This document shows, piece after piece, positions 1 through 64,000 of a DNA stretch of 64,000 bases (position 1 is the first letter of the stretch; each line of letters begins with the position of its first letter). The DNA comes from Lichina pygmaea (Eukaryota > Ascomycota > Lichinomycetes > Lichinales > Lichinaceae). Location of the stretch: positions 2,394,379 to 2,458,378 of the forward strand of contig OY730170.1 of NCBI GenBank assembly GCA_963422465.1. The letters are read 5' to 3'. Under the pieces are notes generated by a model. That model was not told the DNA's origin. It did no database searches and saw only the letters and a program-made list of their open reading frames with translations. Position numbers and translations under genes: made by a program.

Positions 1-2290
1 AACAAGAGAAGAGATATTGGAGGATTTTCTTAGAGGGTTAAACCAGATCCCCACTGCATAGCTCAGTAGAGATCTCAGTATAGCAGTGTACACCAGACGT
101 GATGTGTGAACTGGAAAGCCCCAAGTAGAATAGGAAGTTCTAGAAAGAGGAGAGAGTGCTTTCTGTGCTTTTTGAAGAATAATCCTCTGGTGTTTGTGCC
201 AGTGGAGCTTTGCATCTAGGTACACTCCAAGTACTCGCACTTCTTCTTTTGGTTTGAGAATCACATTCCCCAGTCTGAGCTTGAGCTGAAGATTGTCTGA
301 TCTTCTTCTGGAAAAATGAAGTATTTTATATTTCTCAGGAGAGAAGACTATTCCATGTCTTGCAGCCCATGATAGATATTTGAGGTGTGTGTTCTTTAAC
401 TTCAGAAGGTTACTTTTCAAGGAGTGACCAAAAGCAAGCAGATTTGTATCATCTGCAAACCCCAGGGCAGATACACCAGAAGAGGGAGTATGCACACTCT
501 CATGCAATTCAGAAATGTAGAATAGAAAAAGAATAGAGGATAATGGAGAACCTTGAGGAACTCCACAATGAATAGCAATTGAACAAGACTCAGAATCATC
601 AAAGACAAGAGTGGTAGAGCACTTATCACAGAAGGAGTAGATCCAGGAAGCTAGCCAGGCAGGTATTCTTTTTCTTTTCAGAATTTGCTGTAGTATCTTG
701 GGGAGAACTCTGTCATAGGCTCCTGAGATATCCAGTGAGAGTAGGGATGCAACCATGCCTTCCTTCCAGACTTTTTCCACTTGGGAGGTTAGAAGGAAAA
801 GTGCTGCTTCTGTGGATCTTCCTTTCCTAAAGCCCATCTGGATATCTGGCAATAGTCCAGCTTCTTCTGCTATCTTGCTTAGTCTGGCTGCAGCAATAGC
901 TTCCATCAGCTTGCCTGTTGTGTTTAGCAGAGCTATAGGGCACCAGGCTTTAGCTTGATTGTAGGTTCCCTTGCCAGGTTTCCTCAAGCAGACTGTTTTT
1001 GCACTCTTAAATCTTTCAGGGAAGTACTCCAGTTTCCAGCATGTTGAAATCAGAATAGCTAGAGCTTGGCAGAACCTAGGCCCCAGAGCTCTCAGAAATC
1101 CATTTGGCAGCTTATCTCTCCCTCCTGCTGTGAAAGGTTTCTTCTTGGCCAGAATTTGCTCCACTTCTTCACATGTTACCTTCTGGGAGAGCTGTATCTC
1201 AGAGATAGTCTGGGAGCTTTCTGAGCCTGGTTCTGGAACTAGAGCTTTTGGAAAGAACTGCTGTGAGAAGACTTTAGTCTTTTCCTCAAAGGTTTTGGCT
1301 ATTCCTTCTTGTGTTTCCAGGTCAGGAACCAGAGGAAGATCAGGAGTCTTGTTGGCTTTGGACTTTCCCCACTTTGCAAGCTTCCAGAACTTTGAAGAGC
1401 TGGCCAGCTCATGGATTTGGTGTCTGAAAGTGTTCTGTTTTCCATCTCTGACTGCCTTTTTCTTGAGCTTAGTTGCTTGCTCAAGTTCCTCTTGACTTGC
1501 TTGTCTTTTTTGCACTTTTCTTCTTACTCTTCTTTCCTCTTTAACCTTGTTTTGGATCTCTTGATTCCACCAGAGGACTGAGTGGCCAGATTGCTTCTGG
1601 AGCTGTGTGGATTTGCTTGCTATTTCTTGGAGAAAGTTGTCAAGATACTCCAAGTACTCATCCACTTCATATTTGTCTTGGAAGTGGAAGGGCAGGTGTA
1701 GCTTCTCACACTGTACTCTTGCAAGGTTTGAGTCCAGTGTTCTCCAGTTTCTTTCTGGTTTCCAGATTTTCCTTGGAGGATCCAGGTCCAGGCAGGTTAG
1801 TACAGGTCTGTCGTCAGACCCATGAAAGAACTGAGGAGCCACTTTAGAGAAAATCAGAGAGTTAGAAAGAGAAGAAGAAATAAAAGACAGATCAATAGAA
1901 GAACATGGTTTTTCAGAAAGAGATCTTGCTCTGGTAGGGGTGAAAGGTGCAATAGCTAAATCCAGATTTAAATCTTTTATTAGGTCTTGAAACTTGTTTG
2001 CAGTCTCAGAGTACAGTCTTCTTTTCTTTGACCAGTCTGGGTGGTGAAGATTTGAGTCTGTGAGAAGAATATGTTGTCCTTGTTCTTGTAAAGCATTTTG
2101 GAGTAAATAGAGAAGAGCTTCTGATGCCTCTGTGTAGTTTTCTTGACTTGATGGGGTGAAGTAGGGATTATGTACCCAAAGAGAAGTAGAAGAGTTTTCC
2201 AAGTAGATTTCAAGAGAAACAAAGTCTTTATTCCAGAAGGTAGGATGAAGAGAAGAGAGTTTCAGATTTTTATTAATAAGAAAAAGTGTT
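1..2290 (-). CDS. LINE X ORF2 fragment: endonuclease C-terminus and reverse transcriptase
   Basis: The frame appears open from about 2290 to the window edge. Visible in order: endonuclease motifs TDSNLHHPDW, SSIDLSFIS and a SDDRPV variant of the catalytic SDHRPV; a basic linker; then RT blocks LPNGFL, PIALLNTTGKLMEA, QMGFRKGRSTE, SLDISGAYDRV, GVPQGSPLSSILF and the catalytic box ALGFADD (about 447-465); and the post-RT motif LRSLLSYAVGIWFNP. It would nick target DNA and copy LINE RNA by target-primed reverse transcription. It lacks the N-terminal endonuclease and ORF1 because of the truncation. At the arginine codon (about 240) where the X copy at 28456 has a stop, this copy is intact. Confidence 0.8.
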
Positions 2291-2296
2291 CTGCCA
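1..2296 (-). mobile_element. LINE family X, copy 1 (5'-truncated, runs off the left edge)
   Basis: This is a non-LTR retrotransposon of a fungal Tad/I-like type. Read on the minus strand it covers the C-terminal part of the endonuclease, the reverse transcriptase and the start of the post-RT region. Its 3' end lies outside the window. The 5' end is truncated inside the endonuclease and abuts a family Z LINE exactly after a conserved YISEL motif of the Z reverse transcriptase, so X was inserted into Z. The sequence is nearly identical to the X copies at 28382-31361 and 43457-44947, which suggests recent spread of this family. Confidence 0.9.
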
Positions 2297-4260
2297 AAGT
2301 TCTGAGATATAGAAAAGAAATAGAATACAAGAAAGAGGTGATTCTTGAGAGACTCCACAATGTCTAGAGAACTGGGGAGACTCTGAGTCATCAAACACAA
2401 GAGAGGTAGTGTGTGCAGTAGTGAAAGAAAAAATCCAGAAGACAAACCACTTAGGAATCTTTTTCTTAATCAGGATCTTTCTGAGAACTTCTGGTAAGAC
2501 TCTGTTATAGACTCCAGAGATGTCCAGAGAGAGAAGACTAGCAACTATTCCTTCTCTCCAGATCTTCTCTACCTGGAAGGTCAGAAGAAAAAGTGCTGAT
2601 TCTTTTGATTTTCCTTTTCTGAATTCTATCTGGATTTCTGGCAAGAGGTTTTCTTTCTCAGCTAGTTCACTTAGTCTTGCAGCTGCAATAGCTTCTATTA
2701 GCTTCCTAATTATGTTCAGAAAAGCTATAGAACACTATGCTTTTGCTTGACAGTAAGATCTCTTGCCTGGTTTCCTTAAGCAGATTGTCTTGACTGATTT
2801 GTACCTGTCTGGGAAGTATTCCAGTTTCCAGCAGATCTCCAGAATCTTGGTAATTCTTTTATTGAAAAGGTTTCCCAATACTCTTAGAAATCCATTTGGC
2901 AGAGTGTCTTGGCCTGGTGCTGAAAAAGGTTTTTTCTTCTTTAGGATCTTTTGTACTTCTGTCTCAGAAACTTCTTGGGGTAGTTGCTATTCCTGGGTTT
3001 CTTCTAGCAGGTCCTGTTTCTCTGGCTCTGGCTGTAGAGAAAAAGGGAAGAATTGAGTTCTGAAAGCTTCTGTTGTTTCTTCAAAAGACTTTGCCAGTTG
3101 TTCTTCTTGTTCTATAAGTTCTGGGACTATTGGTAGGTCAGGAACTTTGCCGGCTTTTTCTTTTCCCTATTTGGCAATTCTCCAGTAGTCCTGGGTTTCT
3201 GCTAGCTGACGGAGATATGTTCTGAATACTTTTCTTTTAGCTTGTCTGATCAGACTCTTTTTCTTTTTAGTTATCTTCTCCAGTCTGGTGGTTTCCTCTT
3301 GGCCTTGGAGTACTTTTCTTCTTACTTTTCTTTCCTCCTGGATAGTTTATTTGATTTCCTGGTTCCACCATAGTACTGTATACCTGGACTTTTTGCAAGA
3401 TTGGGTGGTTTTGTTTGTAATTTCTTGAGGAGTTTTATCCAATCTTTCCAGGTAATTGTCCACTTCTTTCTTGCTTGTTAGAGGTGGAATTGGTGGCAGG
3501 TTATTAGCTTCCTGTTTTGCTTGACTAGTGTCCAGAGTTCTCCAGTTCTTTTTATCTGTTCTGGTTTTTCTTGGGGTTTCCAGACTGAGAATTGTGTGCA
3601 CTGGTCTGTGGTCTGACTCTGTGTGGAATCTTATATCAATTTGTGAGGAAATAAGAGAATTAAGTAAAAAACTTAAAATAAAAGAAAAGTCAATTGCTGA
3701 TGAAGGTGGTTCTAGAAGAGTTCTTGCTCTTGTTGGTGTGTAGGGAGCTATTGCCAGCTCTAATCCCTATTTGTCAGTTAGGTCCTTGAAGAATAAAGCC
3801 AGTTCTGAGTATAGCTGGCTTGACTTTGACCAACTTGGGTGGTGGAGATTTGAGTCTGCCAGAAGAATATATTCACCCTCTTTTTGGATAGCTTGTTCCA
3901 GTAAGTCTAGAAGAGTCTGGGCTGACTCTCTGTAGTTTCTTTAGCTTGTAGATGTGAAATAGAGGTTGTGGATCTAAAATAACTTTGTTTAAACTCTTAT
4001 CTCCAAGAAGACCAGATCTTTACTCCAGAAAATTAGACTTATGGATAACTGCAAAATTCTTCTGTTAACAAGAACAAGTGTTCTCTCTAGCTTCTGGCTT
4101 TGCAAACAGTAGAAGACTGTGAATATTGTAGAGATGCTTGATTCTTGGTGGGGGTTTTTCCAGAGTTCTTGCAGAGTGATAATGTCCACTTCCTGTAGTT
4201 TTGAGTTTGCCAGTAGAAGTTCTTGGCATGTCTGACTTTTCTGGACATTGTACTGAAGAA
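2297..4260 (-). pseudogene. LINE Z ORF2 fragment (endonuclease and RT), decayed
   Basis: Minus-strand matches to the Z ORF2 start near 4260 with NLLQYNVQKSQ and IITLQELWKN, which contains the endonuclease glutamate. They continue through the linker (SLETPRKTRTDKKNWRTLD, about 3600) to the RT motifs QIEFRKGKSKES, SLDISGVYNRV and FTTAHTTSLVFDDSES. Several in-frame stops break the frame. Many are TAG where sister copies have TGG, which is a C-to-T change in CpA context on the other strand. It is not functional. Confidence 0.8.
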
Positions 4261-4432
4261 GATTAAGTGTAGAGTAACTTATTAATCATCTTGGTTAGAG
4301 TTCTCCAAGATCTTAATAGCCTTTCTTCTAGGTATGTTGATTTGAAACTCTGGGTTCTGTGTAAAAGAGAAAGTAGACAGCTGAGTGTTCAGTCTTGAGC
4401 TTGAGCATGCTCTTAGCACTTCTGGAAGCTGG
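2297..4432 (-). mobile_element. LINE family Z, copy 1 (fragment; RT to end of ORF1)
   Basis: A minus-strand LINE of the family whose full-length copy lies at 40465-47510. It runs from the RT palm (GVSQESPLS, LFYISEL) through the linker and endonuclease to the C-terminal end of ORF1. Its 3' part lies to the left of the window, beyond the inserted X copy. At 4428-4432 it meets a plus-strand Y LINE head to head. The region aligns with 42410-45960 on the plus strand. Confidence 0.85.
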
Positions 4433-5333
4433 GTTATTTCCCAACAAGATACAAAGCAGCCAGAACTGTCTGTCTAAGAAAGTCCAACAAAGGATCTTAC
4501 TGCCAAGCCAAAGTATAGAGGCTAGTAGCTCTTCTTAACACAATTGGAAAGCTGATAGAAGCTATTGCAGCTACCAGACTGAGTGAGCTGGGTGAGAAAG
4601 AAAATCTCTTACCAGATATCCAGATAGACTTCAGAAAAGAAAGATCAACTGAGGCAGCACTGTTCCTACTAACTTTCCAAGTTAAAAAGGTCAGGAAAGA
4701 AGGAATAGTTGCCAGCCTTCTCTCTCTGGATATCTCAGAAGCTTATAACAGAGTCTTGCCAGAGGTTCTCAGGAAAATTCTAGAAAGAAAAGAAGTTCCT
4801 GACTGGTTTGTTACCTGGATTTTTTCTTTCACCACACAGTGCACAACTTCTCTTGTTTTTGATCACTCAGAGTCTTCACAATTCTCTATCCACTGTGGAG
4901 TCTCTCAAGGTTCACCTCTCTTTTCTATTTTATTTCTTTTCTATATTTCAAACTTTCACTATATTGTTTATACTCCAGAGAAAGATGTATCAGCTCTGGG
5001 CTTTGCAGATGATACAAACCTTCTGGCATTCTCCTCTTCTCTTAAAAGCAATCTTCTAAAACTAAAGTCTACTCACTCCAAGTGTTTAGACTGGGCAAGA
5101 AAACAGTATAAAGTTTACACCTGAAAAGTATGAACTTCTCTATTTTTCTAGAAGAACAGACAATCTTCAGCTCAGTCTAAGACTTGGCGATGTGGTACTA
5201 CAGCCAAAAGAAGAAGTGTGCATCTTGGGATTATACTATGATTCCAAGCTTCTCTGGAGAAAATACCAGAAAATCATGTTACCGAAAGCTTCCAAGTTTT
5301 TCTCAGCACTTTCCAGAACCACTTTTTCCACAT
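4428..5333 (+). mobile_element. LINE family Y, copy 1, first segment (continues at 16970-17981 and 18665-18710)
   Basis: A 5'-truncated plus-strand Y LINE beginning in the RT fingers and interrupted at ACTTTTTCCACAT, which is duplicated at 5321-5333 and 16957-16969 around the X copy inserted into it. It encodes RT motifs QIDFRKERSTEAALF, GVSQGSPLFSILF and ALGFADDTNLLAFS. The longest open piece is 4756-5124, and the frame is broken in several places. The 3' tail is split again by the small LTR element at 17982-18664. Confidence 0.85.
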
Positions 5334-5512
5334 TTTTTTATTTTATTTTTTTATTTGATTCTTACACTGATAGTAGCTTTTCAGTCATGCAGATCTTCTA
5401 GCTAAGAGTGATTTTCTTCAGAAAATCTTTAGAGGAATAAAAACTGAAGACTGGGGGTGACTAGAGGATGTAGCAAAAGGAAATCTTGTAGTGACTGGTA
5501 GAAAGAAAACTT

Positions 5513-6823
5513 CTAGATATTAGAGTGTGAATAGTGGAGTTTGAAAGCCAGATTAAACTGGTTCAGTCTTTTCAAAGACATGAACCAGTATAGAAACTTC
5601 TGTAGAAGCTCTGGGTTTGAAATAATAGAAGTGAAATCTTGAGAATCAAAAGGAGCTTGCTGTCTTTGACTTGAATAAAGAGAGCATGAAGAGGTGATAT
5701 GTTTCACTATCTCTTCTGCTTGACCACAGACACATAAAGGGGTAGGAAAATCTGGAACTCCAGCTCTGAATAGAAAACTTGCCAGGCCAATTCTCCCAGT
5801 TCTGGTTTGTAGTAGTAGACTTGCCTCAGCTTTCTGTAGCTCTTTGTAGAGCTTCAGTTTATTGTGGTGAGGTCTCTGACAAAACACCTACCACCCAGAG
5901 TAGCTTCTTCTTTTCTTCTCCTCCCATTGGTTTTCCCACTCTTTAACAAAGAGTTTCTGTAGTTCTTTCTTTGAACTAGCCTGGTTAGTAGTTAGTTTGT
6001 TTAACCAAGTGAACTTCCAATAGGGGGAGATAGTTGAGGATTCCTTTAAAGGTTTCTTGACAGAAGAGGCATAGTGGGAGATATTGGAAAAGATATTGTC
6101 CAGAAGTGTTTTCAGAGAGGAGGTTTGAATAAAAGAGAGAAAACAAGCTGTGTGAAATTTGAAATAGAGATCTAGAGGTAAAAGAAAAAGCTCACTCTCT
6201 AATAAGAAAGATGGAGTGGCTTTAAAGGCATCTCCAATAAGTCTCAGGTATTTGTTCTGGAATATGCTAAGAGAAGAGATATTAGAAGATTTTCTTAGCG
6301 GATTGAACCAGATCCCCACAGTATAACTCAGTAAAGATCTGAGTATTGCAGTATACACAAGACATGATGTGAGGACTGGGAAACTCCAAGTAGAATATGA
6401 AGTCCTAGAAAGAGAGGAAAGTACTTTCTGGGCTTTTTGAAGAATAATTCTCTGGTGCTTATGCCAGTGGAGTTTTGCATCCAGGTACACTCCTAATACT
6501 CGCACTTCTTCTTTTAGTCTTAGAATCACATTCCCCAGTCTGAGCTTAAGCTGAAGATTGTCTGATCTTCTTCTGGAAAAATAAAGTATTTCATATTTCT
6601 CAGAAGAGAAGACTATTCTATGTCTTGCAGTCTATGATAGATATTTGAGGTGTGTGTTCTTCAACTTCAGAAGGTTGCTTTTTAGAGAGTGTCCAAATAC
6701 AAGCAGATTTGTATCATCTGCAAATCCCAGAGCAGAAACACCAGTGGAAGGAGAGTGTACAGTTTCATGAAGATCAGAAATGTAAAATAGAAACAGAATA
6801 AGAGATAAAGGGGAATCTTGGGG
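5513..6823 (-). pseudogene. LINE X ORF2, post-RT and C-terminal part (copy 2)
   Basis: Continues the ORF2 of the full-length X copy downstream of the RT catalytic box. Visible are KEEVRVLGVYLDAKLHWHKH, ILRSLLSYTVGIWFNP, then a basic region and the C-terminal knuckle CVCGQAEEIVKHITSSC (CxC-x8-H-x4-C), which is typical of LINE ORF2 C-termini. One in-frame TAG lies at about 5888, where sister copies have CAG, splitting the two long open pieces 5888-6529 and 5513-5887. No RNase H motif is apparent between the RT and the knuckle. Confidence 0.8.
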
Positions 6824-7258
6824 ATTTGATTTGATTTGATTCTTACACTGATTTGGCTGTTAAGTCATGCAGAACTTCTTGAAGGATTTTTGTCTCTGGT
6901 AGACTTGACTTGGGGACCTCACGCATTGACTGTACACCCCGTGGTTTGTAGTGTATGTACTGTGGGAAAACCCCAAACCCTGTAGGGGAAATAGGAAAAC
7001 CACAGTAATAAGGGTTTTGTGGATCTTGACAGATATTGGGTGAGCTATTTCTTGGGGGTTTTCATACATCTTGCAAGGAGTACATCTTAGACAAGTTCTA
7101 TGAATCTCGGGGGTTTTTGTGGCAGAATGTGGGGTGGGTCAGATTCAAACTGACGACTAGTTTAGTCAGGTTCTCCAGGCCTGACACCACTAGTTCTGGG
7201 TCATGGGTGCCACGTAGTGGGAAACTCTCACCAGCTTCCCGCTACACCATGCCGCCCC
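6824..7258 (-). mobile_element. tRNA-derived SINE, copy 1
   Basis: A 435-bp element flanked by the exact duplication GGAATCTTGGGG (6812-6823 and 7259-7270). On the minus strand it starts with a Pol III-like head: an A-box-like TGGCATAGTG and a B-box-like AGTTTGAATCTGACC just before a CCACCCC that can pair with the 5' GGGGTGG. It ends with a LINE-like tail (TTCTGCATGRCTTAACAGC, then CAGTGTAAGAATCAAAT). Sister copies are at 24735-25170 and 49545-49993. It has no coding capacity and interrupts the RT of the X LINE. Confidence 0.85.
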
Positions 7259-7270
7259 GGAATCTTGGGG

Positions 7271-8868
7271 AACTCCACAGTGAATAGGAATAGCAGAAGA
7301 CTCAGAGTCCCCAAACACAAGAGTGGTAGAACAACTGGTGCAGAAAGAGAGAATCCAGGAAGATAGCCAGAGAGGAATAGCTTTTCTCTCTAGGATTTAT
7401 TGAAGGATCTTAGGTAGAACTCTGTCATAGGCTTCTAAGATATCCAGAGAAAGTAGAGATGTAACTATACTTTCCTTCCAGACTTTTTCCACTTGGGAAG
7501 TTAGTAGGAAGAGTGCTGATTCAGTTGATCTTTCTTTCCTAAAGCCCATCTGGATTTCTGGCAAAAGTCTAGCTTCTTCTGCTACCTTGCTTAGCCTGGT
7601 TACTGTAATAGCTTCCATCAGCTTGCCAGTTGTGTTTAGCAAAGCTATAGGGCACCAGGCTTTAGCTTGGTTATAGTATCCTTTATCAGGTTTTCTTAGA
7701 CAGACTTTCTTTACATACTTGAACCTCTGTGGAAAGTATTCCAGTCTCCAGCATGTTGATGTGAGAACAGCCATAGCTTGGCAGAACTTGGAACCCAGAG
7801 CTTTCAGAAATCCATTTGGCAGCTTATCTTTTCCCCCTGCTGTGAAAGGTTTCTTTTTGTTCAGGATTTGTTCCACTTCTTCAGAAGTAACTTCCTGAGA
7901 GAGCTGGATCTCTGGAGTACTCTGGGAACTCTCTGTACTTAGTTCTGGAACAAGTGCTTTGGGGAAGAACTGGGCTGAGAATACTTTTGTCTTCTCCTTA
8001 AAGGTTTTAGCTAGTCCTTCTTGAGTTTCCAAATCTGGGACCAGAAGAAGATCAGAAATCCTGTTAGCTTTTGTTTTTCCCCACTTTGCAAGCTTCCAGA
8101 ATTTTGAAGAACTGGCTAGCTCATAGGCTTGTTATCTGAAGGTAGTCTGCTTTCTCTCTCTGACTGCTTTTTTCTTGTTCTTAGTTACTTGCTCAAGGTC
8201 TTCTTGAGATGTCTGTCCTCTGAGAACTTGTCTTCTTACTCTTCTTTCCTCTCTAGCCTTGTTTTGGATATCTTGGTTCTACCAGGGAACTGAGTGACCA
8301 GATTGCTTCTGGAGCTGTGTACATTTGATTACCACTTCTTGGAGAAAGTTGTCCAGATACTCCAAGTACTTATCTACTTCATCTTTGTCTTGAAAGTGGG
8401 AAGGTAGCTGTAGCTTCTCACACTCTACTCTTGTAAGGTTCGAGTCCAGTGTCTTCCAGTTCCTTTCTGGCTTCCAGATTTTCCTTGGAGGATCCAGGTC
8501 CAGGCTAGTTAGTATAGGTCTATGGTCAGACTTATGACAGAACTGGAGAGCCACTTTAGAGAAAATCAGGGAGTTAGAAAGAGAAGAAGAAATAAAAGAC
8601 AGATCAATTGCAGAACATGGTTTTTCTGAAAGAGATCTTGCTCTGGTGGGAGTAAAAGGTGTAATAGCTAAATCCAGATTTAAATCTTTTATTAGACCTT
8701 GGAACTTGTTTGCAGTGTCAGAGTACAGTCTTCTTTTCTTTGACCAGTCTGGGTAGTGGAGGTTTGAATCTGTGAGAATAATATGTTGTCCTTGTAGTTG
8801 TAAAGCATTTTGAAGTAAACAGAGAAGAGTTTCTGACACCTCTGTATAGATTTCTTGACTTGATAGGG
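7271..8868 (-). pseudogene. LINE X ORF2, RT N-terminus and endonuclease (copy 2)
   Basis: The minus-strand frame carries the endonuclease motifs DSNLHYPDW, SAIDLSFIS and SDHRPI (8279-8839), the linker ending in RKIWKPERNWKTLDS, and the RT fingers (7397-8032: LPNGFLKALG, PIALLNTTGKLMEA, QMGFRKERSTES, SLDILEAYDRVLP). A few nonsense changes interrupt it. The upstream endonuclease N-terminus is separated from it by the chimeric insertion 8882-10943. Confidence 0.8.
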
Positions 8869-9111
8869 TAAAGTAAAGGTTTAATTTTGTATTTTATTTT
8901 ATTCTTACTCTGATTTGGCTGGTGAGCCATGCAGAACTTCTAGATACATGCTTTTTTTTCCCAGAAAACCTTTGAAGAAATAAAAATTAAGACTTGGGTA
9001 AGACTAGGGAATTATCTGGAAGAATATACAGTGTCTGGAGAAAATAAAATCACAGAGATGATAGGTTTTCTGGTAAGAGTTGGTGTGCTAAGTTAACTTG
9101 GTCTAGTCTTT

Positions 9112-9824
9112 TCAAAGACATAAACCAGAGAAGAAATTCTTTAAGCAATTTAGACTTTTGAAGTCAAGTAGAGAAATTGTAAGAAAGAAAAGTGGCTTGC
9201 TGTCTTTGAGTAAGAAACTTGTTACAAGAGAAAGCAATATGTTGAGCAGTCTCTTCTCCAAAACCACAGGAACATAGAGAGGATTGGAACTCAGGAACAT
9301 TTGCTCTGAAAAGAAAGCTGGCTAGTCCTATCCTTGCTGATAGAATCTGCAAGTAAAGACTAGCTTCAGCTTTTCTCAAGTCTTTGAAAACTTTGAGATT
9401 TTTCCTTTGGGGTAGTCTGCAAAATAGCTCCAAGACTGGAGAACACTTCTGTCTGTTTGCCTGCCATCTGGCTTCCCACTCTTTCTGAAACACTTCTTGA
9501 AATTGTTTCTTAGAGTAATCTTGGTTAGTGGTTAGTTCTTCTAGCCATCTTCCTTTCCAGTTAGGTGTGATAGTAGACAGAGACTTTGGAGGTGTTCTCA
9601 GAGTAGAAACAAAAACAGTGATCTGGGAAAAGAGCTTATAGAGAAGTGAGGAGAGAGGATTAGAAGAAGTATTAGAAAAATAGAAAGATTGTAGGAAAGT
9701 TGCTGTTCTAAATTTGAAATAAAGATCAAGAGGTGGTAGGAATAGTTCTCCTTCAATAAGAAATATAGGAGTAGCTTTGAAGACACCTCCTATAGTTTTT
9801 AGACACTTAGTCTGGAAAAGATTT
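9112..9824 (-). pseudogene. LINE Y ORF2 C-terminal fragment in chimera 1
   Basis: Minus-strand Y sequence starting in the post-RT region (FQTKCLKTIGGVFKATP) and running through PPLDLYFKF to the C-terminal CSCGFGEETAQHIAFSC knuckle. The piece 9164-9493 is open. It is 5'-truncated by the template switch, so it carries no RT or endonuclease. Confidence 0.75.
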
Positions 9825-10943
9825 AGCCACAGTCATACTATGCCAGAACATAGTGTAGAGTTGGCACCCCCCCACAGAGTCTCTACCACACTTTCCCACA
9901 GTTCCGAGGTCTCTTGCACTCTGCTGTACGTGCTCACCCCTGGGATCCTGCTTCGGAGTGCTGGGTCACCAGCCCAGAGTCCACACTCCAACTGTAGTTT
10001 GCTCCCTGAGCTTGTTGTTTGCAGTCTAAGCCTGCACTCTGTACGAACCAGCATGCGCATCTGTCCTCTCAGGCCATATAGACAGTCTTGTAGTAGGCCC
10101 AGGCCCTAACTCTATCACTGCCATTATATGCCACACCTCACAGTTGTTAACTGTTTTGCTTTACCTTCGCAGATCTCTTGTACAAAGACTGACCATGCCT
10201 CGCAGGCCTTACAGACCCTGCAGGCTGTGCCAGCACCTGCAGGGCCACCTTTCCAGCCCACTAGCCAAGTAGGGAGAAGTTCTCCTTGGTCTGCTGTCAC
10301 CTGTGGGGCCCTGGTTGCACCTGTTGGCCCACTGGATAACCCAGTCCCCCAGCCCCAGATTGTGGATTGTACGAAGAGACTTTGTGGTAAGGCCTTAGGC
10401 AAAACCATCAAGCCAGCACTTTGGCTATCACACAGCCCTTAGGCACTGGAGTGGTGATGTCTCCTTGTACGACTACTCTCCTTCTTTAACAGTTGGTCTG
10501 TGTTCAATTAACAACACTGCAGTGCCAAAGCCACTCCCCCCCTAGCAGATCCTCACATATTAGCTGGAGACTCTGCTAGAAGGGTGACTTGATGAGAACT
10601 CCTCTTGACTACTCCAGAGGTGCTCTATCAGACGTGTAGACTTCACATCCACCAGCTGTGGGGCTGGCTTCAGGTTGTAGTGTACACAGTAGTTGTCTGT
10701 CAGTTGGTTTTCATCTCCTAAGCTTGGTCGCAGTCCTCTGTTCTGCTGTAGCTGTTTCACAGGGGTGTCCAGGGTGCCTGCGTGACACCTCTGGTGGCCT
10801 GTCACTCTGCAACACCAGCAGCTCAACTGGTGACTTGATTAGCTCTCGGTGCAGCGACTACAAGCAGCCTGGGAAGCCACCTGCCATCAACTACCCCAAG
10901 GTTCCCAGCCTGCACCACATGGAGGTTCAAGTCGTTGCAGGCC
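9825..10943 (-). repeat. 1.1-kb chimera module, copy 1
   Basis: About 1,120 bp on the minus strand from GGCCTGCAACGACT to ACTGTGGC, the same two ends as copies 2 and 3. It is richer in GC than the LINEs around it. A short open frame (10560-10826, 88 aa) contains NYCVHYNLKPAPQLVDVKS. This stretch is nearly identical in the copy 2 frame 12389-12634 and recognisable in copy 3, so it may be remnant coding sequence. Just after it comes a purine-rich AGGGGGGGGAGTGG. I recognise no domain. Confidence 0.8.
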
Positions 10944-10956
10944 TAAAGTAAAGATT

Positions 10957-11260
10957 ATGCACCCAAACAGAAGTAGAAGAGTTTTCCAGGTAGATTTCAA
11001 GAGAAATAAAGTCTTTACTCCAGAAAGTAGGATGAAGAGAAAAAAGTTTCAGGTTTTTGTTAATAAGACAAAGTGTTCTACTAATCTGTGAAGAGTAAAG
11101 ATGAAGAAAAGAAGAGAAAACAGTAAAAGTGCTTGTCTCCAGGTGAGGGTTTTTCCAGAGTTCTTGAAGTGCAATAATGTCCACCTCTTGAAGATCTGAG
11201 ATTGTTAGAAGTAGCTCTTAGACTGATTGGCTTTTTTGCACATTATACTGGAGAAGTGTG
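10957..11260 (-). pseudogene. LINE X ORF2, endonuclease N-terminus (copy 2)
   Basis: Minus-strand continuation of the X endonuclease upstream of chimera 1: SDLQEVDIIALQELWKNPHL with the metal-binding glutamate, followed by LINKNLKLFSLHPTFWSKD and WVHNLYF. In an intact copy it would join directly to the endonuclease part at 8839. Its start lies near 11250 in a frame other than that of ORF1. Confidence 0.7.
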
Positions 11261-11273
11261 AGCTTTGAGTCTT

Positions 11274-12238
11274 TCATGTAGATATCTTATCTTTAAAGAT
11301 CTTGAAAGAGTTGGCTGATACTTTTCTCTTATTATTTGTTGATCTTACCCTAAGAATTTGAACTTCTGGACAGCTTCCTCTGATTCTCTCTGAGCTTCTG
11401 GTTGACTCAGCTGTTTTATGTTTTTTCCCCCCTGGGAGTGGCTGGGAGAAAGAGAAAGATGTAGCTGGAGATTGGAGTACTGGTGTCAGAGATGTAGAGA
11501 TTGAGATCTTATACTTCCCTGGGTGTGAAATCCAAGCTTCCCTGCCTTTCTTAGCTGCTTTCTGGTGTACTGGGCATGTGCTAGCCCAGACTGGGTGAGA
11601 TCTCTGGCAATTGGAGTATTTTGGTTTTAGCAAGTTTTCAGAAATTGGGTATGTTCTCCTCTTATGTTGTCCACCACATACTCCATAGGCAGTTCTGTTT
11701 CTGCAGGCATGAGCTTGGTGGCTATAGCCAAAGTACTTGAAGTATTGTGCAACAACTGTGTTTGCCAGGAAGAGTTCCACTTCATGTAGTCTGTGTCCCA
11801 GTACTAGTCTATTCTCAATAAGAAGATTGGCCTGTTAGGGAGTAGAGAGATCCAGGTGGAGAGAGTTGACCTGTTTCTTTTAAGCTATAGATTTCTTGGA
11901 CCAATATACTCTCAGAATAGTGATCTGTTTGCCAAGAGAAGGGTTGCTAGTCTGGATTTTTTTGCAGGTGTCCTCCAGATTCTCTGGCTGGACATCTGCT
12001 TTTCTGACTCTATAAACCAGAACTGGGAATCTCTTGGGCTGGACTATTTCCTTTGTGTTGAAGATAGTTGCAGTCCAGGAGGAATCCTTTTCCAGAAAAA
12101 GCTTGGTTTCCTGGCTCTCTGTGTGAATAAGAATATCCTCTGATAGAAGTTTTCTCACTGCTCTAATCTGTTTGTTATAAAGACTTGGGAGTCTGTCTTG
12201 GAGAGCTTGGAAGAGCTGGACATGGGTTCTGTTAGCTA
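11274..12238 (-). pseudogene. LINE X ORF1 C-terminal half (zinc-knuckle protein)
   Basis: Minus-strand frame with gag-like zinc-knuckle cysteines and histidines: YFGYSHQAHACRNRTAYGVC, then YSNCQRSHPVWASTCPVHQK, followed by a basic serine-rich tail. Upstream (11880-12158) lies the conserved part with LLSEDILIHTESQETKLFLE and KRFPVLVYRVRKAD, also found in the Z ORF1 (41365-41868). LINE ORF1 proteins bind the element's RNA. The N-terminal half is displaced to 16021-16564 by chimera 2. Confidence 0.72.
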
Positions 12239-12250
12239 TATCTTGAGTCT

Positions 12251-13368
12251 GGCCTGCAACAACTCAAACCTCCACGTGGTGCAGGCTGGGAACCTCAGGG
12301 CAGTCGATGGCGGGCAGCTTCCCAGGCTGCTTGTAGTCACTGCACTGAGAGCTAATCAAGTCACCAGTCAAGCTGCTGGTGTTGCGGAGTGACAGACCAC
12401 TGGAGGTGTCGCACAGGCACCCTGGACACCTCTGTGAAACAGCTACAGCAGAACAGAGGACTGCGACCAAGCTTGGGAGATAAAAACCACCTGACAGACA
12501 ACTACTGTGTACACTACAACCTGAAGCCAGCCCCACAGCTGGTGGATGTGAAGTCTAGGCGTCTGATAGAGCACCTCTGGAGTAGTCAAGAGGAGTTCTC
12601 ATCAAGTCACCCTCCTAGCAGAGTCTCCAGCTAACGTGTGAGGATCTGCTAGAGGGGGGAGTGGCCTTGGCACTGCAGTGTTGTTAATCAAACAGGGACC
12701 ACCTGTTAAAGAAGGAGAGTGGTCGTACAAGGAGATGTCACCACTCCAGTGCCTAAGAGCTGTGTGATAGCCAAAGTGCTGGCTTGATGGTTTTGCCTAA
12801 GGCCTTGCCACGAAGTCTCTTCGTACAATCTACAATCTGGGGCTGGGGGACTGGGTTATCCAGTAGGCCAACAGGTGCAAGCAAGACCCCACAGGCGACA
12901 GCGGACCAAGGAAAACTCCTCCCTACTTGGTTAGTGGGCTGGAAAGGTGGCCCTGCAGGTGCTGGCACAGCCTGCAGGGTCTGTAAGGCCTGCGAGGCAT
13001 AGTCGGCCTTTGTACAAGAGATCTGCGAAGGTAACACAAAACAGTTAACAACTGCGAGGTGTGGCATATAATGGCAGTGATGGAGGTAGGGCCTGGGCCT
13101 ACTACAAGACTGTCTATATGGCCTGAGAGGACAGATGCGCATGCCAGTTCGTACAGAGTGCAGGCTTAGGCTGCAAACAACAAGTTCAGGGAGCAAACTA
13201 CTGTTGGAGTGTGGGTTCTGGGCTGGTGACCCAGCACTCCAAAGCAGGATCCCAGGGGTGAGCACGTACGGCGGAGTGCAAGAGACCTCGGGACTGTGGG
13301 AAAGTGTGGTAGAGACCCTGTGGGGGGGTGCCAACTCTACACTATGTTCTGGCATAGTACGACTGTGG
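12251..13368 (+). repeat. 1.1-kb chimera module, copy 2
   Basis: Same ends as copies 1 and 3 (GGCCTGC at the 5' end, ACTGTGG at the 3' end). The frame 12389-12634 (81 aa) repeats the LVDVKS-containing segment of copy 1. It is followed by a purine-rich CTAGAGGGGGGAGTGG (about 12649-12664). A TATA-like GCATATAATGG lies near 13064. The 200-codon minus-strand frame 12753-13355 is not preserved in copy 3 and I do not treat it as a gene. Confidence 0.8.
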
Positions 13369-13402
13369 TCCCCCTATTCCACCACTACTTAACAGAAAGG
13401 AA

Positions 13403-15487
13403 GTGGACAACTATCTGGACAATCTGGACAAAGCTCTTCAAGAACTGGCTGACAAGACAACAAGACCTCTGAGAGACTCAAAGTACACTGTTCCCTGGTG
13501 GAACCAAGAGATTAAAGAGAAAATTAAAGGGGAAAGAAAACTAAGAAGAAAAGTCTTCCAAAACCAAGAACCAGTCTACAAACTTGAAAAGGTAATAAAG
13601 GAAAAGAAACACCTGATCAAGAATACTAAAAGAAAGACATTCAGAGAACAACTCCAGAACCTGGCTGAAACACAAAAGCACTGGAAAATAGCCAAGTGGG
13701 GTAAAGAAAAAGCTGGCAAACCACCAGAACTTCCAATTGTTCCAGAGCTCACAAAGGAAGATGGAGAAACTGCCAGAACTTTCACAGAAAGGGTAGAAGT
13801 ATTCAAAACCCAGTTCTTCCCTCTACCTCTCCAGCCAGTACCAGAATCCCAGGACCAGCCAGCCAACCACCAACAACACCAGCTATCTCAGAAAATCTCC
13901 AAAGAAGATATCCACAATATTCTGAAAAAGAAAAAACCTTTTACAGCTCCTGGGAAAGACACTCTACCCAATGGATTTCTAAAGGTATTAGGAGACTCTT
14001 TCAATGAAAAGATAGCCAAAGTTCTGGAGGCCTGCTGGAAGCTAGAATATTTCCCTGACAGATACAAAGCAGCCAGAACAATATGCTTGAGAAAGCCTAG
14101 CAAAGGATCCTATTGCTATGCCAAAGCTTGGAGGCCAATAGCACTTCTCAACACAATTGGGAAGCTGATGGAAGCTCTGGCAGCCACAAAGCTAAGTGAA
14201 CTGGCTGAGAAAGAAAACCTACTACCAGAAATCCAGATGGGCTTTAGAAAAGGAAGATCAACTGAGTCTGCACTATTTCTACTCACTTCCCAAGTTGAAA
14301 AAGTCTGGAAGAAAGGAATGGTAGTGAGTCTTCTTTCTCTGGATATCTCAGGAGCTTATGATAGAGTTCTGCCAGAAATCCTCCAGAAAATCCTGGAGAG
14401 AAAAGGAATCCCCAGCTGGTTTGTTAACTGGATCTTTTCTTTCACTACCCAAAGAAAAACCTCTCTTGTCTTTGATGATTCAGAATCTTCTTTTTTTCCA
14501 GTACACTGTGGAGTCTCTCAAGGTTCACCTCTCTCTCCTATTTTATTTCTTTTCTATATTTCAGATCTTCATAATACTGTTCATACACCAGAGAAAGGTG
14601 TATCAGCTCTGGGCTTTGCAGATGACACAAACCTTCTGGCATTTTCCCCTTCTCTTAAAAGCAATCTCCTGAAGCTAAAGTCTACTCACTCCAAGTGTTT
14701 AGACTGGGCAAGAAAACATGGAATGAAGTTTGCACCTGAAAAGTATGAACTTCTCCATTTTTCTAGAAGAAGAACAGATAATCTTCAGCTCAGTCTAAGA
14801 CTTGGAGAAGTGGTACTACAGCCTAAGGAAGAAGTGCGTATTCTGGGACTACACTATGATTCCAAGCTTCTCTGGAAAAAACACCAGAAAATCATGTTAC
14901 AGAAAGCTTCCAAGGTTTTCTCAGCACTTTCCAGAACTACTTTTTCTACATGGGGTCTACCTGTTCTCTCTGCTAGACTTGTCTACACTGCAATACTGAG
15001 ATCACTTCTCAGCTATGCAGTAGGAGTCTGGTTCAATCCCCACAAAAAACCTTCTAATATTTCTTCTCTAAATCTTTTCCAGACTAAGTGTCTAAAAACT
15101 ATAGGAGGTGTCTTCAAAGCTACTCCTACATTTCTTATTGAAGGAAAACTATTCCTACCACCTCTTGATCTTTATTTCAAATTTAGAACAGCAACTTTCC
15201 TACAATCTTTCTATTATTCCAATACTTCTTCTAATCCTCTCTCCTCACTTCTCTATAAGCTCTTTTCCCAGATCACTGTTTTTGTTTCTACTCTGAGAAC
15301 ACCTCCAAAGTCTCTGTCTACTATCACACCTAACTGGAAAGCAAGATGGCTAGAAGAACTAACCACTAACCAAGATTACTCTAAGAAACAATTTCAAGAA
15401 GTGTTTCAGAAAGAGTGGGAAGCCAGATGGCAGGCAAACAGACAGAAATGTTCTTCAATCTGGGAGCTATTTTGCAGACTACCCTAA
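13403..15487 (+). CDS. LINE Y ORF2: linker, reverse transcriptase and post-RT region
   Basis: A 694-residue open frame. Residues 1-150 are a basic linker after the missing endonuclease. The RT follows with LPNGFLKVLG (about 190), PIALLNTIGKLMEA (about 245), QMGFRKGRSTESALF, SLDISGAYDRVLP, GVSQGSPLSPILF and the catalytic ALGFADDTN (about 405). Then come LRSLLSYAVGVWFNP and the C-terminal basic region. The ATG is internal: the element was truncated by the template switch, so this is not the native start. The stop at 15485-15487 (TAA for CAA) is a decay mutation, because the same frame continues to 15844 with the zinc knuckle. Confidence 0.85.
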   Translation: MDNYLDNLDKALQELADKTTRPLRDSKYTVPWWNQEIKEKIKGERKLRRKVFQNQEPVYKLEKVIKEKKHLIKNTKRKTFREQLQNLAETQKHWKIAKWGKEKAGKPPELPIVPELTKEDGETARTFTERVEVFKTQFFPLPLQPVPESQDQPANHQQHQLSQKISKEDIHNILKKKKPFTAPGKDTLPNGFLKVLGDSFNEKIAKVLEACWKLEYFPDRYKAARTICLRKPSKGSYCYAKAWRPIALLNTIGKLMEALAATKLSELAEKENLLPEIQMGFRKGRSTESALFLLTSQVEKVWKKGMVVSLLSLDISGAYDRVLPEILQKILERKGIPSWFVNWIFSFTTQRKTSLVFDDSESSFFPVHCGVSQGSPLSPILFLFYISDLHNTVHTPEKGVSALGFADDTNLLAFSPSLKSNLLKLKSTHSKCLDWARKHGMKFAPEKYELLHFSRRRTDNLQLSLRLGEVVLQPKEEVRILGLHYDSKLLWKKHQKIMLQKASKVFSALSRTTFSTWGLPVLSARLVYTAILRSLLSYAVGVWFNPHKKPSNISSLNLFQTKCLKTIGGVFKATPTFLIEGKLFLPPLDLYFKFRTATFLQSFYYSNTSSNPLSSLLYKLFSQITVFVSTLRTPPKSLSTITPNWKARWLEELTTNQDYSKKQFQEVFQKEWEARWQANRQKCSSIWELFCRLP

Positions 15488-15844
15488 AAGAAAAATCTCA
15501 AAGTTTTCAAAGACTTGAGAAAAGCTGAAGCTAGTCTTTACTTGCAGATTCTATCAGCAAGGATAGGACTAGCCAGCTTTCTTTTCAGAGCAAATGTTCC
15601 TGACTTCCAATCCCCTCTATGTTCCTGTGGTTTTGGAGAAGAGACTGCTCAACATATTACTTTCTCTTGTAACAAGTTTCTTACTCAAAGACAGCAAGCC
15701 ACCTTTCTTTTCTACAATTTCTCTACTTTACTTCAAAAGCCTAAAGTGCTTAAAGAATTTCTTCTCTGGTTTATGTCTTTGAAAAGACTAGACCAGTTTA
15801 ACTTAGCACACCAACTCTTACCAGAAAACCTATCATCTCTGTGA
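15488..15844 (+). pseudogene. LINE Y ORF2 C-terminus after a nonsense codon
   Basis: Same frame as the ORF ending at 15487, separated only by that TAA. It encodes LRKAEASLYLQILSARIGL and the knuckle CSCGFGEETAQHITFSC, then FMSLKRLDQFNLA. This is the domain expected at the end of LINE ORF2, thought to help bind the element's own RNA. The tail (TTCTGCATGGCTCACCAGCC, then CAGAGTAAGAATAAAAT) follows from about 15957. Confidence 0.8.
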
Positions 15845-16032
15845 TTTTATTTTCTCCAGACACTGCATATTCTTCCAGATAATTCCCTAGTCTTACCCAA
15901 GTCTCAGTTTTTATTCCTTCAAAGGTTTTCTGGGAAAAAAAAGCATGTATCTAGAAGTTCTGCATGGCTCACCAGCCAAATCAGAGTAAGAATAAAATAA
16001 AATAAAATAAAATAAAAAAATATCTTGAGTCT

Positions 16033-16564
16033 GGTGCCCAGGATGTACCAGAACCTTTTTGAGAATTCTGGAAGCTAGTGGAATTTGAATAGAGGAAATT
16101 TTCACAGCTGCCTGTGCATAAGATAGTTTTGCCTCTTGTCTATCTAGATGTTTGTTGAGGTTTTCAAGCTTCTGGATAATCTTGTTGGTAATGCCAGAGA
16201 GTAGAGGTTGGACAGTGCTAGTCTGCAGCTCTGCAGAGAGTTTTTGCTGAAGGTTCTCCCAGCTTTTTCTGACTAGTTCTGGAACTGTTTGAGTTTTCAG
16301 CCAGAAGTTAAGAAGTTCCCAGTCTTTCTGTATAGTACTTTCAGTAGTGGGAGGACTGGCTTGAGTGTTAGTAAGACTGGAAGCTGGTGTGGCTAGTGGT
16401 GCTCTGGGATTGGTTTCTAAAAAAGTAGATTTTTTCTTTTTTAGTACTATGGTGGAGCTTGCTTGGCACAGGTCAACTGTTTCCAGTCTGTGAAGTAGTA
16501 CCAGAGAGAGAGGAGTCACCTGGTTTCCCAGCAGTAATAATCTAGTCCTGGGACCAGACCCCAA
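16033..16564 (-). pseudogene. LINE X ORF1 N-terminal half (copy 2)
   Basis: The minus-strand open frame begins at the ATG near 16564. It is rich in S, T and P at first, then has a predicted coiled-coil-like stretch around LENLNKHLDRQEAKLSYAQAA, a motif shared with the Z ORF1 (QKQNTKPTYAQAAQ at 41480). The natural continuation is at 12238 downward, beyond chimera 2. It would be the N-terminus of the RNA-binding ORF1 protein. Confidence 0.65.
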
Positions 16565-16956
16565 GACTAGACTTTCCTGGGCAGCTTATTCCAACTAAGC
16601 TCTGGGTAAAGCTAGGAGTATTTGCCTAGACTAGAGACCAGACTCCCTATCTAGACTTTCCTTGAGTCAAGAACTCTGCTAGCTCCAGAGTCAGTCAAAC
16701 TCTAACTATTCCTGTTATCCTAAGACTTTTTTTCTCCAGTTGTGGCTGGATTGCTAGTTGTTGAAGAAACAGATCATGGATCCCAAGATCACAACTTTTG
16801 ACAATCAGGTGTGATTCTCAAAGGTGATGGGTTTTCACCTCAAGGTTTGGGTGGGTCAGGACAGGATGTCAGCTGTTTTCCAGAACATATGACAAATTGC
16901 TGTCTTTACCAAAAGTGATGGTCCTTGAACTGTGGTTCTTGGAAGAGTTGACTATA
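16565..16956 (-). other. 5'UTR of LINE X copy 2
   Basis: Non-coding start of the full-length X LINE. On the minus strand it holds the blocks AAGGACCATCACTTTTG, GGTGAAAACCCATCAC and a TTGTCAAAAGTTGTGATC that is partly complementary to the first. The same three blocks occur at the 5' ends of the Z copy (40490-40640) and the Y copy (about 48170-48310, minus). This marks a shared 5' structure or internal promoter region. Confidence 0.65.
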
Positions 16957-16969
16957 ACTTTTTCCACAT

Positions 16970-17981
16970 AGGGTCTACCTGTTCTTTCTGCCAGACTTAT
17001 CTATACTGCAATACTGAGATCACTTCTCAGCTATGTAGTAGGAGTCTGGTTCAACCCTTACAAGAAACTCTCCAATATTTCTTCTCTAAGTCTTTTCCAG
17101 ACTAAGTGCCTCAAGACTATAGAGAGTGTCTTCAAAGCTACTCCTACATTTCTTATTAAAGAAGAACTATTGTTGCCACCTCTTGATCTCTATTTCAAAT
17201 ACAGAACAGCAACTTTCCTACAATCTTTCTATTATTCTAATACTTCTCCTTATTCTTTTTTTTCACTTCTTCTCAAGCCTTTCTCCCAGATTACTTGCTT
17301 TGTCTTCTTTTTAAGAATCCCCCCAAAGTTTCTGCCTACTGTCACACCTAACTGGAAAGCAAGGTGGCTAGAACAACTAACAGCTAACTAAGACTACTCT
17401 AAGAAATAACTTCAAGAAGTGTTCCAGAAAGAGTGGGAAGCTAGATAGCAGGTAAACAGACAGAAGTGTTCTACAGTCTGGAAGTTTTTTTGCAGACCTC
17501 TCCAAAAAGAAAACCTCAAAGTCTTTAAAGACTTGAGAAAAGCTGAGGCTAGTCTCTACTTACAGATTCTATCAGCAAGGATAGGACTAGCCAGCTTTCT
17601 TTTCAGAGCAAATATTCCAGACTTTCAATCCTCTCTATACTTCTCTGGTTTTGGAGAAGAGACTGCACAATATATTACTTTCTTTTGTAATAAGTTTCTT
17701 GAGCAAAGACAGCAAACCACCTTTCTTTTCTATAATTTCTCTACTCTTCTCCAAGAACCTAAAGTTCTCAAACAATTTCTTCTCTGGTTTATGTTTTTGA
17801 AAAAACTAGACTAGTTCAACTTAGCACACCAACTCTTGTCAGGAACCACAACATCTCTCTGATTCTTATTTTCTCTAGACACTAAATATTCCTTATGATA
17901 TTCCCCTAGTCTTACCCAAGTCTCAGTTTTTATTCCTTCAAAGGTTTTCTGAGAAAACAAGCATGTATCCAGAAGTTCTGC
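16970..17981 (+). mobile_element. LINE family Y, copy 1, second segment
   Basis: Continuation of 4428-5333 after the inserted X LINE: post-RT region (17126-17391) with PPLDLYFKYRTATFLQSFYY, and the C-terminal piece 17533-17814 (LRKAEASLYLQILSARIGL, then a knuckle changed to YFSGFGEETAQYITFFC). The frame is broken by several stops. The 3'UTR runs to TTCTGC, where the small LTR element interrupts the tail. Confidence 0.85.
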
Positions 17982-18155
17982 TGTCAGGAGCTAGTCACCT
18001 GACTGGGTGCTTAGTCAGCCTTGTCACCTGACTAAGCAGGTAGGTGCAGCCACACTTATCTATCACTAGTACAGAGATGTCAGGCACTAAGCCCAGACAT
18101 AGTAGTTTTTTAGCTCAGTTCTGCTTTAGCCTACTCCGTACAGCACTGCACAACA
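17982..18155 (+). repeat. 5' LTR of the mini element
   Basis: A 174-bp direct repeat of 18491-18664. It contains ACTAAGCCCAGACATA at 18086-18101. The exact reverse complement of this stretch lies immediately downstream of the LTR at 18157-18172, where the primer binding site should be. Confidence 0.85.
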
Positions 18156-18156
18156 G

Positions 18157-18172
18157 TATGTCTGGGCTTAGT
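18157..18172 (+). promoter_or_regulatory. Putative self-primer binding site of the mini element
   Basis: The 16 nt one base after the 5' LTR are the perfect reverse complement of 18086-18101 inside the same LTR. In Tf1/sushi elements the primer is the 5' end of the element's own RNA, folded back onto the primer site. This layout fits that mechanism if transcription starts near 18086. The mechanism here is inferred; the match is seen. Confidence 0.65.
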
Positions 18173-18490
18173 TGGTACTCCACCTCTTGCTTGAGTATAG
18201 ACTGGCTGTCTAGGGTACACAGTCACAAGTTCAAGTTGGGCTGGTGTATAGTGCTGACAAGGTTTTCATACATCTTCAGGTTTGATCTCTGGGAAGTACA
18301 GAAGTATCTTGGAGACTTGTGATAGGTGAACAGAGCCCACTTACCCACTTGTGACCTGCTGACCTTGCATGGCTATACTGCAGCTGGGTGCAGACTTTGA
18401 GCTAGTATGTACACTACTCACAGTAAGTGAAATGCATCTTCTTAGCAAGGCTTGCAGCTAGTGGGGATACTAGTCTTGGAAGAGGGGTAA

Positions 18491-18664
18491 TGTCAGAAGC
18501 TAGTCACCCAACTGGGCACTTAGTCAGTCTTGTCACCTGACTAAGCAGGTGGGTGCAGTCACACTTATCTATCACTAGTACAGAGATGTCAGGCACTAAG
18601 CTCAGACATAGTAGTCTTTTGGCTCAGTTCCACTTTAGTCTACTCTGTACAGCACCACACAATA
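18491..18664 (+). repeat. 3' LTR of the mini element
   Basis: A 174-bp LTR matching 17982-18155 over its whole length, followed by the target duplication TCTGC. A 145-bp solo copy of the same LTR family sits at 47653-47797. Confidence 0.85.
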
Positions 18665-18710
18665 TCTGCATAGCTCACCAGCCGAATCAGAGTAAGAATA
18701 AAATAAAAAT
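18665..18710 (+). mobile_element. LINE family Y, copy 1, 3' tail
   Basis: The last 46 bp of the Y LINE: the tail TAGCTCACCAGCCGAATCAG, then AGTAAGAATAAAATAAAAAT. Element D begins directly after it. No copy of the sequence after the tail is visible at the truncated 5' end (4428), so no target duplication can be shown. Confidence 0.8.
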
Positions 18711-18982
18711 CACGTGATCACAGTAGAAGTCCATCACCAGATGATAGAAGCTCTGCAGGGGAGTTGTCAGACAATAACAACACAGCTTCTGCAGGAAGGC
18801 CTGCAGATCACCTGGCAATCTGACTATCACAAGACAAGATTGCTGGGCTCTCAGACACTTCAGGTGTCACTTTTGACATCTCTGTACAGACTGCTGCAAG
18901 TGGCTGTGCAGGTCAGGTAGATAAGAGCAAAAGCTGAGCTGCTGAGCTGGAGTCACCTACAACACCTCACTTAGAGAAAGAG

Positions 18983-19980
18983 ATGCAACTCAAGTATAAG
19001 CAGCTTTGTGAGCTCAAGGCTAGACTCAAGGTTCTTCAAATAGACAAGAAGATTGACTGCCTTCAGCAATATGTAGCTGAGGTGGAAGCTGGCAGAGGTG
19101 TAGCTCTGATCAGAGACTGCTCTGACAGCATCTTCAAAGGTGTCTTGCTGGGGGCTAAACACCTCTGCAAAGATGCCCTGGAGGACTGCTTTTACATTGT
19201 CCCACCAGACAAATACAGTGGGACTTTGTTGCCCAAGCTCAAGAAGTTTATTCACTAATGTAATTTGGTGTTTGAGATCTGCTTGAAGAGCTACACTACA
19301 GACTTGTCAAAGATCTTCTTTACTGTGTCCCACCTGCAAGACAACACACAGTGGGCATGGAGCTGGTGGGAGAACAAGACATCTCAGGCAGACATAACAT
19401 AGGACAGCTTTCAAGAAATACTGGTGGATGTGATCAATCTGGCTGTTGTACAGGCAGTCAAAGTCTACAAGAAGTGGAAGGATCTAGCTCAAAAACTGCA
19501 CAAAAAAGTCCTGAAGTTTGCGCAGTGTCTGGAAGAGACTAAGAAGCTTGTCAGCATTGCTTTTGTGGAGCTGCAACACATTGTGCACTTCCTGACAAAT
19601 CTGTGGCCAGAGCTTCTCTGAAGAATTACTGCCAGCAGCACTCTGATGGAGATCTACAGTGGTATAGTCAACCTTGCTATGTGAGTTGAATCAGCTGACC
19701 ACATAGCTGATAACTCAACCTCTCACCAAGGCAAAGAAGGTGAAGGTAGTTTGTGTGGCCAGAGGAAGATCTCTGGCAAGTTGTGGAGCAGTCACTCCAA
19801 CACCACAGACACCAACACAACTAGTGCCTCAGAGAACAAGAGTGATCACACCAACTGGATAGATAGTGTGACACTCCAGAGCAAGACTAAGAAGTCAGAG
19901 CTGCTATTTTGTCACAATTGTGGTAAGAGAGACCACATGCAGAAGTAGTACTACTTCTCCAAAACAAAGATGAAGGAGAA
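18983..19980 (+). pseudogene. Gag region of element D
   Basis: Lysine- and leucine-rich capsid-like sequence, followed at 19905-19950 by a zinc-knuckle start (CHNCGKRDHMQK). It would form the virus-like particle and bind RNA in an intact relative. I list it as a fossil part only. Confidence 0.65.
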
Positions 19981-20016
19981 CCCAGAGGTAAAAGATCTGG
20001 CTGCCTCAACATAGTA

Positions 20017-20388
20017 TTGATTCTGGCAAGCTGTGAACTAGACACAAATAAGTATGTTGTCTTGCCAGTGGAGGTACAGAACCTTGCTGGTGGGGTTGTG
20101 ACACTGGAAGTCTTAGTTGATACTGGGGCAACCAGGAACTTCATCACAGAGTTTTGCACCAAGGAGTACAGTATACTGCCAGTCAAGAGTGCTACAGCCC
20201 TGACTGTCTGCACAATCAATAGAAACTGCCTGCAGACCTCACACATTGTCAAACCACTGTTAAAGATGACTGATACACAAGGAGCTGTTAAGAAGTCTGC
20301 AGAGAAGCTTGTTATAGCTGATATAGCTGGATACAACATTGTTCTTGGTATACTGTGGCTGAAAAAGTATAACCCAGACATCTATTAG
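20017..20388 (+). pseudogene. Protease region of element D
   Basis: Retroviral-type aspartic protease with the active-site motif LVDTGATRNFITEF, preceded by the hydrophobic strand VVLPVEVQNLAGG and followed by the flap-side motif ILGILWLKKYNPDI, as in Ty3/Gypsy pol. The position between gag and RT fits the family. Confidence 0.75.
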
Positions 20389-20689
20389 GCTGACCAGACA
20401 TAGTGACTCTGACAAGGTGACAGGGCAGTGACACCCCCATCAATTGGTATAGTCAGTATGCAAGTATTTGCAGCACTTGTGAAGTGAGAACACTGCAGCT
20501 ACACTATTAAGATAGCTGAGCTTGCACAACCTTCAAGTAGCTGTGGACTCACCTTGTGTACTACCCACAAACCTGAGCTTCCACCACAGTACTGAGAGTT
20601 TGCTTATATCTTCTCTGAGACTGAGGCTAATAAACTTCTGAAACATAGACCCCAGGATCATGTGATTGACCTGGACAGAGATAAAACAC

Positions 20690-21420
20690 TTTCTTTTAGA
20701 TTTTTTTACAATCTCTCCTCTACAGAGTTGCAGGTACTGCAGGACTACATTAAGGAGAACCTTGAAAAGAGGTTTATCTAGCAGAGTACATTACTGTCAG
20801 GCACCCCTATCCTATTTGTTAAGAAGAAAAATAGAAGTCTGCAGCTGTGTGTTGATTATACAGATTTAAATACAATAATAATTAAGAACTGGCATTCTCT
20901 ACTATTGATCAGCAAAGTGCTTGACTGTCTTGTCAGTAGGAAGATATACACCAGACTGGATATCCAGTCTGCATACAATCTGATTCACATCAAAAAAGAA
21001 GATGAGTGGAAGACAGTGTTCAGAACCTGTTACAGTCACTTTGAATATCTTGTTATACTGTTTGGTCTTGCCAACACTCCAGTGATATTCCAGAGCTATA
21101 TTAATCAAACTCTGTATAACTTCCTGGACAAGTTCTGTATTGTATACCTTGACAATATTCTGATCTATTCTGAGGTTGAAGCAGATTATGAGAAGTACAT
21201 CAAGAAGGTTCTTTCAAGACTTTGTGACACTGGCCTCTACTGCAAACTTGAGAAGTGTGAGTTCTCAGTCAAGAAAGTCAGATTTATTGGATTTGTTGTT
21301 TTACCAGATAGTGTTGCAATAGAGAATAATTGTGTGACTATAATCAAAGACTGGCTGGAGCCACACACCCACTATAATATTCAAGTGTTTATTGGGTTTG
21401 TGAACTTCTACAGATAGTTC
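20690..21420 (+). pseudogene. Reverse transcriptase region of element D
   Basis: Gypsy RT motifs in order: LQLCVDYTDLN-like (20840-20880), RLDIQSAYNLIHIKKEDEW (about 20955), ILFGLANTPVIFQSYIN (about 21060), VYLDNILIYS (about 21150) and CEFSVKKVRFIGFVV (about 21260). Part of a fossil Ty3/Gypsy pol. Confidence 0.8.
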
Positions 21421-21528
21421 ATCAAAAATTTCTTGAAGGTCACCAGCCCTCTGACTGAGCTACTGAAGAGTGGCAAAGCAGGCAAGTTTAAGGGCAAAGT
21501 ACTGTAAATAACTGATAAGACAAAAGCA

Positions 21529-21644
21529 GTGTTCAACACTCTTAAAGTGGTTTTCCAGACAGCCCCAGTGCTCTGTCACTTTGACTCTGATAAGCCAATC
21601 AGACTGAAGGTTGATGCCTCAGAGTTTGCTATTACAGAGATTTT
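21529..21644 (+). pseudogene. RNase H region of element D, left part
   Basis: The start of the RT connection/RNase H (APVLCHFDSDKPIRLKVDAS) up to the target site ATTACAGAGATTTT of chimera 3. The domain resumes at 23625. Confidence 0.7.
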
Positions 21645-22769
21645 GGCCTGCGAAGACTCAAACCTCCACGCGGTGCAGGCTGGGAACCTCGGGGCAGCGA
21701 TGGCAGGCAGTCTCCCAAGCTGCTTGTAGTCGCTGCACCGAGAGCTAATTGAGTCACCGGTCGAGCTGCTGGTGCCTGTGGAGTGACAGGCCACCGGAGG
21801 TGTCGTGCAGGCACTCTGGACACCCCCGTGAAGTGACATCAGCAGAACAGAGAACTTCAACCAAACTGGTTATGAAAACCACCTGACAGATGTCTACCGT
21901 GTACGCTACAGTCTGAAGCCAGCCTTGCAACTGGTGGATGTGAAGTCTAGACACCCGACAGGGCACCTCTGGAGTAAACAAGAGAAGTTCCTATCGCACA
22001 CCCCCCTTCTGGCAGAGTCTCCAGCAGCTGATGCATCAAGGATCTTGTTCTAGGAGGGGAGTGATGTCTGTACTGCGGTGTTGTTAATCAAACAGGGACT
22101 ACATGTTAAAGAAGGTGAGCAGGTGGCACAAAGAGTTTCTGCCACTCCAGTACCTAAGGGCTGTGTGATAGTCAAAGTGCTAGCTTGATGGTTTTGCCTA
22201 AGGTCTTGCCACAGATTCTCTTCAGGCCACCTACGGACTGGGGCTAGGGCACTGGAGGTTCTCCAGTGGGCCACCACGTACATCTGGGGTCCCACAGGCG
22301 ACAGCGGGCAGACGGAGACTTCTCCCTACTTGGTTAGTGGGCTGGAAAGGTGGTCCTGCAGGTGCTGGCATGGCCTGCAGGGTCTGTAGAGCCTGCAAGG
22401 CATGGTCGGCCTCTGTACGAGAGATCTACAGAGATAACATGAAACAGCGAGAGCTGCGGGGTGTGGCATATAATAGCAGTGATGGCAGTAGGGTCTGGGC
22501 CTACTACGAGACTGTCTATATGGCCTGAGAGGACAGAAGCGCATGCCGGTCCGTACAGAGTGCAGGCTCAGGCTGCAAATGACGGGCTCAAGGAGCAAAC
22601 TGCAGTTGGAGTGTGGGCTCCGGGCTGGCAACCCAGCGCTCTGAAGCAGGACCTAGGGGTGAGCGTACACGGCAGAGCGCAAAAGACCTCAGGACTGCGG
22701 GGAAGCGTGGCAGAGACCCTGCACGAGATGTCGACTCTGCGCTATGCCTCGGCATAGCTCAACTGTGGC
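21645..22769 (+). repeat. 1.1-kb chimera module, copy 3 (CpG-rich)
   Basis: Same ends as copies 1 and 2 (GGCCTGC at the 5' end, ACTGTGGC at the 3' end), about 1,125 bp. It keeps many CpG sites that are TpG or CpA in the other copies, so it is either younger or less mutated. A purine-rich AGGAGGGGAGTGATG lies near 22055, at the point matching the purine tract of copy 2. No complete coding frame is evident. Confidence 0.8.
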
Positions 22770-23433
22770 TCTAGACCTATACTTTAAATTTCGCACTGCC
22801 TGTTTTCTTTCTTCCATTCAAAACTCCCCTCTCAAATACTTTCTTGACAGTATTTTTTCCACTATTTCCAGCTATGCCTCTCTCTTGAAGAAACCTTTAA
22901 AGGAATCCTCAACTATCTCTCCTAAGTGGAAATTCACTTGGTTAAGTCAAATAACTACTAACCAGGCTAGTTCAAAGAAAGAACTACAAAAGCTCTTTAC
23001 TAAAGAGTGGGAAGACCAATGGGAAGAGAAGAAAAGAAGAAGCTATCCAGGCTGGCAGACTTTCTGTCAAAAGCCACACAAAAACAATCTGAAGTTCTAC
23101 AAAAAGTTACAGAAAGCTGAGGCAAGTCTGCTACTGCAAATCAGGACTGGAAGAATTGGTCTGGCAAGTTTTCTTTTCAGAGCTGGAGTTCCTGACTTCC
23201 CTACCCCACTATGTGTGTGTGGCCAAGCAGAAGAAACTGCAAAACATATCACCTCTTCATGCTCTCTTTATTCAAGACAAAGACAACAAGTCTCTTTTAA
23301 TCCCCAAGACTTCACCACTATTATTTCAAACCCAGAGCTACTACAGAAGTTCTTGTACTGGTTTATGTCTTTGAAAAGACTAAACCAGTTTAATCTAGCT
23401 TTCAAACTCCACTATTCCCAATCCAATACCTAG
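22770..23433 (+). CDS. LINE X ORF2 C-terminal fragment in chimera 3
   Basis: The open frame starts in the module at 22744 and passes in frame into LINE X at LDLYFKFRTACFLSS. It continues to the knuckle CVCGQAEETAKHITSSC and ends with FKLHYSQSNT. The fusion creates a 229-codon frame whose first residues (MPRHSSTVA) come from the module. This is most likely chance rather than a gene. It lacks RT and endonuclease. Confidence 0.6.
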
Positions 23434-23624
23434 ATTCTCTTCTCTTACCAGAAACTTCAAGATTCCTTTTGTTACATTCCCTAGTCACACCCTGCCTTCA
23501 GTTTTTATCCCTTCAAAGGTTTTCTGAAGAAGTTCACTATTAGCTAGAAGATCTGCATGGCTGTAAAGCTACTACCAGTGTAAGAATCAAATAAAATAAA
23601 TAAAATAAAAATTACAGAGATTTT

Positions 23625-24060
23625 ATCTCAGCAAGGTGGCAGTGAAGACACTGGGATATCTGCTACAAATAATCCTTCTCTAAAGAAGAAGAGGAAGGTC
23701 ACAAAACCAGGACAGAGTGCCAAAACTGTCAAGACTGCCACAAGACCCTGTGACAGTCTGTCCACAGAGCAGCACTGGCATCCAGTTGCATTCTGGTTGA
23801 GGAGAATGTAGCCAGCTGAACAAAACTATAGTGTTGGCAAACAGAAGTTGCTGGCAATAGTTATGTTGTGCAAGTATTGGTGCCACTATCTACAGGGGTG
23901 AGGTATCTGTTTACTATTCTTACAGATCATGAGAATCTGAAGTAGTTTCTCACAAAGAAATCTCTCACCAGCCACAAGACATGCTGGTGGGAAGCTTTGT
24001 CAGTGTTCAACATCAACATCATCTACCAACCCAGGAAGCACAATCCTGTGGACAGACCTT
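23625..24060 (+). pseudogene. RNase H region of element D, right part
   Basis: Resumes after chimera 3 with the RNase H motif HWHPVAFW and the end-of-domain motif INIIYQPRKHNPVDRPSRHPD (two pieces near 23775 and 24010), which match the Gypsy pattern ending in the N-x-ADALSR-like site. Confidence 0.7.
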
Positions 24061-24470
24061 CAAGGCACCCTGACTACCAGGAGTCCACACACAGTCTGGC
24101 AGGTACTTTTGAGTTCAGACTGCCCAGAATCTGCAATGCAGACATGCATTGCACTATGGATCTGACAATCAAAACAGCTGTGCAACACTGGCTTTCAGCC
24201 ACCTTGTCAACTGCTGCCACTGGTGATCACAAGTACTTTGTGGTACACTCTGTTGGAGCAGAAGTCTCCACAGGCAAAACAGCATACACAGAGTTTCTGG
24301 AAAGCTTTCTGGAACTGCTTAAGTAACTGCAGCTTGATGACTTTTTAGCCAAGAAGATCATCACAGTACAAGCTGAACATAGTGAAAGGTGTAGCCCAAG
24401 ACTCTGTAAAACTGAGTCCAAGATCCAGGCAGAGAAGTACAGCCCACTATAGCATGTTACACTAATAGAC

Positions 24471-24720
24471 TTGGTGTGTTATAATAGCAAGACATACATA
24501 CCCCCTGTGAACAGTGCTAGAGTGGAGGTGCTAAGAACACACTATGATAACTCTCTAGCCAGATATTTTGGATTTGCACAAACACTGGAGTTTATCCAAT
24601 GCAAATACATCTGGCCAGGCATAGCCCAAGATGTGAAGAACTATGCAATAAAGTGTACAGTCTGCCAAAAGATGAAATCAGCTTGTCACAAACTTTTTGG
24701 TGAAATGTAGGCACTGCCTA
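24471..24720 (+). pseudogene. Integrase zinc-finger region of element D
   Basis: HHCC-type integrase N-terminus: VLRTHYDNSLARYFG, then FIQCKYIWPGIAQDVK and CTVCQKMKSACH. The spacing H-x3-H-x~30-C-x2-C is typical of Ty3/Gypsy. It is followed by the SINE at 24735. Confidence 0.75.
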
Positions 24721-24734
24721 TACCTGCAGGGGCT

Positions 24735-25170
24735 GGGGGTGGCATAGTGTAGTGGGAAGCTGGTGAGAGTTTCCCACTATGTGGCACCCATGACCCAGAA
24801 CTAGTGGTGTCAGATCTGGAGAACCTGACTAAACTAGTTGTCAGTTCAAATCTGACTCACCCCACATTCTGCCACAAAAACCCCCAAGATTCATAGAACT
24901 TGTCTAAGATATACTTCTCACAAGATGTATGAAAACTCCCAAGAAATAGCTTACCCAATATCTGTCAAGATCCACAAAACTCTTATTACTGTGCTTTTCC
25001 TATTTTCTCTACAGAGTTTGGAGTTTTCCCACAGTACATACACTACAAACCACAGAGTGTACAGTAAATATGTGAGGTCTCCAAGTCAAGTCTACCAGAG
25101 ACAAAAATCCTTCAAGAAGTTCTGTATAGCTTAACAGCCAAATCAGTGTAAGAATCAGATCAAAAAAAAA
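24735..25170 (+). mobile_element. tRNA-derived SINE, copy 2
   Basis: A 436-bp plus-strand SINE in the integrase of element D, with an imperfect target duplication (CCTGCAGGGGCT at 24723-24734, CCTGCAGAGCT at 25171-25181). Same head (GGGGGTGGCATAGTGTAG) and same tail (CAGTGTAAGAATCAGATC plus A run) as copies 1 and 3. Two internal stem-loops are visible: GGGAAGC with GTTTCCC, and AACTAG with CTAGTT. Confidence 0.85.
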
Positions 25171-25181
25171 CCTGCAGAGCT

Positions 25182-25494
25182 TTTCACAGACATTACAATA
25201 GACTTTATCACCAACCTTCCAGAGGTCCCAAGAAAGAAGTAAGTCTACAACTCAATACTTGTTATTGTTGATCAGTACACCAAGATAGCATACTATATAG
25301 CAACCAGAAAGAATATCAATATAGCAGACCTTATTGAACTGGTTGTGCATAAGCACATACTGCAGAGAGCAGGCCTCTTCCAGACTATTGTATCTGATCA
25401 GGGGCCAGTCTTCATCTTGAAGTTCTGGTCAGTTTTGTGCTTTCACCTGTGGATCTGGTGTAGTCTCTCCACAGCTTTCTATCCTCAAACAGAT
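25182..25494 (+). pseudogene. Integrase catalytic-core region of element D
   Basis: Contains TIDFITNLPE, LVIVDQYTKIAYY and IVSDQGPVF, the first two metal-binding regions of a DDE integrase, and ends at FYPQTD where the Z LINE begins. It would insert element cDNA into the genome in an intact relative. Confidence 0.75.
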
Positions 25495-28381
25495 TTTATT
25501 TTATTTTATTTTATTTTATTCTTACACTGATTTAGCTGTAGAGCCATGCAGAACTTCTAGGTACATGTTTGTTTCTCCAGAAAACCTTTGGAGGAATAAA
25601 AACTGGAGCTTGGGAAAGACTAGAGAAAATCTTGAGGAATATGCAGTAGCTAAGGAAATTTGTACATGTAGCTATTTGTTAAAACAAACAGTTGACTTGG
25701 TAGAGCTTAGAAAGATGGTTAGTGGGCTTGGTTGAACTAGTCAAGTTTTTTCAAAGAGATAAACCAGAAAAGAAGTTTAGGAAGTAGCTTGGAGGAGAAT
25801 AGGATAGATGGGAAATCTTGTAGAGAGAATTGGACTTGTTGTCTTTGGTTTGAAAATTTGTTACAGAAAAAAGTGATATGTTAGACTGTTTCTTCTGCAA
25901 AACCACAGATGCATAGAGAGAAGTTAAAGTCTGGAACATTTGCTCTGAAAAGAAAACTGGCCAGTCCTATTCTTGCTGACAGAATTTGAAGAAATAGACT
26001 AGACTCAGCTTTTTCTTAAATCTTTGAAGATATTAAGGTTTTTCTTCTGTGGCCTTCTGGTGAACATGTCCAAATAGCAGAACAATTTCCTCTGCTTACC
26101 TGCTATCTGGCTTCCTATCCCTTGTGGAAAACTTTCTGTAGACTTTTCTTTGAGAAGTCTTGGTTAGTAGTTAGTTGTTCCAGCCAGACTGTTCTCCAGT
26201 TTAGAGAAACAGGTTGTCAGAGACTTTGGTGTAGTTCTGAGAGAAGAAACATAGAGAGAAATTTGACTGTGCAGTTTGTGGAGAAGTGTAGAAGAAGAGT
26301 TGGGTAGTGTGTTTGAATAGAAAGATAAAAGAAAACATGCTGTTCTTAGCTTGAAGTATAAGTCTAGAGAGGGTAGAAATAGTTCTGATTCAAGTAAGAA
26401 AATAGGAGTAGCTTTAAAGACACCTCCTATAGTTCTTATACATTTATTTTAGAAAGTAGATAATAAAATAATATTAGAGAGTGTCTTTTGGGGATTGAAC
26501 CAGACTCCTACTGCATAGGTAAGAAAAGATCTTAGTATAGTAGTGTCAACATAACATACTGTTAGGACTGGTAGTCTCCAAGTAGAGTAGGTTGTTCTGG
26601 ATAAAGCTGAGAAATATTTGGAGACTTTCTGTAACATGATTTTTTAGTGTTTTTTCCAGACAAGTTTTGAGTTAAAGTAAAGTCCCAAGATGCACACTTC
26701 TTCTTTTGGTTGAAGTACCACTTCTCCAAGTCTTAGACTGAGCTGAAGATTGTCTTTTCTTCTTCTAGAAAAATAGAGAAGTTTATACTTTTCAGGTGTA
26801 AACTTCATACTATGTTTTCTTGCCCAGTCCTGACATTTGGAATGTGTAGACTTCAACTTGAGAAGGTTGTTTTTCAAGGAAGAGGAGGATGCAAGAAGAT
26901 TAGTGTCATCTGCAAAACCAAGTGCTGAAACTCCTTTCTCAGGGGTGTGTACAGTATTGTGTAGTTCTGAGATATAGAAAAGAAATAGAATAGGAGAGAA
27001 AGGTGATCCTTGAGGGACTCCACAGTATATAGAGAACTGGGGGGATTCTGAGTTATTAAACACCAGAGAGGTAGTACATGAAGTAGTGAAAGAAAAGATC
27101 CAGGATACAAACTACTTAGGAATCTTTCTCTTAATCAGGATCTTTCTGAGAACTTCTGGCAAGACTCTGTTATAGACTCCAGAGATGTCTAGAGAGAGAA
27201 GACTAGCAACTATTCCTTCTTTCCAGATCTTTTCTACCTGGGAGGTCAGAAGAAAAAGTGCTGATTCTGTTGATCTTTCTTTTCTGAATCCTATCTGGAT
27301 TTCTGGTAAGAGATTTTCTTTCTTAGCTAGCTCACTTAGTCTTGCAGCTGCAATAGCTTCTATTAGCTTCCCAATTGTATTCAGGACAGCTATAGAGTAC
27401 TATACTTTTGCTTGACAGTAGGATCTCTTACCAGGTTTTCTTAGACAGATTGTCTTGGCTGACTTGTACCTGTCTGGGAAGTATTCCAGTCTCCAGCAAG
27501 TCTCCAAAACCTTAGCAATTCTTTTGTTGAAAGAGTCTTCCAGTACTCTTAGAAATCTATTTGGTAGAGTATCTTGGCCTGGTGCTGAGAGAGGTTTTTT
27601 CTTCTTTAGAACCTCTTGTACTTCTTTCTTGGAGACTTCTTGGGATAGTTGCTATTCCTGGGTTTCTTCTGGCAGGTCCTGTTTCTCTGGCTCTGGCTGT
27701 AGAGGAAGAGAGAAGAATTAAGTTCTGAAAACTTCTGTTTTCTCTTCAAAAGACTTTGCCACCTGTCCTTGTTGTCCTATAAGTTCTGGGACTATTGGTA
27801 GGTCAGGAACTTTGCCAGCTTTTTCTTTTCCCTATTTGGCAATTCTCCAGTAGTCCTGGGTTTCTGCTAGCTGGTGGAGATATATTCTGAATGTCTTTCT
27901 TTTGGCTTGTCTGATCAGACTCTTTTTCTTTTTAGTTATCTCCTCTAGTCTGGTGGTTTCCTCTTGGCCTTGGAGTACTTTTCTTCTTGCTTTTCTTTCC
28001 TCCCAGATTATTTCTTTGATTTCCTGGTTCCACTATTGTACTGCATACCTGGACTCTTTGCAAGGTTGGGTTATCTTGTTTGCAATTTCTTGGAGAGCTT
28101 TATCTAGTCTTTCCAGGTAATTATCCACTTCTTTCTTACTAGTTAGAGGTGGAATAGGTGGTAGGTTATCAGCTTGTTGTCTTGCTTGACTAGCATCCAG
28201 AGTTCTCCAGTTCTTTTTGTCTGTTCTGGTTTTTCTTGGAGTCTCCAGACTGTGAATTGTGTGCACTGGTCTGTGGTCTGACTCTGTGTGGAATCTTATG
28301 TTAATTTGTGAGTAAATAAGAGAATTAAGTAAAGAACTTAAAATAAAAGAAAAATCAATTGCTGATGAAGTTAGTTCTAGC
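25495..28381 (-). mobile_element. LINE family Z, copy 2 (5'-truncated)
   Basis: A minus-strand Z LINE with its T-rich tail at 25495-25560 (GCATGGCTCTACAGCTAAAT on the minus strand), followed by the C-terminal, post-RT, RT, linker and endonuclease regions. It is truncated in the endonuclease near 28381, where it meets a plus-strand X LINE head to head. The left flank is element D and the right flank beyond the X LINE is element A. No target duplication is visible. Confidence 0.85.
25740..28381 (-). pseudogene. LINE Z ORF2 (copy 2), decayed
   Basis: Minus-strand motifs: endonuclease end SAIDFSFILSS and SDHRPVHTIHSLETPRK (28033-28395), linker, RT with LDISGVYNRVLP, and in 26644-27063 GVPQGSPFSPILF, ALGFADDTN and KEEVCILGLYFNSKL. 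The knuckle-side part lies at 25740-26100. Several stops interrupt it, mostly TAG for TGG or CAG. Confidence 0.75.
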
Positions 28382-28455
28382 AGAATCTTCACCACCCAGA
28401 GTGGTCAAAGAAAAGAAGACTGTACTCTGAGACTGCAAACAAGTTTCAAGACCTA

Positions 28456-30201
28456 ATGAAAGATTTAAATCTGGATTTAGCTATTGCACCTTTCACCCCT
28501 ACCAGAGCAAGATCTCTTTCTGAAAAACTATGTTCTGCTATTGATCTGTCTTTTATTTCTTCTTCTTTTTCTAACTCTCTGATTTTCTCTAAAGTGGCTC
28601 TTCAGTTCTTTCATAGGTCTGACCACAGACCTGTACTAACCTGCCTGGACCTGGATCCTCCAAGGAAAATCTGGAAACCAGAAAGAAACTGGAGAACACT
28701 GGACTCAAACCTTGCAAGAGTAGAGTGTGAGAAGCTACACCTGCCCTTCCACTTCCAAGACAAATATGAAGTGGATGAGTACTTGGAGTACCTTGACAAC
28801 TTTCTCCAAGAAATAGCAAGCAAATCCACACAGCTCCAGAAGCAATCTGGCCACTCAGTTCCCTGGTGGAATCAAGAGATCCAAAACAAGGTTAAAGAGG
28901 AAAGAAGAGTAAGAAGGAAAGTGCAAAAAAGGCAAGCAAGTCAAGAGGAACTTGAGCAAGCAACTAAGCTCAAGAAAAAGGCAGTCAGAGATGGAAAACA
29001 GAACACTTTCAGACACCAAATCCATGAGCTGGCCAGCTCTTCAAAGTTCTGGAAGCTTGCAAAGTGGGGAAAGTCCAAAGCCAACAAGACTCCTGATCTT
29101 CCTCTGGTTCCTGACCTGGAAACACAAGAAGGAATAGCCAAAACCTTTGAGGAAAAGACTAAAGCCTTCTCACAGCAGTTCTTTCCAAAAGCTCTAGTTC
29201 CAGAACCAGGCTCAGAAAGCTCCCAGACTATCTCTGAGATACAGCTCTCCCAGGAAGTAACATGTGAAGAAGTGGAGCAAATTCTGGCCAAGAAGAAACC
29301 TTTCACAGCAGGAGGGAGAGATAAGCTGCCAAATGGATTTCTGAGAGCTCTGGGGCCTAGGTTCTGCCAAGCTCTAGCTATTCTGACTTCAACATGCTGG
29401 AAACTGGAGTACTTCCCTGAAAGATTTAAGAGTGCAAAAACAGTCTGCTTGAGGAAACCTGGCAAGGGAACCTACAATCAAGCTAAAGCCTGGTGCCCTA
29501 TAGCTCTGCTAAACACAACAGGCAAGCTGATGGAAGCTATTGCTGCAGCCAGACTAAGCAAGATAGCAGAAGAAGCTGGACTATTGCCAGATATCCAGAT
29601 GGGCTTTAGGAAAGGAAGATCCACAGAAGCAGCACTTTTCCTTCTAACCTCCCAAGTGGAAAAAGTCTGGAAGGAAGGCATGGTTGCATCCCTACTCTCA
29701 CTGGATATCTCAGGAGCCTATGACAGAGTTCTCCCCAAGATACTACAGCAAATTCTGAAAAGAAAAAGAATACCTGCCTGGCTAGCTTCCTGGATCTACT
29801 CCTTCTGTGATAAGCGCTCTACCACTCTTGTCTTTGATGATTCTGAGTCTTATTCTATTCCTATTCATTGTGGAGTTCCTCAAGGTTCTCCATTATCCCC
29901 TATTCTTTTTCTATTCTACATTTCTGAATTGCATGAGACTGTGCATACTCCCTCTTCTGGTGTATCTGCCCTGGGGTTTGCAGATGATACAAATCTGCTT
30001 GCTTTTGGTCACTCCTTGAAAAGTAACCTTCTGAAGTTAAAGAACACACACCACAAATGTCTATCCTGGGCGGCAAGACATGGAATGGTCTTCTCACCTG
30101 AGAAATATGAAATACTTCATTTTTCCAGAAGAAGATCAGACAATCTTCAGCTCAAGCTCAGACTGGGGAATGTGATTCTCAAACCAAAAGAAGAAGTGTG
30201 A
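28456..30201 (+). CDS. LINE X ORF2: endonuclease C-terminus, linker and reverse transcriptase
   Basis: A 581-residue frame. Motifs: SAIDLSFISSS and SDHRPVLT (endonuclease, residues 35-65); basic linker to about residue 200; RT LPNGFLRALG (about 290), PIALLNTTGKLMEA, QMGFRKGRSTEAALF, SLDISGAYDRVLP, GVPQGSPLSPILF and ALGFADDTN (about 510). It ends at a TGA (30199-30201) where the copies at 1-2296 and 5888-6529 have CGA, so a single C-to-T change at a CpG splits it from 30211-31188. The ATG used is internal to the truncated endonuclease. Confidence 0.85.
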   Translation: MKDLNLDLAIAPFTPTRARSLSEKLCSAIDLSFISSSFSNSLIFSKVALQFFHRSDHRPVLTCLDLDPPRKIWKPERNWRTLDSNLARVECEKLHLPFHFQDKYEVDEYLEYLDNFLQEIASKSTQLQKQSGHSVPWWNQEIQNKVKEERRVRRKVQKRQASQEELEQATKLKKKAVRDGKQNTFRHQIHELASSSKFWKLAKWGKSKANKTPDLPLVPDLETQEGIAKTFEEKTKAFSQQFFPKALVPEPGSESSQTISEIQLSQEVTCEEVEQILAKKKPFTAGGRDKLPNGFLRALGPRFCQALAILTSTCWKLEYFPERFKSAKTVCLRKPGKGTYNQAKAWCPIALLNTTGKLMEAIAAARLSKIAEEAGLLPDIQMGFRKGRSTEAALFLLTSQVEKVWKEGMVASLLSLDISGAYDRVLPKILQQILKRKRIPAWLASWIYSFCDKRSTTLVFDDSESYSIPIHCGVPQGSPLSPILFLFYISELHETVHTPSSGVSALGFADDTNLLAFGHSLKSNLLKLKNTHHKCLSWAARHGMVFSPEKYEILHFSRRRSDNLQLKLRLGNVILKPKEEV

Positions 30202-31188
30202 GTACTTGGAGTGTACCTAGATGCAAAGCTCCACTGGCACAAACACCAGAGGATTATTCTTCAAAAAGCACAGAAAGCACTCTCTTCTCTTTCTAGAACT
30301 TCCTATTCTACTTGGGGCTTTCCAGTTCACACATCATGTCTGGTGTACACTGCTATACTGAGATCTCTACTGAGCTATGCAGTGGGGATCTGGTTTAACC
30401 CTCTAAGAAAATCCTCCAATATCTCTTCTCTTGTTTCATTTCAAAACAGATGCCTAAGACTTATTGGGGGTGTCTTCAAAGCCACTCCTTCTTTTCTATT
30501 AGAGAGTGAGCTTTTTCTTCTACCTCTAGACCTATACTTTAAATTTCATACTGCCTGTTTTCTTTCTTCTATTCAAAACTCCCCTCTCAAATACTTTCTT
30601 GACAGTATCTTTTCCACTATTTCCAGCTATGTCTCTCTCTTCAAGAAACCTTTAAAGGAATCCTCAACTATCTCTCCTAAGTGGAAATTCACTTGGTTAA
30701 GTCAAATAACTACTAACCAGGCTAGTTCAAAGAAAGAACTACAAAAGCTTTTTACTAAAGAGTGGGAAGACCAATGGGAAGAGAAGAAAAGAAGAAGCTA
30801 TCCAGGCTGGCAGACTTTCTGTCAAAAGCCACACAAAAACAATCTGAAGCTCTACAAAGAGTTACAGAAAGCTGAGGCAAGTCTGCTACTGCAAATCAGG
30901 ACTGGAAGAATTGGTCTGGCAAGTTTTCTTTTCAGAGCTGGAGTTCCTGACTTCCCTACCCCACTATGTGTGTATGGCCAAGCAGAAGAAACTGCAAAAC
31001 ATATCACCTCTTCATGCTCTCTTTATTCAAGACAAAGACAACAAGTCTCTTTTAATCCCCAAGACTTCACCACTATTATTTCAAACTCAGAGCTACCACA
31101 GAAGTTCTTGTACTGGTTTATGTCTTTGAAAAGACTAAACCAGTTTAATCTAGCTTTCAAACTCCACTATTCCCAATCTAATACCTAG
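30202..31188 (+). CDS. LINE X ORF2, post-RT region and C-terminal zinc knuckle
   Basis: Continues the frame after the TGA (first ATG at 30211, 325 aa): VYLDAKLHWHKHQRIILQ, ILRSLLSYAVGIWFNPLRK, FKATPSFLLESELFLLPLDL, a basic region with EWEDQWEEKKRRSYPGW, then the knuckle CVYGQAEETAKHITSSC, where the second cysteine is tyrosine here and cysteine in sister copies. It ends FKLHYSQSNT. No RNase H D-E-D pattern is apparent. Confidence 0.85.
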   Translation, partial: VLGVYLDAKLHWHKHQRIILQKAQKALSSLSRTSYSTWGFPVHTSCLVYTAILRSLLSYAVGIWFNPLRKSSNISSLVSFQNRCLRLIGGVFKATPSFLLESELFLLPLDLYFKFHTACFLSSIQNSPLKYFLDSIFSTISSYVSLFKKPLKESSTISPKWKFTWLSQITTNQASSKKELQKLFTKEWEDQWEEKKRRSYPGWQTFCQKPHKNNLKLYKELQKAEASLLLQIRTGRIGLASFLFRAGVPDFPTPLCVYGQAEETAKHITSSCSLYSRQRQQVSFNPQDFTTIISNSELPQKFLYWFMSLKRLNQFNLAFKLHYSQSNT

Positions 31189-31361
31189 ATTCTCTTCTCT
31201 TACCAGAAACTTCAAGATTTCTTTTGTTACATTCCCTAGTCACACCCTGCCTTCAGTTTTTATCCCTTCAAAGGTTTTCTGAAGGAGTTCACTATTAGCT
31301 AGAAGATCTGCATGGCTGTAAAGCTACTACCAGTGTAAGAATCAAATAAAAATAAAATAAA

Positions 31362-32230
31362 TATAGCTATGCACCCATGGAACTGGATGCAGTCCACCAC
31401 AGGGGAAGGTTCACGAAGGGAAGGAACAACAAAAAAAGGAAAGCACTGAAGTGCTATGCCTGTGGCAAGCTAGGCCACATGGCGAAAGACTGTTGTTCAA
31501 AGAACAAGGTGCACTGACAGCAACTTAATACACTTGACAGAGACTGGAATGTCATTGAGCCAGAGAACCCACCAGGAGAGGCTCAGCTATCTCTCGAACA
31601 ATAGGACAACTACGATCAGACATTGGAAGCAGCCCACCAACTGGCAACATCAGGAGGCAAGGACCTACCAGAACAGACAGGTCAGGACAAGAGATAGGAG
31701 CCTTTAACCACCTCTGACAGGAACTGAGACAAACCTGTGTCTATCAAAGAAGAAATACCACAAGGAAGCTATACTTACAGCATTGACCCACGAAATCTAC
31801 GGCACGGCGAACTACAGTGGAGGTTTTGCACAGAGCACTACTGCACCTACCACGAACAACTACAAAGGTACAGAGGACATTCACCCTACCACGCCACCTG
31901 CCACAAGTATTGGGTCAACTGCAAGAAGGATATGTGTGAGATCCACCTTTGGGACAAACACCAACACACTGCATTCTCTGGACACACACATGATTGGCAC
32001 AAACACCTCATGTTCCTACAGCAAGGCAACAACCACAACTGCTACATCAACAATTGGCAGTACTGCCTCAAGCCTGGATGTGACAAGCATCAGCAAGACA
32101 ACTTCATGAACAGATTCCTCAGGACTGATGGGAATAGCTGGACCTATTGCCCAGTCAGTGGAAAAACACTTCAATCAGGAAAAGACTGAACTCCCTTGTC
32201 AAGAGGTGACATCGGGAGCTCAACAACATG
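31362..32230 (+). pseudogene. Gag 3' region of chromovirus A
   Basis: Contains the zinc knuckle CYACGKLGHMAKDCCSKNK (about 31455-31511), followed by a glutamine- and threonine-rich spacer leading to the protease. A histidine/cysteine-rich frame at 31737-32189 (CHKYWVNCKKDMCEIHLW) occupies the spacer and has a counterpart in B at 60594-61001, so it may be a real part of the polyprotein. Confidence 0.6.
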
Positions 32231-32257
32231 ACCCCTAGCAACACAAAGCACCTGTGA

Positions 32258-32806
32258 TTGCCTGTGTCACTACATGCCAACACGCCAGTACAGACATACG
32301 CACTTGTTGACTCTGGAGCCAGTGGAAACTACATCTCAAGACAACTCTACAACACCCTCAGCACTGGAAGGAGACGCAAGCAGCAGCCCTATCAGCTTGT
32401 GATGGCAAATAGACATACAGAGCTAGTCTGCCATGAGACACAGCCAATGGAAATAGTTACCAGACACCATGCTGAAAGGATCCACCTTGATATTGTCAAG
32501 TTGGCCACTCAGGATATCTATTTGAGGATGCCTTGGCTAAAGAAGCACAACCCAGTTGTTAACTGGAGGACAGGAGTACTCACATTTAGGAACTGCACTA
32601 ACAACACAGCTCAGACCTGTTACCAGCCGCAGAAGGTGTGGACAGATGAGGGAAGGAGTCCTCAGTGGAACCTCACTGACAGAAAGGATGACTCTCAAGA
32701 GAAGAGGTCTGCCTTGACAGGCACACCCCAGAACCAGGTGGCCAAACAGTCAGAGATGAAGAGAGAGGAAGTTGTTAACTCTCTGGAGATCTCTGAAGAG
32801 TACTGA
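32258..32806 (+). pseudogene. Protease region of chromovirus A
   Basis: Aspartic protease with the active-site motif ALVDSGASGNYISRQL and the downstream IYLRMPWLKKHNPVVNW, the standard Ty3/Gypsy arrangement, followed by a lysine-rich spacer before RT. The same region of B lies at 59977-60525 on the minus strand. Confidence 0.8.
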
Positions 32807-32859
32807 CCTAGGTATGATAACCTCTTTCAGGAAGAGACAACAACAGCAGCGTTGCCTAA

Positions 32860-34153
32860 GCACTAACCTTGGGATCATGAGATCAAGTTGCAACCAGGGA
32901 TAGAGCCAGGATTTGGACCAATTTACCAGTTATCAGAGAAAGAGCTCCAAGTACTTCGCGAGTACCTGGAGAAAAACCTGAAAAAAGATTTCATTCAAGA
33001 ATCTTAATCGCCAGCAGGATACCTGATACTATTTGCAACAGAGAAAGACAGAAGTCTTTGACTTTGTGTGGATTACAGGAAACTCAACAACATTACTATC
33101 AAGAACTGATATCTGTTGCCAAATGCGAACAAATTGTGAGACAGGATCAGCCAAGCTACAATCTTTACCAAGCTGGACTTGAAAGGAGTATACAACCTGA
33201 TACGCATGAAAAAAGAAGAAGAATAGAAGACAGCCTTCAGAACCTGATACAGACACTACAAGTATCTGGTTATGCCATTCAGACTCACGAACGCACTAGC
33301 AACATGTCAAGCATTGATCAACAATGTCATCAGAGCACACCTGGACCAAACAGCTATCACCTACCTGGACAACATTCTTGTCTACTCAAACACGCAACAG
33401 GAATATACCAAACATGTGAAGGATGTTCTACAATGCCTACAACAGGCAGGGCTCAAGCTCAACCCAAAGAAATGTGAGTTCAACAAACTGGAAGTTGAAT
33501 TCCTCGGATATGTCATAGGGATCAAAGGGATCAAGATTGACTCTGAGAAAATCAAAGTGATTCAGCAATAGCCAACACTGACATCAGTTAAGGAAGTACA
33601 AGCCTTCCTAGGATTTACCAACTTCAACTGACAGTTTATTAAGAACTACTCACAGATAGGAACACCACTGACAGAACTCACAAAGAAGGATGTGGAGTAC
33701 TGGTGGACAGAGAGACAACAAAAAGCATTCTGACAGCTCAAGGACAATTGTGCCAAGGAACCAGTTCTTCTCAACTTCAAGACAGGCCAACTGACACAAA
33801 TCAAGACAGACACTTCAGATCAGGCAGTGGGAGCATGTCTATGCCAACAGGCAGATGGCAAGTGGCACCCAGTTGCCTACTACTCACGAAAAATAGCACA
33901 AGCGGAACAGAACTATGATATCCACAACAAAAAGCTACTGGCAGTTGTTAACGCACTCGAACACTGGAGAGTGTACGCGGAAAGCAGTTCTGAACTCACT
34001 CTTCTTACAGACCACAAGAATCTGACAATGTTCACGACAACCAAGAAGCTGAACAGACAGCAAGTCAGATGGGCTGAACTCCTAGGGCAACACAAGTTCA
34101 AGATCTTGTACACCCCTGGACAAGACAATAGGAGAGCAGACGCACTAAGCTGA
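32860..34153 (+). pseudogene. Reverse transcriptase and RNase H region of chromovirus A
   Basis: RT motifs MPFRLTNALATCQALIN, TYLDNILVYSN and CEFNKLEVEFLGYVI (33270-33570), then the RNase H motifs VGACLCQQADGKWHPVAYYS, NYDIHNKKLLAVVNALEHWR, LTDHKNLTMF and the terminal NRRADALS (33820-34153). Fossil pol. Confidence 0.8.
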
Positions 34154-34165
34154 TGAAAAGACTAC

Positions 34166-35560
34166 ATGGAAGATGATGAACACCAAAGAATGATCTTACA
34201 GCAGGACCAGCAAGGAAACCTGGTGCCTCAACCACAGATCAACAAGCTCACGGCAGAAGACACTGAAGAACTAATAAGGAACTACCACGACAATACAGCA
34301 CATGGTCACCCAGAAATCTCCAAGACCACAGACCTTATCCAACAGGCAGGGAACAATGTTATTAACCTCTGACAACATGTCACAAGCTACATCAGCAAGT
34401 GTCTACTATGCCAGAAAAACAAACATGGAAGACATAAGCTATACAGAGAAGGACATCCAAACACGATACTCAGAGGCCTGTGGGAAGACATGTCAATGGA
34501 CTTCATCACAAAGCTACCCAAGTCCAAAGACCCAGTCACAGGAATCACCTACAACTTGATTATGGTGATAGTGGACAGATTCACAAAATATCTAATAGTG
34601 GTACTATTCAAGGAGACTCACACAGCAGAACAGTTGGGACACCTCTTACTGGACAGATTGGTCAGAGACCACGGAGTTCCAATCACGATCATTACAGACA
34701 GAGACAAACTCTTCACATCCAACTACTGGAAGACAATCAGTGCAGCCATGGGAACAAAACCCAAAATGTCTACAGTCTATCACCCACAAACTGACAGCCA
34801 GACAGAGCAAGCAAACCAAGTCCTGGAGACTTACTTACAGCATTACATCAATCAGACCCACAGCAATTGGGTACAGTTATTACTGGTGGCACAGCTGGCA
34901 ATCAACTGGCACAGATCAGACTCAACAAAGGAATCACTATTTTTTGCCAATTTTGGACAATATGTGAACATCAGGATGCCAAGCAGAGCTTCACCAAACA
35001 CGGAGAAAGCACTCCAACATGACAAGCTCCTACAACAAACACACACGATGATGAGGCACTACCTTCAAGAAACCTCAGAAAGAATACAACATCAGATAGA
35101 TAAGAAATCAAAAATAGTACCTCAGCTAAAGAAGGGGGATAAAGTCTACCTCCTCACAAGAAATTGGAAAGTCAAGAACCCAAGAACAAAGAAACTGGAC
35201 TATGTCAAGGTCAGACTATTTTCAGTTGAAGAAAAAACTGGACCAGTCAATGTCAGACTGCGACTACTGAGAGATGCTTGGGTACACCCCAACTTTCACA
35301 TCTCAATGATCAAATTAGCTGACCAGAACACACTCTTGCAGGAAACATTTTATTACCAACTAGAGGAAGAACAGGAATTCGAGGTTAAACAGATCCTGAA
35401 GAGAAAAAGTCAGCGATACCTTGTCAAGTGGAAAAACTACCCAGACTTGGAAAATACCTGGGAACTACTCAGGAACCTCGTGAACTGCCAGCTCCTTCTG
35501 CAGCAGTTCTGGCAGAAGCAGGACCAAACAGCTCAGCCTGCAGTGTGGACGTGTCAATAA
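34166..35560 (+). pseudogene. Integrase and chromodomain region of chromovirus A
   Basis: Integrase zinc-finger region, then the core in 34490-35560: MDFITKLPKSKDPVTG, MVIVDRFTKY, ITDRDKLFTSNYW and VYHPQTDSQTEQANQ, giving the D, D and E regions. The C-terminal GPVNVRLRL and HPNFHISMIK precede a chromodomain: EFEVKQILKRKSQRYLVKW, then ENTWE (about 35380-35470). Chromodomains direct integration of this clade to marked heterochromatin. Confidence 0.85.
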
Positions 35561-35660
35561 CTGTCACTGACAAATCTTCACCATCTGCCTCTATTTCAGC
35601 AACAAGGCACTGGAGCTTCTTCTTCGCTTGACCCCCAGCACCCTCAAGAACCTTTCACTT

Positions 35661-35900
35661 TCAGAACACACAAGCCTGCAGTTCGGCAAGCTGCTCAACA
35701 AGAGTATCCCGCTTGGCCTCATCAACAGCCAAATCCTTGGGAAGGTTATCTTGAGTCATGTTGAGCAACTCCCAAGAAAGCGACACACAGGACTTCCTAC
35801 AACAAGTGCATTCAGCACACTTCAACTTATTGTTGTTGTCAGACATTCGGAAGCAGGGCTTGTGGTTCAAAACACAGAAGTCACACAGAGCAAGTGACAC
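35661..35900 (-). CDS. Antisense Zn(II)2Cys6 ORF in chromovirus A
   Basis: A 79-residue frame on the strand opposite to the element, between the chromodomain and the 3' LTR, starting 113 bp inside the LTR. Cysteine spacing is C-x2-C-x6-C-x11-C-x2-C-x6-C (CDFC at residues 6-9, last C at 38), an exact fit to the fungal GAL4-type binuclear zinc cluster. A leucine-rich stretch follows (LVEQLAELQ), as in dimerising zinc-cluster factors. Homologous to 51092-51412 in B and comparable to 52036-52608 in C. Known families give DNA binding; a role in controlling the element is my inference. Confidence 0.7.
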   Translation of the reverse strand: MSLALCDFCVLNHKPCFRMSDNNNKLKCAECTCCRKSCVSLSWELLNMTQDNLPKDLAVDEAKRDTLVEQLAELQACVF

Positions 35901-36140
35901 AAAGTTATGATCACAGATCTGGGCTGCCAGTTGTTTTCAGTAAGCAGAGGCACGTGATTTGGCAGACATACTCAAGAATTCATCAGGATGATGAATAAAG
36001 GAGAGGAGGGTAGTGTTACAACCCAGGGAATAGAAGCCACTCATTTATAGGCAATCAGGCCGCAGGCCAGGCAAGAGGACATCATGGAAGTCAAGTGACC
36101 AGCCAACAAGGGGTCACGTGACTGTCGAGACACACACAGG

Positions 36141-36286
36141 AGTCTTGACGCAGCATGCATGAAGCATCAAGACAATCTCACCCATCTTGACACAGCATGC
36201 ATGAAGTATCAAGACAATCTCACCAGTCTTGACACAGCATGCATGAAGCATCAAGACAATCTCACCTGTCTTGATGCAGGATACAT
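36141..36286 (+). repeat. 42-bp hairpin minisatellite in LTR A
   Basis: Three full 42-bp units (36141-36182, 36183-36224, 36225-36266) and a partial fourth. Each unit is itself an inverted repeat: TCTTGA and TCAAGA flank a core containing GCATGCATG. It lies upstream of the TATA-like box, where regulatory sites would be expected. Confidence 0.85.
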
Positions 36287-36300
36287 AACATAGTGGGACT

Positions 36301-36326
36301 GTCAAGACAATCTTGATTGTCTTGAC
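36301..36326. repeat. Perfect palindrome in LTR A
   Basis: Two 12-nt arms (GTCAAGACAATC and its complement) separated by TT. They share the TCTTGA/TCAAGA core with the neighbouring minisatellite units and lie about 10 bp before the TATA-like box. Confidence 0.8.
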
Positions 36327-36335
36327 AGGCCAGCA

Positions 36336-36343
36336 CTATATAG
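36336..36343 (+). promoter_or_regulatory. TATA-like box of LTR A
   Basis: CTATATAG, conserved in the same context (GCACTATATAGTC) in LTR E at 63384-63391 and in both LTRs of B (50805-50812 and the matching site near 62344-62351, minus strand). It lies just downstream of the tandem hairpins in each. Confidence 0.5.
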
Positions 36344-36689
36344 TCTGGTGATAGTTCTCTTATGGAACAATTGTCTTCAACTTATGTTGTGATCCAGACA
36401 ACTAGATCTACTTCAATACAATCCTTTTGTACAAAGCTATTGATCAGGTGTCACCACCACCACATTCCACCAAACCCCTTCGCACTCCTTGACACTCCTC
36501 TCCTGCGAGAACCAACCCACCTTCCACCTCTCGCCCTAATTCTATACTCGGATAGGACAGTACAGTACAGACCGCAACAAGAAGAAATATTAGAAGATTT
36601 TTTGTGAGGATTAAACCAGACTTCTACTGCATAGCTGAGAAGTGATCTCAGTATTGCAGTGTAGACAAGTTTAGCAGAGAGAACAGGTA

Positions 36690-39110
36690 GACTCTATTTA
36701 GAAAAGGTAGTTCTGGAAAGTGCTGAGAAAAACTTGGAAGCTTTCTGTAATATGATTTTCTGGTGTTTTTTCCAGAGAAGCTTGGAATCATAGTGTAGTC
36801 CCAGAATACACACTTCTTCCTTTGGCTGTAGTACTACTTCTCCAAGTCTTAGACTAAGCTGAATATTATCTGTTCTTCTTCTAGAAAAATAGAGAAGTTT
36901 ATACTTTTTAGGTGCAAACTTCATTCCATGTTTTCTTGCCTAGTCTAAACACTTGGAGTGAGTAGACTTCAGCTTCAGGAGATTGTTTTTAAGAGAAGAG
37001 GAAAATGCCAGAAGATTTGTATTATCTGCAAAGCCCAGAGTTGATACATCTTTCTCTGGTATATAAACAATATTATAAAGATCTGAAATATAGAAAAGAA
37101 ATAAAATAGGAGAGAGAGGTGAATCTTGGGGAACTCCACAGTGTACTGGAAAAAGAGAAGACTCTGAATCATCAAAAGCAAGAGAGGTTTTTCCTTGGGT
37201 AGTGAAAGAAAAGATCTAGTTAACAAACCAGCTGGGAATTTCTTTTCTTTCCAGGATTTTCTTGAGAATTTCTGGCAGAACTCTATCATAAACTTTTCAG
37301 ATATCCAGAGAAAGAAGACTGGCTACTATTTCTTCCTTCCAGACTTTTTTAACTTGGGAAGTGAGTAGAAATAGTGCAGACTCAGTTGATCTTTCTTTTC
37401 TGAAGTCTATCTGGATTTCTGGTAGTAGGTTTTCTTTCTCTGCCAGTTCACTTAGCTTTATGGCTGCCAGAGCTTCCATCAGCTTCCCAATTATGTTGAG
37501 AAGTGCTATTGGCCTCCAAGCTTTGGTATAGCAATAGGATCCTTTGCTAGGCTTTCTCAAGCATATTGTTCTGGCTGCTTTGTATCTGTCAGGGAAATAT
37601 TCTAGCTTCCAGCAGGCTTCCAGAACTTTGGCTATCTTTTCATTGAAAGAGTCTCCTACTGCCTTTAGAAATCCATTGGGTAGAGTGTCTTTCCCAGAAG
37701 CTGTAAAAGGTTTTTTCTTTTTCAGAATATTGTGGATATCTTCTTTGGAGATTTCCTGAGATAGCTGGTGTTGTTGGTGGTTGGCTGGCTGGTCCTGGGA
37801 TTCTGGTACTGGCTGGAGAGGTAGAGGGAAGAACTGGGTTTTGAATACTTCTACCTTTTCTGTGAAAGTTCTAGCAGTTTCTCCATCTTGCTTTGTGAGC
37901 TCTGGAACAATTGGAAGTTCTGGTGGTTTGCCAGCTTTTTCTTTACCCCACTTGGCTATTTTCCAGTGCTTTTGTGTTTCAGCCAGGTTCTGGAGTTGTT
38001 CTCTGAATGTCTTTCTTTTCACATTCTTGATCAGGTGTTTCTTTTCCTTTATTACCTTTTCAAGTTTGTAGACTGGTTCTAGGTTTTGGAAGACTTTTCT
38101 CCTTAGTTTTCTTTCCTCTTTAATTTTCTCTTTAATCTCTTGGTTCCACCAGGGAACAGTGTACTTTGAGTCTCTCAGAGGTCTTGTTGTCTTGTCAGCC
38201 AGTTCTTGAAGAGCTTTGTCCAGGTTCTCTAGATAGTTGTCCACTTCCTCTCTGTTAAGTAGTGGTGGAATAGGGGGAAGATTCTTAGCTTCTTTCTTGA
38301 CTTGGTCCAGATCTAGTGTTCTCCAGTTTCTTTGGTGGGTTCTGGCTTTCTTTAGTGTTTCCAGACTTAGGATTGTCTAAACTGGTCTATGGTCTAAACC
38401 TGTGTAGAAGTCTAGGTTAATCTGGGAAGAAATAAAGAAATTAAGAAGTGATATAAAAATAAAAACTAAGTTAATAGCAGAGAAGGGAGACTCTGCCAGT
38501 GTTCTTGCTCTTGTTGGTGTGAAAGATGCTATTGCCAGCTCTAGTCCTTGATTATCTGTGAGTTCTTTGAACTTAGTAGCTAGTTCAGAGTAGAGTTGGA
38601 AGAATTTTGACTAGAATAGGTAGTGGAGGTTTGAGTCAGTCAGAAGAATATATTCTCCTTCTTTCTCCAGTGCCTGGGCTAGTACATCCAGTAGAGCTTC
38701 TGCTGATACTCTGTAGTTTTCCTGGCTTGTAGGTGTGAAGTACAGGTTATGTACTCACAACACTTTTGCTTGCACTCTTATCTCCAGTGATGTTAAATCC
38801 TCACTCCAGAACACAGAGATTATAGCTGACATCTGTATTCTTCTGTTGATTAGAACCAGAGTTCTCCCTAACACTTGGTCTTGAAGAGGGTAAAAGACTG
38901 AGGAGACTGTTGAGGTACTTGTTTCCTGGTATAGATTTCTCTAAGGTTCTTGAAGTGTAATCAGATCCACTTCTTGGAGTCTGGGGTTAGCTAGTAGAAG
39001 ATCTTGACATGTCTGGCTTTTCTGCACATTATACTGGAGAAGGTTGAGAGTTGGTGTACTCATCAAACCTCTGGGTTAGAATCCACAAGTATCTCAAAAG
39101 AGTTTTGTTT
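36690..39110 (-). pseudogene. LINE Y ORF2: endonuclease, linker and RT
   Basis: The longest open piece is 37297-38244 (315 aa): linker from MDNYLENLDKALQELADKTT, then LPNGFLKAVG, PIALLNIIGKLMEA, QIDFRKERSTESALF and SLDI. Further RT and post-RT motifs lie at 36694-37290 (HCGVPQDSPLSPILF-like, ALGFADNTN-like, KEEVCILGLHYDSKL). The endonuclease lies at 38250-39080. Several stops and changes break the frame. Confidence 0.75.
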
Positions 39111-40464
39111 TGGAAGATTAGTGGTAGTCTTCAGGTTTTGCAGAGGTTACTTGAAAGCTAAGTCTTGCACTTGATCTGGTTCTCACCAGCTCTCCCTGTT
39201 TTCTTTTCTTCCTATTCTCTTTATCAGATAGATTAGAGCTACTTCCAGTATTAGTGGTCTAGTTTGGAGAGAAGATAAAAGTGGAAGAGATGTTTTCTGG
39301 AGTGGTGTATCTTCCAGGTCTGGTGAGCCAGGATTCTCTAGCTTTCTGTGTAGCCTCCTGCTTTTTAGGGCAGACTTTTTCCCAAGCAGAGTGCTTCCCT
39401 CCACAGTTAGCACATTTGGAGACTAGCTTTTCTTGAAGGATTGGGTAATCTCTTCTGCCATATTTTCCTCCATATGCCAGGCACTGTGCTTGAGCTTGGC
39501 AGGTTCTTGCCTGGTGTCCAAAATTTGAGTATTTGTAGTATTAAACTACTGATGTATCCAGAAGTGCTGGCTTCACTTCATAGATCATGTGGCTAAGTAC
39601 AACTTCTCTCTTGATTAGTAGATTAGCTTGCTCAGGTGTTGCAAGATCTATGTGCAGAGATATCACAGATTTCTTAAGAAGTTTGGACTTTCTGGTCCAG
39701 TAGGTTCTCAGGATTTTGACCTGGTTTTCCATACCAGAGTTTTGTCTGAAGATAGTCTTAGTTATCTCTTCCAGATTGTCTGGATTGAAGTCCTTTTTTT
39801 GAACTTGATAAACTATGACTAGGAAGATTCTGGAAGAGATCTTGGCTTCTTCAGAGAACACTGCAGAGATCCAGTCTTTGTTCTACTCTAGTTAAGTCTT
39901 GGCTGAGGGAGATTCCAGAGAGATGATAATATCACCAGAAGAGAGCTTTCTGACTGCTCTGATATCTTTCTGGCAAGGTGTAGGGACTTTGTTCTTGATA
40001 GTCTACACAAGCTGGGAAGGTGTTCTGTTTCCTGTCTGTGCAGTTAGAACTCCAGGTCTGATAGTAATCTTACTGAAGATTCTCTGGAGAACTGGAATTT
40101 CCTGAACTGTAGCTTTCTGGACTGCTTGAGTATAGAAAAGATTAGATACTGGTGTTTGCGTATTCTTCTTAATTCTGTCCAGTCTCTGGAGAACTTTCTA
40201 GATCTCTTGTCCAGTGGTGGAAGGTGTAGCTGTGTAGCTTGCTAGCTGAGTGGTGATTTTCTTCCATGCTGCCTGTACCTTTGGGGGAGCTTTAGACTGG
40301 TTTAGCCAGACTTCAACAATCTGGGATACTGGCAGTGTGTTTTCTCCAGCTTGTTGATCTGGTGTTAGTAGAGAGGTATCTTGTTGGCTTGTCTCTGTGG
40401 GAATAGATAAAGAAGAGCTGGATTGGATGTTAGAAGATCTGGGAGCCAGTATAGAGATTAGTGC
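39110..40464 (-). pseudogene. LINE Y ORF1 (gag-like zinc-knuckle protein), decayed
   Basis: Minus-strand pieces: KVQAAWKKITTQLASY (40198-40494), then the conserved SRIFLVIVYQVQKKDFNPDN segment (39541-39861), and knuckles including KCANCGGKHSAWEKVC near 39400-39420. The order matches the Z ORF1 at 41152-42495. The N-terminus continues at 47525 beyond the inserted Z LINE. Confidence 0.65.
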
Positions 40465-41151
40465 AAAAAACTCTTCCCAGTACCACATCATCAAAGGACC
40501 ATCACTTTTGACAATCAGCGGATTTTGTCATAAGTCCTGGAAACCAGTTGTGAAGCTTGCTGAAACCACCCACTTCCCAAGGGTGAAAACCCATCACTTT
40601 TCTGAATCAGGCCTATTGGTCAAAAGTGGTGATCCCAGAACTTATGTTTTCTTACTTTAACTACCAACCACCCAGCCACAACAAGAGTGAGAGAGACCAG
40701 AGGTATCCTGAAGAACTGGGCAAAGCTCTACCTACCTTGGAACAATCAGCCCTGAGACCAAAACTCAGGATTAAGCCAGTACTTCCAGTCTATCAGAGAT
40801 AAAATACCAAACCTCTCCTAAAAGTGAGAAACATCTACCAACAAGAAGATCAGAGCTTCCAGGATAAGAGGAATAGTTTAGAGCTTACCTCTAGTGCTGG
40901 TAGAGTTGAAAAACTCTAGGAAAGCTCAGGCAGAGGGTGTAGTCCCTAGCTTGAGTCAATACAACCAGATTTCCCTAGAGTCTAGTTAGAAAAGACTGCC
41001 CAGGAAAGTACAGTCTTGGGGAGTGGTCCCAGGATTGTGCAACTACTACTAGGAACCAGGTGACCTTTTGTGAACAACTGGAAGAAGTCTGCAAAAGAGC
41101 CTCACCAATCCCAGCCAAAAAGAACTACTGGAAGACACCTAAAATCACATA
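40465..41151 (+). other. 5'UTR of LINE Z with inverted-repeat structure
   Basis: A 687-bp leader without a convincing ORF. ATCACTTTTGACAATC (40501-40516) can pair with ATTGGTCAAAAGTGGTGAT (40614-40632), enclosing GGTGAAAACCCATCAC. The same blocks recur at the 5' ends of families X and Y despite overall divergence. Confidence 0.6.
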
Positions 41152-42495
41152 ATGTCAAAGAAAAAACCAGAGAAAAAGAAAGAAAACCAGTCTTCTCCAA
41201 GCTCCCAGCAACCCCCAGTGGCCAACTCTCTGACAGACCAATCCCAGACTCAAGAAAAAAAAGAAGAGAAGGGGCTGACACCTCCCCAGCTAGTGGAAGA
41301 ATAGCTTATCCACATAAAAACTCCCCAACACATCAAAAAAGTATAGGATAGTATTCTGTCCAAAGTGGCAGAAGCTCTGGACAAAGATGTCCCCACTCAC
41401 TCACCTAACTCCCAGAGTCTCCAGAAGATACTTGAGAGACTGGACAGTATTGAGAAACAAGTCCAAAAACAAAACACCAAGCCAACATATGCCCAGGCAG
41501 CCCAGAAAACAGTAGGACAGGGAATCCTTGTTCCAACCAGAATCCACAGTGAAATCACTATCAGACCTGGAACTCAGACTGGCCAGCTAGCAAACAGAAC
41601 ACCAGCCCAGCTTATAGCAACTCTCAAGAAGAAAACACCACTCTCCTACCAAAAAGAAATAAGAGCAGCCAGAAAACTACCCTCAGAAGATATTATAATC
41701 TCTCTGGAAACTTCTCAAGCCAAGACTCAGCTAGAGGAAAACAAGGACTGGATCCCAGCTGTCTTTACAGCAGAGGCCAAGATATCACCCAGAATCTTGC
41801 TAGTGCTACTCCATAGAGTGCAGACAAAAGACTTCAAGCCAGAGAACCTGGAGGAAACAAAAAAGTAATCTTCTCCCGAAACTCTGGGATAGAAAGTAAG
41901 GTCAATATCCTAAGAACCTACTAGTTCAGAAAAGCCAAACTTCTCCAGAAGCCAGTCACATCTCTACATCTGGATCTAGCCACCCCAGAGCAAGCAAACC
42001 TCCTAATTAAGAAAGGAGTAGTTCTAGGATATACTCTACATAAGGTAGAACCAGCCCTGCTAGCAACATCAGTCACCCAGTACTACAAATATGCTAGGTT
42101 TAGACACCAAGCGCACACTTGCCAAGCCCAGGCCCAGTGTACAGCCTGTGGAGGAAAGTATGCCAGAAGAGACTGCCAGACTTCTCCAGAAACTCTAACA
42201 TCAAAATATGCAAACTGCAAGGGAAACCACCCAGCCTGGTCAAAGTCCTGCCAGAAAAAACAGGAAGCAATCCAGAAAGTAAGAGAGGTATGGCTAGCAA
42301 GACCAGGGAGGTACACAACAGCTCCCAGACTAGCTCTACCTCAGACTCCCTCAATACAAGAAAAAAGGCCAAGTCTACAAGACAGACAAGAGGCTAAGAA
42401 AAGAAAACAAGGGGAAGTACTAAGAGTATACTCAAGCTCAAGACTGAACATTCAGCTCCCCACTTTCCCACTTGCACAGAACTCAGAGTTCTAAA
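41152..42495 (+). pseudogene. LINE Z ORF1 (RNA-binding, zinc knuckles)
   Basis: Starts MSKKKPEKKKENQ at 41152, a basic N-terminus. It continues with a coiled-coil-like LQKILERLDSIEKQVQKQ (open piece 41365-41868), the conserved SPRILLVLLHRVQTKDFKPEN segment, and the knuckles CQAQAQCTACGGKYARRDC and ANCKGNHPAWSKSC (about 42120-42250), then a basic tail. In-frame stops are few and include TAG at tryptophan positions. It would coat LINE RNA. Confidence 0.75.
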
Positions 42496-42554
42496 TCAAC
42501 ATAGTTAGAAAAAAAGCTACTGAGATCTTGGAAGACTCTAGGTAAGAGGATTAA

Positions 42555-43456
42555 TAAGTTACTCCACACTTAACCTTCTCCAGTACAATGTCCAGAAAAG
42601 CCAGACATACCAAGAACTTCTACTGGCAAACCCTAGACTACAGGAAGTGAACATCATCACTCTGCAAGAACTCTAGAAAAACCTCTACCAAGAATTAAGT
42701 ATCTCTACAATATTCTCAGCCTTCTACTCTTTACAAAGCCAGGAGCTAGGGAAAACACTTGTTCTTGTTAACAGAAGAATTTTGTGGTTATCTATAAGTC
42801 TAATTTTCTGGAGTAAAGATCTAGTCTTCTTGGAGATAAGAGTTCAAACAAAGTTATTCTGGATCCACAATCTCTATTTCACACCCACAAGCCAAAGGAA
42901 CTATAGAGAGTCAGCTCAGACTCTTCTAGACCTACTGGAACAAGCTATCTAAAAAAAGGGTGAATATATTCTCCTGACAGACTCAAATCTCCACCACCCA
43001 AATTAGTCAAAGTCAAGCCAGCTATACTCAGAACTGGCCTTATCCTTCAAGGACCTAACAGACAAATGGGGACTAGAGCTAGCAATAGCTCCCTACACAC
43101 CAACAAGAGCAAGAACTCTTCTAGAACCAACTTCATCAGCAATTGATCTTTCTTTTATTTCAAGTTCTTTACTCAATTCTCTTATTTACTCACAAATTAA
43201 CATGAGATTCCACACAGAGTCAGACCACAGACCAGTGCACACAATTCTCAGTCTGGAGACTCCAAGAAAAACCAGAACAGACAAAAAGAACTGGAGAACT
43301 CTGGATGCTAGTCAAGCAAAACAAGAAGCTGATAACCTACCACCTATTCCACCTCTAACTAGCAAGAAAGAAGTGGATGATTACCTGGAAAGACTGGACA
43401 AAACTCTCCAAGAAATTGCAAACAAGACAACCCAACCTTGCAAAGAGTCCAGGTAT
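42555..43456 (+). pseudogene. LINE Z ORF2, endonuclease domain
   Basis: APE-type endonuclease: NLLQYNVQKSQ, VNIITLQEL (metal-binding E), LLTDSNLHHPN (D and N), APYTPTRARTLLEP, SSAIDLSFISSS (D) and SDHRPVHTILSLETPRK (catalytic H). Three TAG or TAA codons replace tryptophan or glutamine. It would nick target DNA for reverse transcription. It is interrupted after CKESR by the X LINE and resumes at 44963. Confidence 0.78.
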
Positions 43457-44947
43457 TTTTTTATTTTTTTATTTGATTCTTACACTGGTAGTAGCTTTAC
43501 AGCCATGCAGATCTTCTAGCTAATAGTGAACTCCTTCAGAAAACCTTTGAAGGGATAAAAACTGAAGGCAGGGTGTGACTAGGGAATGTAACAAAAGGAA
43601 TCTTGAAGTTTCTGGTAAGAGAAGAGAATCTAGGTATTGGATTGGGAATAGTGGAGTTTGAAAGCTAGATTAAACTGGTTTAGTCTTTTCAAAGACATAA
43701 ACCAGTACAAGAACTTCTGTAGTAGCTCTGGGTTTGAAATAATAGTGGTGAAGTCTTGGGGATTAAAAGAGACTTGTTGTCTTTGTCTTGAATAAAGAGA
43801 GCATGAAGAGGTGATATGTTTTGCAGTTTCTTCTGCTTGGCCACAAACACATAGTGGGGTAGGGAAGTCAGGAGCTCCAGCTCTGAAAAGAAAACTTGCC
43901 AGACCAATTCTTCCAGTCCTGATTTGCAGTAGCAGACTTGCCTCAGCTTTCTGTAACTCTTTGTAGAGCTTCAGATTGTTTTTGTGTGGCTTTTGACAGA
44001 AAGTCTGCCAGCCTGGATAGCTTCTTCTTTTCTTCTCTTCCCATTGGTCTTCCCACTCTTTAGTAAAGAGCTTTTGTAGTTCTTTCTTTGAACTAGCCTG
44101 GTTAGTAGTTATTTGACTTAACCAAGTGAATTTCCACTTAGGAGAGATAGTTGAGGATTCCTTTAAAGGTTTCTTCAAGAGAGAGGCATAGCTGGAAATA
44201 GTGGAAAAGATACTGTCAAGAAAGTATTTGAGAGGGGAGTTTTGAATAGAAGAAAGAAAACAGGCAGTGCGAAATTTAAAGTATAGGTCTAGAGGTAGAA
44301 GAAAAAGCTCACTCTCTAATAGAAAAGAAGGAGTGGCTTTGAAGGCACCCCCAATAAGTCTTAGGCATCTGTTTTGAAATGAAACAAGAGAAGAGATATT
44401 GGAGGATTTTCTTAGAGGGTTAAACCAGATCCCCACTGCATAGCTCAGTAGAGATCTCAGTATAGCAGTGTACACCAGACGTGGTGTGTGAACTGGAAAG
44501 CCCCAAGTAGAATAGGAAGTTCTAGAAAGAGAAGAGAGTGCTTTCTGTGCTTTTTGAAGAATAATCCTCTGGTGTTTGTGCCAGTGGAGCTTTGCATCTA
44601 GGTACACTCCAAGTACTCACACTTCTTCTTTTGGTTTGAGAATCACATTCCCCAGTCTGAGCTTGAGCTGAAGATTGTCTGATCTTCTTCTGGAAAAATG
44701 AAGTATTTCATATTTCTCAGGTGAGAAGACCATTCTATGTCTTGCAGCCCAGGATAGACATTTGTGGTGTGTGTTCTTTAACTTCAGAAGGTTACTTTTC
44801 AAGGAGTGACCAAAAGCAAGCAGATTTGTATCATCTGCAAACCCCAGGGCAGATACACCAGAAGAGGGAGTATGCACAGTCTCATGCAATTCAGAAATGT
44901 AGAATAGAAAAAGAATAGGGGATAATGGAGAATCTTGAGAAACTCCA
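43457..44947 (-). mobile_element. LINE family X, copy 4 (5'-truncated)
   Basis: A minus-strand X LINE in the Z endonuclease/RT linker, flanked by AAAGAGTCCAGGTAT (43442-43456 and 44948-44962). Tail at 43457-43520; the truncated 5' end lies in the RT at GVPQ/SQDSPLSPILF. Very similar to the X copy at 28382-31361. Confidence 0.9.
43630..44947 (-). CDS. LINE X ORF2 fragment: RT palm, post-RT and zinc knuckle
   Basis: Two open pieces in one frame (44617-44947, then 43630-44607), separated by a TGA at the same CGA-to-TGA site as in the copy ending at 30201, so the two copies probably share a recent parent with that mutation. Motifs: SPLSPILF, ALGFADDTN, VYLDAKLHWHKH, LRSLLSYAVGIWFNP and the knuckle CVCGQAEETAKHITSSC. 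Upstream codons of the 162-aa frame beginning at 45105 are antisense Z sequence. Confidence 0.82.
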
Positions 44948-44962
44948 AAAGAGTCCAGGTAT

Positions 44963-47280
44963 GCAGTACCATGGTGGAACCAGGAAATCAAAGAAATAAT
45001 CCAGGAGGAAAGAAAAGCAAGAAGAAAAGTACTCCAAGGCCAAGAGGAAACCACCAGACTAGAGGAGATAACTAAAAAGAAAAAGAGTCTGATCAGACAA
45101 GCCAAAAGAAAGACATTCAGAACACATCTGCACCAGCTAGCAAAAACTCAGGACTACTGGAGAATTGCCAAATAGGGAAAAGAAAAAGCTGGCAAAGTTC
45201 CTGACCTACCAATAGTCCCAGAACTTATAGGACAACAAGGACAGGTGGCAAAGTCTTTTGAAGAGAAAACAGAAGCTTTCAGGACTCAATTCTTCTCTCT
45301 TCCCCTACAGTCAGAGCCAGAGGAACATGACCTGCCAGAAGAAATCCAGGAATGGCAACTATCCCAAGAAGTCTCCAAGGAAGAAGTACAAGAGGTTCTA
45401 AAAAAGAAAAAATCTCTCTCAGCACCAGGCCAAGATACTCTACCAAATAGATTTCTAAGAGTACTGGAAGACTCTTTCAACAAAAGAATTGCTAAGGTTT
45501 TGGAGACTTACTGGAGACTGGAATACTTCCCAAACAGGTACAAGTCAGCCAAGACAATCTGTCTAAGAAAACCTGGCAAGAGATTCTACTGTCAAGCAAA
45601 AGTATAGCAACCTATAGCTCTCCTGAATACAATTAGGAAGCTAATAGAAGCTATTGCAGCTGCAAGACTAAGTGAGCTAGCTAAGAAAGAAAATCTCTTA
45701 CCAGAAATCCAGATAGGATTCAGAAAAGAAAGATCAACAGAATCAGCACTTTTTCTTCTGACCTCCCAGGTAGAAAAGATCTGGAAAGAAGGAATAGTTG
45801 CTAGTCTTCTCTCTCTAGACATCTCTGGAGTCTATAACAGAGTCTTGCCAGAAGTTCTCAGAAAGATCCTGATTAAGAGAAAGATTCCTAAGTGGTTTGT
45901 ATCCTGGATCTCTTCTTTCACTACTTCACATACTACCTCTCTGGTGTTTGATGACTCAGAATCCCTCCAGTTCCCTATATACTGTGAAGTCTCTCAAGGA
46001 TCACCTTTCTCTTCTATTCTATTTCTTTTCTATATCTCAGAACTGCACAATACTGTACACACCCCTGAGAAAGAAGTTTTAGCACTTGGTTTTGCAGATA
46101 ACACTAATCTTCTTGCATTCTCCTTTTCCTTGAAAAGCAACCTTCTCAAGTTGAAGTCTACACATTCCAAATGTCAGAACTGGGTAAGAAAACATGGTAT
46201 GAAGTTTGTATCTGAAAAGTATGAACTTCTCTATTTTTCTAGAAGAAGAAGAGATAATCTTCAGCTCAGTCTAAGACTTAGAGAAGTGGTACTTCAACTA
46301 AAAGAAGAAATATGTATCTTGGGACTTTACTTTGACTCAAAACTTATCTGGAAAAAACACTAAAAAACCATGTCACAGAAAGTCTCCAAATATTTCTCAG
46401 CTTTATCCAGAACAACCTACTCTACTTGGAGACTACCAGTCCTAACAGTACATCATGTCTACACTACTATACTAAGATCTCTTCTTAGCTATGTAGTAGA
46501 AGTCTGGTTCAATCCCCAAAAGAAACTCTCTAATATTATTTTATTATCTACTTTCCAAAATAAATGTATAAGAACTATAGAAGATGTCTTTAAAGCCACT
46601 CCTATTTTCCTACTTGAATCAGAACTATTTCTACCCTCTCTAGACTTATACTTCAAGCTGAGAACAGCATGTTTTCTTTTATCTTTCTATTCAAACACAT
46701 TACCCAACTCTTGTTCTACACTTCTCTACAAACTACACAGTCAAATTTCTCTTTATGTTTCTTCTCTCAGAACTACACCAAAGTCTCTGACAACTATTTC
46801 TCTAAACTGGAGAACAGTCTGGCTGGAACAACTAACTACTAACCAAGACTTCTCAAAGAAAAGTCTACAGGAGGTTTTCTACAAAGGATAGGAAGCCAGA
46901 TGGCAGGTAAGCAGAGGAAATTGTTCTGCTATTTGGGACATGTTCACCAGAAGGCCACAGAAGAAAAACCTCAATATCTTCAAAGATTTGAGAAAAGCTG
47001 AGTGTAGTCTATCTCTTCAAATTCTGTTAGCAAGAATAGGACTGGCCAGTTTTCTTTTCAGAGCAAATGTTCCAGACTTTAACTCCTCTCTATACATCTG
47101 TGGTTTTGGAGAAGAAACAGTCTAACACATCACTTTTTTCTGTAATAAATTTTCAAACTAAAAACAACAAGTCCAATTCCCTCTACAAGATTTCCTATCT
47201 ATCTTATTCTCCTCCAAGCTACTTCCTAAACTTCTTTTCTGGTTTATATTTTTGAAAAGACTTGACCAGTTCAACCTAGC
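44963..47280 (+). pseudogene. LINE Z ORF2: linker, RT, post-RT and C-terminus
   Basis: Open pieces 45245-45607, 45845-46363, 46370-46891 and 46940-47125 cover the linker, LPNRFLRVLE, SLDISGVYNRVLP, FTTSHTTSLVFDDSES, VSQGSPFSSILF, ALGFADNTN (second catalytic D changed to N), KEEICILGLYFDSKL, ILRSLLSYVVEVWFNP and the knuckle region YICGFGEETV. The loss of one catalytic aspartate and several stops show it is dead. Confidence 0.78.
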
Positions 47281-47524
47281 CCACCAACTCTCTTTCTAAG
47301 CTCTACCAAGCTAACTGTTTGTTTTAACAAATAGCTACATGTACAAATTTCCTTAGCTACTGCATATTTCGCAAGATTTTCTCTAGTCTCTCCCAAGCTC
47401 CAGTTTTTATTTCTCCAAAGGTTTTCTGGAGAAACAAACATGTACCTAGAAGTTCTGCATGGCTCTACACCTAAATCAGTGTAAGAATAAAATAAAAATA
47501 AAAATAAAAAATAGAGATTAGTGC

Positions 47525-48325
47525 TCTAGAGTTGTATTGGGAAGGACTAGGTTTTTTCTCTTTTTAAGCCATAGCTCTGGATTTCCAGTAGTGATACTTT
47601 TAGAGAGTTGAGAGAGTTGAGAGAAAGAAGAGTACTCTGACTTCCCAGCAGTTGTCAGAAGCTAGTCACCTGACTAAGCAGGCAGGTGCAGCCACACTTA
47701 TCTATCACTAGTACAGAGATGTCAGGCACTAAGCCCAGACATAGTAGTCTTTTGGCTCAGTTCCACTTTAGTCTACTCTGTACAGCACCACATGACAGCA
47801 GTAGTGATCTAGCCCTGAGTCCAGACCTCAGAGCTTGACTTTTCTGGGCAGCTTCTTCCTTCTAAGCTGTGGGTTAGGTCTGGGAGTATTCACCTAGACT
47901 AGAGACCAGACCTCCTATCTAGACTTTCCTTGAATTCTTAGATTCTGCCAGCCAAGAGTAGAGCTCAAGTTATTCCACTTTTCCACTCTCTGTTTTCCTC
48001 TTGAACTGGAAGTACTTACTCAATCCTGGGACCACATCCCAAGACTGAGTGTTCCTAGGTAATTGGGGTCTGTCTCCAGTTCTCCAGAAAACTACTGGCC
48101 TCTCTCTCTCTTGTTGTTGGTAGTCTGTTGCTTGTTGAAGTTAAAGATCATGGAGTCTGGGATCACAACTCTTGACAAACAGGTTGAGTTTTCCAAAGTG
48201 ATGGGTTTTCACCTTAAGGTTTTGGTGGTTTCAGAGTGGCACTTGGCTGGTTTTCAGGACTTCTGACAAAATCCGGTGATTGTCAGAAGTGATGGTCCTT
48301 GGATGTAGTTTTACTGGGAAGAGAT
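47525..48325 (-). other. LINE Y ORF1 N-terminus and 5'UTR
   Basis: The upstream part of the Y LINE beyond the inserted Z element: a serine-rich coding remnant (SQLSQLSKSITTGNPELWL, near 47550-47640), then a leader carrying, on the minus strand, CCAAGGACCATCACTTCTG and GGTGAAAACCCATCAC. The 5' end is near 48325. Interrupted by the solo LTR 47653-47797. Confidence 0.6.
47653..47797 (+). repeat. 145-bp solo LTR of the mini-element family
   Basis: From TGTCAGAAGC to CATGACA, flanked by the 5-bp duplication GCAGT (47648-47652 and 47798-47802). Same LTR as in the mini element at 17982-18664, about 30 bp shorter near its start. Probably left after LTR-LTR recombination. Confidence 0.88.
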
Positions 48326-48436
48326 TTATATTGTATGTAGAGGGTGTTGATAGATCTAGACTGGTAGTAGTGATCTGTGTAGGGGGGGTGACTGGTTACT
48401 ACTCTATCTCTATCTCTTTCTTTTGTAACTTGTTGA

Positions 48437-49260
48437 CTACCACTGATAAATTATACAGAATAAGATTAGTCTTTTTAAATACTGAGAGGATTGTTGCTGA
48501 CTACAGTACCTTATCTTAGATTGAACCAAGAGCTGCAAGAAATTCCAACTTATTAAAATCAGTACACTCTCTACAAGTAGCTGCATCCATAGTCTCAGTA
48601 TGCCAATACTTGTAAGGCTGGAAAACAACTACATCCAGTGGCTGCAGTAGGTGTGTTGTGTGTGGAGGGAGGTGGAACAGTATGATGTTGTTAGTTTCAC
48701 AGAATGTGAGGAACTTAAACATAAAGTAGGACCCATAGCTATCTATAAGAAGTAATTAATAAACTCTAAGCTATGTCTTGCAGCTGAACTTGTGGAAGTG
48801 CTTGATCTACTCAAGACTTATCTAGTTGTTCAAGAACCTACTATCTGACACTGCAAGAGGAGTATTACTTGCAATACCTGTATAACCAGTCTAGTCTTCC
48901 TGGTGGTTTTTGCCTTGCAAGATAACTATCAGTGGAATTACTTTTCCACCACCACTGATAGCCTCAACAACAGTAACAAGCTCCTGGTTACTGATACTTC
49001 TGATGTACGCCTGTTGGTGGGTAGTCTTGGTGATGATCTTTTTGTTTCTTCCTATTCCCATCTGAAAGTCTGACTTGTCCATATTCCAGCAGTCACCCGG
49101 TTGGATACCCTTTCCAAGGTATGTTGCATTAAAGTCGCTATACCATGCTGATATTGAGGAGGCATTGTTGGCAACCTTTCTCTTCAGGTCTGTTGCTTTC
49201 TGTGTCTGTACAGAGTATGCTGGATGACGTTCCAGAAACCTCTTGACCTATAGAACACCA
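48437..49260 (-). pseudogene. pogo/Fot1-like DDE transposase, decayed
   Basis: Minus-strand order: the CENP-B-type helix region VKRFLERHPAYSVQTQKA (about 49250), then NMDKSDFQMGIGRNKK with the first catalytic D (about 49070), VEAISGGGKVIPLIVILQGK, LLLIDSYGSY with the second D (about 48745; DGHGSH in relatives), then LPPHTTHLLQPLDVVVFQPY with the third D (about 48630). Several in-frame TAG codons are present. It would cut and paste the element in intact relatives. Confidence 0.8.
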
Positions 49261-49544
49261 ACAGTAGGTGGGGGGTTGTCTCCAGTATAGCCAGGATCAT
49301 ATTGGCAGTGTTGCAAAGTATTGGTGGCCTCACACATATTCCTATCTTGTCAAGTTGATCAATGTACTAACAGACAGTACACTCCTCAGTGACAGAGAAC
49401 TTCCTGTTGATAGGAATAATACTGTGGCAAGAGGGGGTGCTATTAAGGTAGTTTCAGAGTTGATGTACAGAGATGTTGAATTCTTTAGCCAGTTTTGGGA
49501 CTGTGAACTTCTGACATGCTGGTATACTATCTATAGTATTCTGG

Positions 49545-49993
49545 AGGGGGTGGCATAGTGTAGCGGGAAGCTGGTGAGAGTTTCCCACTACGTGGCACCC
49601 ATGACCCAGAACTAGTGGTGTCAGGCCTGGAGAACCTGACTAAACTAGTTGTCAGTTTGAATCTGACCCACCCCACATTCTGCCACAAAAACCCCCGAGA
49701 TTCATAGAACTTGTCTAAGATGTACTCCTCGCAAGATGTATGAAAACCCCCAAGAAATAGCTCACCCAATATCTGTCAAGATCCACAAAACCCTTATTAC
49801 TGTGGTTTTCCTATTTCCCTACAGGGTTTGGGGTTTTCCCACAGTACGTACACTACAAACCACAGGGTGTACAGTAAATGTGTGAGGTCCCTGAGTCAAG
49901 TCTACCAGAGACAAAAATTCTTCAAGAAGTTCTGCATGGCTTAACAGCTGAATCAGTGTAAGAATCAAATCAAAATCAAATCAAAATCAAAAA
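49545..49993 (+). mobile_element. tRNA-derived SINE, copy 3
   Basis: 449 bp, flanked by the perfect 12-bp duplication ATAGTATTCTGG (49533-49544 and 49994-50005). It retains more CpGs than copy 2. A-box-like TGGCATAGTG near its start, B-box-like AGTTTGAATCTGACC about 105 bp later, tail CAGTGTAAGAATCAAATC then (AAAATCAAATC)n. Confidence 0.88.
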
Positions 49994-50571
49994 ATAGTAT
50001 TCTGGATTTAAGTCTTAGTCTTAGTGGACAATTTAGCTATGATTTGGAGAAGTTATGGTAGTTTGAAGATTGTAGACTTGATCATGACAAAAACATCATG
50101 TTCTGGTGATATGTTGTGTCCTGGTGATAGACATCTTTACAAAGTAGAGGTGTCCCAACCAAAGCTTGCGAAAAGAGTGGGTGGTATGTAGGTATCTCCT
50201 CAGCACAGGTACTCTGTACAGCACCGCACGACAGCTGGTGTCCTATACATTAGAGGCTGAAACTGTTAAGGGCCAGTCCATGTTCACACAGAACATGCGT
50301 GGTCCGCACATCTGGGTAAGGAGGGCAGGGACTCAATAGATGAATAGCAAGGTGGGTAACTCTCTTGCTATTGTCTTTGGTATTGTGTGTGTCCAGTCTG
50401 GAGAGCTATTCTCCCCGGCTATCTGGGTTCTCTTATATACAGGAGTCTGAGGGGGGGGGTCTGCCCCAAGGAGTATCAGCTTTCTGCATAGACAAGGTGG
50501 TCAAGGAGCACTCTCCTCATCCACCTCTGCCACTTTGGACAAGGTGGTCAAGCTGGTTACATCTTGTCCAC

Positions 50572-51054
50572 TGTTGCGGTCTGTACTGTACTGTCCTATC
50601 TGAGTATAGGATTAGGGTGAGATGCGGAAGGTGGGTTGGTTCTCGCAGGAGAGGAGTGTCAAGGAGTGTGAAGGGGTTTGGTGGAATGTGGTAGTGATGA
50701 CATCTGATCAGTGGCTTCGTACAAGATTGTATTGAAGTAGATCTAGTTGTCTAGATCACAACATGAGTTGAAGATGATTGTTCCATAAGGGAACTATCGC
50801 CAGACTATATAGTGCTCAGTCTGTGAGCTCAGTGAGCTCTGCTCACTTTGCTCACTTGTTCATGCATACTGCAGCAAGCTGGGCAAGCTCTGCTCACTTT
50901 GCTCACTGTTCATGCATGCTGCGGCAAGCACCCCCTGGTCAGTCTCACCGGTCACGTGACTGTTTCCTGTGTTATACTGCCTGGTACTTCTGTCCAGTAT
51001 CCTGTCTGCTGCTTTCTGTGAGTATAAAGACTGTGTTCCTCCTGAGTCATAACA
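50572..51054 (-). repeat. 3' LTR of chromovirus B
   Basis: A 483-bp LTR, TGTT...AACA on both strands. It holds GTGAGC/GCTCAC hairpin repeats at about 50820-50925 and a TATA-like CTATATAG at 50805-50812. Slightly shorter than its 518-bp partner, mostly through repeat number. Confidence 0.9.
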
Positions 51055-51091
51055 CTATCCTCCTCTCCATCTTTCATCATCTTGATGAAAC

Positions 51092-51412
51092 TTGGTCATG
51101 TCTCTAAAGTCATGTGCAACTGTTAGCCAAACTCAGCTTGCTACTCAAATCCACAATCAGAGTTTTGTCTTGTGTACACTCTGCAACTTTTGTGTTCTCC
51201 GTGGTTGTCTGTGCTTCCAGATGCTGGGGGAAGATGATAAGTTGAAATGTGCTGTGTGCACTCAGCGCGGGAGGTCTTGTGTCTCTGTGTCCTGGGAATC
51301 TCTGAACATATTCCGGGACAACCTTTGTGAGGATGTGGCCACTGAAGAAGCAACACACAATGCACTCTTCAAACAACTTGCTGTAGTGCAAGTTTGTCTG
51401 TCTCGGAAGTGA
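51092..51412 (+). CDS. Antisense Zn(II)2Cys6 ORF in chromovirus B
   Basis: A 106-residue frame reading opposite to B, starting 37 bp inside its 3' LTR. Cysteine spacing C-x2-C-x6-C-x11-C-x2-C-x6-C (CNFC, then CAVC and the final C before VSVSWE) fits the GAL4-type zinc cluster. SCVSVSWESLN and QLAVVQ align with SCVSLSWELLN and QLAELQ of the ORF in A. Extra cysteines flank the cluster. The 3' LTR lies immediately upstream and could drive it. Function inferred from the family only. Confidence 0.7.
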   Translation: MVMSLKSCATVSQTQLATQIHNQSFVLCTLCNFCVLRGCLCFQMLGEDDKLKCAVCTQRGRSCVSVSWESLNIFRDNLCEDVATEEATHNALFKQLAVVQVCLSRK

Positions 51413-51548
51413 AAGGTGTTGGAAGGCGCTGAGGTCTGTGCAAGACAGAAGCTTCAGTGTCTGGTGAAAGAGATAGAGTCAGATGGTGAGGATTTGACTT
51501 GATCAGTCATTGACATGTCCCTCCTGCAGGCTGAGCTGTTCAGTCCTG

Positions 51549-51974
51549 TGTTAAAGGCCGGGCCGGGTTCACACAGAAACCGGTACAGTCTGTTGCTTCG
51601 CAGGGTGGATTCTAGACAGGGACTTGGTAGAGAAATAGACAGGTGGAGTAACTCTCCTGTGCTATTGTCTCAGTACGATGGGTTCGTATTGTTTGTTCAG
51701 CCTGGAGAGCTAATCCCTCCGGGCCCTTTGGGGGTCTTTATACAGATGCTCCAAGGGGGGGGGTCTCCTCGAGGGGTATCATCCTTTTGTGTGGACGAGC
51801 TCCTCGCTTAGCTCCTGCTCGTCCGGTGGACGAGCTCCTCGCTTAGCTCCTGCTTGTCCACTGGACAAGCTCCTCGCTTAGCTCTTGCTTGTCCACCGGA
51901 TCAGTCAGATGTTGTTCCGTATGACTAACACTCCTCCCTCGCTTACCTGGGCTGTTCCGGCCTAGGCCTTAACA
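51549..51974 (-). repeat. 3' LTR of chromovirus C
   Basis: A 426-bp LTR from TGTTAAAGGCC to GGCCTTAACA (inverted ends). It contains three ~35-bp hairpin units (51793-51894) built on GGACGAGC and GCTCGTCC, plus a G9 run at 51753-51761. Confidence 0.9.
51793..51894. repeat. Hairpin minisatellite in LTR C (3 units)
   Basis: Units 51793-51824, 51828-51859 and 51863-51894. Each begins GGAC(G/A)AGCTCC and ends GCT(C/T)GTCC, so each can fold into an 8-bp stem. Units are separated by short CCGG- or CCACTGG-like spacers. Four units occur in the partial LTR at 57244-57385, so copy number varies between the two ends of one element. Confidence 0.85.
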
Positions 51975-52035
51975 CTATCCCCTCCCTCCAAGGGTTCTGT
52001 CCCCAGATCCTTTTTGTTCCTGCTCCTCTTTTGTC

Positions 52036-52608
52036 ATGAACCAAAGCCAGACAACTCAAACTCGTCGTCGCAGTTTTCTCTCTTGTTGTATTGGCAAAAT
52101 AGGCAAGGAATCGAAAATCGCATGCGGTGCTTGTTGTTGTGACCACGCCAAGTGTGTCATGAGCTCCGCATCATCTTTTTGTTGTCGGTGTGTTGAGAAG
52201 GGTCATCACTGTGACCTTCATCTCTCGGAATCAGAATGGAAGAAGATGGAACTTGAGTGTGAGCAGCTTGAGGCTCAGCTACAGGAGACTGATGACCAAT
52301 TGTCAAAGTTGCTTCCCCGGCAGATCTGCCTCCGCTGGCAGCTGGGTCATCTCTCACAGAAGGAGGCTGATGCCATCTGTTGTGAGCTGTCAGCCATCAA
52401 GGATCAAGAGTCTCTTGATGCTCAGGAACAAGAGGCCCTCCACGTTATCCGCGAACAGGAGGCCTGTCAGGCTGCTGCTCCACTGTCCTTTGAGGACGTC
52501 TTCTCTTCAGAGGCTTTAGCTTCTCTCAAGCTGTTGTCTCCGTCAGACCTGGTCACTGCGGGTTTGCTTGGTGGTAATCCACCAGCTTCTGGTTCATCAC
52601 AGAGCTGA
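52036..52608 (+). CDS. Antisense Zn(II)2Cys6 coiled-coil ORF in chromovirus C
   Basis: A 190-residue frame on the strand opposite to C, starting 61 bp inside its 3' LTR and overlapping the end of the chromodomain frame tail to tail by about 56 bp. Residues 32-61 show C-x2-C-x6-C-x8-C-x2-C-x6-C (CGAC ... CCRC ... C), an exact zinc-cluster pattern. Next is a long charged helical region (KKMELECEQLEAQLQETDDQ) likely to form a coiled coil, then an acidic, aspartate/leucine-containing C-terminus (SFEDVFSSEALASLKLL) that could be an activation region. The layout resembles small fungal zinc-cluster regulators. It is larger than the A and B versions. Role inferred. Confidence 0.75.
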   Translation: MNQSQTTQTRRRSFLSCCIGKIGKESKIACGACCCDHAKCVMSSASSFCCRCVEKGHHCDLHLSESEWKKMELECEQLEAQLQETDDQLSKLLPRQICLRWQLGHLSQKEADAICCELSAIKDQESLDAQEQEALHVIREQEACQAAAPLSFEDVFSSEALASLKLLSPSDLVTAGLLGGNPPASGSSQS

Positions 52609-52860
52609 AGTTCTTGGTTGGTTCCCACAAATTCTCCTCTTCGTCAAATCCTAACCACTTCACCAGGTACTCAGTTTTCTGTCTGTTTCTTCGACTATCC
52701 AGGATTCTTTCAACATCGTACTCTTCTTCGTCATCCTCGAAGTTCCATTCTGTCTTGATCTCTGCGTCGCTGGGTGCTGGTTCAAGCAGCGAGACGTGGA
52801 ATACTCAGTGTATCCTTGCTTTTCGTGGCAGTCTCAGTCGATAGTTGACCTTCCCAGTGC
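52553..52860 (-). pseudogene. Chromodomain region of chromovirus C
   Basis: Minus-strand frame with EYDVERILDSRRNRQKTEYL, then VKWLGFDEEENLWEP and a C-terminal NQKLVDYHQANPQ ending at 52553. The aromatic and acidic positions of a chromodomain are present. It lies at the end of integrase, as expected for chromoviruses. Confidence 0.82.
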
Positions 52861-52899
52861 GCTTCTTGATTTCGAATAGTCTGATTCGTACGTGGTCCA

Positions 52900-53968
52900 G
52901 CTTTTTGCTCAGTCACTTCAAGTGCAGGTTTTTTGTTGATAGGTAGACCTTATCCCCTCTTTCCAGGGTTGGTCCCTTCAACCTTTTATCGTGTAATCAG
53001 CGGGCGGTAGTGTTCTGGGCATGGTTGATCGTTGTTTTCATCATCTTGTGCATAGCAGCGAGTTTGCTAACATCAACAACGTTGCCTCCTGCTGTTGCCT
53101 GCCATCAGGGGTTTCTTCTGTAGTTCGCAAAGAACGGTGTTGTCCCTGTCACGCTGTGTTGCTGGTTGTTGTACACAAACTGGGCTATTGGTAGCAGTTC
53201 CACCCAGTTGTCCTGCTGGTGGTTGACATAGTGTCGTAGATACTGCTCCATTGTCTGGTTTGTCCGCTCAGTTTGTCTGTCAGTTTGTGGGTGGTAGACT
53301 GTTGACATCCTTGTATCAATGCCAAGTTGCCTTGTCCATGTGTTCCAGAATTTCGAGGTGAAGAGTTTGTCTTGATCTGAGATTATTGTCTTTGGTAGCC
53401 CTCAGTGGCTTACCAGCTCTTTGAGTAGGATGCTCACAAGTTTGTTCGCGGTTCCTGACTCTTTCCACAGGACCAGGTGGGTGTATTTGGTGAGCTTGTC
53501 AACAACCACCAAAATGCTATTGTATACCACCTTTGTTGCTGGGTCTGTTGACTTTGGCAACTTGACCACAAAATCCATCGTGATAGTTTCCCATGGTGCC
53601 TTGGGTAGGTCCATTTGCTGTGCCTGCCTGTAGGGCTTATGCCTTGATGGTTTGTTCTTCGCACACTGTTCGCAGTTGCGGATGAACTCTGTCACCTTGC
53701 GCTTCATTCTGTTGAAGTGGTAGTTCCTTTGGATTTTCTCCAAGGTTTTATCTTGCCTGGGGTGTCTGTGCAAAGGCCTGTCATGGTGCCTCTGGATCAC
53801 CTCCTCTTGTGCTCTTTCTGGCATGATTTCCTTTTTGTTTGCCGTCTTGTGGCCAAGGGTAAGGAGTGGACTCTTTGTTTCTGTTGTTGCCAGTTGGGGT
53901 TGGGCATAGACCAGGGTTTGTCCTTTTGTCGCTAGGATTGGGTGTTCCTCTGTTGTTTTCTCATCCAT
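52900..53968 (-). pseudogene. Integrase region of chromovirus C
   Basis: Motifs on the minus strand: RHHDRPLHRHPRQDKTLEKI and CEQCAKNKPSRH (zinc finger, 53640-53800), MDFVVKLPKS and VVVDKLTKYTHLV (53470-53580), and VYHPQTDRQTERTNQ (53255-53300). This gives the D and E regions of the DDE core. Confidence 0.8.
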
Positions 53969-54008
53969 CAGGTCTGGTCACCTGCTGAGAGTGTCCGCTT
54001 GAGCATTT

Positions 54009-55260
54009 TCAGTGCTCTTCCGGTAGAGGATTTGGAAGTTGTATGATGCTAACAACTCTGCCCATCAAACTTGTCGTCAGTTTAGCTTCTTTGTTGTTGT
54101 GAAGTAAGCTAAGTTCTTGTGGTCTGAGTACACGTCTACCGTGTATTTTGCCTCTTCCAAGTAAGGCCTCCATTCTTGGAATGTGTTGACGATTGCTAGC
54201 AATTCTTTGTCGTGAACATTGTACCTCAGTTCTGGGCCAGAGAACTTTCTTGATTGATACGCGACAGGGTGTAAGTGGTTGTCGGCGTCTGGTTGACACA
54301 AGCAGGATCCCAATGCTTGGTCCGAGGCATCAGTTTCCAGAATGATCCTCTTCTTGAGATCAAATGATGCCAAAATAGGTGCGGAGATGAATTTATCCTT
54401 CAACTCCTGGAAGGCCGCTTGTTGGCTCTCCCCCCACCTGAAAGATTTGTTCTTTCTGGTTAACTCTGTCAAGGCTGCTGCTGTTCTTGAGTAGTCCTTG
54501 ATGAATTGTCAGTAGAAGTTTGCAAATTCTAGGAAGGATTGTACTTCTTTGAGGTTTTTGGGTGTTGGCCAGTCTTGTACTGCTGCTGTCTTTGTGTCAT
54601 CCATTTGGATTCCTTCTGTTGTCAGGATCAACCCCAAATATTCCACTTCTTTTGTGTGGAAAACACTTTTATCCAGGCGTAACCTTATTCCTGCTCTCTG
54701 GAGTGCATGTAGGATCTTCTTGACATGCTGTTTATGCTCCTCCAAGGTTCCATTGGTGTATACCAAGACATCATCAATATAAGCGGTGACAAATATGTCC
54801 AGGTATTGTCGGAGGACGGTGTTAATAAGTGATTGGAATGTCACCGGTGCATTCGTAAGACTGAATGGCATCACAGTATACTTGTAGTGCCTGTACCTCA
54901 TACGAAAGGCTGTCTTCCATTCTTCACTGTCTTTCATCCTAACCAGGTTGAAAGCACCTTGAATGTTGAACTTGGTAAACTATTTGGCTCCTTGGATCCA
55001 GTCTTGGATTTCTGATATCAATGGCAGTGGGTAGTGGTTTTTCACTGTAATCGTATTTAGCTGCCGATAATCAACACACAGTTGAAGTTTGCTGTCTTTC
55101 TTTGGCACAAACAATATTGGGTATCCAGCCGGTGATGTTGAAGGTCTTATGAACCCTTTCACTAGGTTCTTGTCCAGGTAGTCTCTCAGGGCCTCAAGCT
55201 CTTTTGCTGACAGAGTGTAGATAGAGCTGTGTGTGGGTTTTTTTCTGTCTTCCAGTGGAA
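54009..55260 (-). pseudogene. Reverse transcriptase and RNase H region of chromovirus C
   Basis: Motifs: [20 protein letters not shown] (about 55060), MPFSLTNAPVTFQSLIN (about 54850), TAYIDDVLVYTNG with the catalytic YIDD (about 54770), and VEYLGLILTTEGIQ. RNase H: LETDASDQALGSCLCQPD, HPVAYQSRKF, LLAIVNTFQEWRPYL and SDHKNLAYF (54080-54360). Confidence 0.83.
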
Positions 55261-56056
55261 TCTTGTGGTCCCACTCCTGATGTTCCAGTAGTGTCACGAT
55301 CGCTGTTTCTTCAAACATCTCCTGGTATTCTTTATACTCACTTGGCAACTGCGGTGCCTGAGTCTCGCCCACAGCGTCTTGCGTGGTGCAAAGTTGTTGT
55401 GTTCGGGGTTTCATCCAGGCCACACAGGCCTGCCCGCACTGGTGGTATTTCTTCCACTGTGTCAGTGAGATTTCTTTAATTGTCACCCCTGGTTCTGACG
55501 TGACCAGTGTTCTATCCAGAAAGACTAGTTGCCTTCTTTTCCAGTCAATCCTTGGGTTTTGTTTTTCCAACCACGGAAGTCCCAATATAACTTTGTGTGG
55601 TATCTGGACCAAGTTGAATTCCTCTGTTCTGATCATCATGCTATGGACACTCAGTGTCAGGCTCTTGGTCTTCTTCGTCACTTGTCCCTTGTCTTTGGAG
55701 AGTGGTGTTCTGTCCACTACTGTCAACTGGTAGAGGTCTTTCTTGCCTCGGACTGGAACCTTGTTTCTTCTGGCAAAACTTTCTGACATGAAGTTGCCAG
55801 TCGCACCAGAGTTGATCATGGCCTTAGCCAACTGCCCATTGACTCTGATCTTGATGCGAAAGTGTGGGCTGCAGGCTGTTGCGTCAAGACTCAGCTTGAC
55901 TCCTTCCTCCTGGGGTGTTGTCTTGCCTGCTCTTCCGACCCCGGTTTTGAAGAGCACTGCTAGTTTTTTGAGCTGCCTAGGCCCTGGGCCTGACGCTCTA
56001 CCACGTGTTGTTTGCATCGTGTGGTGAGGCATTGTTCCCACAGGTCTTGGTTGCAA
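55261..56056 (-). pseudogene. Protease region of chromovirus C
   Basis: AMINSGATGNFMSESFARR (about 55770-55830) is the aspartic-protease active-site motif with asparagine before SGA in place of the usual D position. VILGLPWLEKQNPRIDWKR lies downstream, then the spacer to RT. It processes the polyprotein in intact relatives. Confidence 0.78.
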
Positions 56057-56246
56057 TCATCAGCAATGTCTCTGACCTGTATGATGCTGAGGGTATCATT
56101 GACCTATCATGACGCTTGCGTCTCCCCTATTTCTGATAGGGTTGTGTCCTGTTGTCGAAGGACAGGTTTGTCGGAGACTGGTGGTGGCTGGGCTTCCTTG
56201 TCGTCAACCTGTTCCTCCATATAGCTGGTTGTGTCAAACTCAGAGA

Positions 56247-57234
56247 TCAGGTTGTCCTCCCAGTGGATTCTGTCAACCTTCCTTCAGACCTTGTCAAGGT
56301 GGTCCAAGGTTTCTTGGAGCATGTTCTCGAGTTTTTCAGTGTGTTGTCAGAGGTTGTCCTCCTCTCTGAGGAGTGCTGCCTCAGGGTGATTGTGGGGCAG
56401 TGTGTCTTGGGGGGCTCTCTGGGGCTCCTCTGTCTCCCTGCCTTTCCAGGCACTCATGGTGTTCAACTGCTTCCCTTTGCCCTTCTTGTTCTTCTTCTTG
56501 CTCCTGCAGTTCACCGCAAGGTGGCCCACTTTCTGACAGTTGTAACACTTCTGTGTCTTCTGCTTTCGTGGTTCTGCCATGTTGATTTCCATGGGTACCA
56601 AGCCATAGTTATCTTTGGCAGGTGTTGGCTTTTTCTTCACCCATGGTTTCGTCTGCTTGCCTCGCTTCTCAAGCTCTCTCTCAAACTGTCAGTCGTCGAT
56701 GCGAGCTGCAGTCTTGATCATTTCGTAGAGCTCAGTTGGTCAGTCTCCTCGTGCGATGTCATCCTTGACTTGTTCCTTGAGGCCTTGGTAGAATAGTGCT
56801 GTTAGTGCACTGTCCCCCCACTGGGTCCTCACTGCTAGTTGTTGGAACTTCGCCGTGAATTCCGATGCTGATCCAGTTTGCCGCAGTGCTTGGAGCTTTC
56901 GTTCCGCATCCCTTTCCTTGTCAAGGATCCCAAACATCTTTCTCATGGCTGTCTTAAAGGTTTTCAAGCTTCCCATGACCTGTCGGGTATTGTCTTCTTG
57001 CTTCTTGGGGTCTGCCTGATTGTCTAGGTAATCTCTTAAGTAGACGTTGAACCAAGCGAAGACTGGTCCTTCCAGGTAGGAGGCTGCAAATAGCACCTTC
57101 TCCTGGTCTGTCGGGAACTGGGCTGTGTTGAACCCATAGTAGAGCTCCAGTTGTGAGAAGAACAACTCCAGTCCTCCCCTGGATCCATCGTACCTCTTCG
57201 GGGCACCTACCTTCAAGGGCTTCGGGGGTATCAT
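56247..57234 (-). pseudogene. Gag region of chromovirus C
   Basis: Capsid-like region KRYDGSRGGLELFFSQLELY, ATYLEG-like AASYLEGPVFAWFNVYL and FTAKFQQLAVRTQWGDSALT (56740-57234), then the zinc knuckle CYNCQKVGHLAVNC (about 56510-56555) and a basic KKKNKKGKGKQ tail. The typical gypsy gag order is clear. Confidence 0.8.
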
Positions 57235-57461
57235 CCTTTTGCGTGGACGAGCTCCTCGCTTAGCTCCTGCTTGTCCACCGGACGAGCTCCTCGCTTAGCT
57301 CCTGCTCGTCCACCGGACGAGCTCCTCGCTTAGCTCCTGCTCGTCCACCGGACAAGCTCCTCGCTTAGCTCTTGCTCGTCCACCGGATTGGTCAGATGTT
57401 GTTCCGTATGACTAACACTCCTCCCTCGCTTACCTGGGCTGTTCCGGCCTAGGCCTTAACA
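57224..57461 (-). repeat. 5' LTR of chromovirus C (partial)
   Basis: About 238 bp matching the outer part of the 51549-51974 LTR, including four hairpin units (57244-57385) and the terminal GGCCTTAACA. It passes directly into gag sequence at a short stretch (GGGGTATCATCC) also present in the other LTR. Confidence 0.85.
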
Positions 57462-57466
57462 TCCTG

Positions 57467-58760
57467 CTCCTGCCAAAACTGTCGCAGAAGAAGCTGGCAG
57501 TTCGCGAGGTTCTTGAGTAGTTCCCAGGTATTCTCCGAGTCTGGGTATTCTTTCCACTTGACAAGGTATTGCTGATCTTTCCTAGCCAGGATCTGTTCAA
57601 CTTCAAACTCTTGTTCTTCTTCAGGTTGATAATGAAATATTTTCTGCAAGGGTGTGCTCTGGTTGGCTGGTTCAATCATCAATATATGAAAGTTTGGATA
57701 GACTCTGGTATCCCTTGGTAGTCGTATCTTGATGTTGACTGGTCCTGTTTTCTCTTCGACTGAAAATAGTCTGACCTTGATATTGTCAAGTTTCTTCATC
57801 TTTGGCTTTTTTGTTTTCCAATTTTTTGTGAGGAGGTAGACTTTATCCTCCTTCTTTAGCTGAGGTGCCATTTTTGATTTTTTGTCTATTTGACACTGCA
57901 TTTTTTCTGAGGTCTCTTGAAGGTAGTACCTCATCATCATGTGTGTTTGTTGTAAGAGCTTGTCATGTTGGAGTACTTTCTCCATGTTTGGTGAAGCTCT
58001 GCTTGGCATTCTGATATTCACATGTTGTCCAAAATTGGCAAAGAATAGTGATTCCTTTGTTGAGTCTGATCTGTGCTGGTTGATTGCCAGCTGTGCCACC
58101 AGTAATGACTATACCCAATTGCTGTGGGTCTGGTTAATGTAATGCTGTAAATAAGTCTCCAGGACTTGGTTTGCTTGTTCTGTCTGGCTGTCAGTTCATG
58201 GGTGATAGACTGTAGACATTTTGGGTTTTGTTCCCATAGCTGCACTGATTGTCTTCCAGTAGTTGGATGTGAAGAGTTTGTCTCTGTCTGTAATAATCAT
58301 GATTAGAACTCCGTGGTCTCTGACTAATCTGTCCAGTAAGAGATGTCCCAACTGTTCTGCTGTGTGGGTCTTCTTGAATAGTACTGCTATTAGATATTTT
58401 GTGAATCTGTCCACTATCACCATAATCAAGTTGTAGATGATTCCTGTGACTGGGTCTTTGGACTTGGGTAGCTTTGTGATGAAGTCCATTGACATGTCTT
58501 CCCACAGGCCTCTTGGTATTGTGTTCAGGTGTCCTTCTCCATATAGCTTGTGTCTTCTGTGTTTGTTTTTCTGGCACAGTAGACATTTGCTGATGTAGCT
58601 TGTGACATGTTGTCAGAGATTGATGATATTGTTCCCTGCCTGTTGGATCAGGTCTGTGGTTTTGGTGATTCCTGGGTGACTATGTGCTGGGTTATCATGG
58701 TAGTTCCTTATTAATTCTTCAGTGTCTTCTGCTATGAGCTTGTTGATCTGTGGTCAAGGT
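57467..58760 (-). pseudogene. Integrase and chromodomain region of chromovirus B
   Basis: Minus strand: MDFITKLPKSKDPVTG, MVIVDRFTKYLIAVLF and ITDRDKLFTSNYW (58200-58490), the GPVNIKIRLPRD and HPNFHI-like part, then chromodomain EFEVEQILARKDQQYLVKW and ENTWE (57500-57620). Nearly identical in layout to A. Confidence 0.85.
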
Positions 58761-58799
58761 ACCAGGTTTCCTTGCTGGTCCTGCTGTAAGATTGTTCCT

Positions 58800-59900
58800 T
58801 GGTGTTCATTATCTTCCATGTGGTCTTTTTGTCAGCTTAGTACGTCTGCTCTCCTATTGTCCTGTCTGGGGGTGTACAAGATCTTCAACTTGTGTTGCCC
58901 TAGGAGTTCAGCCTATCTGACTTGTTGTCTGCCTGTTGGCATAAACATGCTCCCACTGCCTGATCTGAAGTGTCTGTCTTGATTTGTGTCGGTTGGCCTG
59001 TCTTGAAGTTGAGGAGAACTGGTTCCTTGGTGCAAGTGTCCTTGAGCTGCTGGAATACTTTTTATTGTCTCTCCATCCACCAGTACTCTATGTTCTTCTT
59101 TGTGAGTTCTGTCAGTGGTGTTGCTGTCTGTGAGTAGTTCTTGACAAACTGTCAGTTGAAGTTAGCAAATCCTAAGAAGGCTTGTACTTCCTTAACTGAT
59201 GTCAGTGTTGGCTATTGTTAAATCACTTTGATTTTCTCAGGGTTGATCTTGATCCCTTTGATTCCTATGATGTATCCAAGAAATTTAACTTCCAGTTTGT
59301 TGAACTCACATTTCTTCAGGTTGAGCTTGAGCCCTACTTTTTGTAGGTATCATAGAACATCCTTCACATGTTTGGTATGTTCCTGTTGTGTGTTTGAGTA
59401 GACAAGAATGTCATCCAAGTAGATGATAGCTGTTTGGTCCAGGTGTGCTCTGATGATGTTGTTGATCAATGCTTGACATGTTGCTGGTGTGTTCATGAGT
59501 CTGAATGGCATAACCAGATACTTGTAGTGTCTGTATCAGGTTCTGAAGGCTGTCTTCTATTCTTCTCCTTCTTTTATGTGTATCAGGTTGTATGCTCCTT
59601 TCAAGTCCAGCTTGGTAAAGATTGTAGCTTGGCTGATCCTGTCTCACAATTTGTTCACATTTGGTAACAGATATTAGTTTTTGATGGTAATGTTGTTGAG
59701 TTTCCTGTAATCCACACAAAGTTGAAGACTTCTGTCTTTCTTTGGTGCAAATAGTATCAGGTATCCTGCTGGTGATTGAGATTCTTGAATGAAACTCTTT
59801 TTCAGGTTTTCCTCCAGGTACTTGTGAAGTACTTGGAGCTCTTTTTCTGATAACTGGTAAATTGGTCCAAATCCTGGCTCTGTCCCTGGTTACAACTTGA
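58800..59900 (-). pseudogene. Reverse transcriptase and RNase H region of chromovirus B
   Basis: The region aligns with 32860-34153 of A. RT blocks lie at 59220-59760 ([15 protein letters not shown]-like and YLDDILVYSNTQQEY-like, minus strand) and RNase H at 58810-59120. Fossil pol with several breaks. Confidence 0.75.
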
Positions 59901-59976
59901 TCTCATGATCCCAAGGTTGGTGCTTAGGCAACACTACTGTTGTTGTCTCTTCCTGAAAGAGATTATCATACCCAGG

Positions 59977-60525
59977 TCAGTACTCTTCAGGGATCTCCAG
60001 AGAGTTAACAACTTCCTCTCTCTTCATCTCTGACTGTTTGGCCACCTGGTTCTGGGGTGTGTCTGTCAAGGTGGACCTCTTCTCTTGAGAGTTGTTCTTT
60101 CTGTCAGTGAGGTTCCACTGAGGACTTCTTCCCTTATCTGTCCACACCTTCTGCGGCTGGTAACAGGTCTGAGCTGTGTTGTTAGTGCAGTTCCTAAACA
60201 TGGGTACTCCTGTCCTCCAGTTAACAACTGGGTTGTACTTCTTTAGCCAAGGCATCCCCAAATAGATATCCTGAGTGGCCAACTCAACAATATCAAGGTG
60301 GATTCTTTCAGCATGGTGTCTGGTAACTATTTCCATTGGCTGCATCTCATGGCAGACTAGCTCTGTCTGTCCATTTGCCATTGCGAGCTGATAGGGCTGC
60401 TGCTTGTGTCTCCTTCCAGTGCTGAGGGTATTGTAAAGTTGTCTTGAAATGTAGTTTCCACTGGCTCCAGAGTCAACAAGTGTGTATGTCTGTACTGGCG
60501 TGTTGGCATGTAGTGACACAGGCAA
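59977..60525 (-). pseudogene. Protease region of chromovirus B
   Basis: TLVDSGASGNYISRQLYNTL is the aspartic-protease active site, followed by IYLGMPWLKKYNPVVNWRTG and a polar spacer. Closely similar to 32258-32806 of A. Confidence 0.82.
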
Positions 60526-60593
60526 TCACAGGTGCTTTGTGTTACTAGGGGTCATGTTGTTGAGCTCCTGATGTCACCCCTTGACAATGGAGT

Positions 60594-62093
60594 TTAATCT
60601 TTTCCTGATTGAAGTGTCTTTCCACTGACTGGGCAATAGGTCCAGCCATTCCCATCAGTTCTGAGGAATCTGTTCATGAATTTGTCTTGCTGATACTTGT
60701 CACATCCAGGCTTGAGGCAGTACTGCCAATTGTTGATGTAGCAGTTGCAGTTGTTGCCTTGCTGTAGGAACATGAGGTGTTTGTGCCAATCATGTGTGTG
60801 CCCGGGGAATACAGTGTGTTGGTGTTTGTCCCAGAGATAGGTCTCACACACATTCTTTTTACAATTGACCCAATGTTTATGGCAGGTGGTGTGGTAGGGT
60901 GAATGTCCTCTATACCTTTGTAGTTGTTTGTGGTAGGTGTAGTAGTGCTTCGTGCAAAACCTCCACTGTAGTTTGCTGTGCTGTAGGTTTTGTGGGTCCA
61001 TGCTGTAAGTATAGCTTCCTTATGGTATTTCTTCTTTGATAGATGTGGGTTTGTCTCAGTCCCTATCAGAGGTGGTTAAGGGCTCCTGTCCCTTGTCCTG
61101 ACCTGTCTGTTCTGGTAGATTCTTACCTCCTGATGTTGCCAGTTGGTGGGCTGCTTCCAATATCTGATTGTAGTTGTCCTATTGTTTGAGGGATAGCTGA
61201 GCCTCTCCTGGTAGGTCCTCTGGCTTGATGATATTCCAGTCTCCGTCAAGTGTATTAAGTTGCTGTCAGTGCACCTTGTTCTTTGAACAACAGTCTCTTG
61301 CCATGTGGTCTAGCTTGCCACAGGTATAGTACTTCAGTGCTTTCCTCTTCTTGTTGTTTCTTCCCTTTGTGAACTTTCCCTTGTGGTGGACTGCATCCAG
61401 TTCCATGAGTGTATAGCCATATAGGTCATGTGGTGGTGTCTTGTTAGGCAGCTTGTAGTGGTTGCTCACATGCCATGCGGGGTGGCTGTATCCTCTGTCG
61501 TGGTGTTTCTCTATCACTCACTTGAATAGTTTATCATCGATGTTGATTGCTTGTGCGATGAGCTTGTCCAGTGTGTTGACCACTTGTCTGTCAAAGGTAA
61601 TTTCATCCTTCATGTTTTCCTTGAGTCCATGTCAGTACATGACCATCAGGGTGTTGTTGTCCCAATCAGTCAGTACTGAGTATTGTTTGAACTGTGTGGT
61701 GTACTCTGCAGCTGAGCGTTATTGTTTGATGTGCTGGATCATTTGTATAGCCACTTTGTCTTTGTTAGATAGTCCAAGGATCTTTTTGATCTTGTCCTTG
61801 AATCACATCTATTTTGTCATCCATTCTGTTTTGCTGTCATGGTCTCTGTTTTCTGAGAGATGTTTGTTGACGTAGAGCTTGATCTATCAATAAGTATTGT
61901 CTCTCATGTAAGTGGTTGCAAAGAGGGGCCACTTCTCCATAGGCAGCTTTGTCTCTGGTTGGAATTGAAAGTAGACTTGGAGTTGCATGAGCCAGTCATC
62001 AACCTTGTTTCTTTCACCATAGAACAGGTCTGGCTTGGCAACACTAATCTTTCCATCTGGGAATCCGGGGTTGGTTGCTCCTGAGGTACTCAT
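60594..62093 (-). pseudogene. Gag region of chromovirus B
   Basis: Starts MSTSGATNPGFPDGKISVAK at 62093, 19 bp inside the 5' LTR. It has the capsid-like DLFYGERNKVDDWLMQLQVY and the knuckle YYTCGKLDHMARDCCSKNK (about 61275-61330), then a polar spacer with a histidine/cysteine-rich frame at 60594-61001. Confidence 0.75.
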
Positions 62094-62111
62094 CCTTGAG
62101 AGTCTTCAAAG

Positions 62112-62629
62112 TGTTGCGGTCTGTACTGTACTATCCTATCTGAGTATAGGATTAGGGTGAGATGTGGAAGGTGGGTTGGTTCTCGCAGAAGAGGAGTGTC
62201 AAGGAGTGTGAAGGGGTTTGGTGGAATGTGGTGGTGATGACACCTGATCAGTGGCTTTGTACAAGATTGTATTGAAGTAGATCTAGTTGTCTAGATCACA
62301 ACATGAGTTGAAGATGATTATTCTATAAGGGAACTATCGCTGGACTATATAGTGCTCAGTCTGTGAGCTCAGTGAGCTCTGCTCACTTTACTCACTTGGT
62401 GAGATCAGTGAGCTCTGCTCACTTTGCTCACTTGTTCATGCATGCTGCAGCAAGCTGGGCAAGCTCTGCTCACTTTGCTCACACATATGCATGCTGTGGT
62501 GAGCACTCCCTGGTCAGTCTTGCTGGTCATGTGACTGTTTCCTGTGTTATGCCACCTTGTACTTCTGTCCAGTATTCTGTCTGCTGCTTTCTGTGAGTAT
62601 AAAGACTGTGTTCCTCCTGGGTTATAACA
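62112..62629 (-). repeat. 5' LTR of chromovirus B
   Basis: A 518-bp LTR with the same ends as 50572-51054 and hairpin repeats at about 62360-62500 in which GTGAGC and GCTCAC alternate. The right flank is the TCCAC duplication, then the rest of the older LTR it entered. Confidence 0.9.
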
Positions 62630-62722
62630 TCCACCTTGTCCACCAGGTCAGGTGAACATTGTTCTGTGTACCTCAGTACACTCGCTTCGGTCGGCTCAGC
62701 TGTTCCGGCCTGGGCCTTAATA

Positions 62723-63092
62723 TAGCATGACTCCCATGGCCATCTATGACAAGCATTCGTACATTGTTATCACACTTGGTTTCTGGCAAGAACACATAGT
62801 TCAACCAGTTGATAGCAATGCTGTTGTCTGTCCAGCTATTCTCTGATGTTGTGTAGATCTAGTCTGGCACATTGTTGTCTGAAAACCAGCTTGTCTGGGG
62901 AGTCTGGCCTTTGAAAATCACAACTGGTCAAGTCTTCACTCCAGCCACAGAGATTGTCTCAAGAATCATCACCTATTCACAATTCCCAGGAACTTTGACA
63001 TAGGTCCGCTTGTTCAAGGACTGCCTGAGGACCTGGCTATTCATACAAACTTCTAGGGCAACCCCAGTCTTGTCTATATTCCAGATATCCTG
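62723..63092 (-). pseudogene. Fot1/pogo-like DDE transposase fragment H
   Basis: A minus-strand fragment with IWNIDKTGVALEVCMNSQVL (first catalytic D), VILETISVAGVK-like, PVVIFKGQTPQTSWF, YTTSENSWTDN, WLNYVFLPETK and VRMLVIDGHGSHA (second D). The third D and both element ends are missing. Three in-frame stops replace tryptophan or arginine/tryptophan codons (TAG, TAG, TGA-type). It belongs to a different subfamily from G at 48437-49260. Confidence 0.85.
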
Positions 63093-63627
63093 TGTTACGA
63101 CCCAGGAGGAACACAGTCTTTATACTCACAGAAAGCAGCAGACAGGATACTGGACAGAAGTACCAGACAGCACAACACGGAAACCAGTCACATGACTGGT
63201 GAGACTAACCAGGGGGTGCTCACCGCAGCATGTATATGTGTGAGCAGAGTGAGCAGAGCTCACCCAGCTTACTGCAGTGTGCATGAACAGTGAGCAAAGT
63301 GAGCAGAGCTCACCCAGCTTGCTGCAGCGTGCATGAACAAGTGAGCAAAGTGAGCAGAGCTCACTGTGCTCACGAACTGAGCACTATATAGTCTGGCGAT
63401 AGTTCTCTTATGGAATGATCATCTTCAACTCATGTTGTGATCCAGACAACTAGATCTACTTCAATACAATCCTTTTGTACAAAGCCATTGATCAGGTGTC
63501 ACCACCACCATGTTCCACCAAACCTCTTCACACTCCTTGACACTCCTCTCCTGCAAGAACCAACCTGCCTTCCACCTCTTGCCCTAATCCTATACTCAGA
63601 TAGGACAGTACAGTACAGACTGCAACA
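63093..63627 (+). repeat. 5' LTR of chromovirus E
   Basis: A 535-bp LTR, TGTTACGACCC to CTGCAACA. It has GTGAGC/GCTCAC hairpin repeats at about 63239-63374, a TATA-like CTATATAG at 63384-63391, and a downstream half nearly identical to LTR A. Confidence 0.9.
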
Positions 63628-63649
63628 CTTTGAAAACCCTCAAGGATAA

Positions 63650-64000
63650 GTACCTCAGGAGCAACCAACTCCAACTTCCCAGATAGAAAGATTAGCGTCA
63701 CCAAGCCAGACCTGTTCTACAGTGAAAGAAGCAAGGTCAACAACTGGCTCATGCAACACCAAGTCTACTTTCAATTCCAACCAGAGATGAAGCTGCCTAA
63801 GGAGAAGTGGCCCCTCTTCACAACTACTTACATGAGAGGTAATGCTTATTGATGGATCAAGCCCTACGTCAACAAACATCTCTCAGGAAACAGAGACCAC
63901 GACAGCATGTCAGAATAGATAACAAAATAGACATAATTCAAGGACAAGATCAAAAGGATTCTTGGACTATCTAACAAAGACAAAGTGGCTATACAAATGA
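63650..64000 (+). pseudogene. Gag N-terminus of chromovirus E
   Basis: The region shows STSGATNSNFPDRKISVTKP and the capsid-like WLMQHQVYFQFQPEMKLPKE, matching the gag of B at 61887-62093. The start codon region lies about 20 bp after the LTR, as in B. Confidence 0.75.

Follow-up and report, generated by a model that had tools for sequence, protein, structure and literature searches.

For fungal Gypsy elements, an antisense gene has already been published, namely brtn of the Boty-like Gypsy elements of Botrytis cinerea (Zhao et al. 2011, Virology 417:248, as cited in PMC7264820, PMC8365987, PMC4227169 and PMC5987419). According to the citing passages, brtn is, like the genes described here, an extra antisense gene in a fungal Gypsy element with a chromodomain in its gag-pol (PMC4227169), and a Monilinia transcript matches both a truncated Pol and BRTN (PMC5987419). 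Unlike the present case, those passages, which allow a comparison by description only, name no zinc cluster, selection test or U3 array. In plants, the antisense ORFs of the aORF-3R type (Grande gene23, RIRE2, Retand, PvRetro13) resemble the fungal genes in their position between pol and the 3' LTR, in their orientation and in a possible nuclear or DNA-binding role, as presented in the relevant passages of PMC7264820 and PMC11963269, whereas their domain is a different one (TRP28 in Retand, whose main text does not contain the word zinc) and the fungal arrays are, unlike what is described for them, dyads within U3. A functional analogy only is offered by HBZ of HTLV-1, in which an antisense transcript from the 3' LTR of a human retrovirus codes for a regulator of transcription, which represses the sense direction and may enhance transcription of its own gene, although HBZ is a bZIP protein that works via partner factors (passages of PMC3185765). 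Among the papers listed by our literature searches there was no zinc-cluster antisense gene in fungal elements, a weak absence given that some of these searches also missed brtn, and no antisense element gene appears in the passages obtained from PMC3207942, PMC2864245, PMC11540331 and PMC3158057.

The window analysed here, a stretch of 64,000 nucleotides from Lichina pygmaea, contains three elements, A, B and C, each with a gene encoded in antisense between pol and the 3' LTR. When the window was scanned in six frames for the pattern C-x2-C-x6-C-x5-12-C-x2-C-x6-8-C, it yielded three GAL4-type six-cysteine patterns, all of them within the antisense genes of A, B and C (Table 1), in agreement with the original prediction, which had placed three ORFs there with this cysteine spacing. 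The three elements had also been called chromoviruses, and this Chromovirus (Ty3/Gypsy) membership is borne out by Gypsy gag, protease and integrase parts together with a chromodomain: Pfam recognizes protease, integrase core and chromodomain in A (its protease lying below two of three cut-offs, with RVP_2 short by 0.1 bit), protease and chromodomain in B, and gag, protease and integrase zinc domain in C, whose family shows a chromodomain as a Pfam match on one genome copy, L032. Element C is flanked by the 5-bp target duplication TCCTG (51544-51548 and 57462-57466), and its 3' LTR has a partner on the 5' side for 51769-51974 only; for the inner half of the 3' LTR of A, no second copy was found within the window.

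Table 1. Coordinates, within the window, of the antisense genes, their cysteine clusters and the surrounding LTR features.
Feature	Position	Strand	Remarks
Antisense gene of A, 166-codon frame	35472-35969	minus	stop codon 35469-35471; from comparison with genome copies
Six-cysteine cluster of A	35787-35885	minus	C-x2-C-x6-C-x11-C-x2-C-x6-C
3' LTR of A	36014-36579	plus	inner edge 44 nt from antisense ATG
TATA motif toward antisense gene of A	36044-36049	minus	-80 from ATG; same place in 21/21 A copies
Dyad array, U3 of A	36125-36330		arms TCAAGAC/GTCTTGA, spacer 10
3' LTR of B	50572-51054	minus	partner LTR 62112-62629
Dyad array, U3 of B	50815-50930		arms GTGAGC/GCTCAC
TATA motif toward antisense gene of B	51023-51028	plus	-75 from ATG; present there in 38/40 B copies
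Antisense gene of B	51098-51548	plus	2 internal stops; truncated at 51548 by element C
Six-cysteine cluster of B	51182-51280	plus	pattern scan
Element C, whole	51549-57461	minus	target duplication at either end; inserted into the antisense gene of B
3' LTR of C	51549-51974	minus	outer end from TG...CA and target duplication
Dyad array, U3 of C	51793-51896		three units, arms GGACGAGC/GCTCGTCC or GGACAAGC/GCTTGTCC
Antisense gene of C	52036-52608	plus	190 codons and stop
Six-cysteine cluster of C	52123-52212	plus	C-x2-C-x6-C-x8-C-x2-C-x6-C

At full length, the antisense gene comprises 166 codons in A and B, 190 in C and 176 in D, a fourth family met elsewhere in the genome, outside the window. 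Of the three ORFs initially delimited, that of C is the complete gene, and the only one of the window's three that is both complete and open, whereas those of A and B are fragments of the 166-codon gene; their start near the 3' LTR also held, with the ATG at 44 nt (A), 43 nt (B) and 61 nt (C) from its inner edge instead of the 37-113 bp first given. Of the 143 analysed copies, 136 have the LTR-edge motif at the spacing from the ATG that is typical of their family (19/21 in A, 38/40 in B, 59/62 in C and 20/20 in D), and the end of pol on the opposite strand was read in 12 copies and retained in comparison for 133 of 141 (20/21 in A, 36/40 in B, 59/60 in C, 18/20 in D). In A, the gene extends into the end of the pol ORF, which reaches 35560, and in most copies of the C family the tail of the gene runs into the pol frame as well. 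The window copy of A has 3 internal stops; 15 of 21 A copies (20 genome copies aligned in frame plus that of the window) are free of stops, although such counts do not represent population frequencies, since A, B and C copies were mostly chosen for open frames. Family D frames are mostly open (without stop in 53 of the 61 places listed). All copies were collected via the antisense protein, the sample thus consisting of elements having that gene, after leaving out three mis-typed regions (L037, L041 and L107), three cases with the canonical stop missing (L082 and the window copy, both of family B, and the window C gene matched under D) and duplicates (from 66 to 62 copies in C and from 41 to 40 in B).

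Retention across copies is 88-100% for every pattern cysteine, and all six are invariant in the alignments A1 (13 chosen A/B copies) and A2 (14 chosen C/D copies), with the spacing of Zn(II)2Cys6 proteins (PF00172). Arginine sites are the least retained (65-71%, versus 89-93% over all residues); 535 of the 637 non-arginine cells at these sites correspond to one CG to TG or CA change, and many surplus cysteines of the window copies appear to derive from the decay of arginine codons. The expected Zn_clus match was absent in Pfam for the window's three proteins and appeared below the cut-off in 5 of the 14 chosen C/D members (best E 0.012, best score 16.2 bits against a gathering cut-off of 21 bits), while none of the 13 chosen A/B members matched at E<=1 and two distant homologues reached 11.7 and 10.8 bits. 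With all Zn_clus scores under the cut-off, formal PF00172 membership was set aside, and the antisense protein is, judged by its sequence, Zn(II)2Cys6-like without being a formal member. PDB profile searches returned nothing significant with A1 and A2 (the latter listing LEU3 at E 1.5 and HAP1 at E 6.7) and no Zn2Cys6 match with the window copy P0003. Predicted structures (n=2) give a weak but fairly specific pointer to Zn2Cys6 DNA-binding domains, with a long helix, predicted with high confidence, after the cluster, and the weak fold matches comprise PUT3, Pho7, HAP1, PPR1, LEU3 and GAL4. The antisense proteins are like GAL4-type factors in cysteine spacing and in this helix, and unlike them in scoring under the Pfam cut-off, in being short, with no room for a middle domain, and in being borne by a retrotransposon. 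DUF3716 (PF12511) is matched by one B copy (E 0.055), although with 13.8 against a cut-off of 22 and in 1 of 13 A1 members only.

The A and B proteins form one family (72% identical), and that of C groups with that of family D (61% identical). Between A/B and C/D, hhalign gives a probability of 1.7% and an E of 0.029, and BLASTP best E values of 0.004, 0.015 and 0.20 for three pairs, the pol ends being 37-43% identical. One homologue, P0183, carries the precomputed label PF27583.

The antisense frame is, as read from codon comparisons, under purifying selection. The gene was found in other copies of the families, and its dN/dS is 0.20 for A-B and 0.28 for C-D, below 1 as proposed, with four of five control frames at 0.95-1.70 and none of 2000 neutral simulations reaching so low a ratio. 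Could the open antisense frames derive, nonetheless, from base composition or from the reading of the sense strand? The sense frame with common third positions also has a low ratio (0.23 and 0.39), and A has an open sense frame 2; yet the former contains a median of 4 to 7.5 stops, the latter has ratios near 1.6, the cysteine pattern never occurred in 30 dinucleotide shuffles of the window (mean 0, max 0), base shuffling of one copy per family gave a stop-free frame in 0-2 of 5000 cases, and related proteins exist outside the group of close A and B copies, all of which makes such an origin extremely improbable. A chance origin of the pattern was rejected by the shuffles and the stop-free-frame test, in line with the original prediction, and the frame controls oppose both a sense-coded by-product and an RNA-only product. 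That the antisense RNA is the product that matters, through dsRNA or antisense control, is very unlikely: such effects have been proposed for other LTR elements (in passages of PMC7264820), whereas here purifying selection acts at the codon level in two family pairs, about as strongly as in pol.

The U3 of each family contains inverted-repeat arrays, those of C and D having half-sites in common; the arrays are not free of CGG. In 17 of 20 D copies pol is C-like (within 4%) and the antisense genes are 27-31% apart. U3 and antisense gene diverge as one block and both flanks stay more similar; in C and D they behave, from these comparisons, as an exchangeable cassette. Between A and B, the pointer to exchange is the divergence step alone, nearest neighbours from the other family occurring in 1 of 40 B copies and 0 of 20 A copies. 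We consider it somewhat probable that the antisense gene encodes an LTR-driven, dimeric, self-acting regulator. Transcribed from the U3 of the 3' LTR, this accessory gene of these chromoviruses would give a protein of 166-190 residues, with a putatively zinc-binding cluster and then a long helix that probably forms a coiled coil, through which it would dimerize; the dimer would bind the inverted-repeat arrays of its own U3 and determine, whatever the sign of this autoregulation, how strongly the sense and antisense strands are transcribed. U3 and gene would constitute one regulatory cassette, swapped between elements with the same pol. Zn2Cys6 proteins are as a rule host transcription factors, LTR elements often have tandem repeats in U3, and a TATA motif toward the gene is absent from the C and D copies analysed, which would suit a protein acting in trans on host genes or silencing (as an anti-silencing factor), the arrays being ordinary host-factor enhancers; we regard this as unlikely, considering the divergence of U3 and gene as a block and the common half-site of C and D, whose clusters are similar, even though adjacency alone predicts the same. 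GAL4-type DNA-binding domains are built as a cluster with a long helix after it, and Zn2Cys6 DNA-binding domains account for all nine matches that Foldseek gave for C, as well as for the best one of A, which makes it quite unlikely that the protein serves as an accessory to nucleic acids or to the particle (chaperone, integration or nuclear-import helper) and uses the cluster for RNA or protein binding, although this Foldseek support is weak and the antisense proteins of plant elements have been discussed in such terms (in passages of PMC7264820).

A further possibility, drawn by analogy and in our view quite improbable, is that self-regulation by the antisense protein takes the form of a regulator-operator 'immunity' cassette, in which the protein would repress elements with matching U3 dyads and a swap by template switching would escape the resident repressor. 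If so, a swapped element would combine an old pol with a new specificity, as in heteroimmune recombinant phages, and family D, with its C-like pol, its different cassette and its mostly open frames, would be such a case; the half-site common to C and D speaks against this, since the new specificity would then have to lie in the spacing or arrangement of the dyads.

That LTR elements can have accessory genes in antisense is known, and the reviews consulted assign no settled function to these genes. In the fungal antisense protein, a transcription-factor layout is recognisable and purifying selection is clear, and its gene adjoins family-specific, operator-like arrays, together with which it is exchanged. 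With these properties, the idea that a retrotransposon regulates itself through its own antisense protein is open to a direct test, for which a single protein and a DNA probe of ~100 bp would suffice.

As originally predicted for chromoviruses A, B and C, three ORFs with the GAL4-type six-cysteine pattern are present, each with the claimed cysteines and on the strand opposite its element; they are the sole patterns of this type in the six frames of the window, and 30 dinucleotide shuffles of it yielded none versus the three observed. Pfam searches over the three elements together returned gag, protease, integrase parts and chromodomains, the C-type chromodomain being tested on one genome copy. 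In the window, the A copy of the antisense gene has three stops, the B copy has two and is interrupted by the insertion of element C, which is flanked by the target duplication TCCTG; the C copy is complete. The 5' LTR of element C looks incomplete, to judge from its partial match to the 3' LTR, and the B-type LTR near the end of the window is possibly a solo LTR. Much of the window is occupied by several LINE-type ORFs, presumably Tad1-like; they include long copies in inverted orientation whose similarity reaches 95-98%.

Other features of the window (window coordinates)
Feature	Position	Strand	Remark
LINE-type ORF	13403-15487		reverse-transcriptase-like residues
LINE-type ORF	28456-31188		reverse-transcriptase-like residues
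LINE-type ORF	43630-46891		reverse-transcriptase-like residues
Part of C 3' LTR	51549-51768		no partner in 56701-57221
5' LTR of element C	57222-57461		matches only U3 half of C 3' LTR
B-type LTR	63092-63627	opposite element B	no attached element seen in window

The original prediction also proposed looking for the ORF in other family copies and for a dN/dS below 1. A first look through the genome (32.47 Mb, 8 contigs) with each antisense protein turned up 277 candidates for C, 494 for B and 490 for A; since 150 matches were scored per query, copy counts are lower bounds. A fourth family, D, was found through the related database protein P0069; it occupies 61 places at an identity of 85-99%, and 53 of these places are stop-free. 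Comparison of copies gives a full frame of 166 codons in A and B, 190 in C and 176 in D, and in a sample enriched for open copies the frame lacks internal stops in 15/21 (A), 6/40 (B), 46/62 (C) and 16/20 (D) distinct copies. Decay is dominated in all four families by CG to TG/CA changes, which explain 47/55 (A), 124/140 (B), 283/350 (C) and 81/92 (D) of the non-Arg cells at Arg codons, a pattern we take to be closer to CpG deamination than to classical RIP.

The antisense-frame dN/dS is 0.20 between A and B (840 pairs) and 0.28 between C and D (1240 pairs), these pairs not being independent, and falls to 0.12 (766/840 pairs usable) and 0.22 without the last 40 codon columns; none of 2000 neutral simulations, on one A-B and one C-D pair, was as low as observed. 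Four of five control frames give 0.95-1.70; the fifth, sense 1, gives 0.23 (A-B) and 0.39 (C-D), has third positions in common with the antisense frame and carries a median of 4-7.5 stops. For comparison, the end of pol, read in its own frame, has a dN/dS of 0.17 (A-B) and 0.16 (C-D). Within families the antisense ratios are higher (0.38-0.60), as expected if copies decay after insertion.

In most copies the distance between the ATG of the antisense gene and the inner boundary of the 3' LTR is 44 nt in A, 43 in B, 61 in C and 52 in D, the LTR edge motif standing within 2 nt of the family's distance in 136/143 copies. The leader is therefore complementary to the stretch immediately preceding the 3' LTR, where one would expect a polypurine tract. 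The tail of the gene overlaps the pol frame, most commonly by 59 nt in A (13/20) and B (19/39), 164 nt in C (28/60) and 83 nt in D (8/20), some decayed copies ending earlier. A TATA motif points toward the gene at about -80 in 21/21 A and at -75 in 38/40 B copies; the same copy-by-copy scan found none at that place in C and D.

Inverted repeats in each examined LTR stretch of the window (for C, the inner 182 nt) exceed those in all 200 of its own shuffles, counts that are inflated by tandem repetition. Copies with dyads of 7-nt arms make up 100% of A (n=21), 88% of B (40), 92% of C (62) and 95% of D (20). The mean number per stretch is 5.6-9.5 in U3, compared with 0.4-0.7 after shuffling of U3 and 0-0.10 in pol. 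The arms of A differ from those of B; C and D have GGAC[GA]AG in common, and their six-cysteine clusters are alike.

With a profile of A and B copies, 8000 candidates were scored and 105 proteins matched at E<=10. Many of these matches are themselves close copies of A or B; 12, however, are 56-64% identical over the full length, and one shorter match is named for metagenome-assembled Watsoniomyces obsoletus (Lichinomycetes). Among the related proteins P0113-P0205, 25 of the 29 with >=130 residues have the six-cysteine pattern. In 8 of 31 sequences read (e.g., P0113) the open frame runs on upstream into a stretch resembling the A LTR-edge leader, which suggests that these homologues also adjoin an LTR. 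Another homologue, P0183, carries the precomputed label PF27583.1. Searched exon by exon, the genome itself has only 27 Zn_clus matches above cut-off, few for a filamentous ascomycete.

Stepwise identity was followed in 25 chosen pairs each for A-B and C-D, the outer LTR part being taken from window copies. A and B are 92.6% identical over the 245 nt at the outer end of the LTR and 88-92% in pol, versus 80% in the leader and 58-76% in U3 and the antisense gene. The C and D genes are 71-74% identical, and pol climbs to 91 and then 97.8%. By pol distance, the closest neighbour belongs to C for 0/20 D copies right beside the gene (0-180 nt), 16/20 at 180-480 nt and 15/20 at 480-760 nt beyond it. 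Of the 20 D copies, 17 have at least one C counterpart whose pol differs by no more than 0.04 and whose antisense gene is 0.27-0.31 apart; the remaining three are divergent. At pol distances <=0.04, antisense distances have a median of 0.044 (maximum 0.128) in 279 C-C pairs versus 0.280 (minimum 0.265) in 355 C-D pairs. In the pol tree the smallest clade of the 17 D copies takes in 24/60 C copies, at low support (0.495). With pol nearly equal and antisense genes far apart, one pol backbone is joined to two versions of U3 plus gene, C and D.

Antisense genes in LTR elements have precedents in the antisense ORFs of plants, in the Boty gene brtn and in HTLV-1 HBZ. Observation here extends to the gene, the selection on it, its cysteines, the arrays and the C-D exchange, and to these only; the simplest putative model is that the gene would be driven from the LTR and that its product would act on the dyads of U3 as a dimeric regulator.
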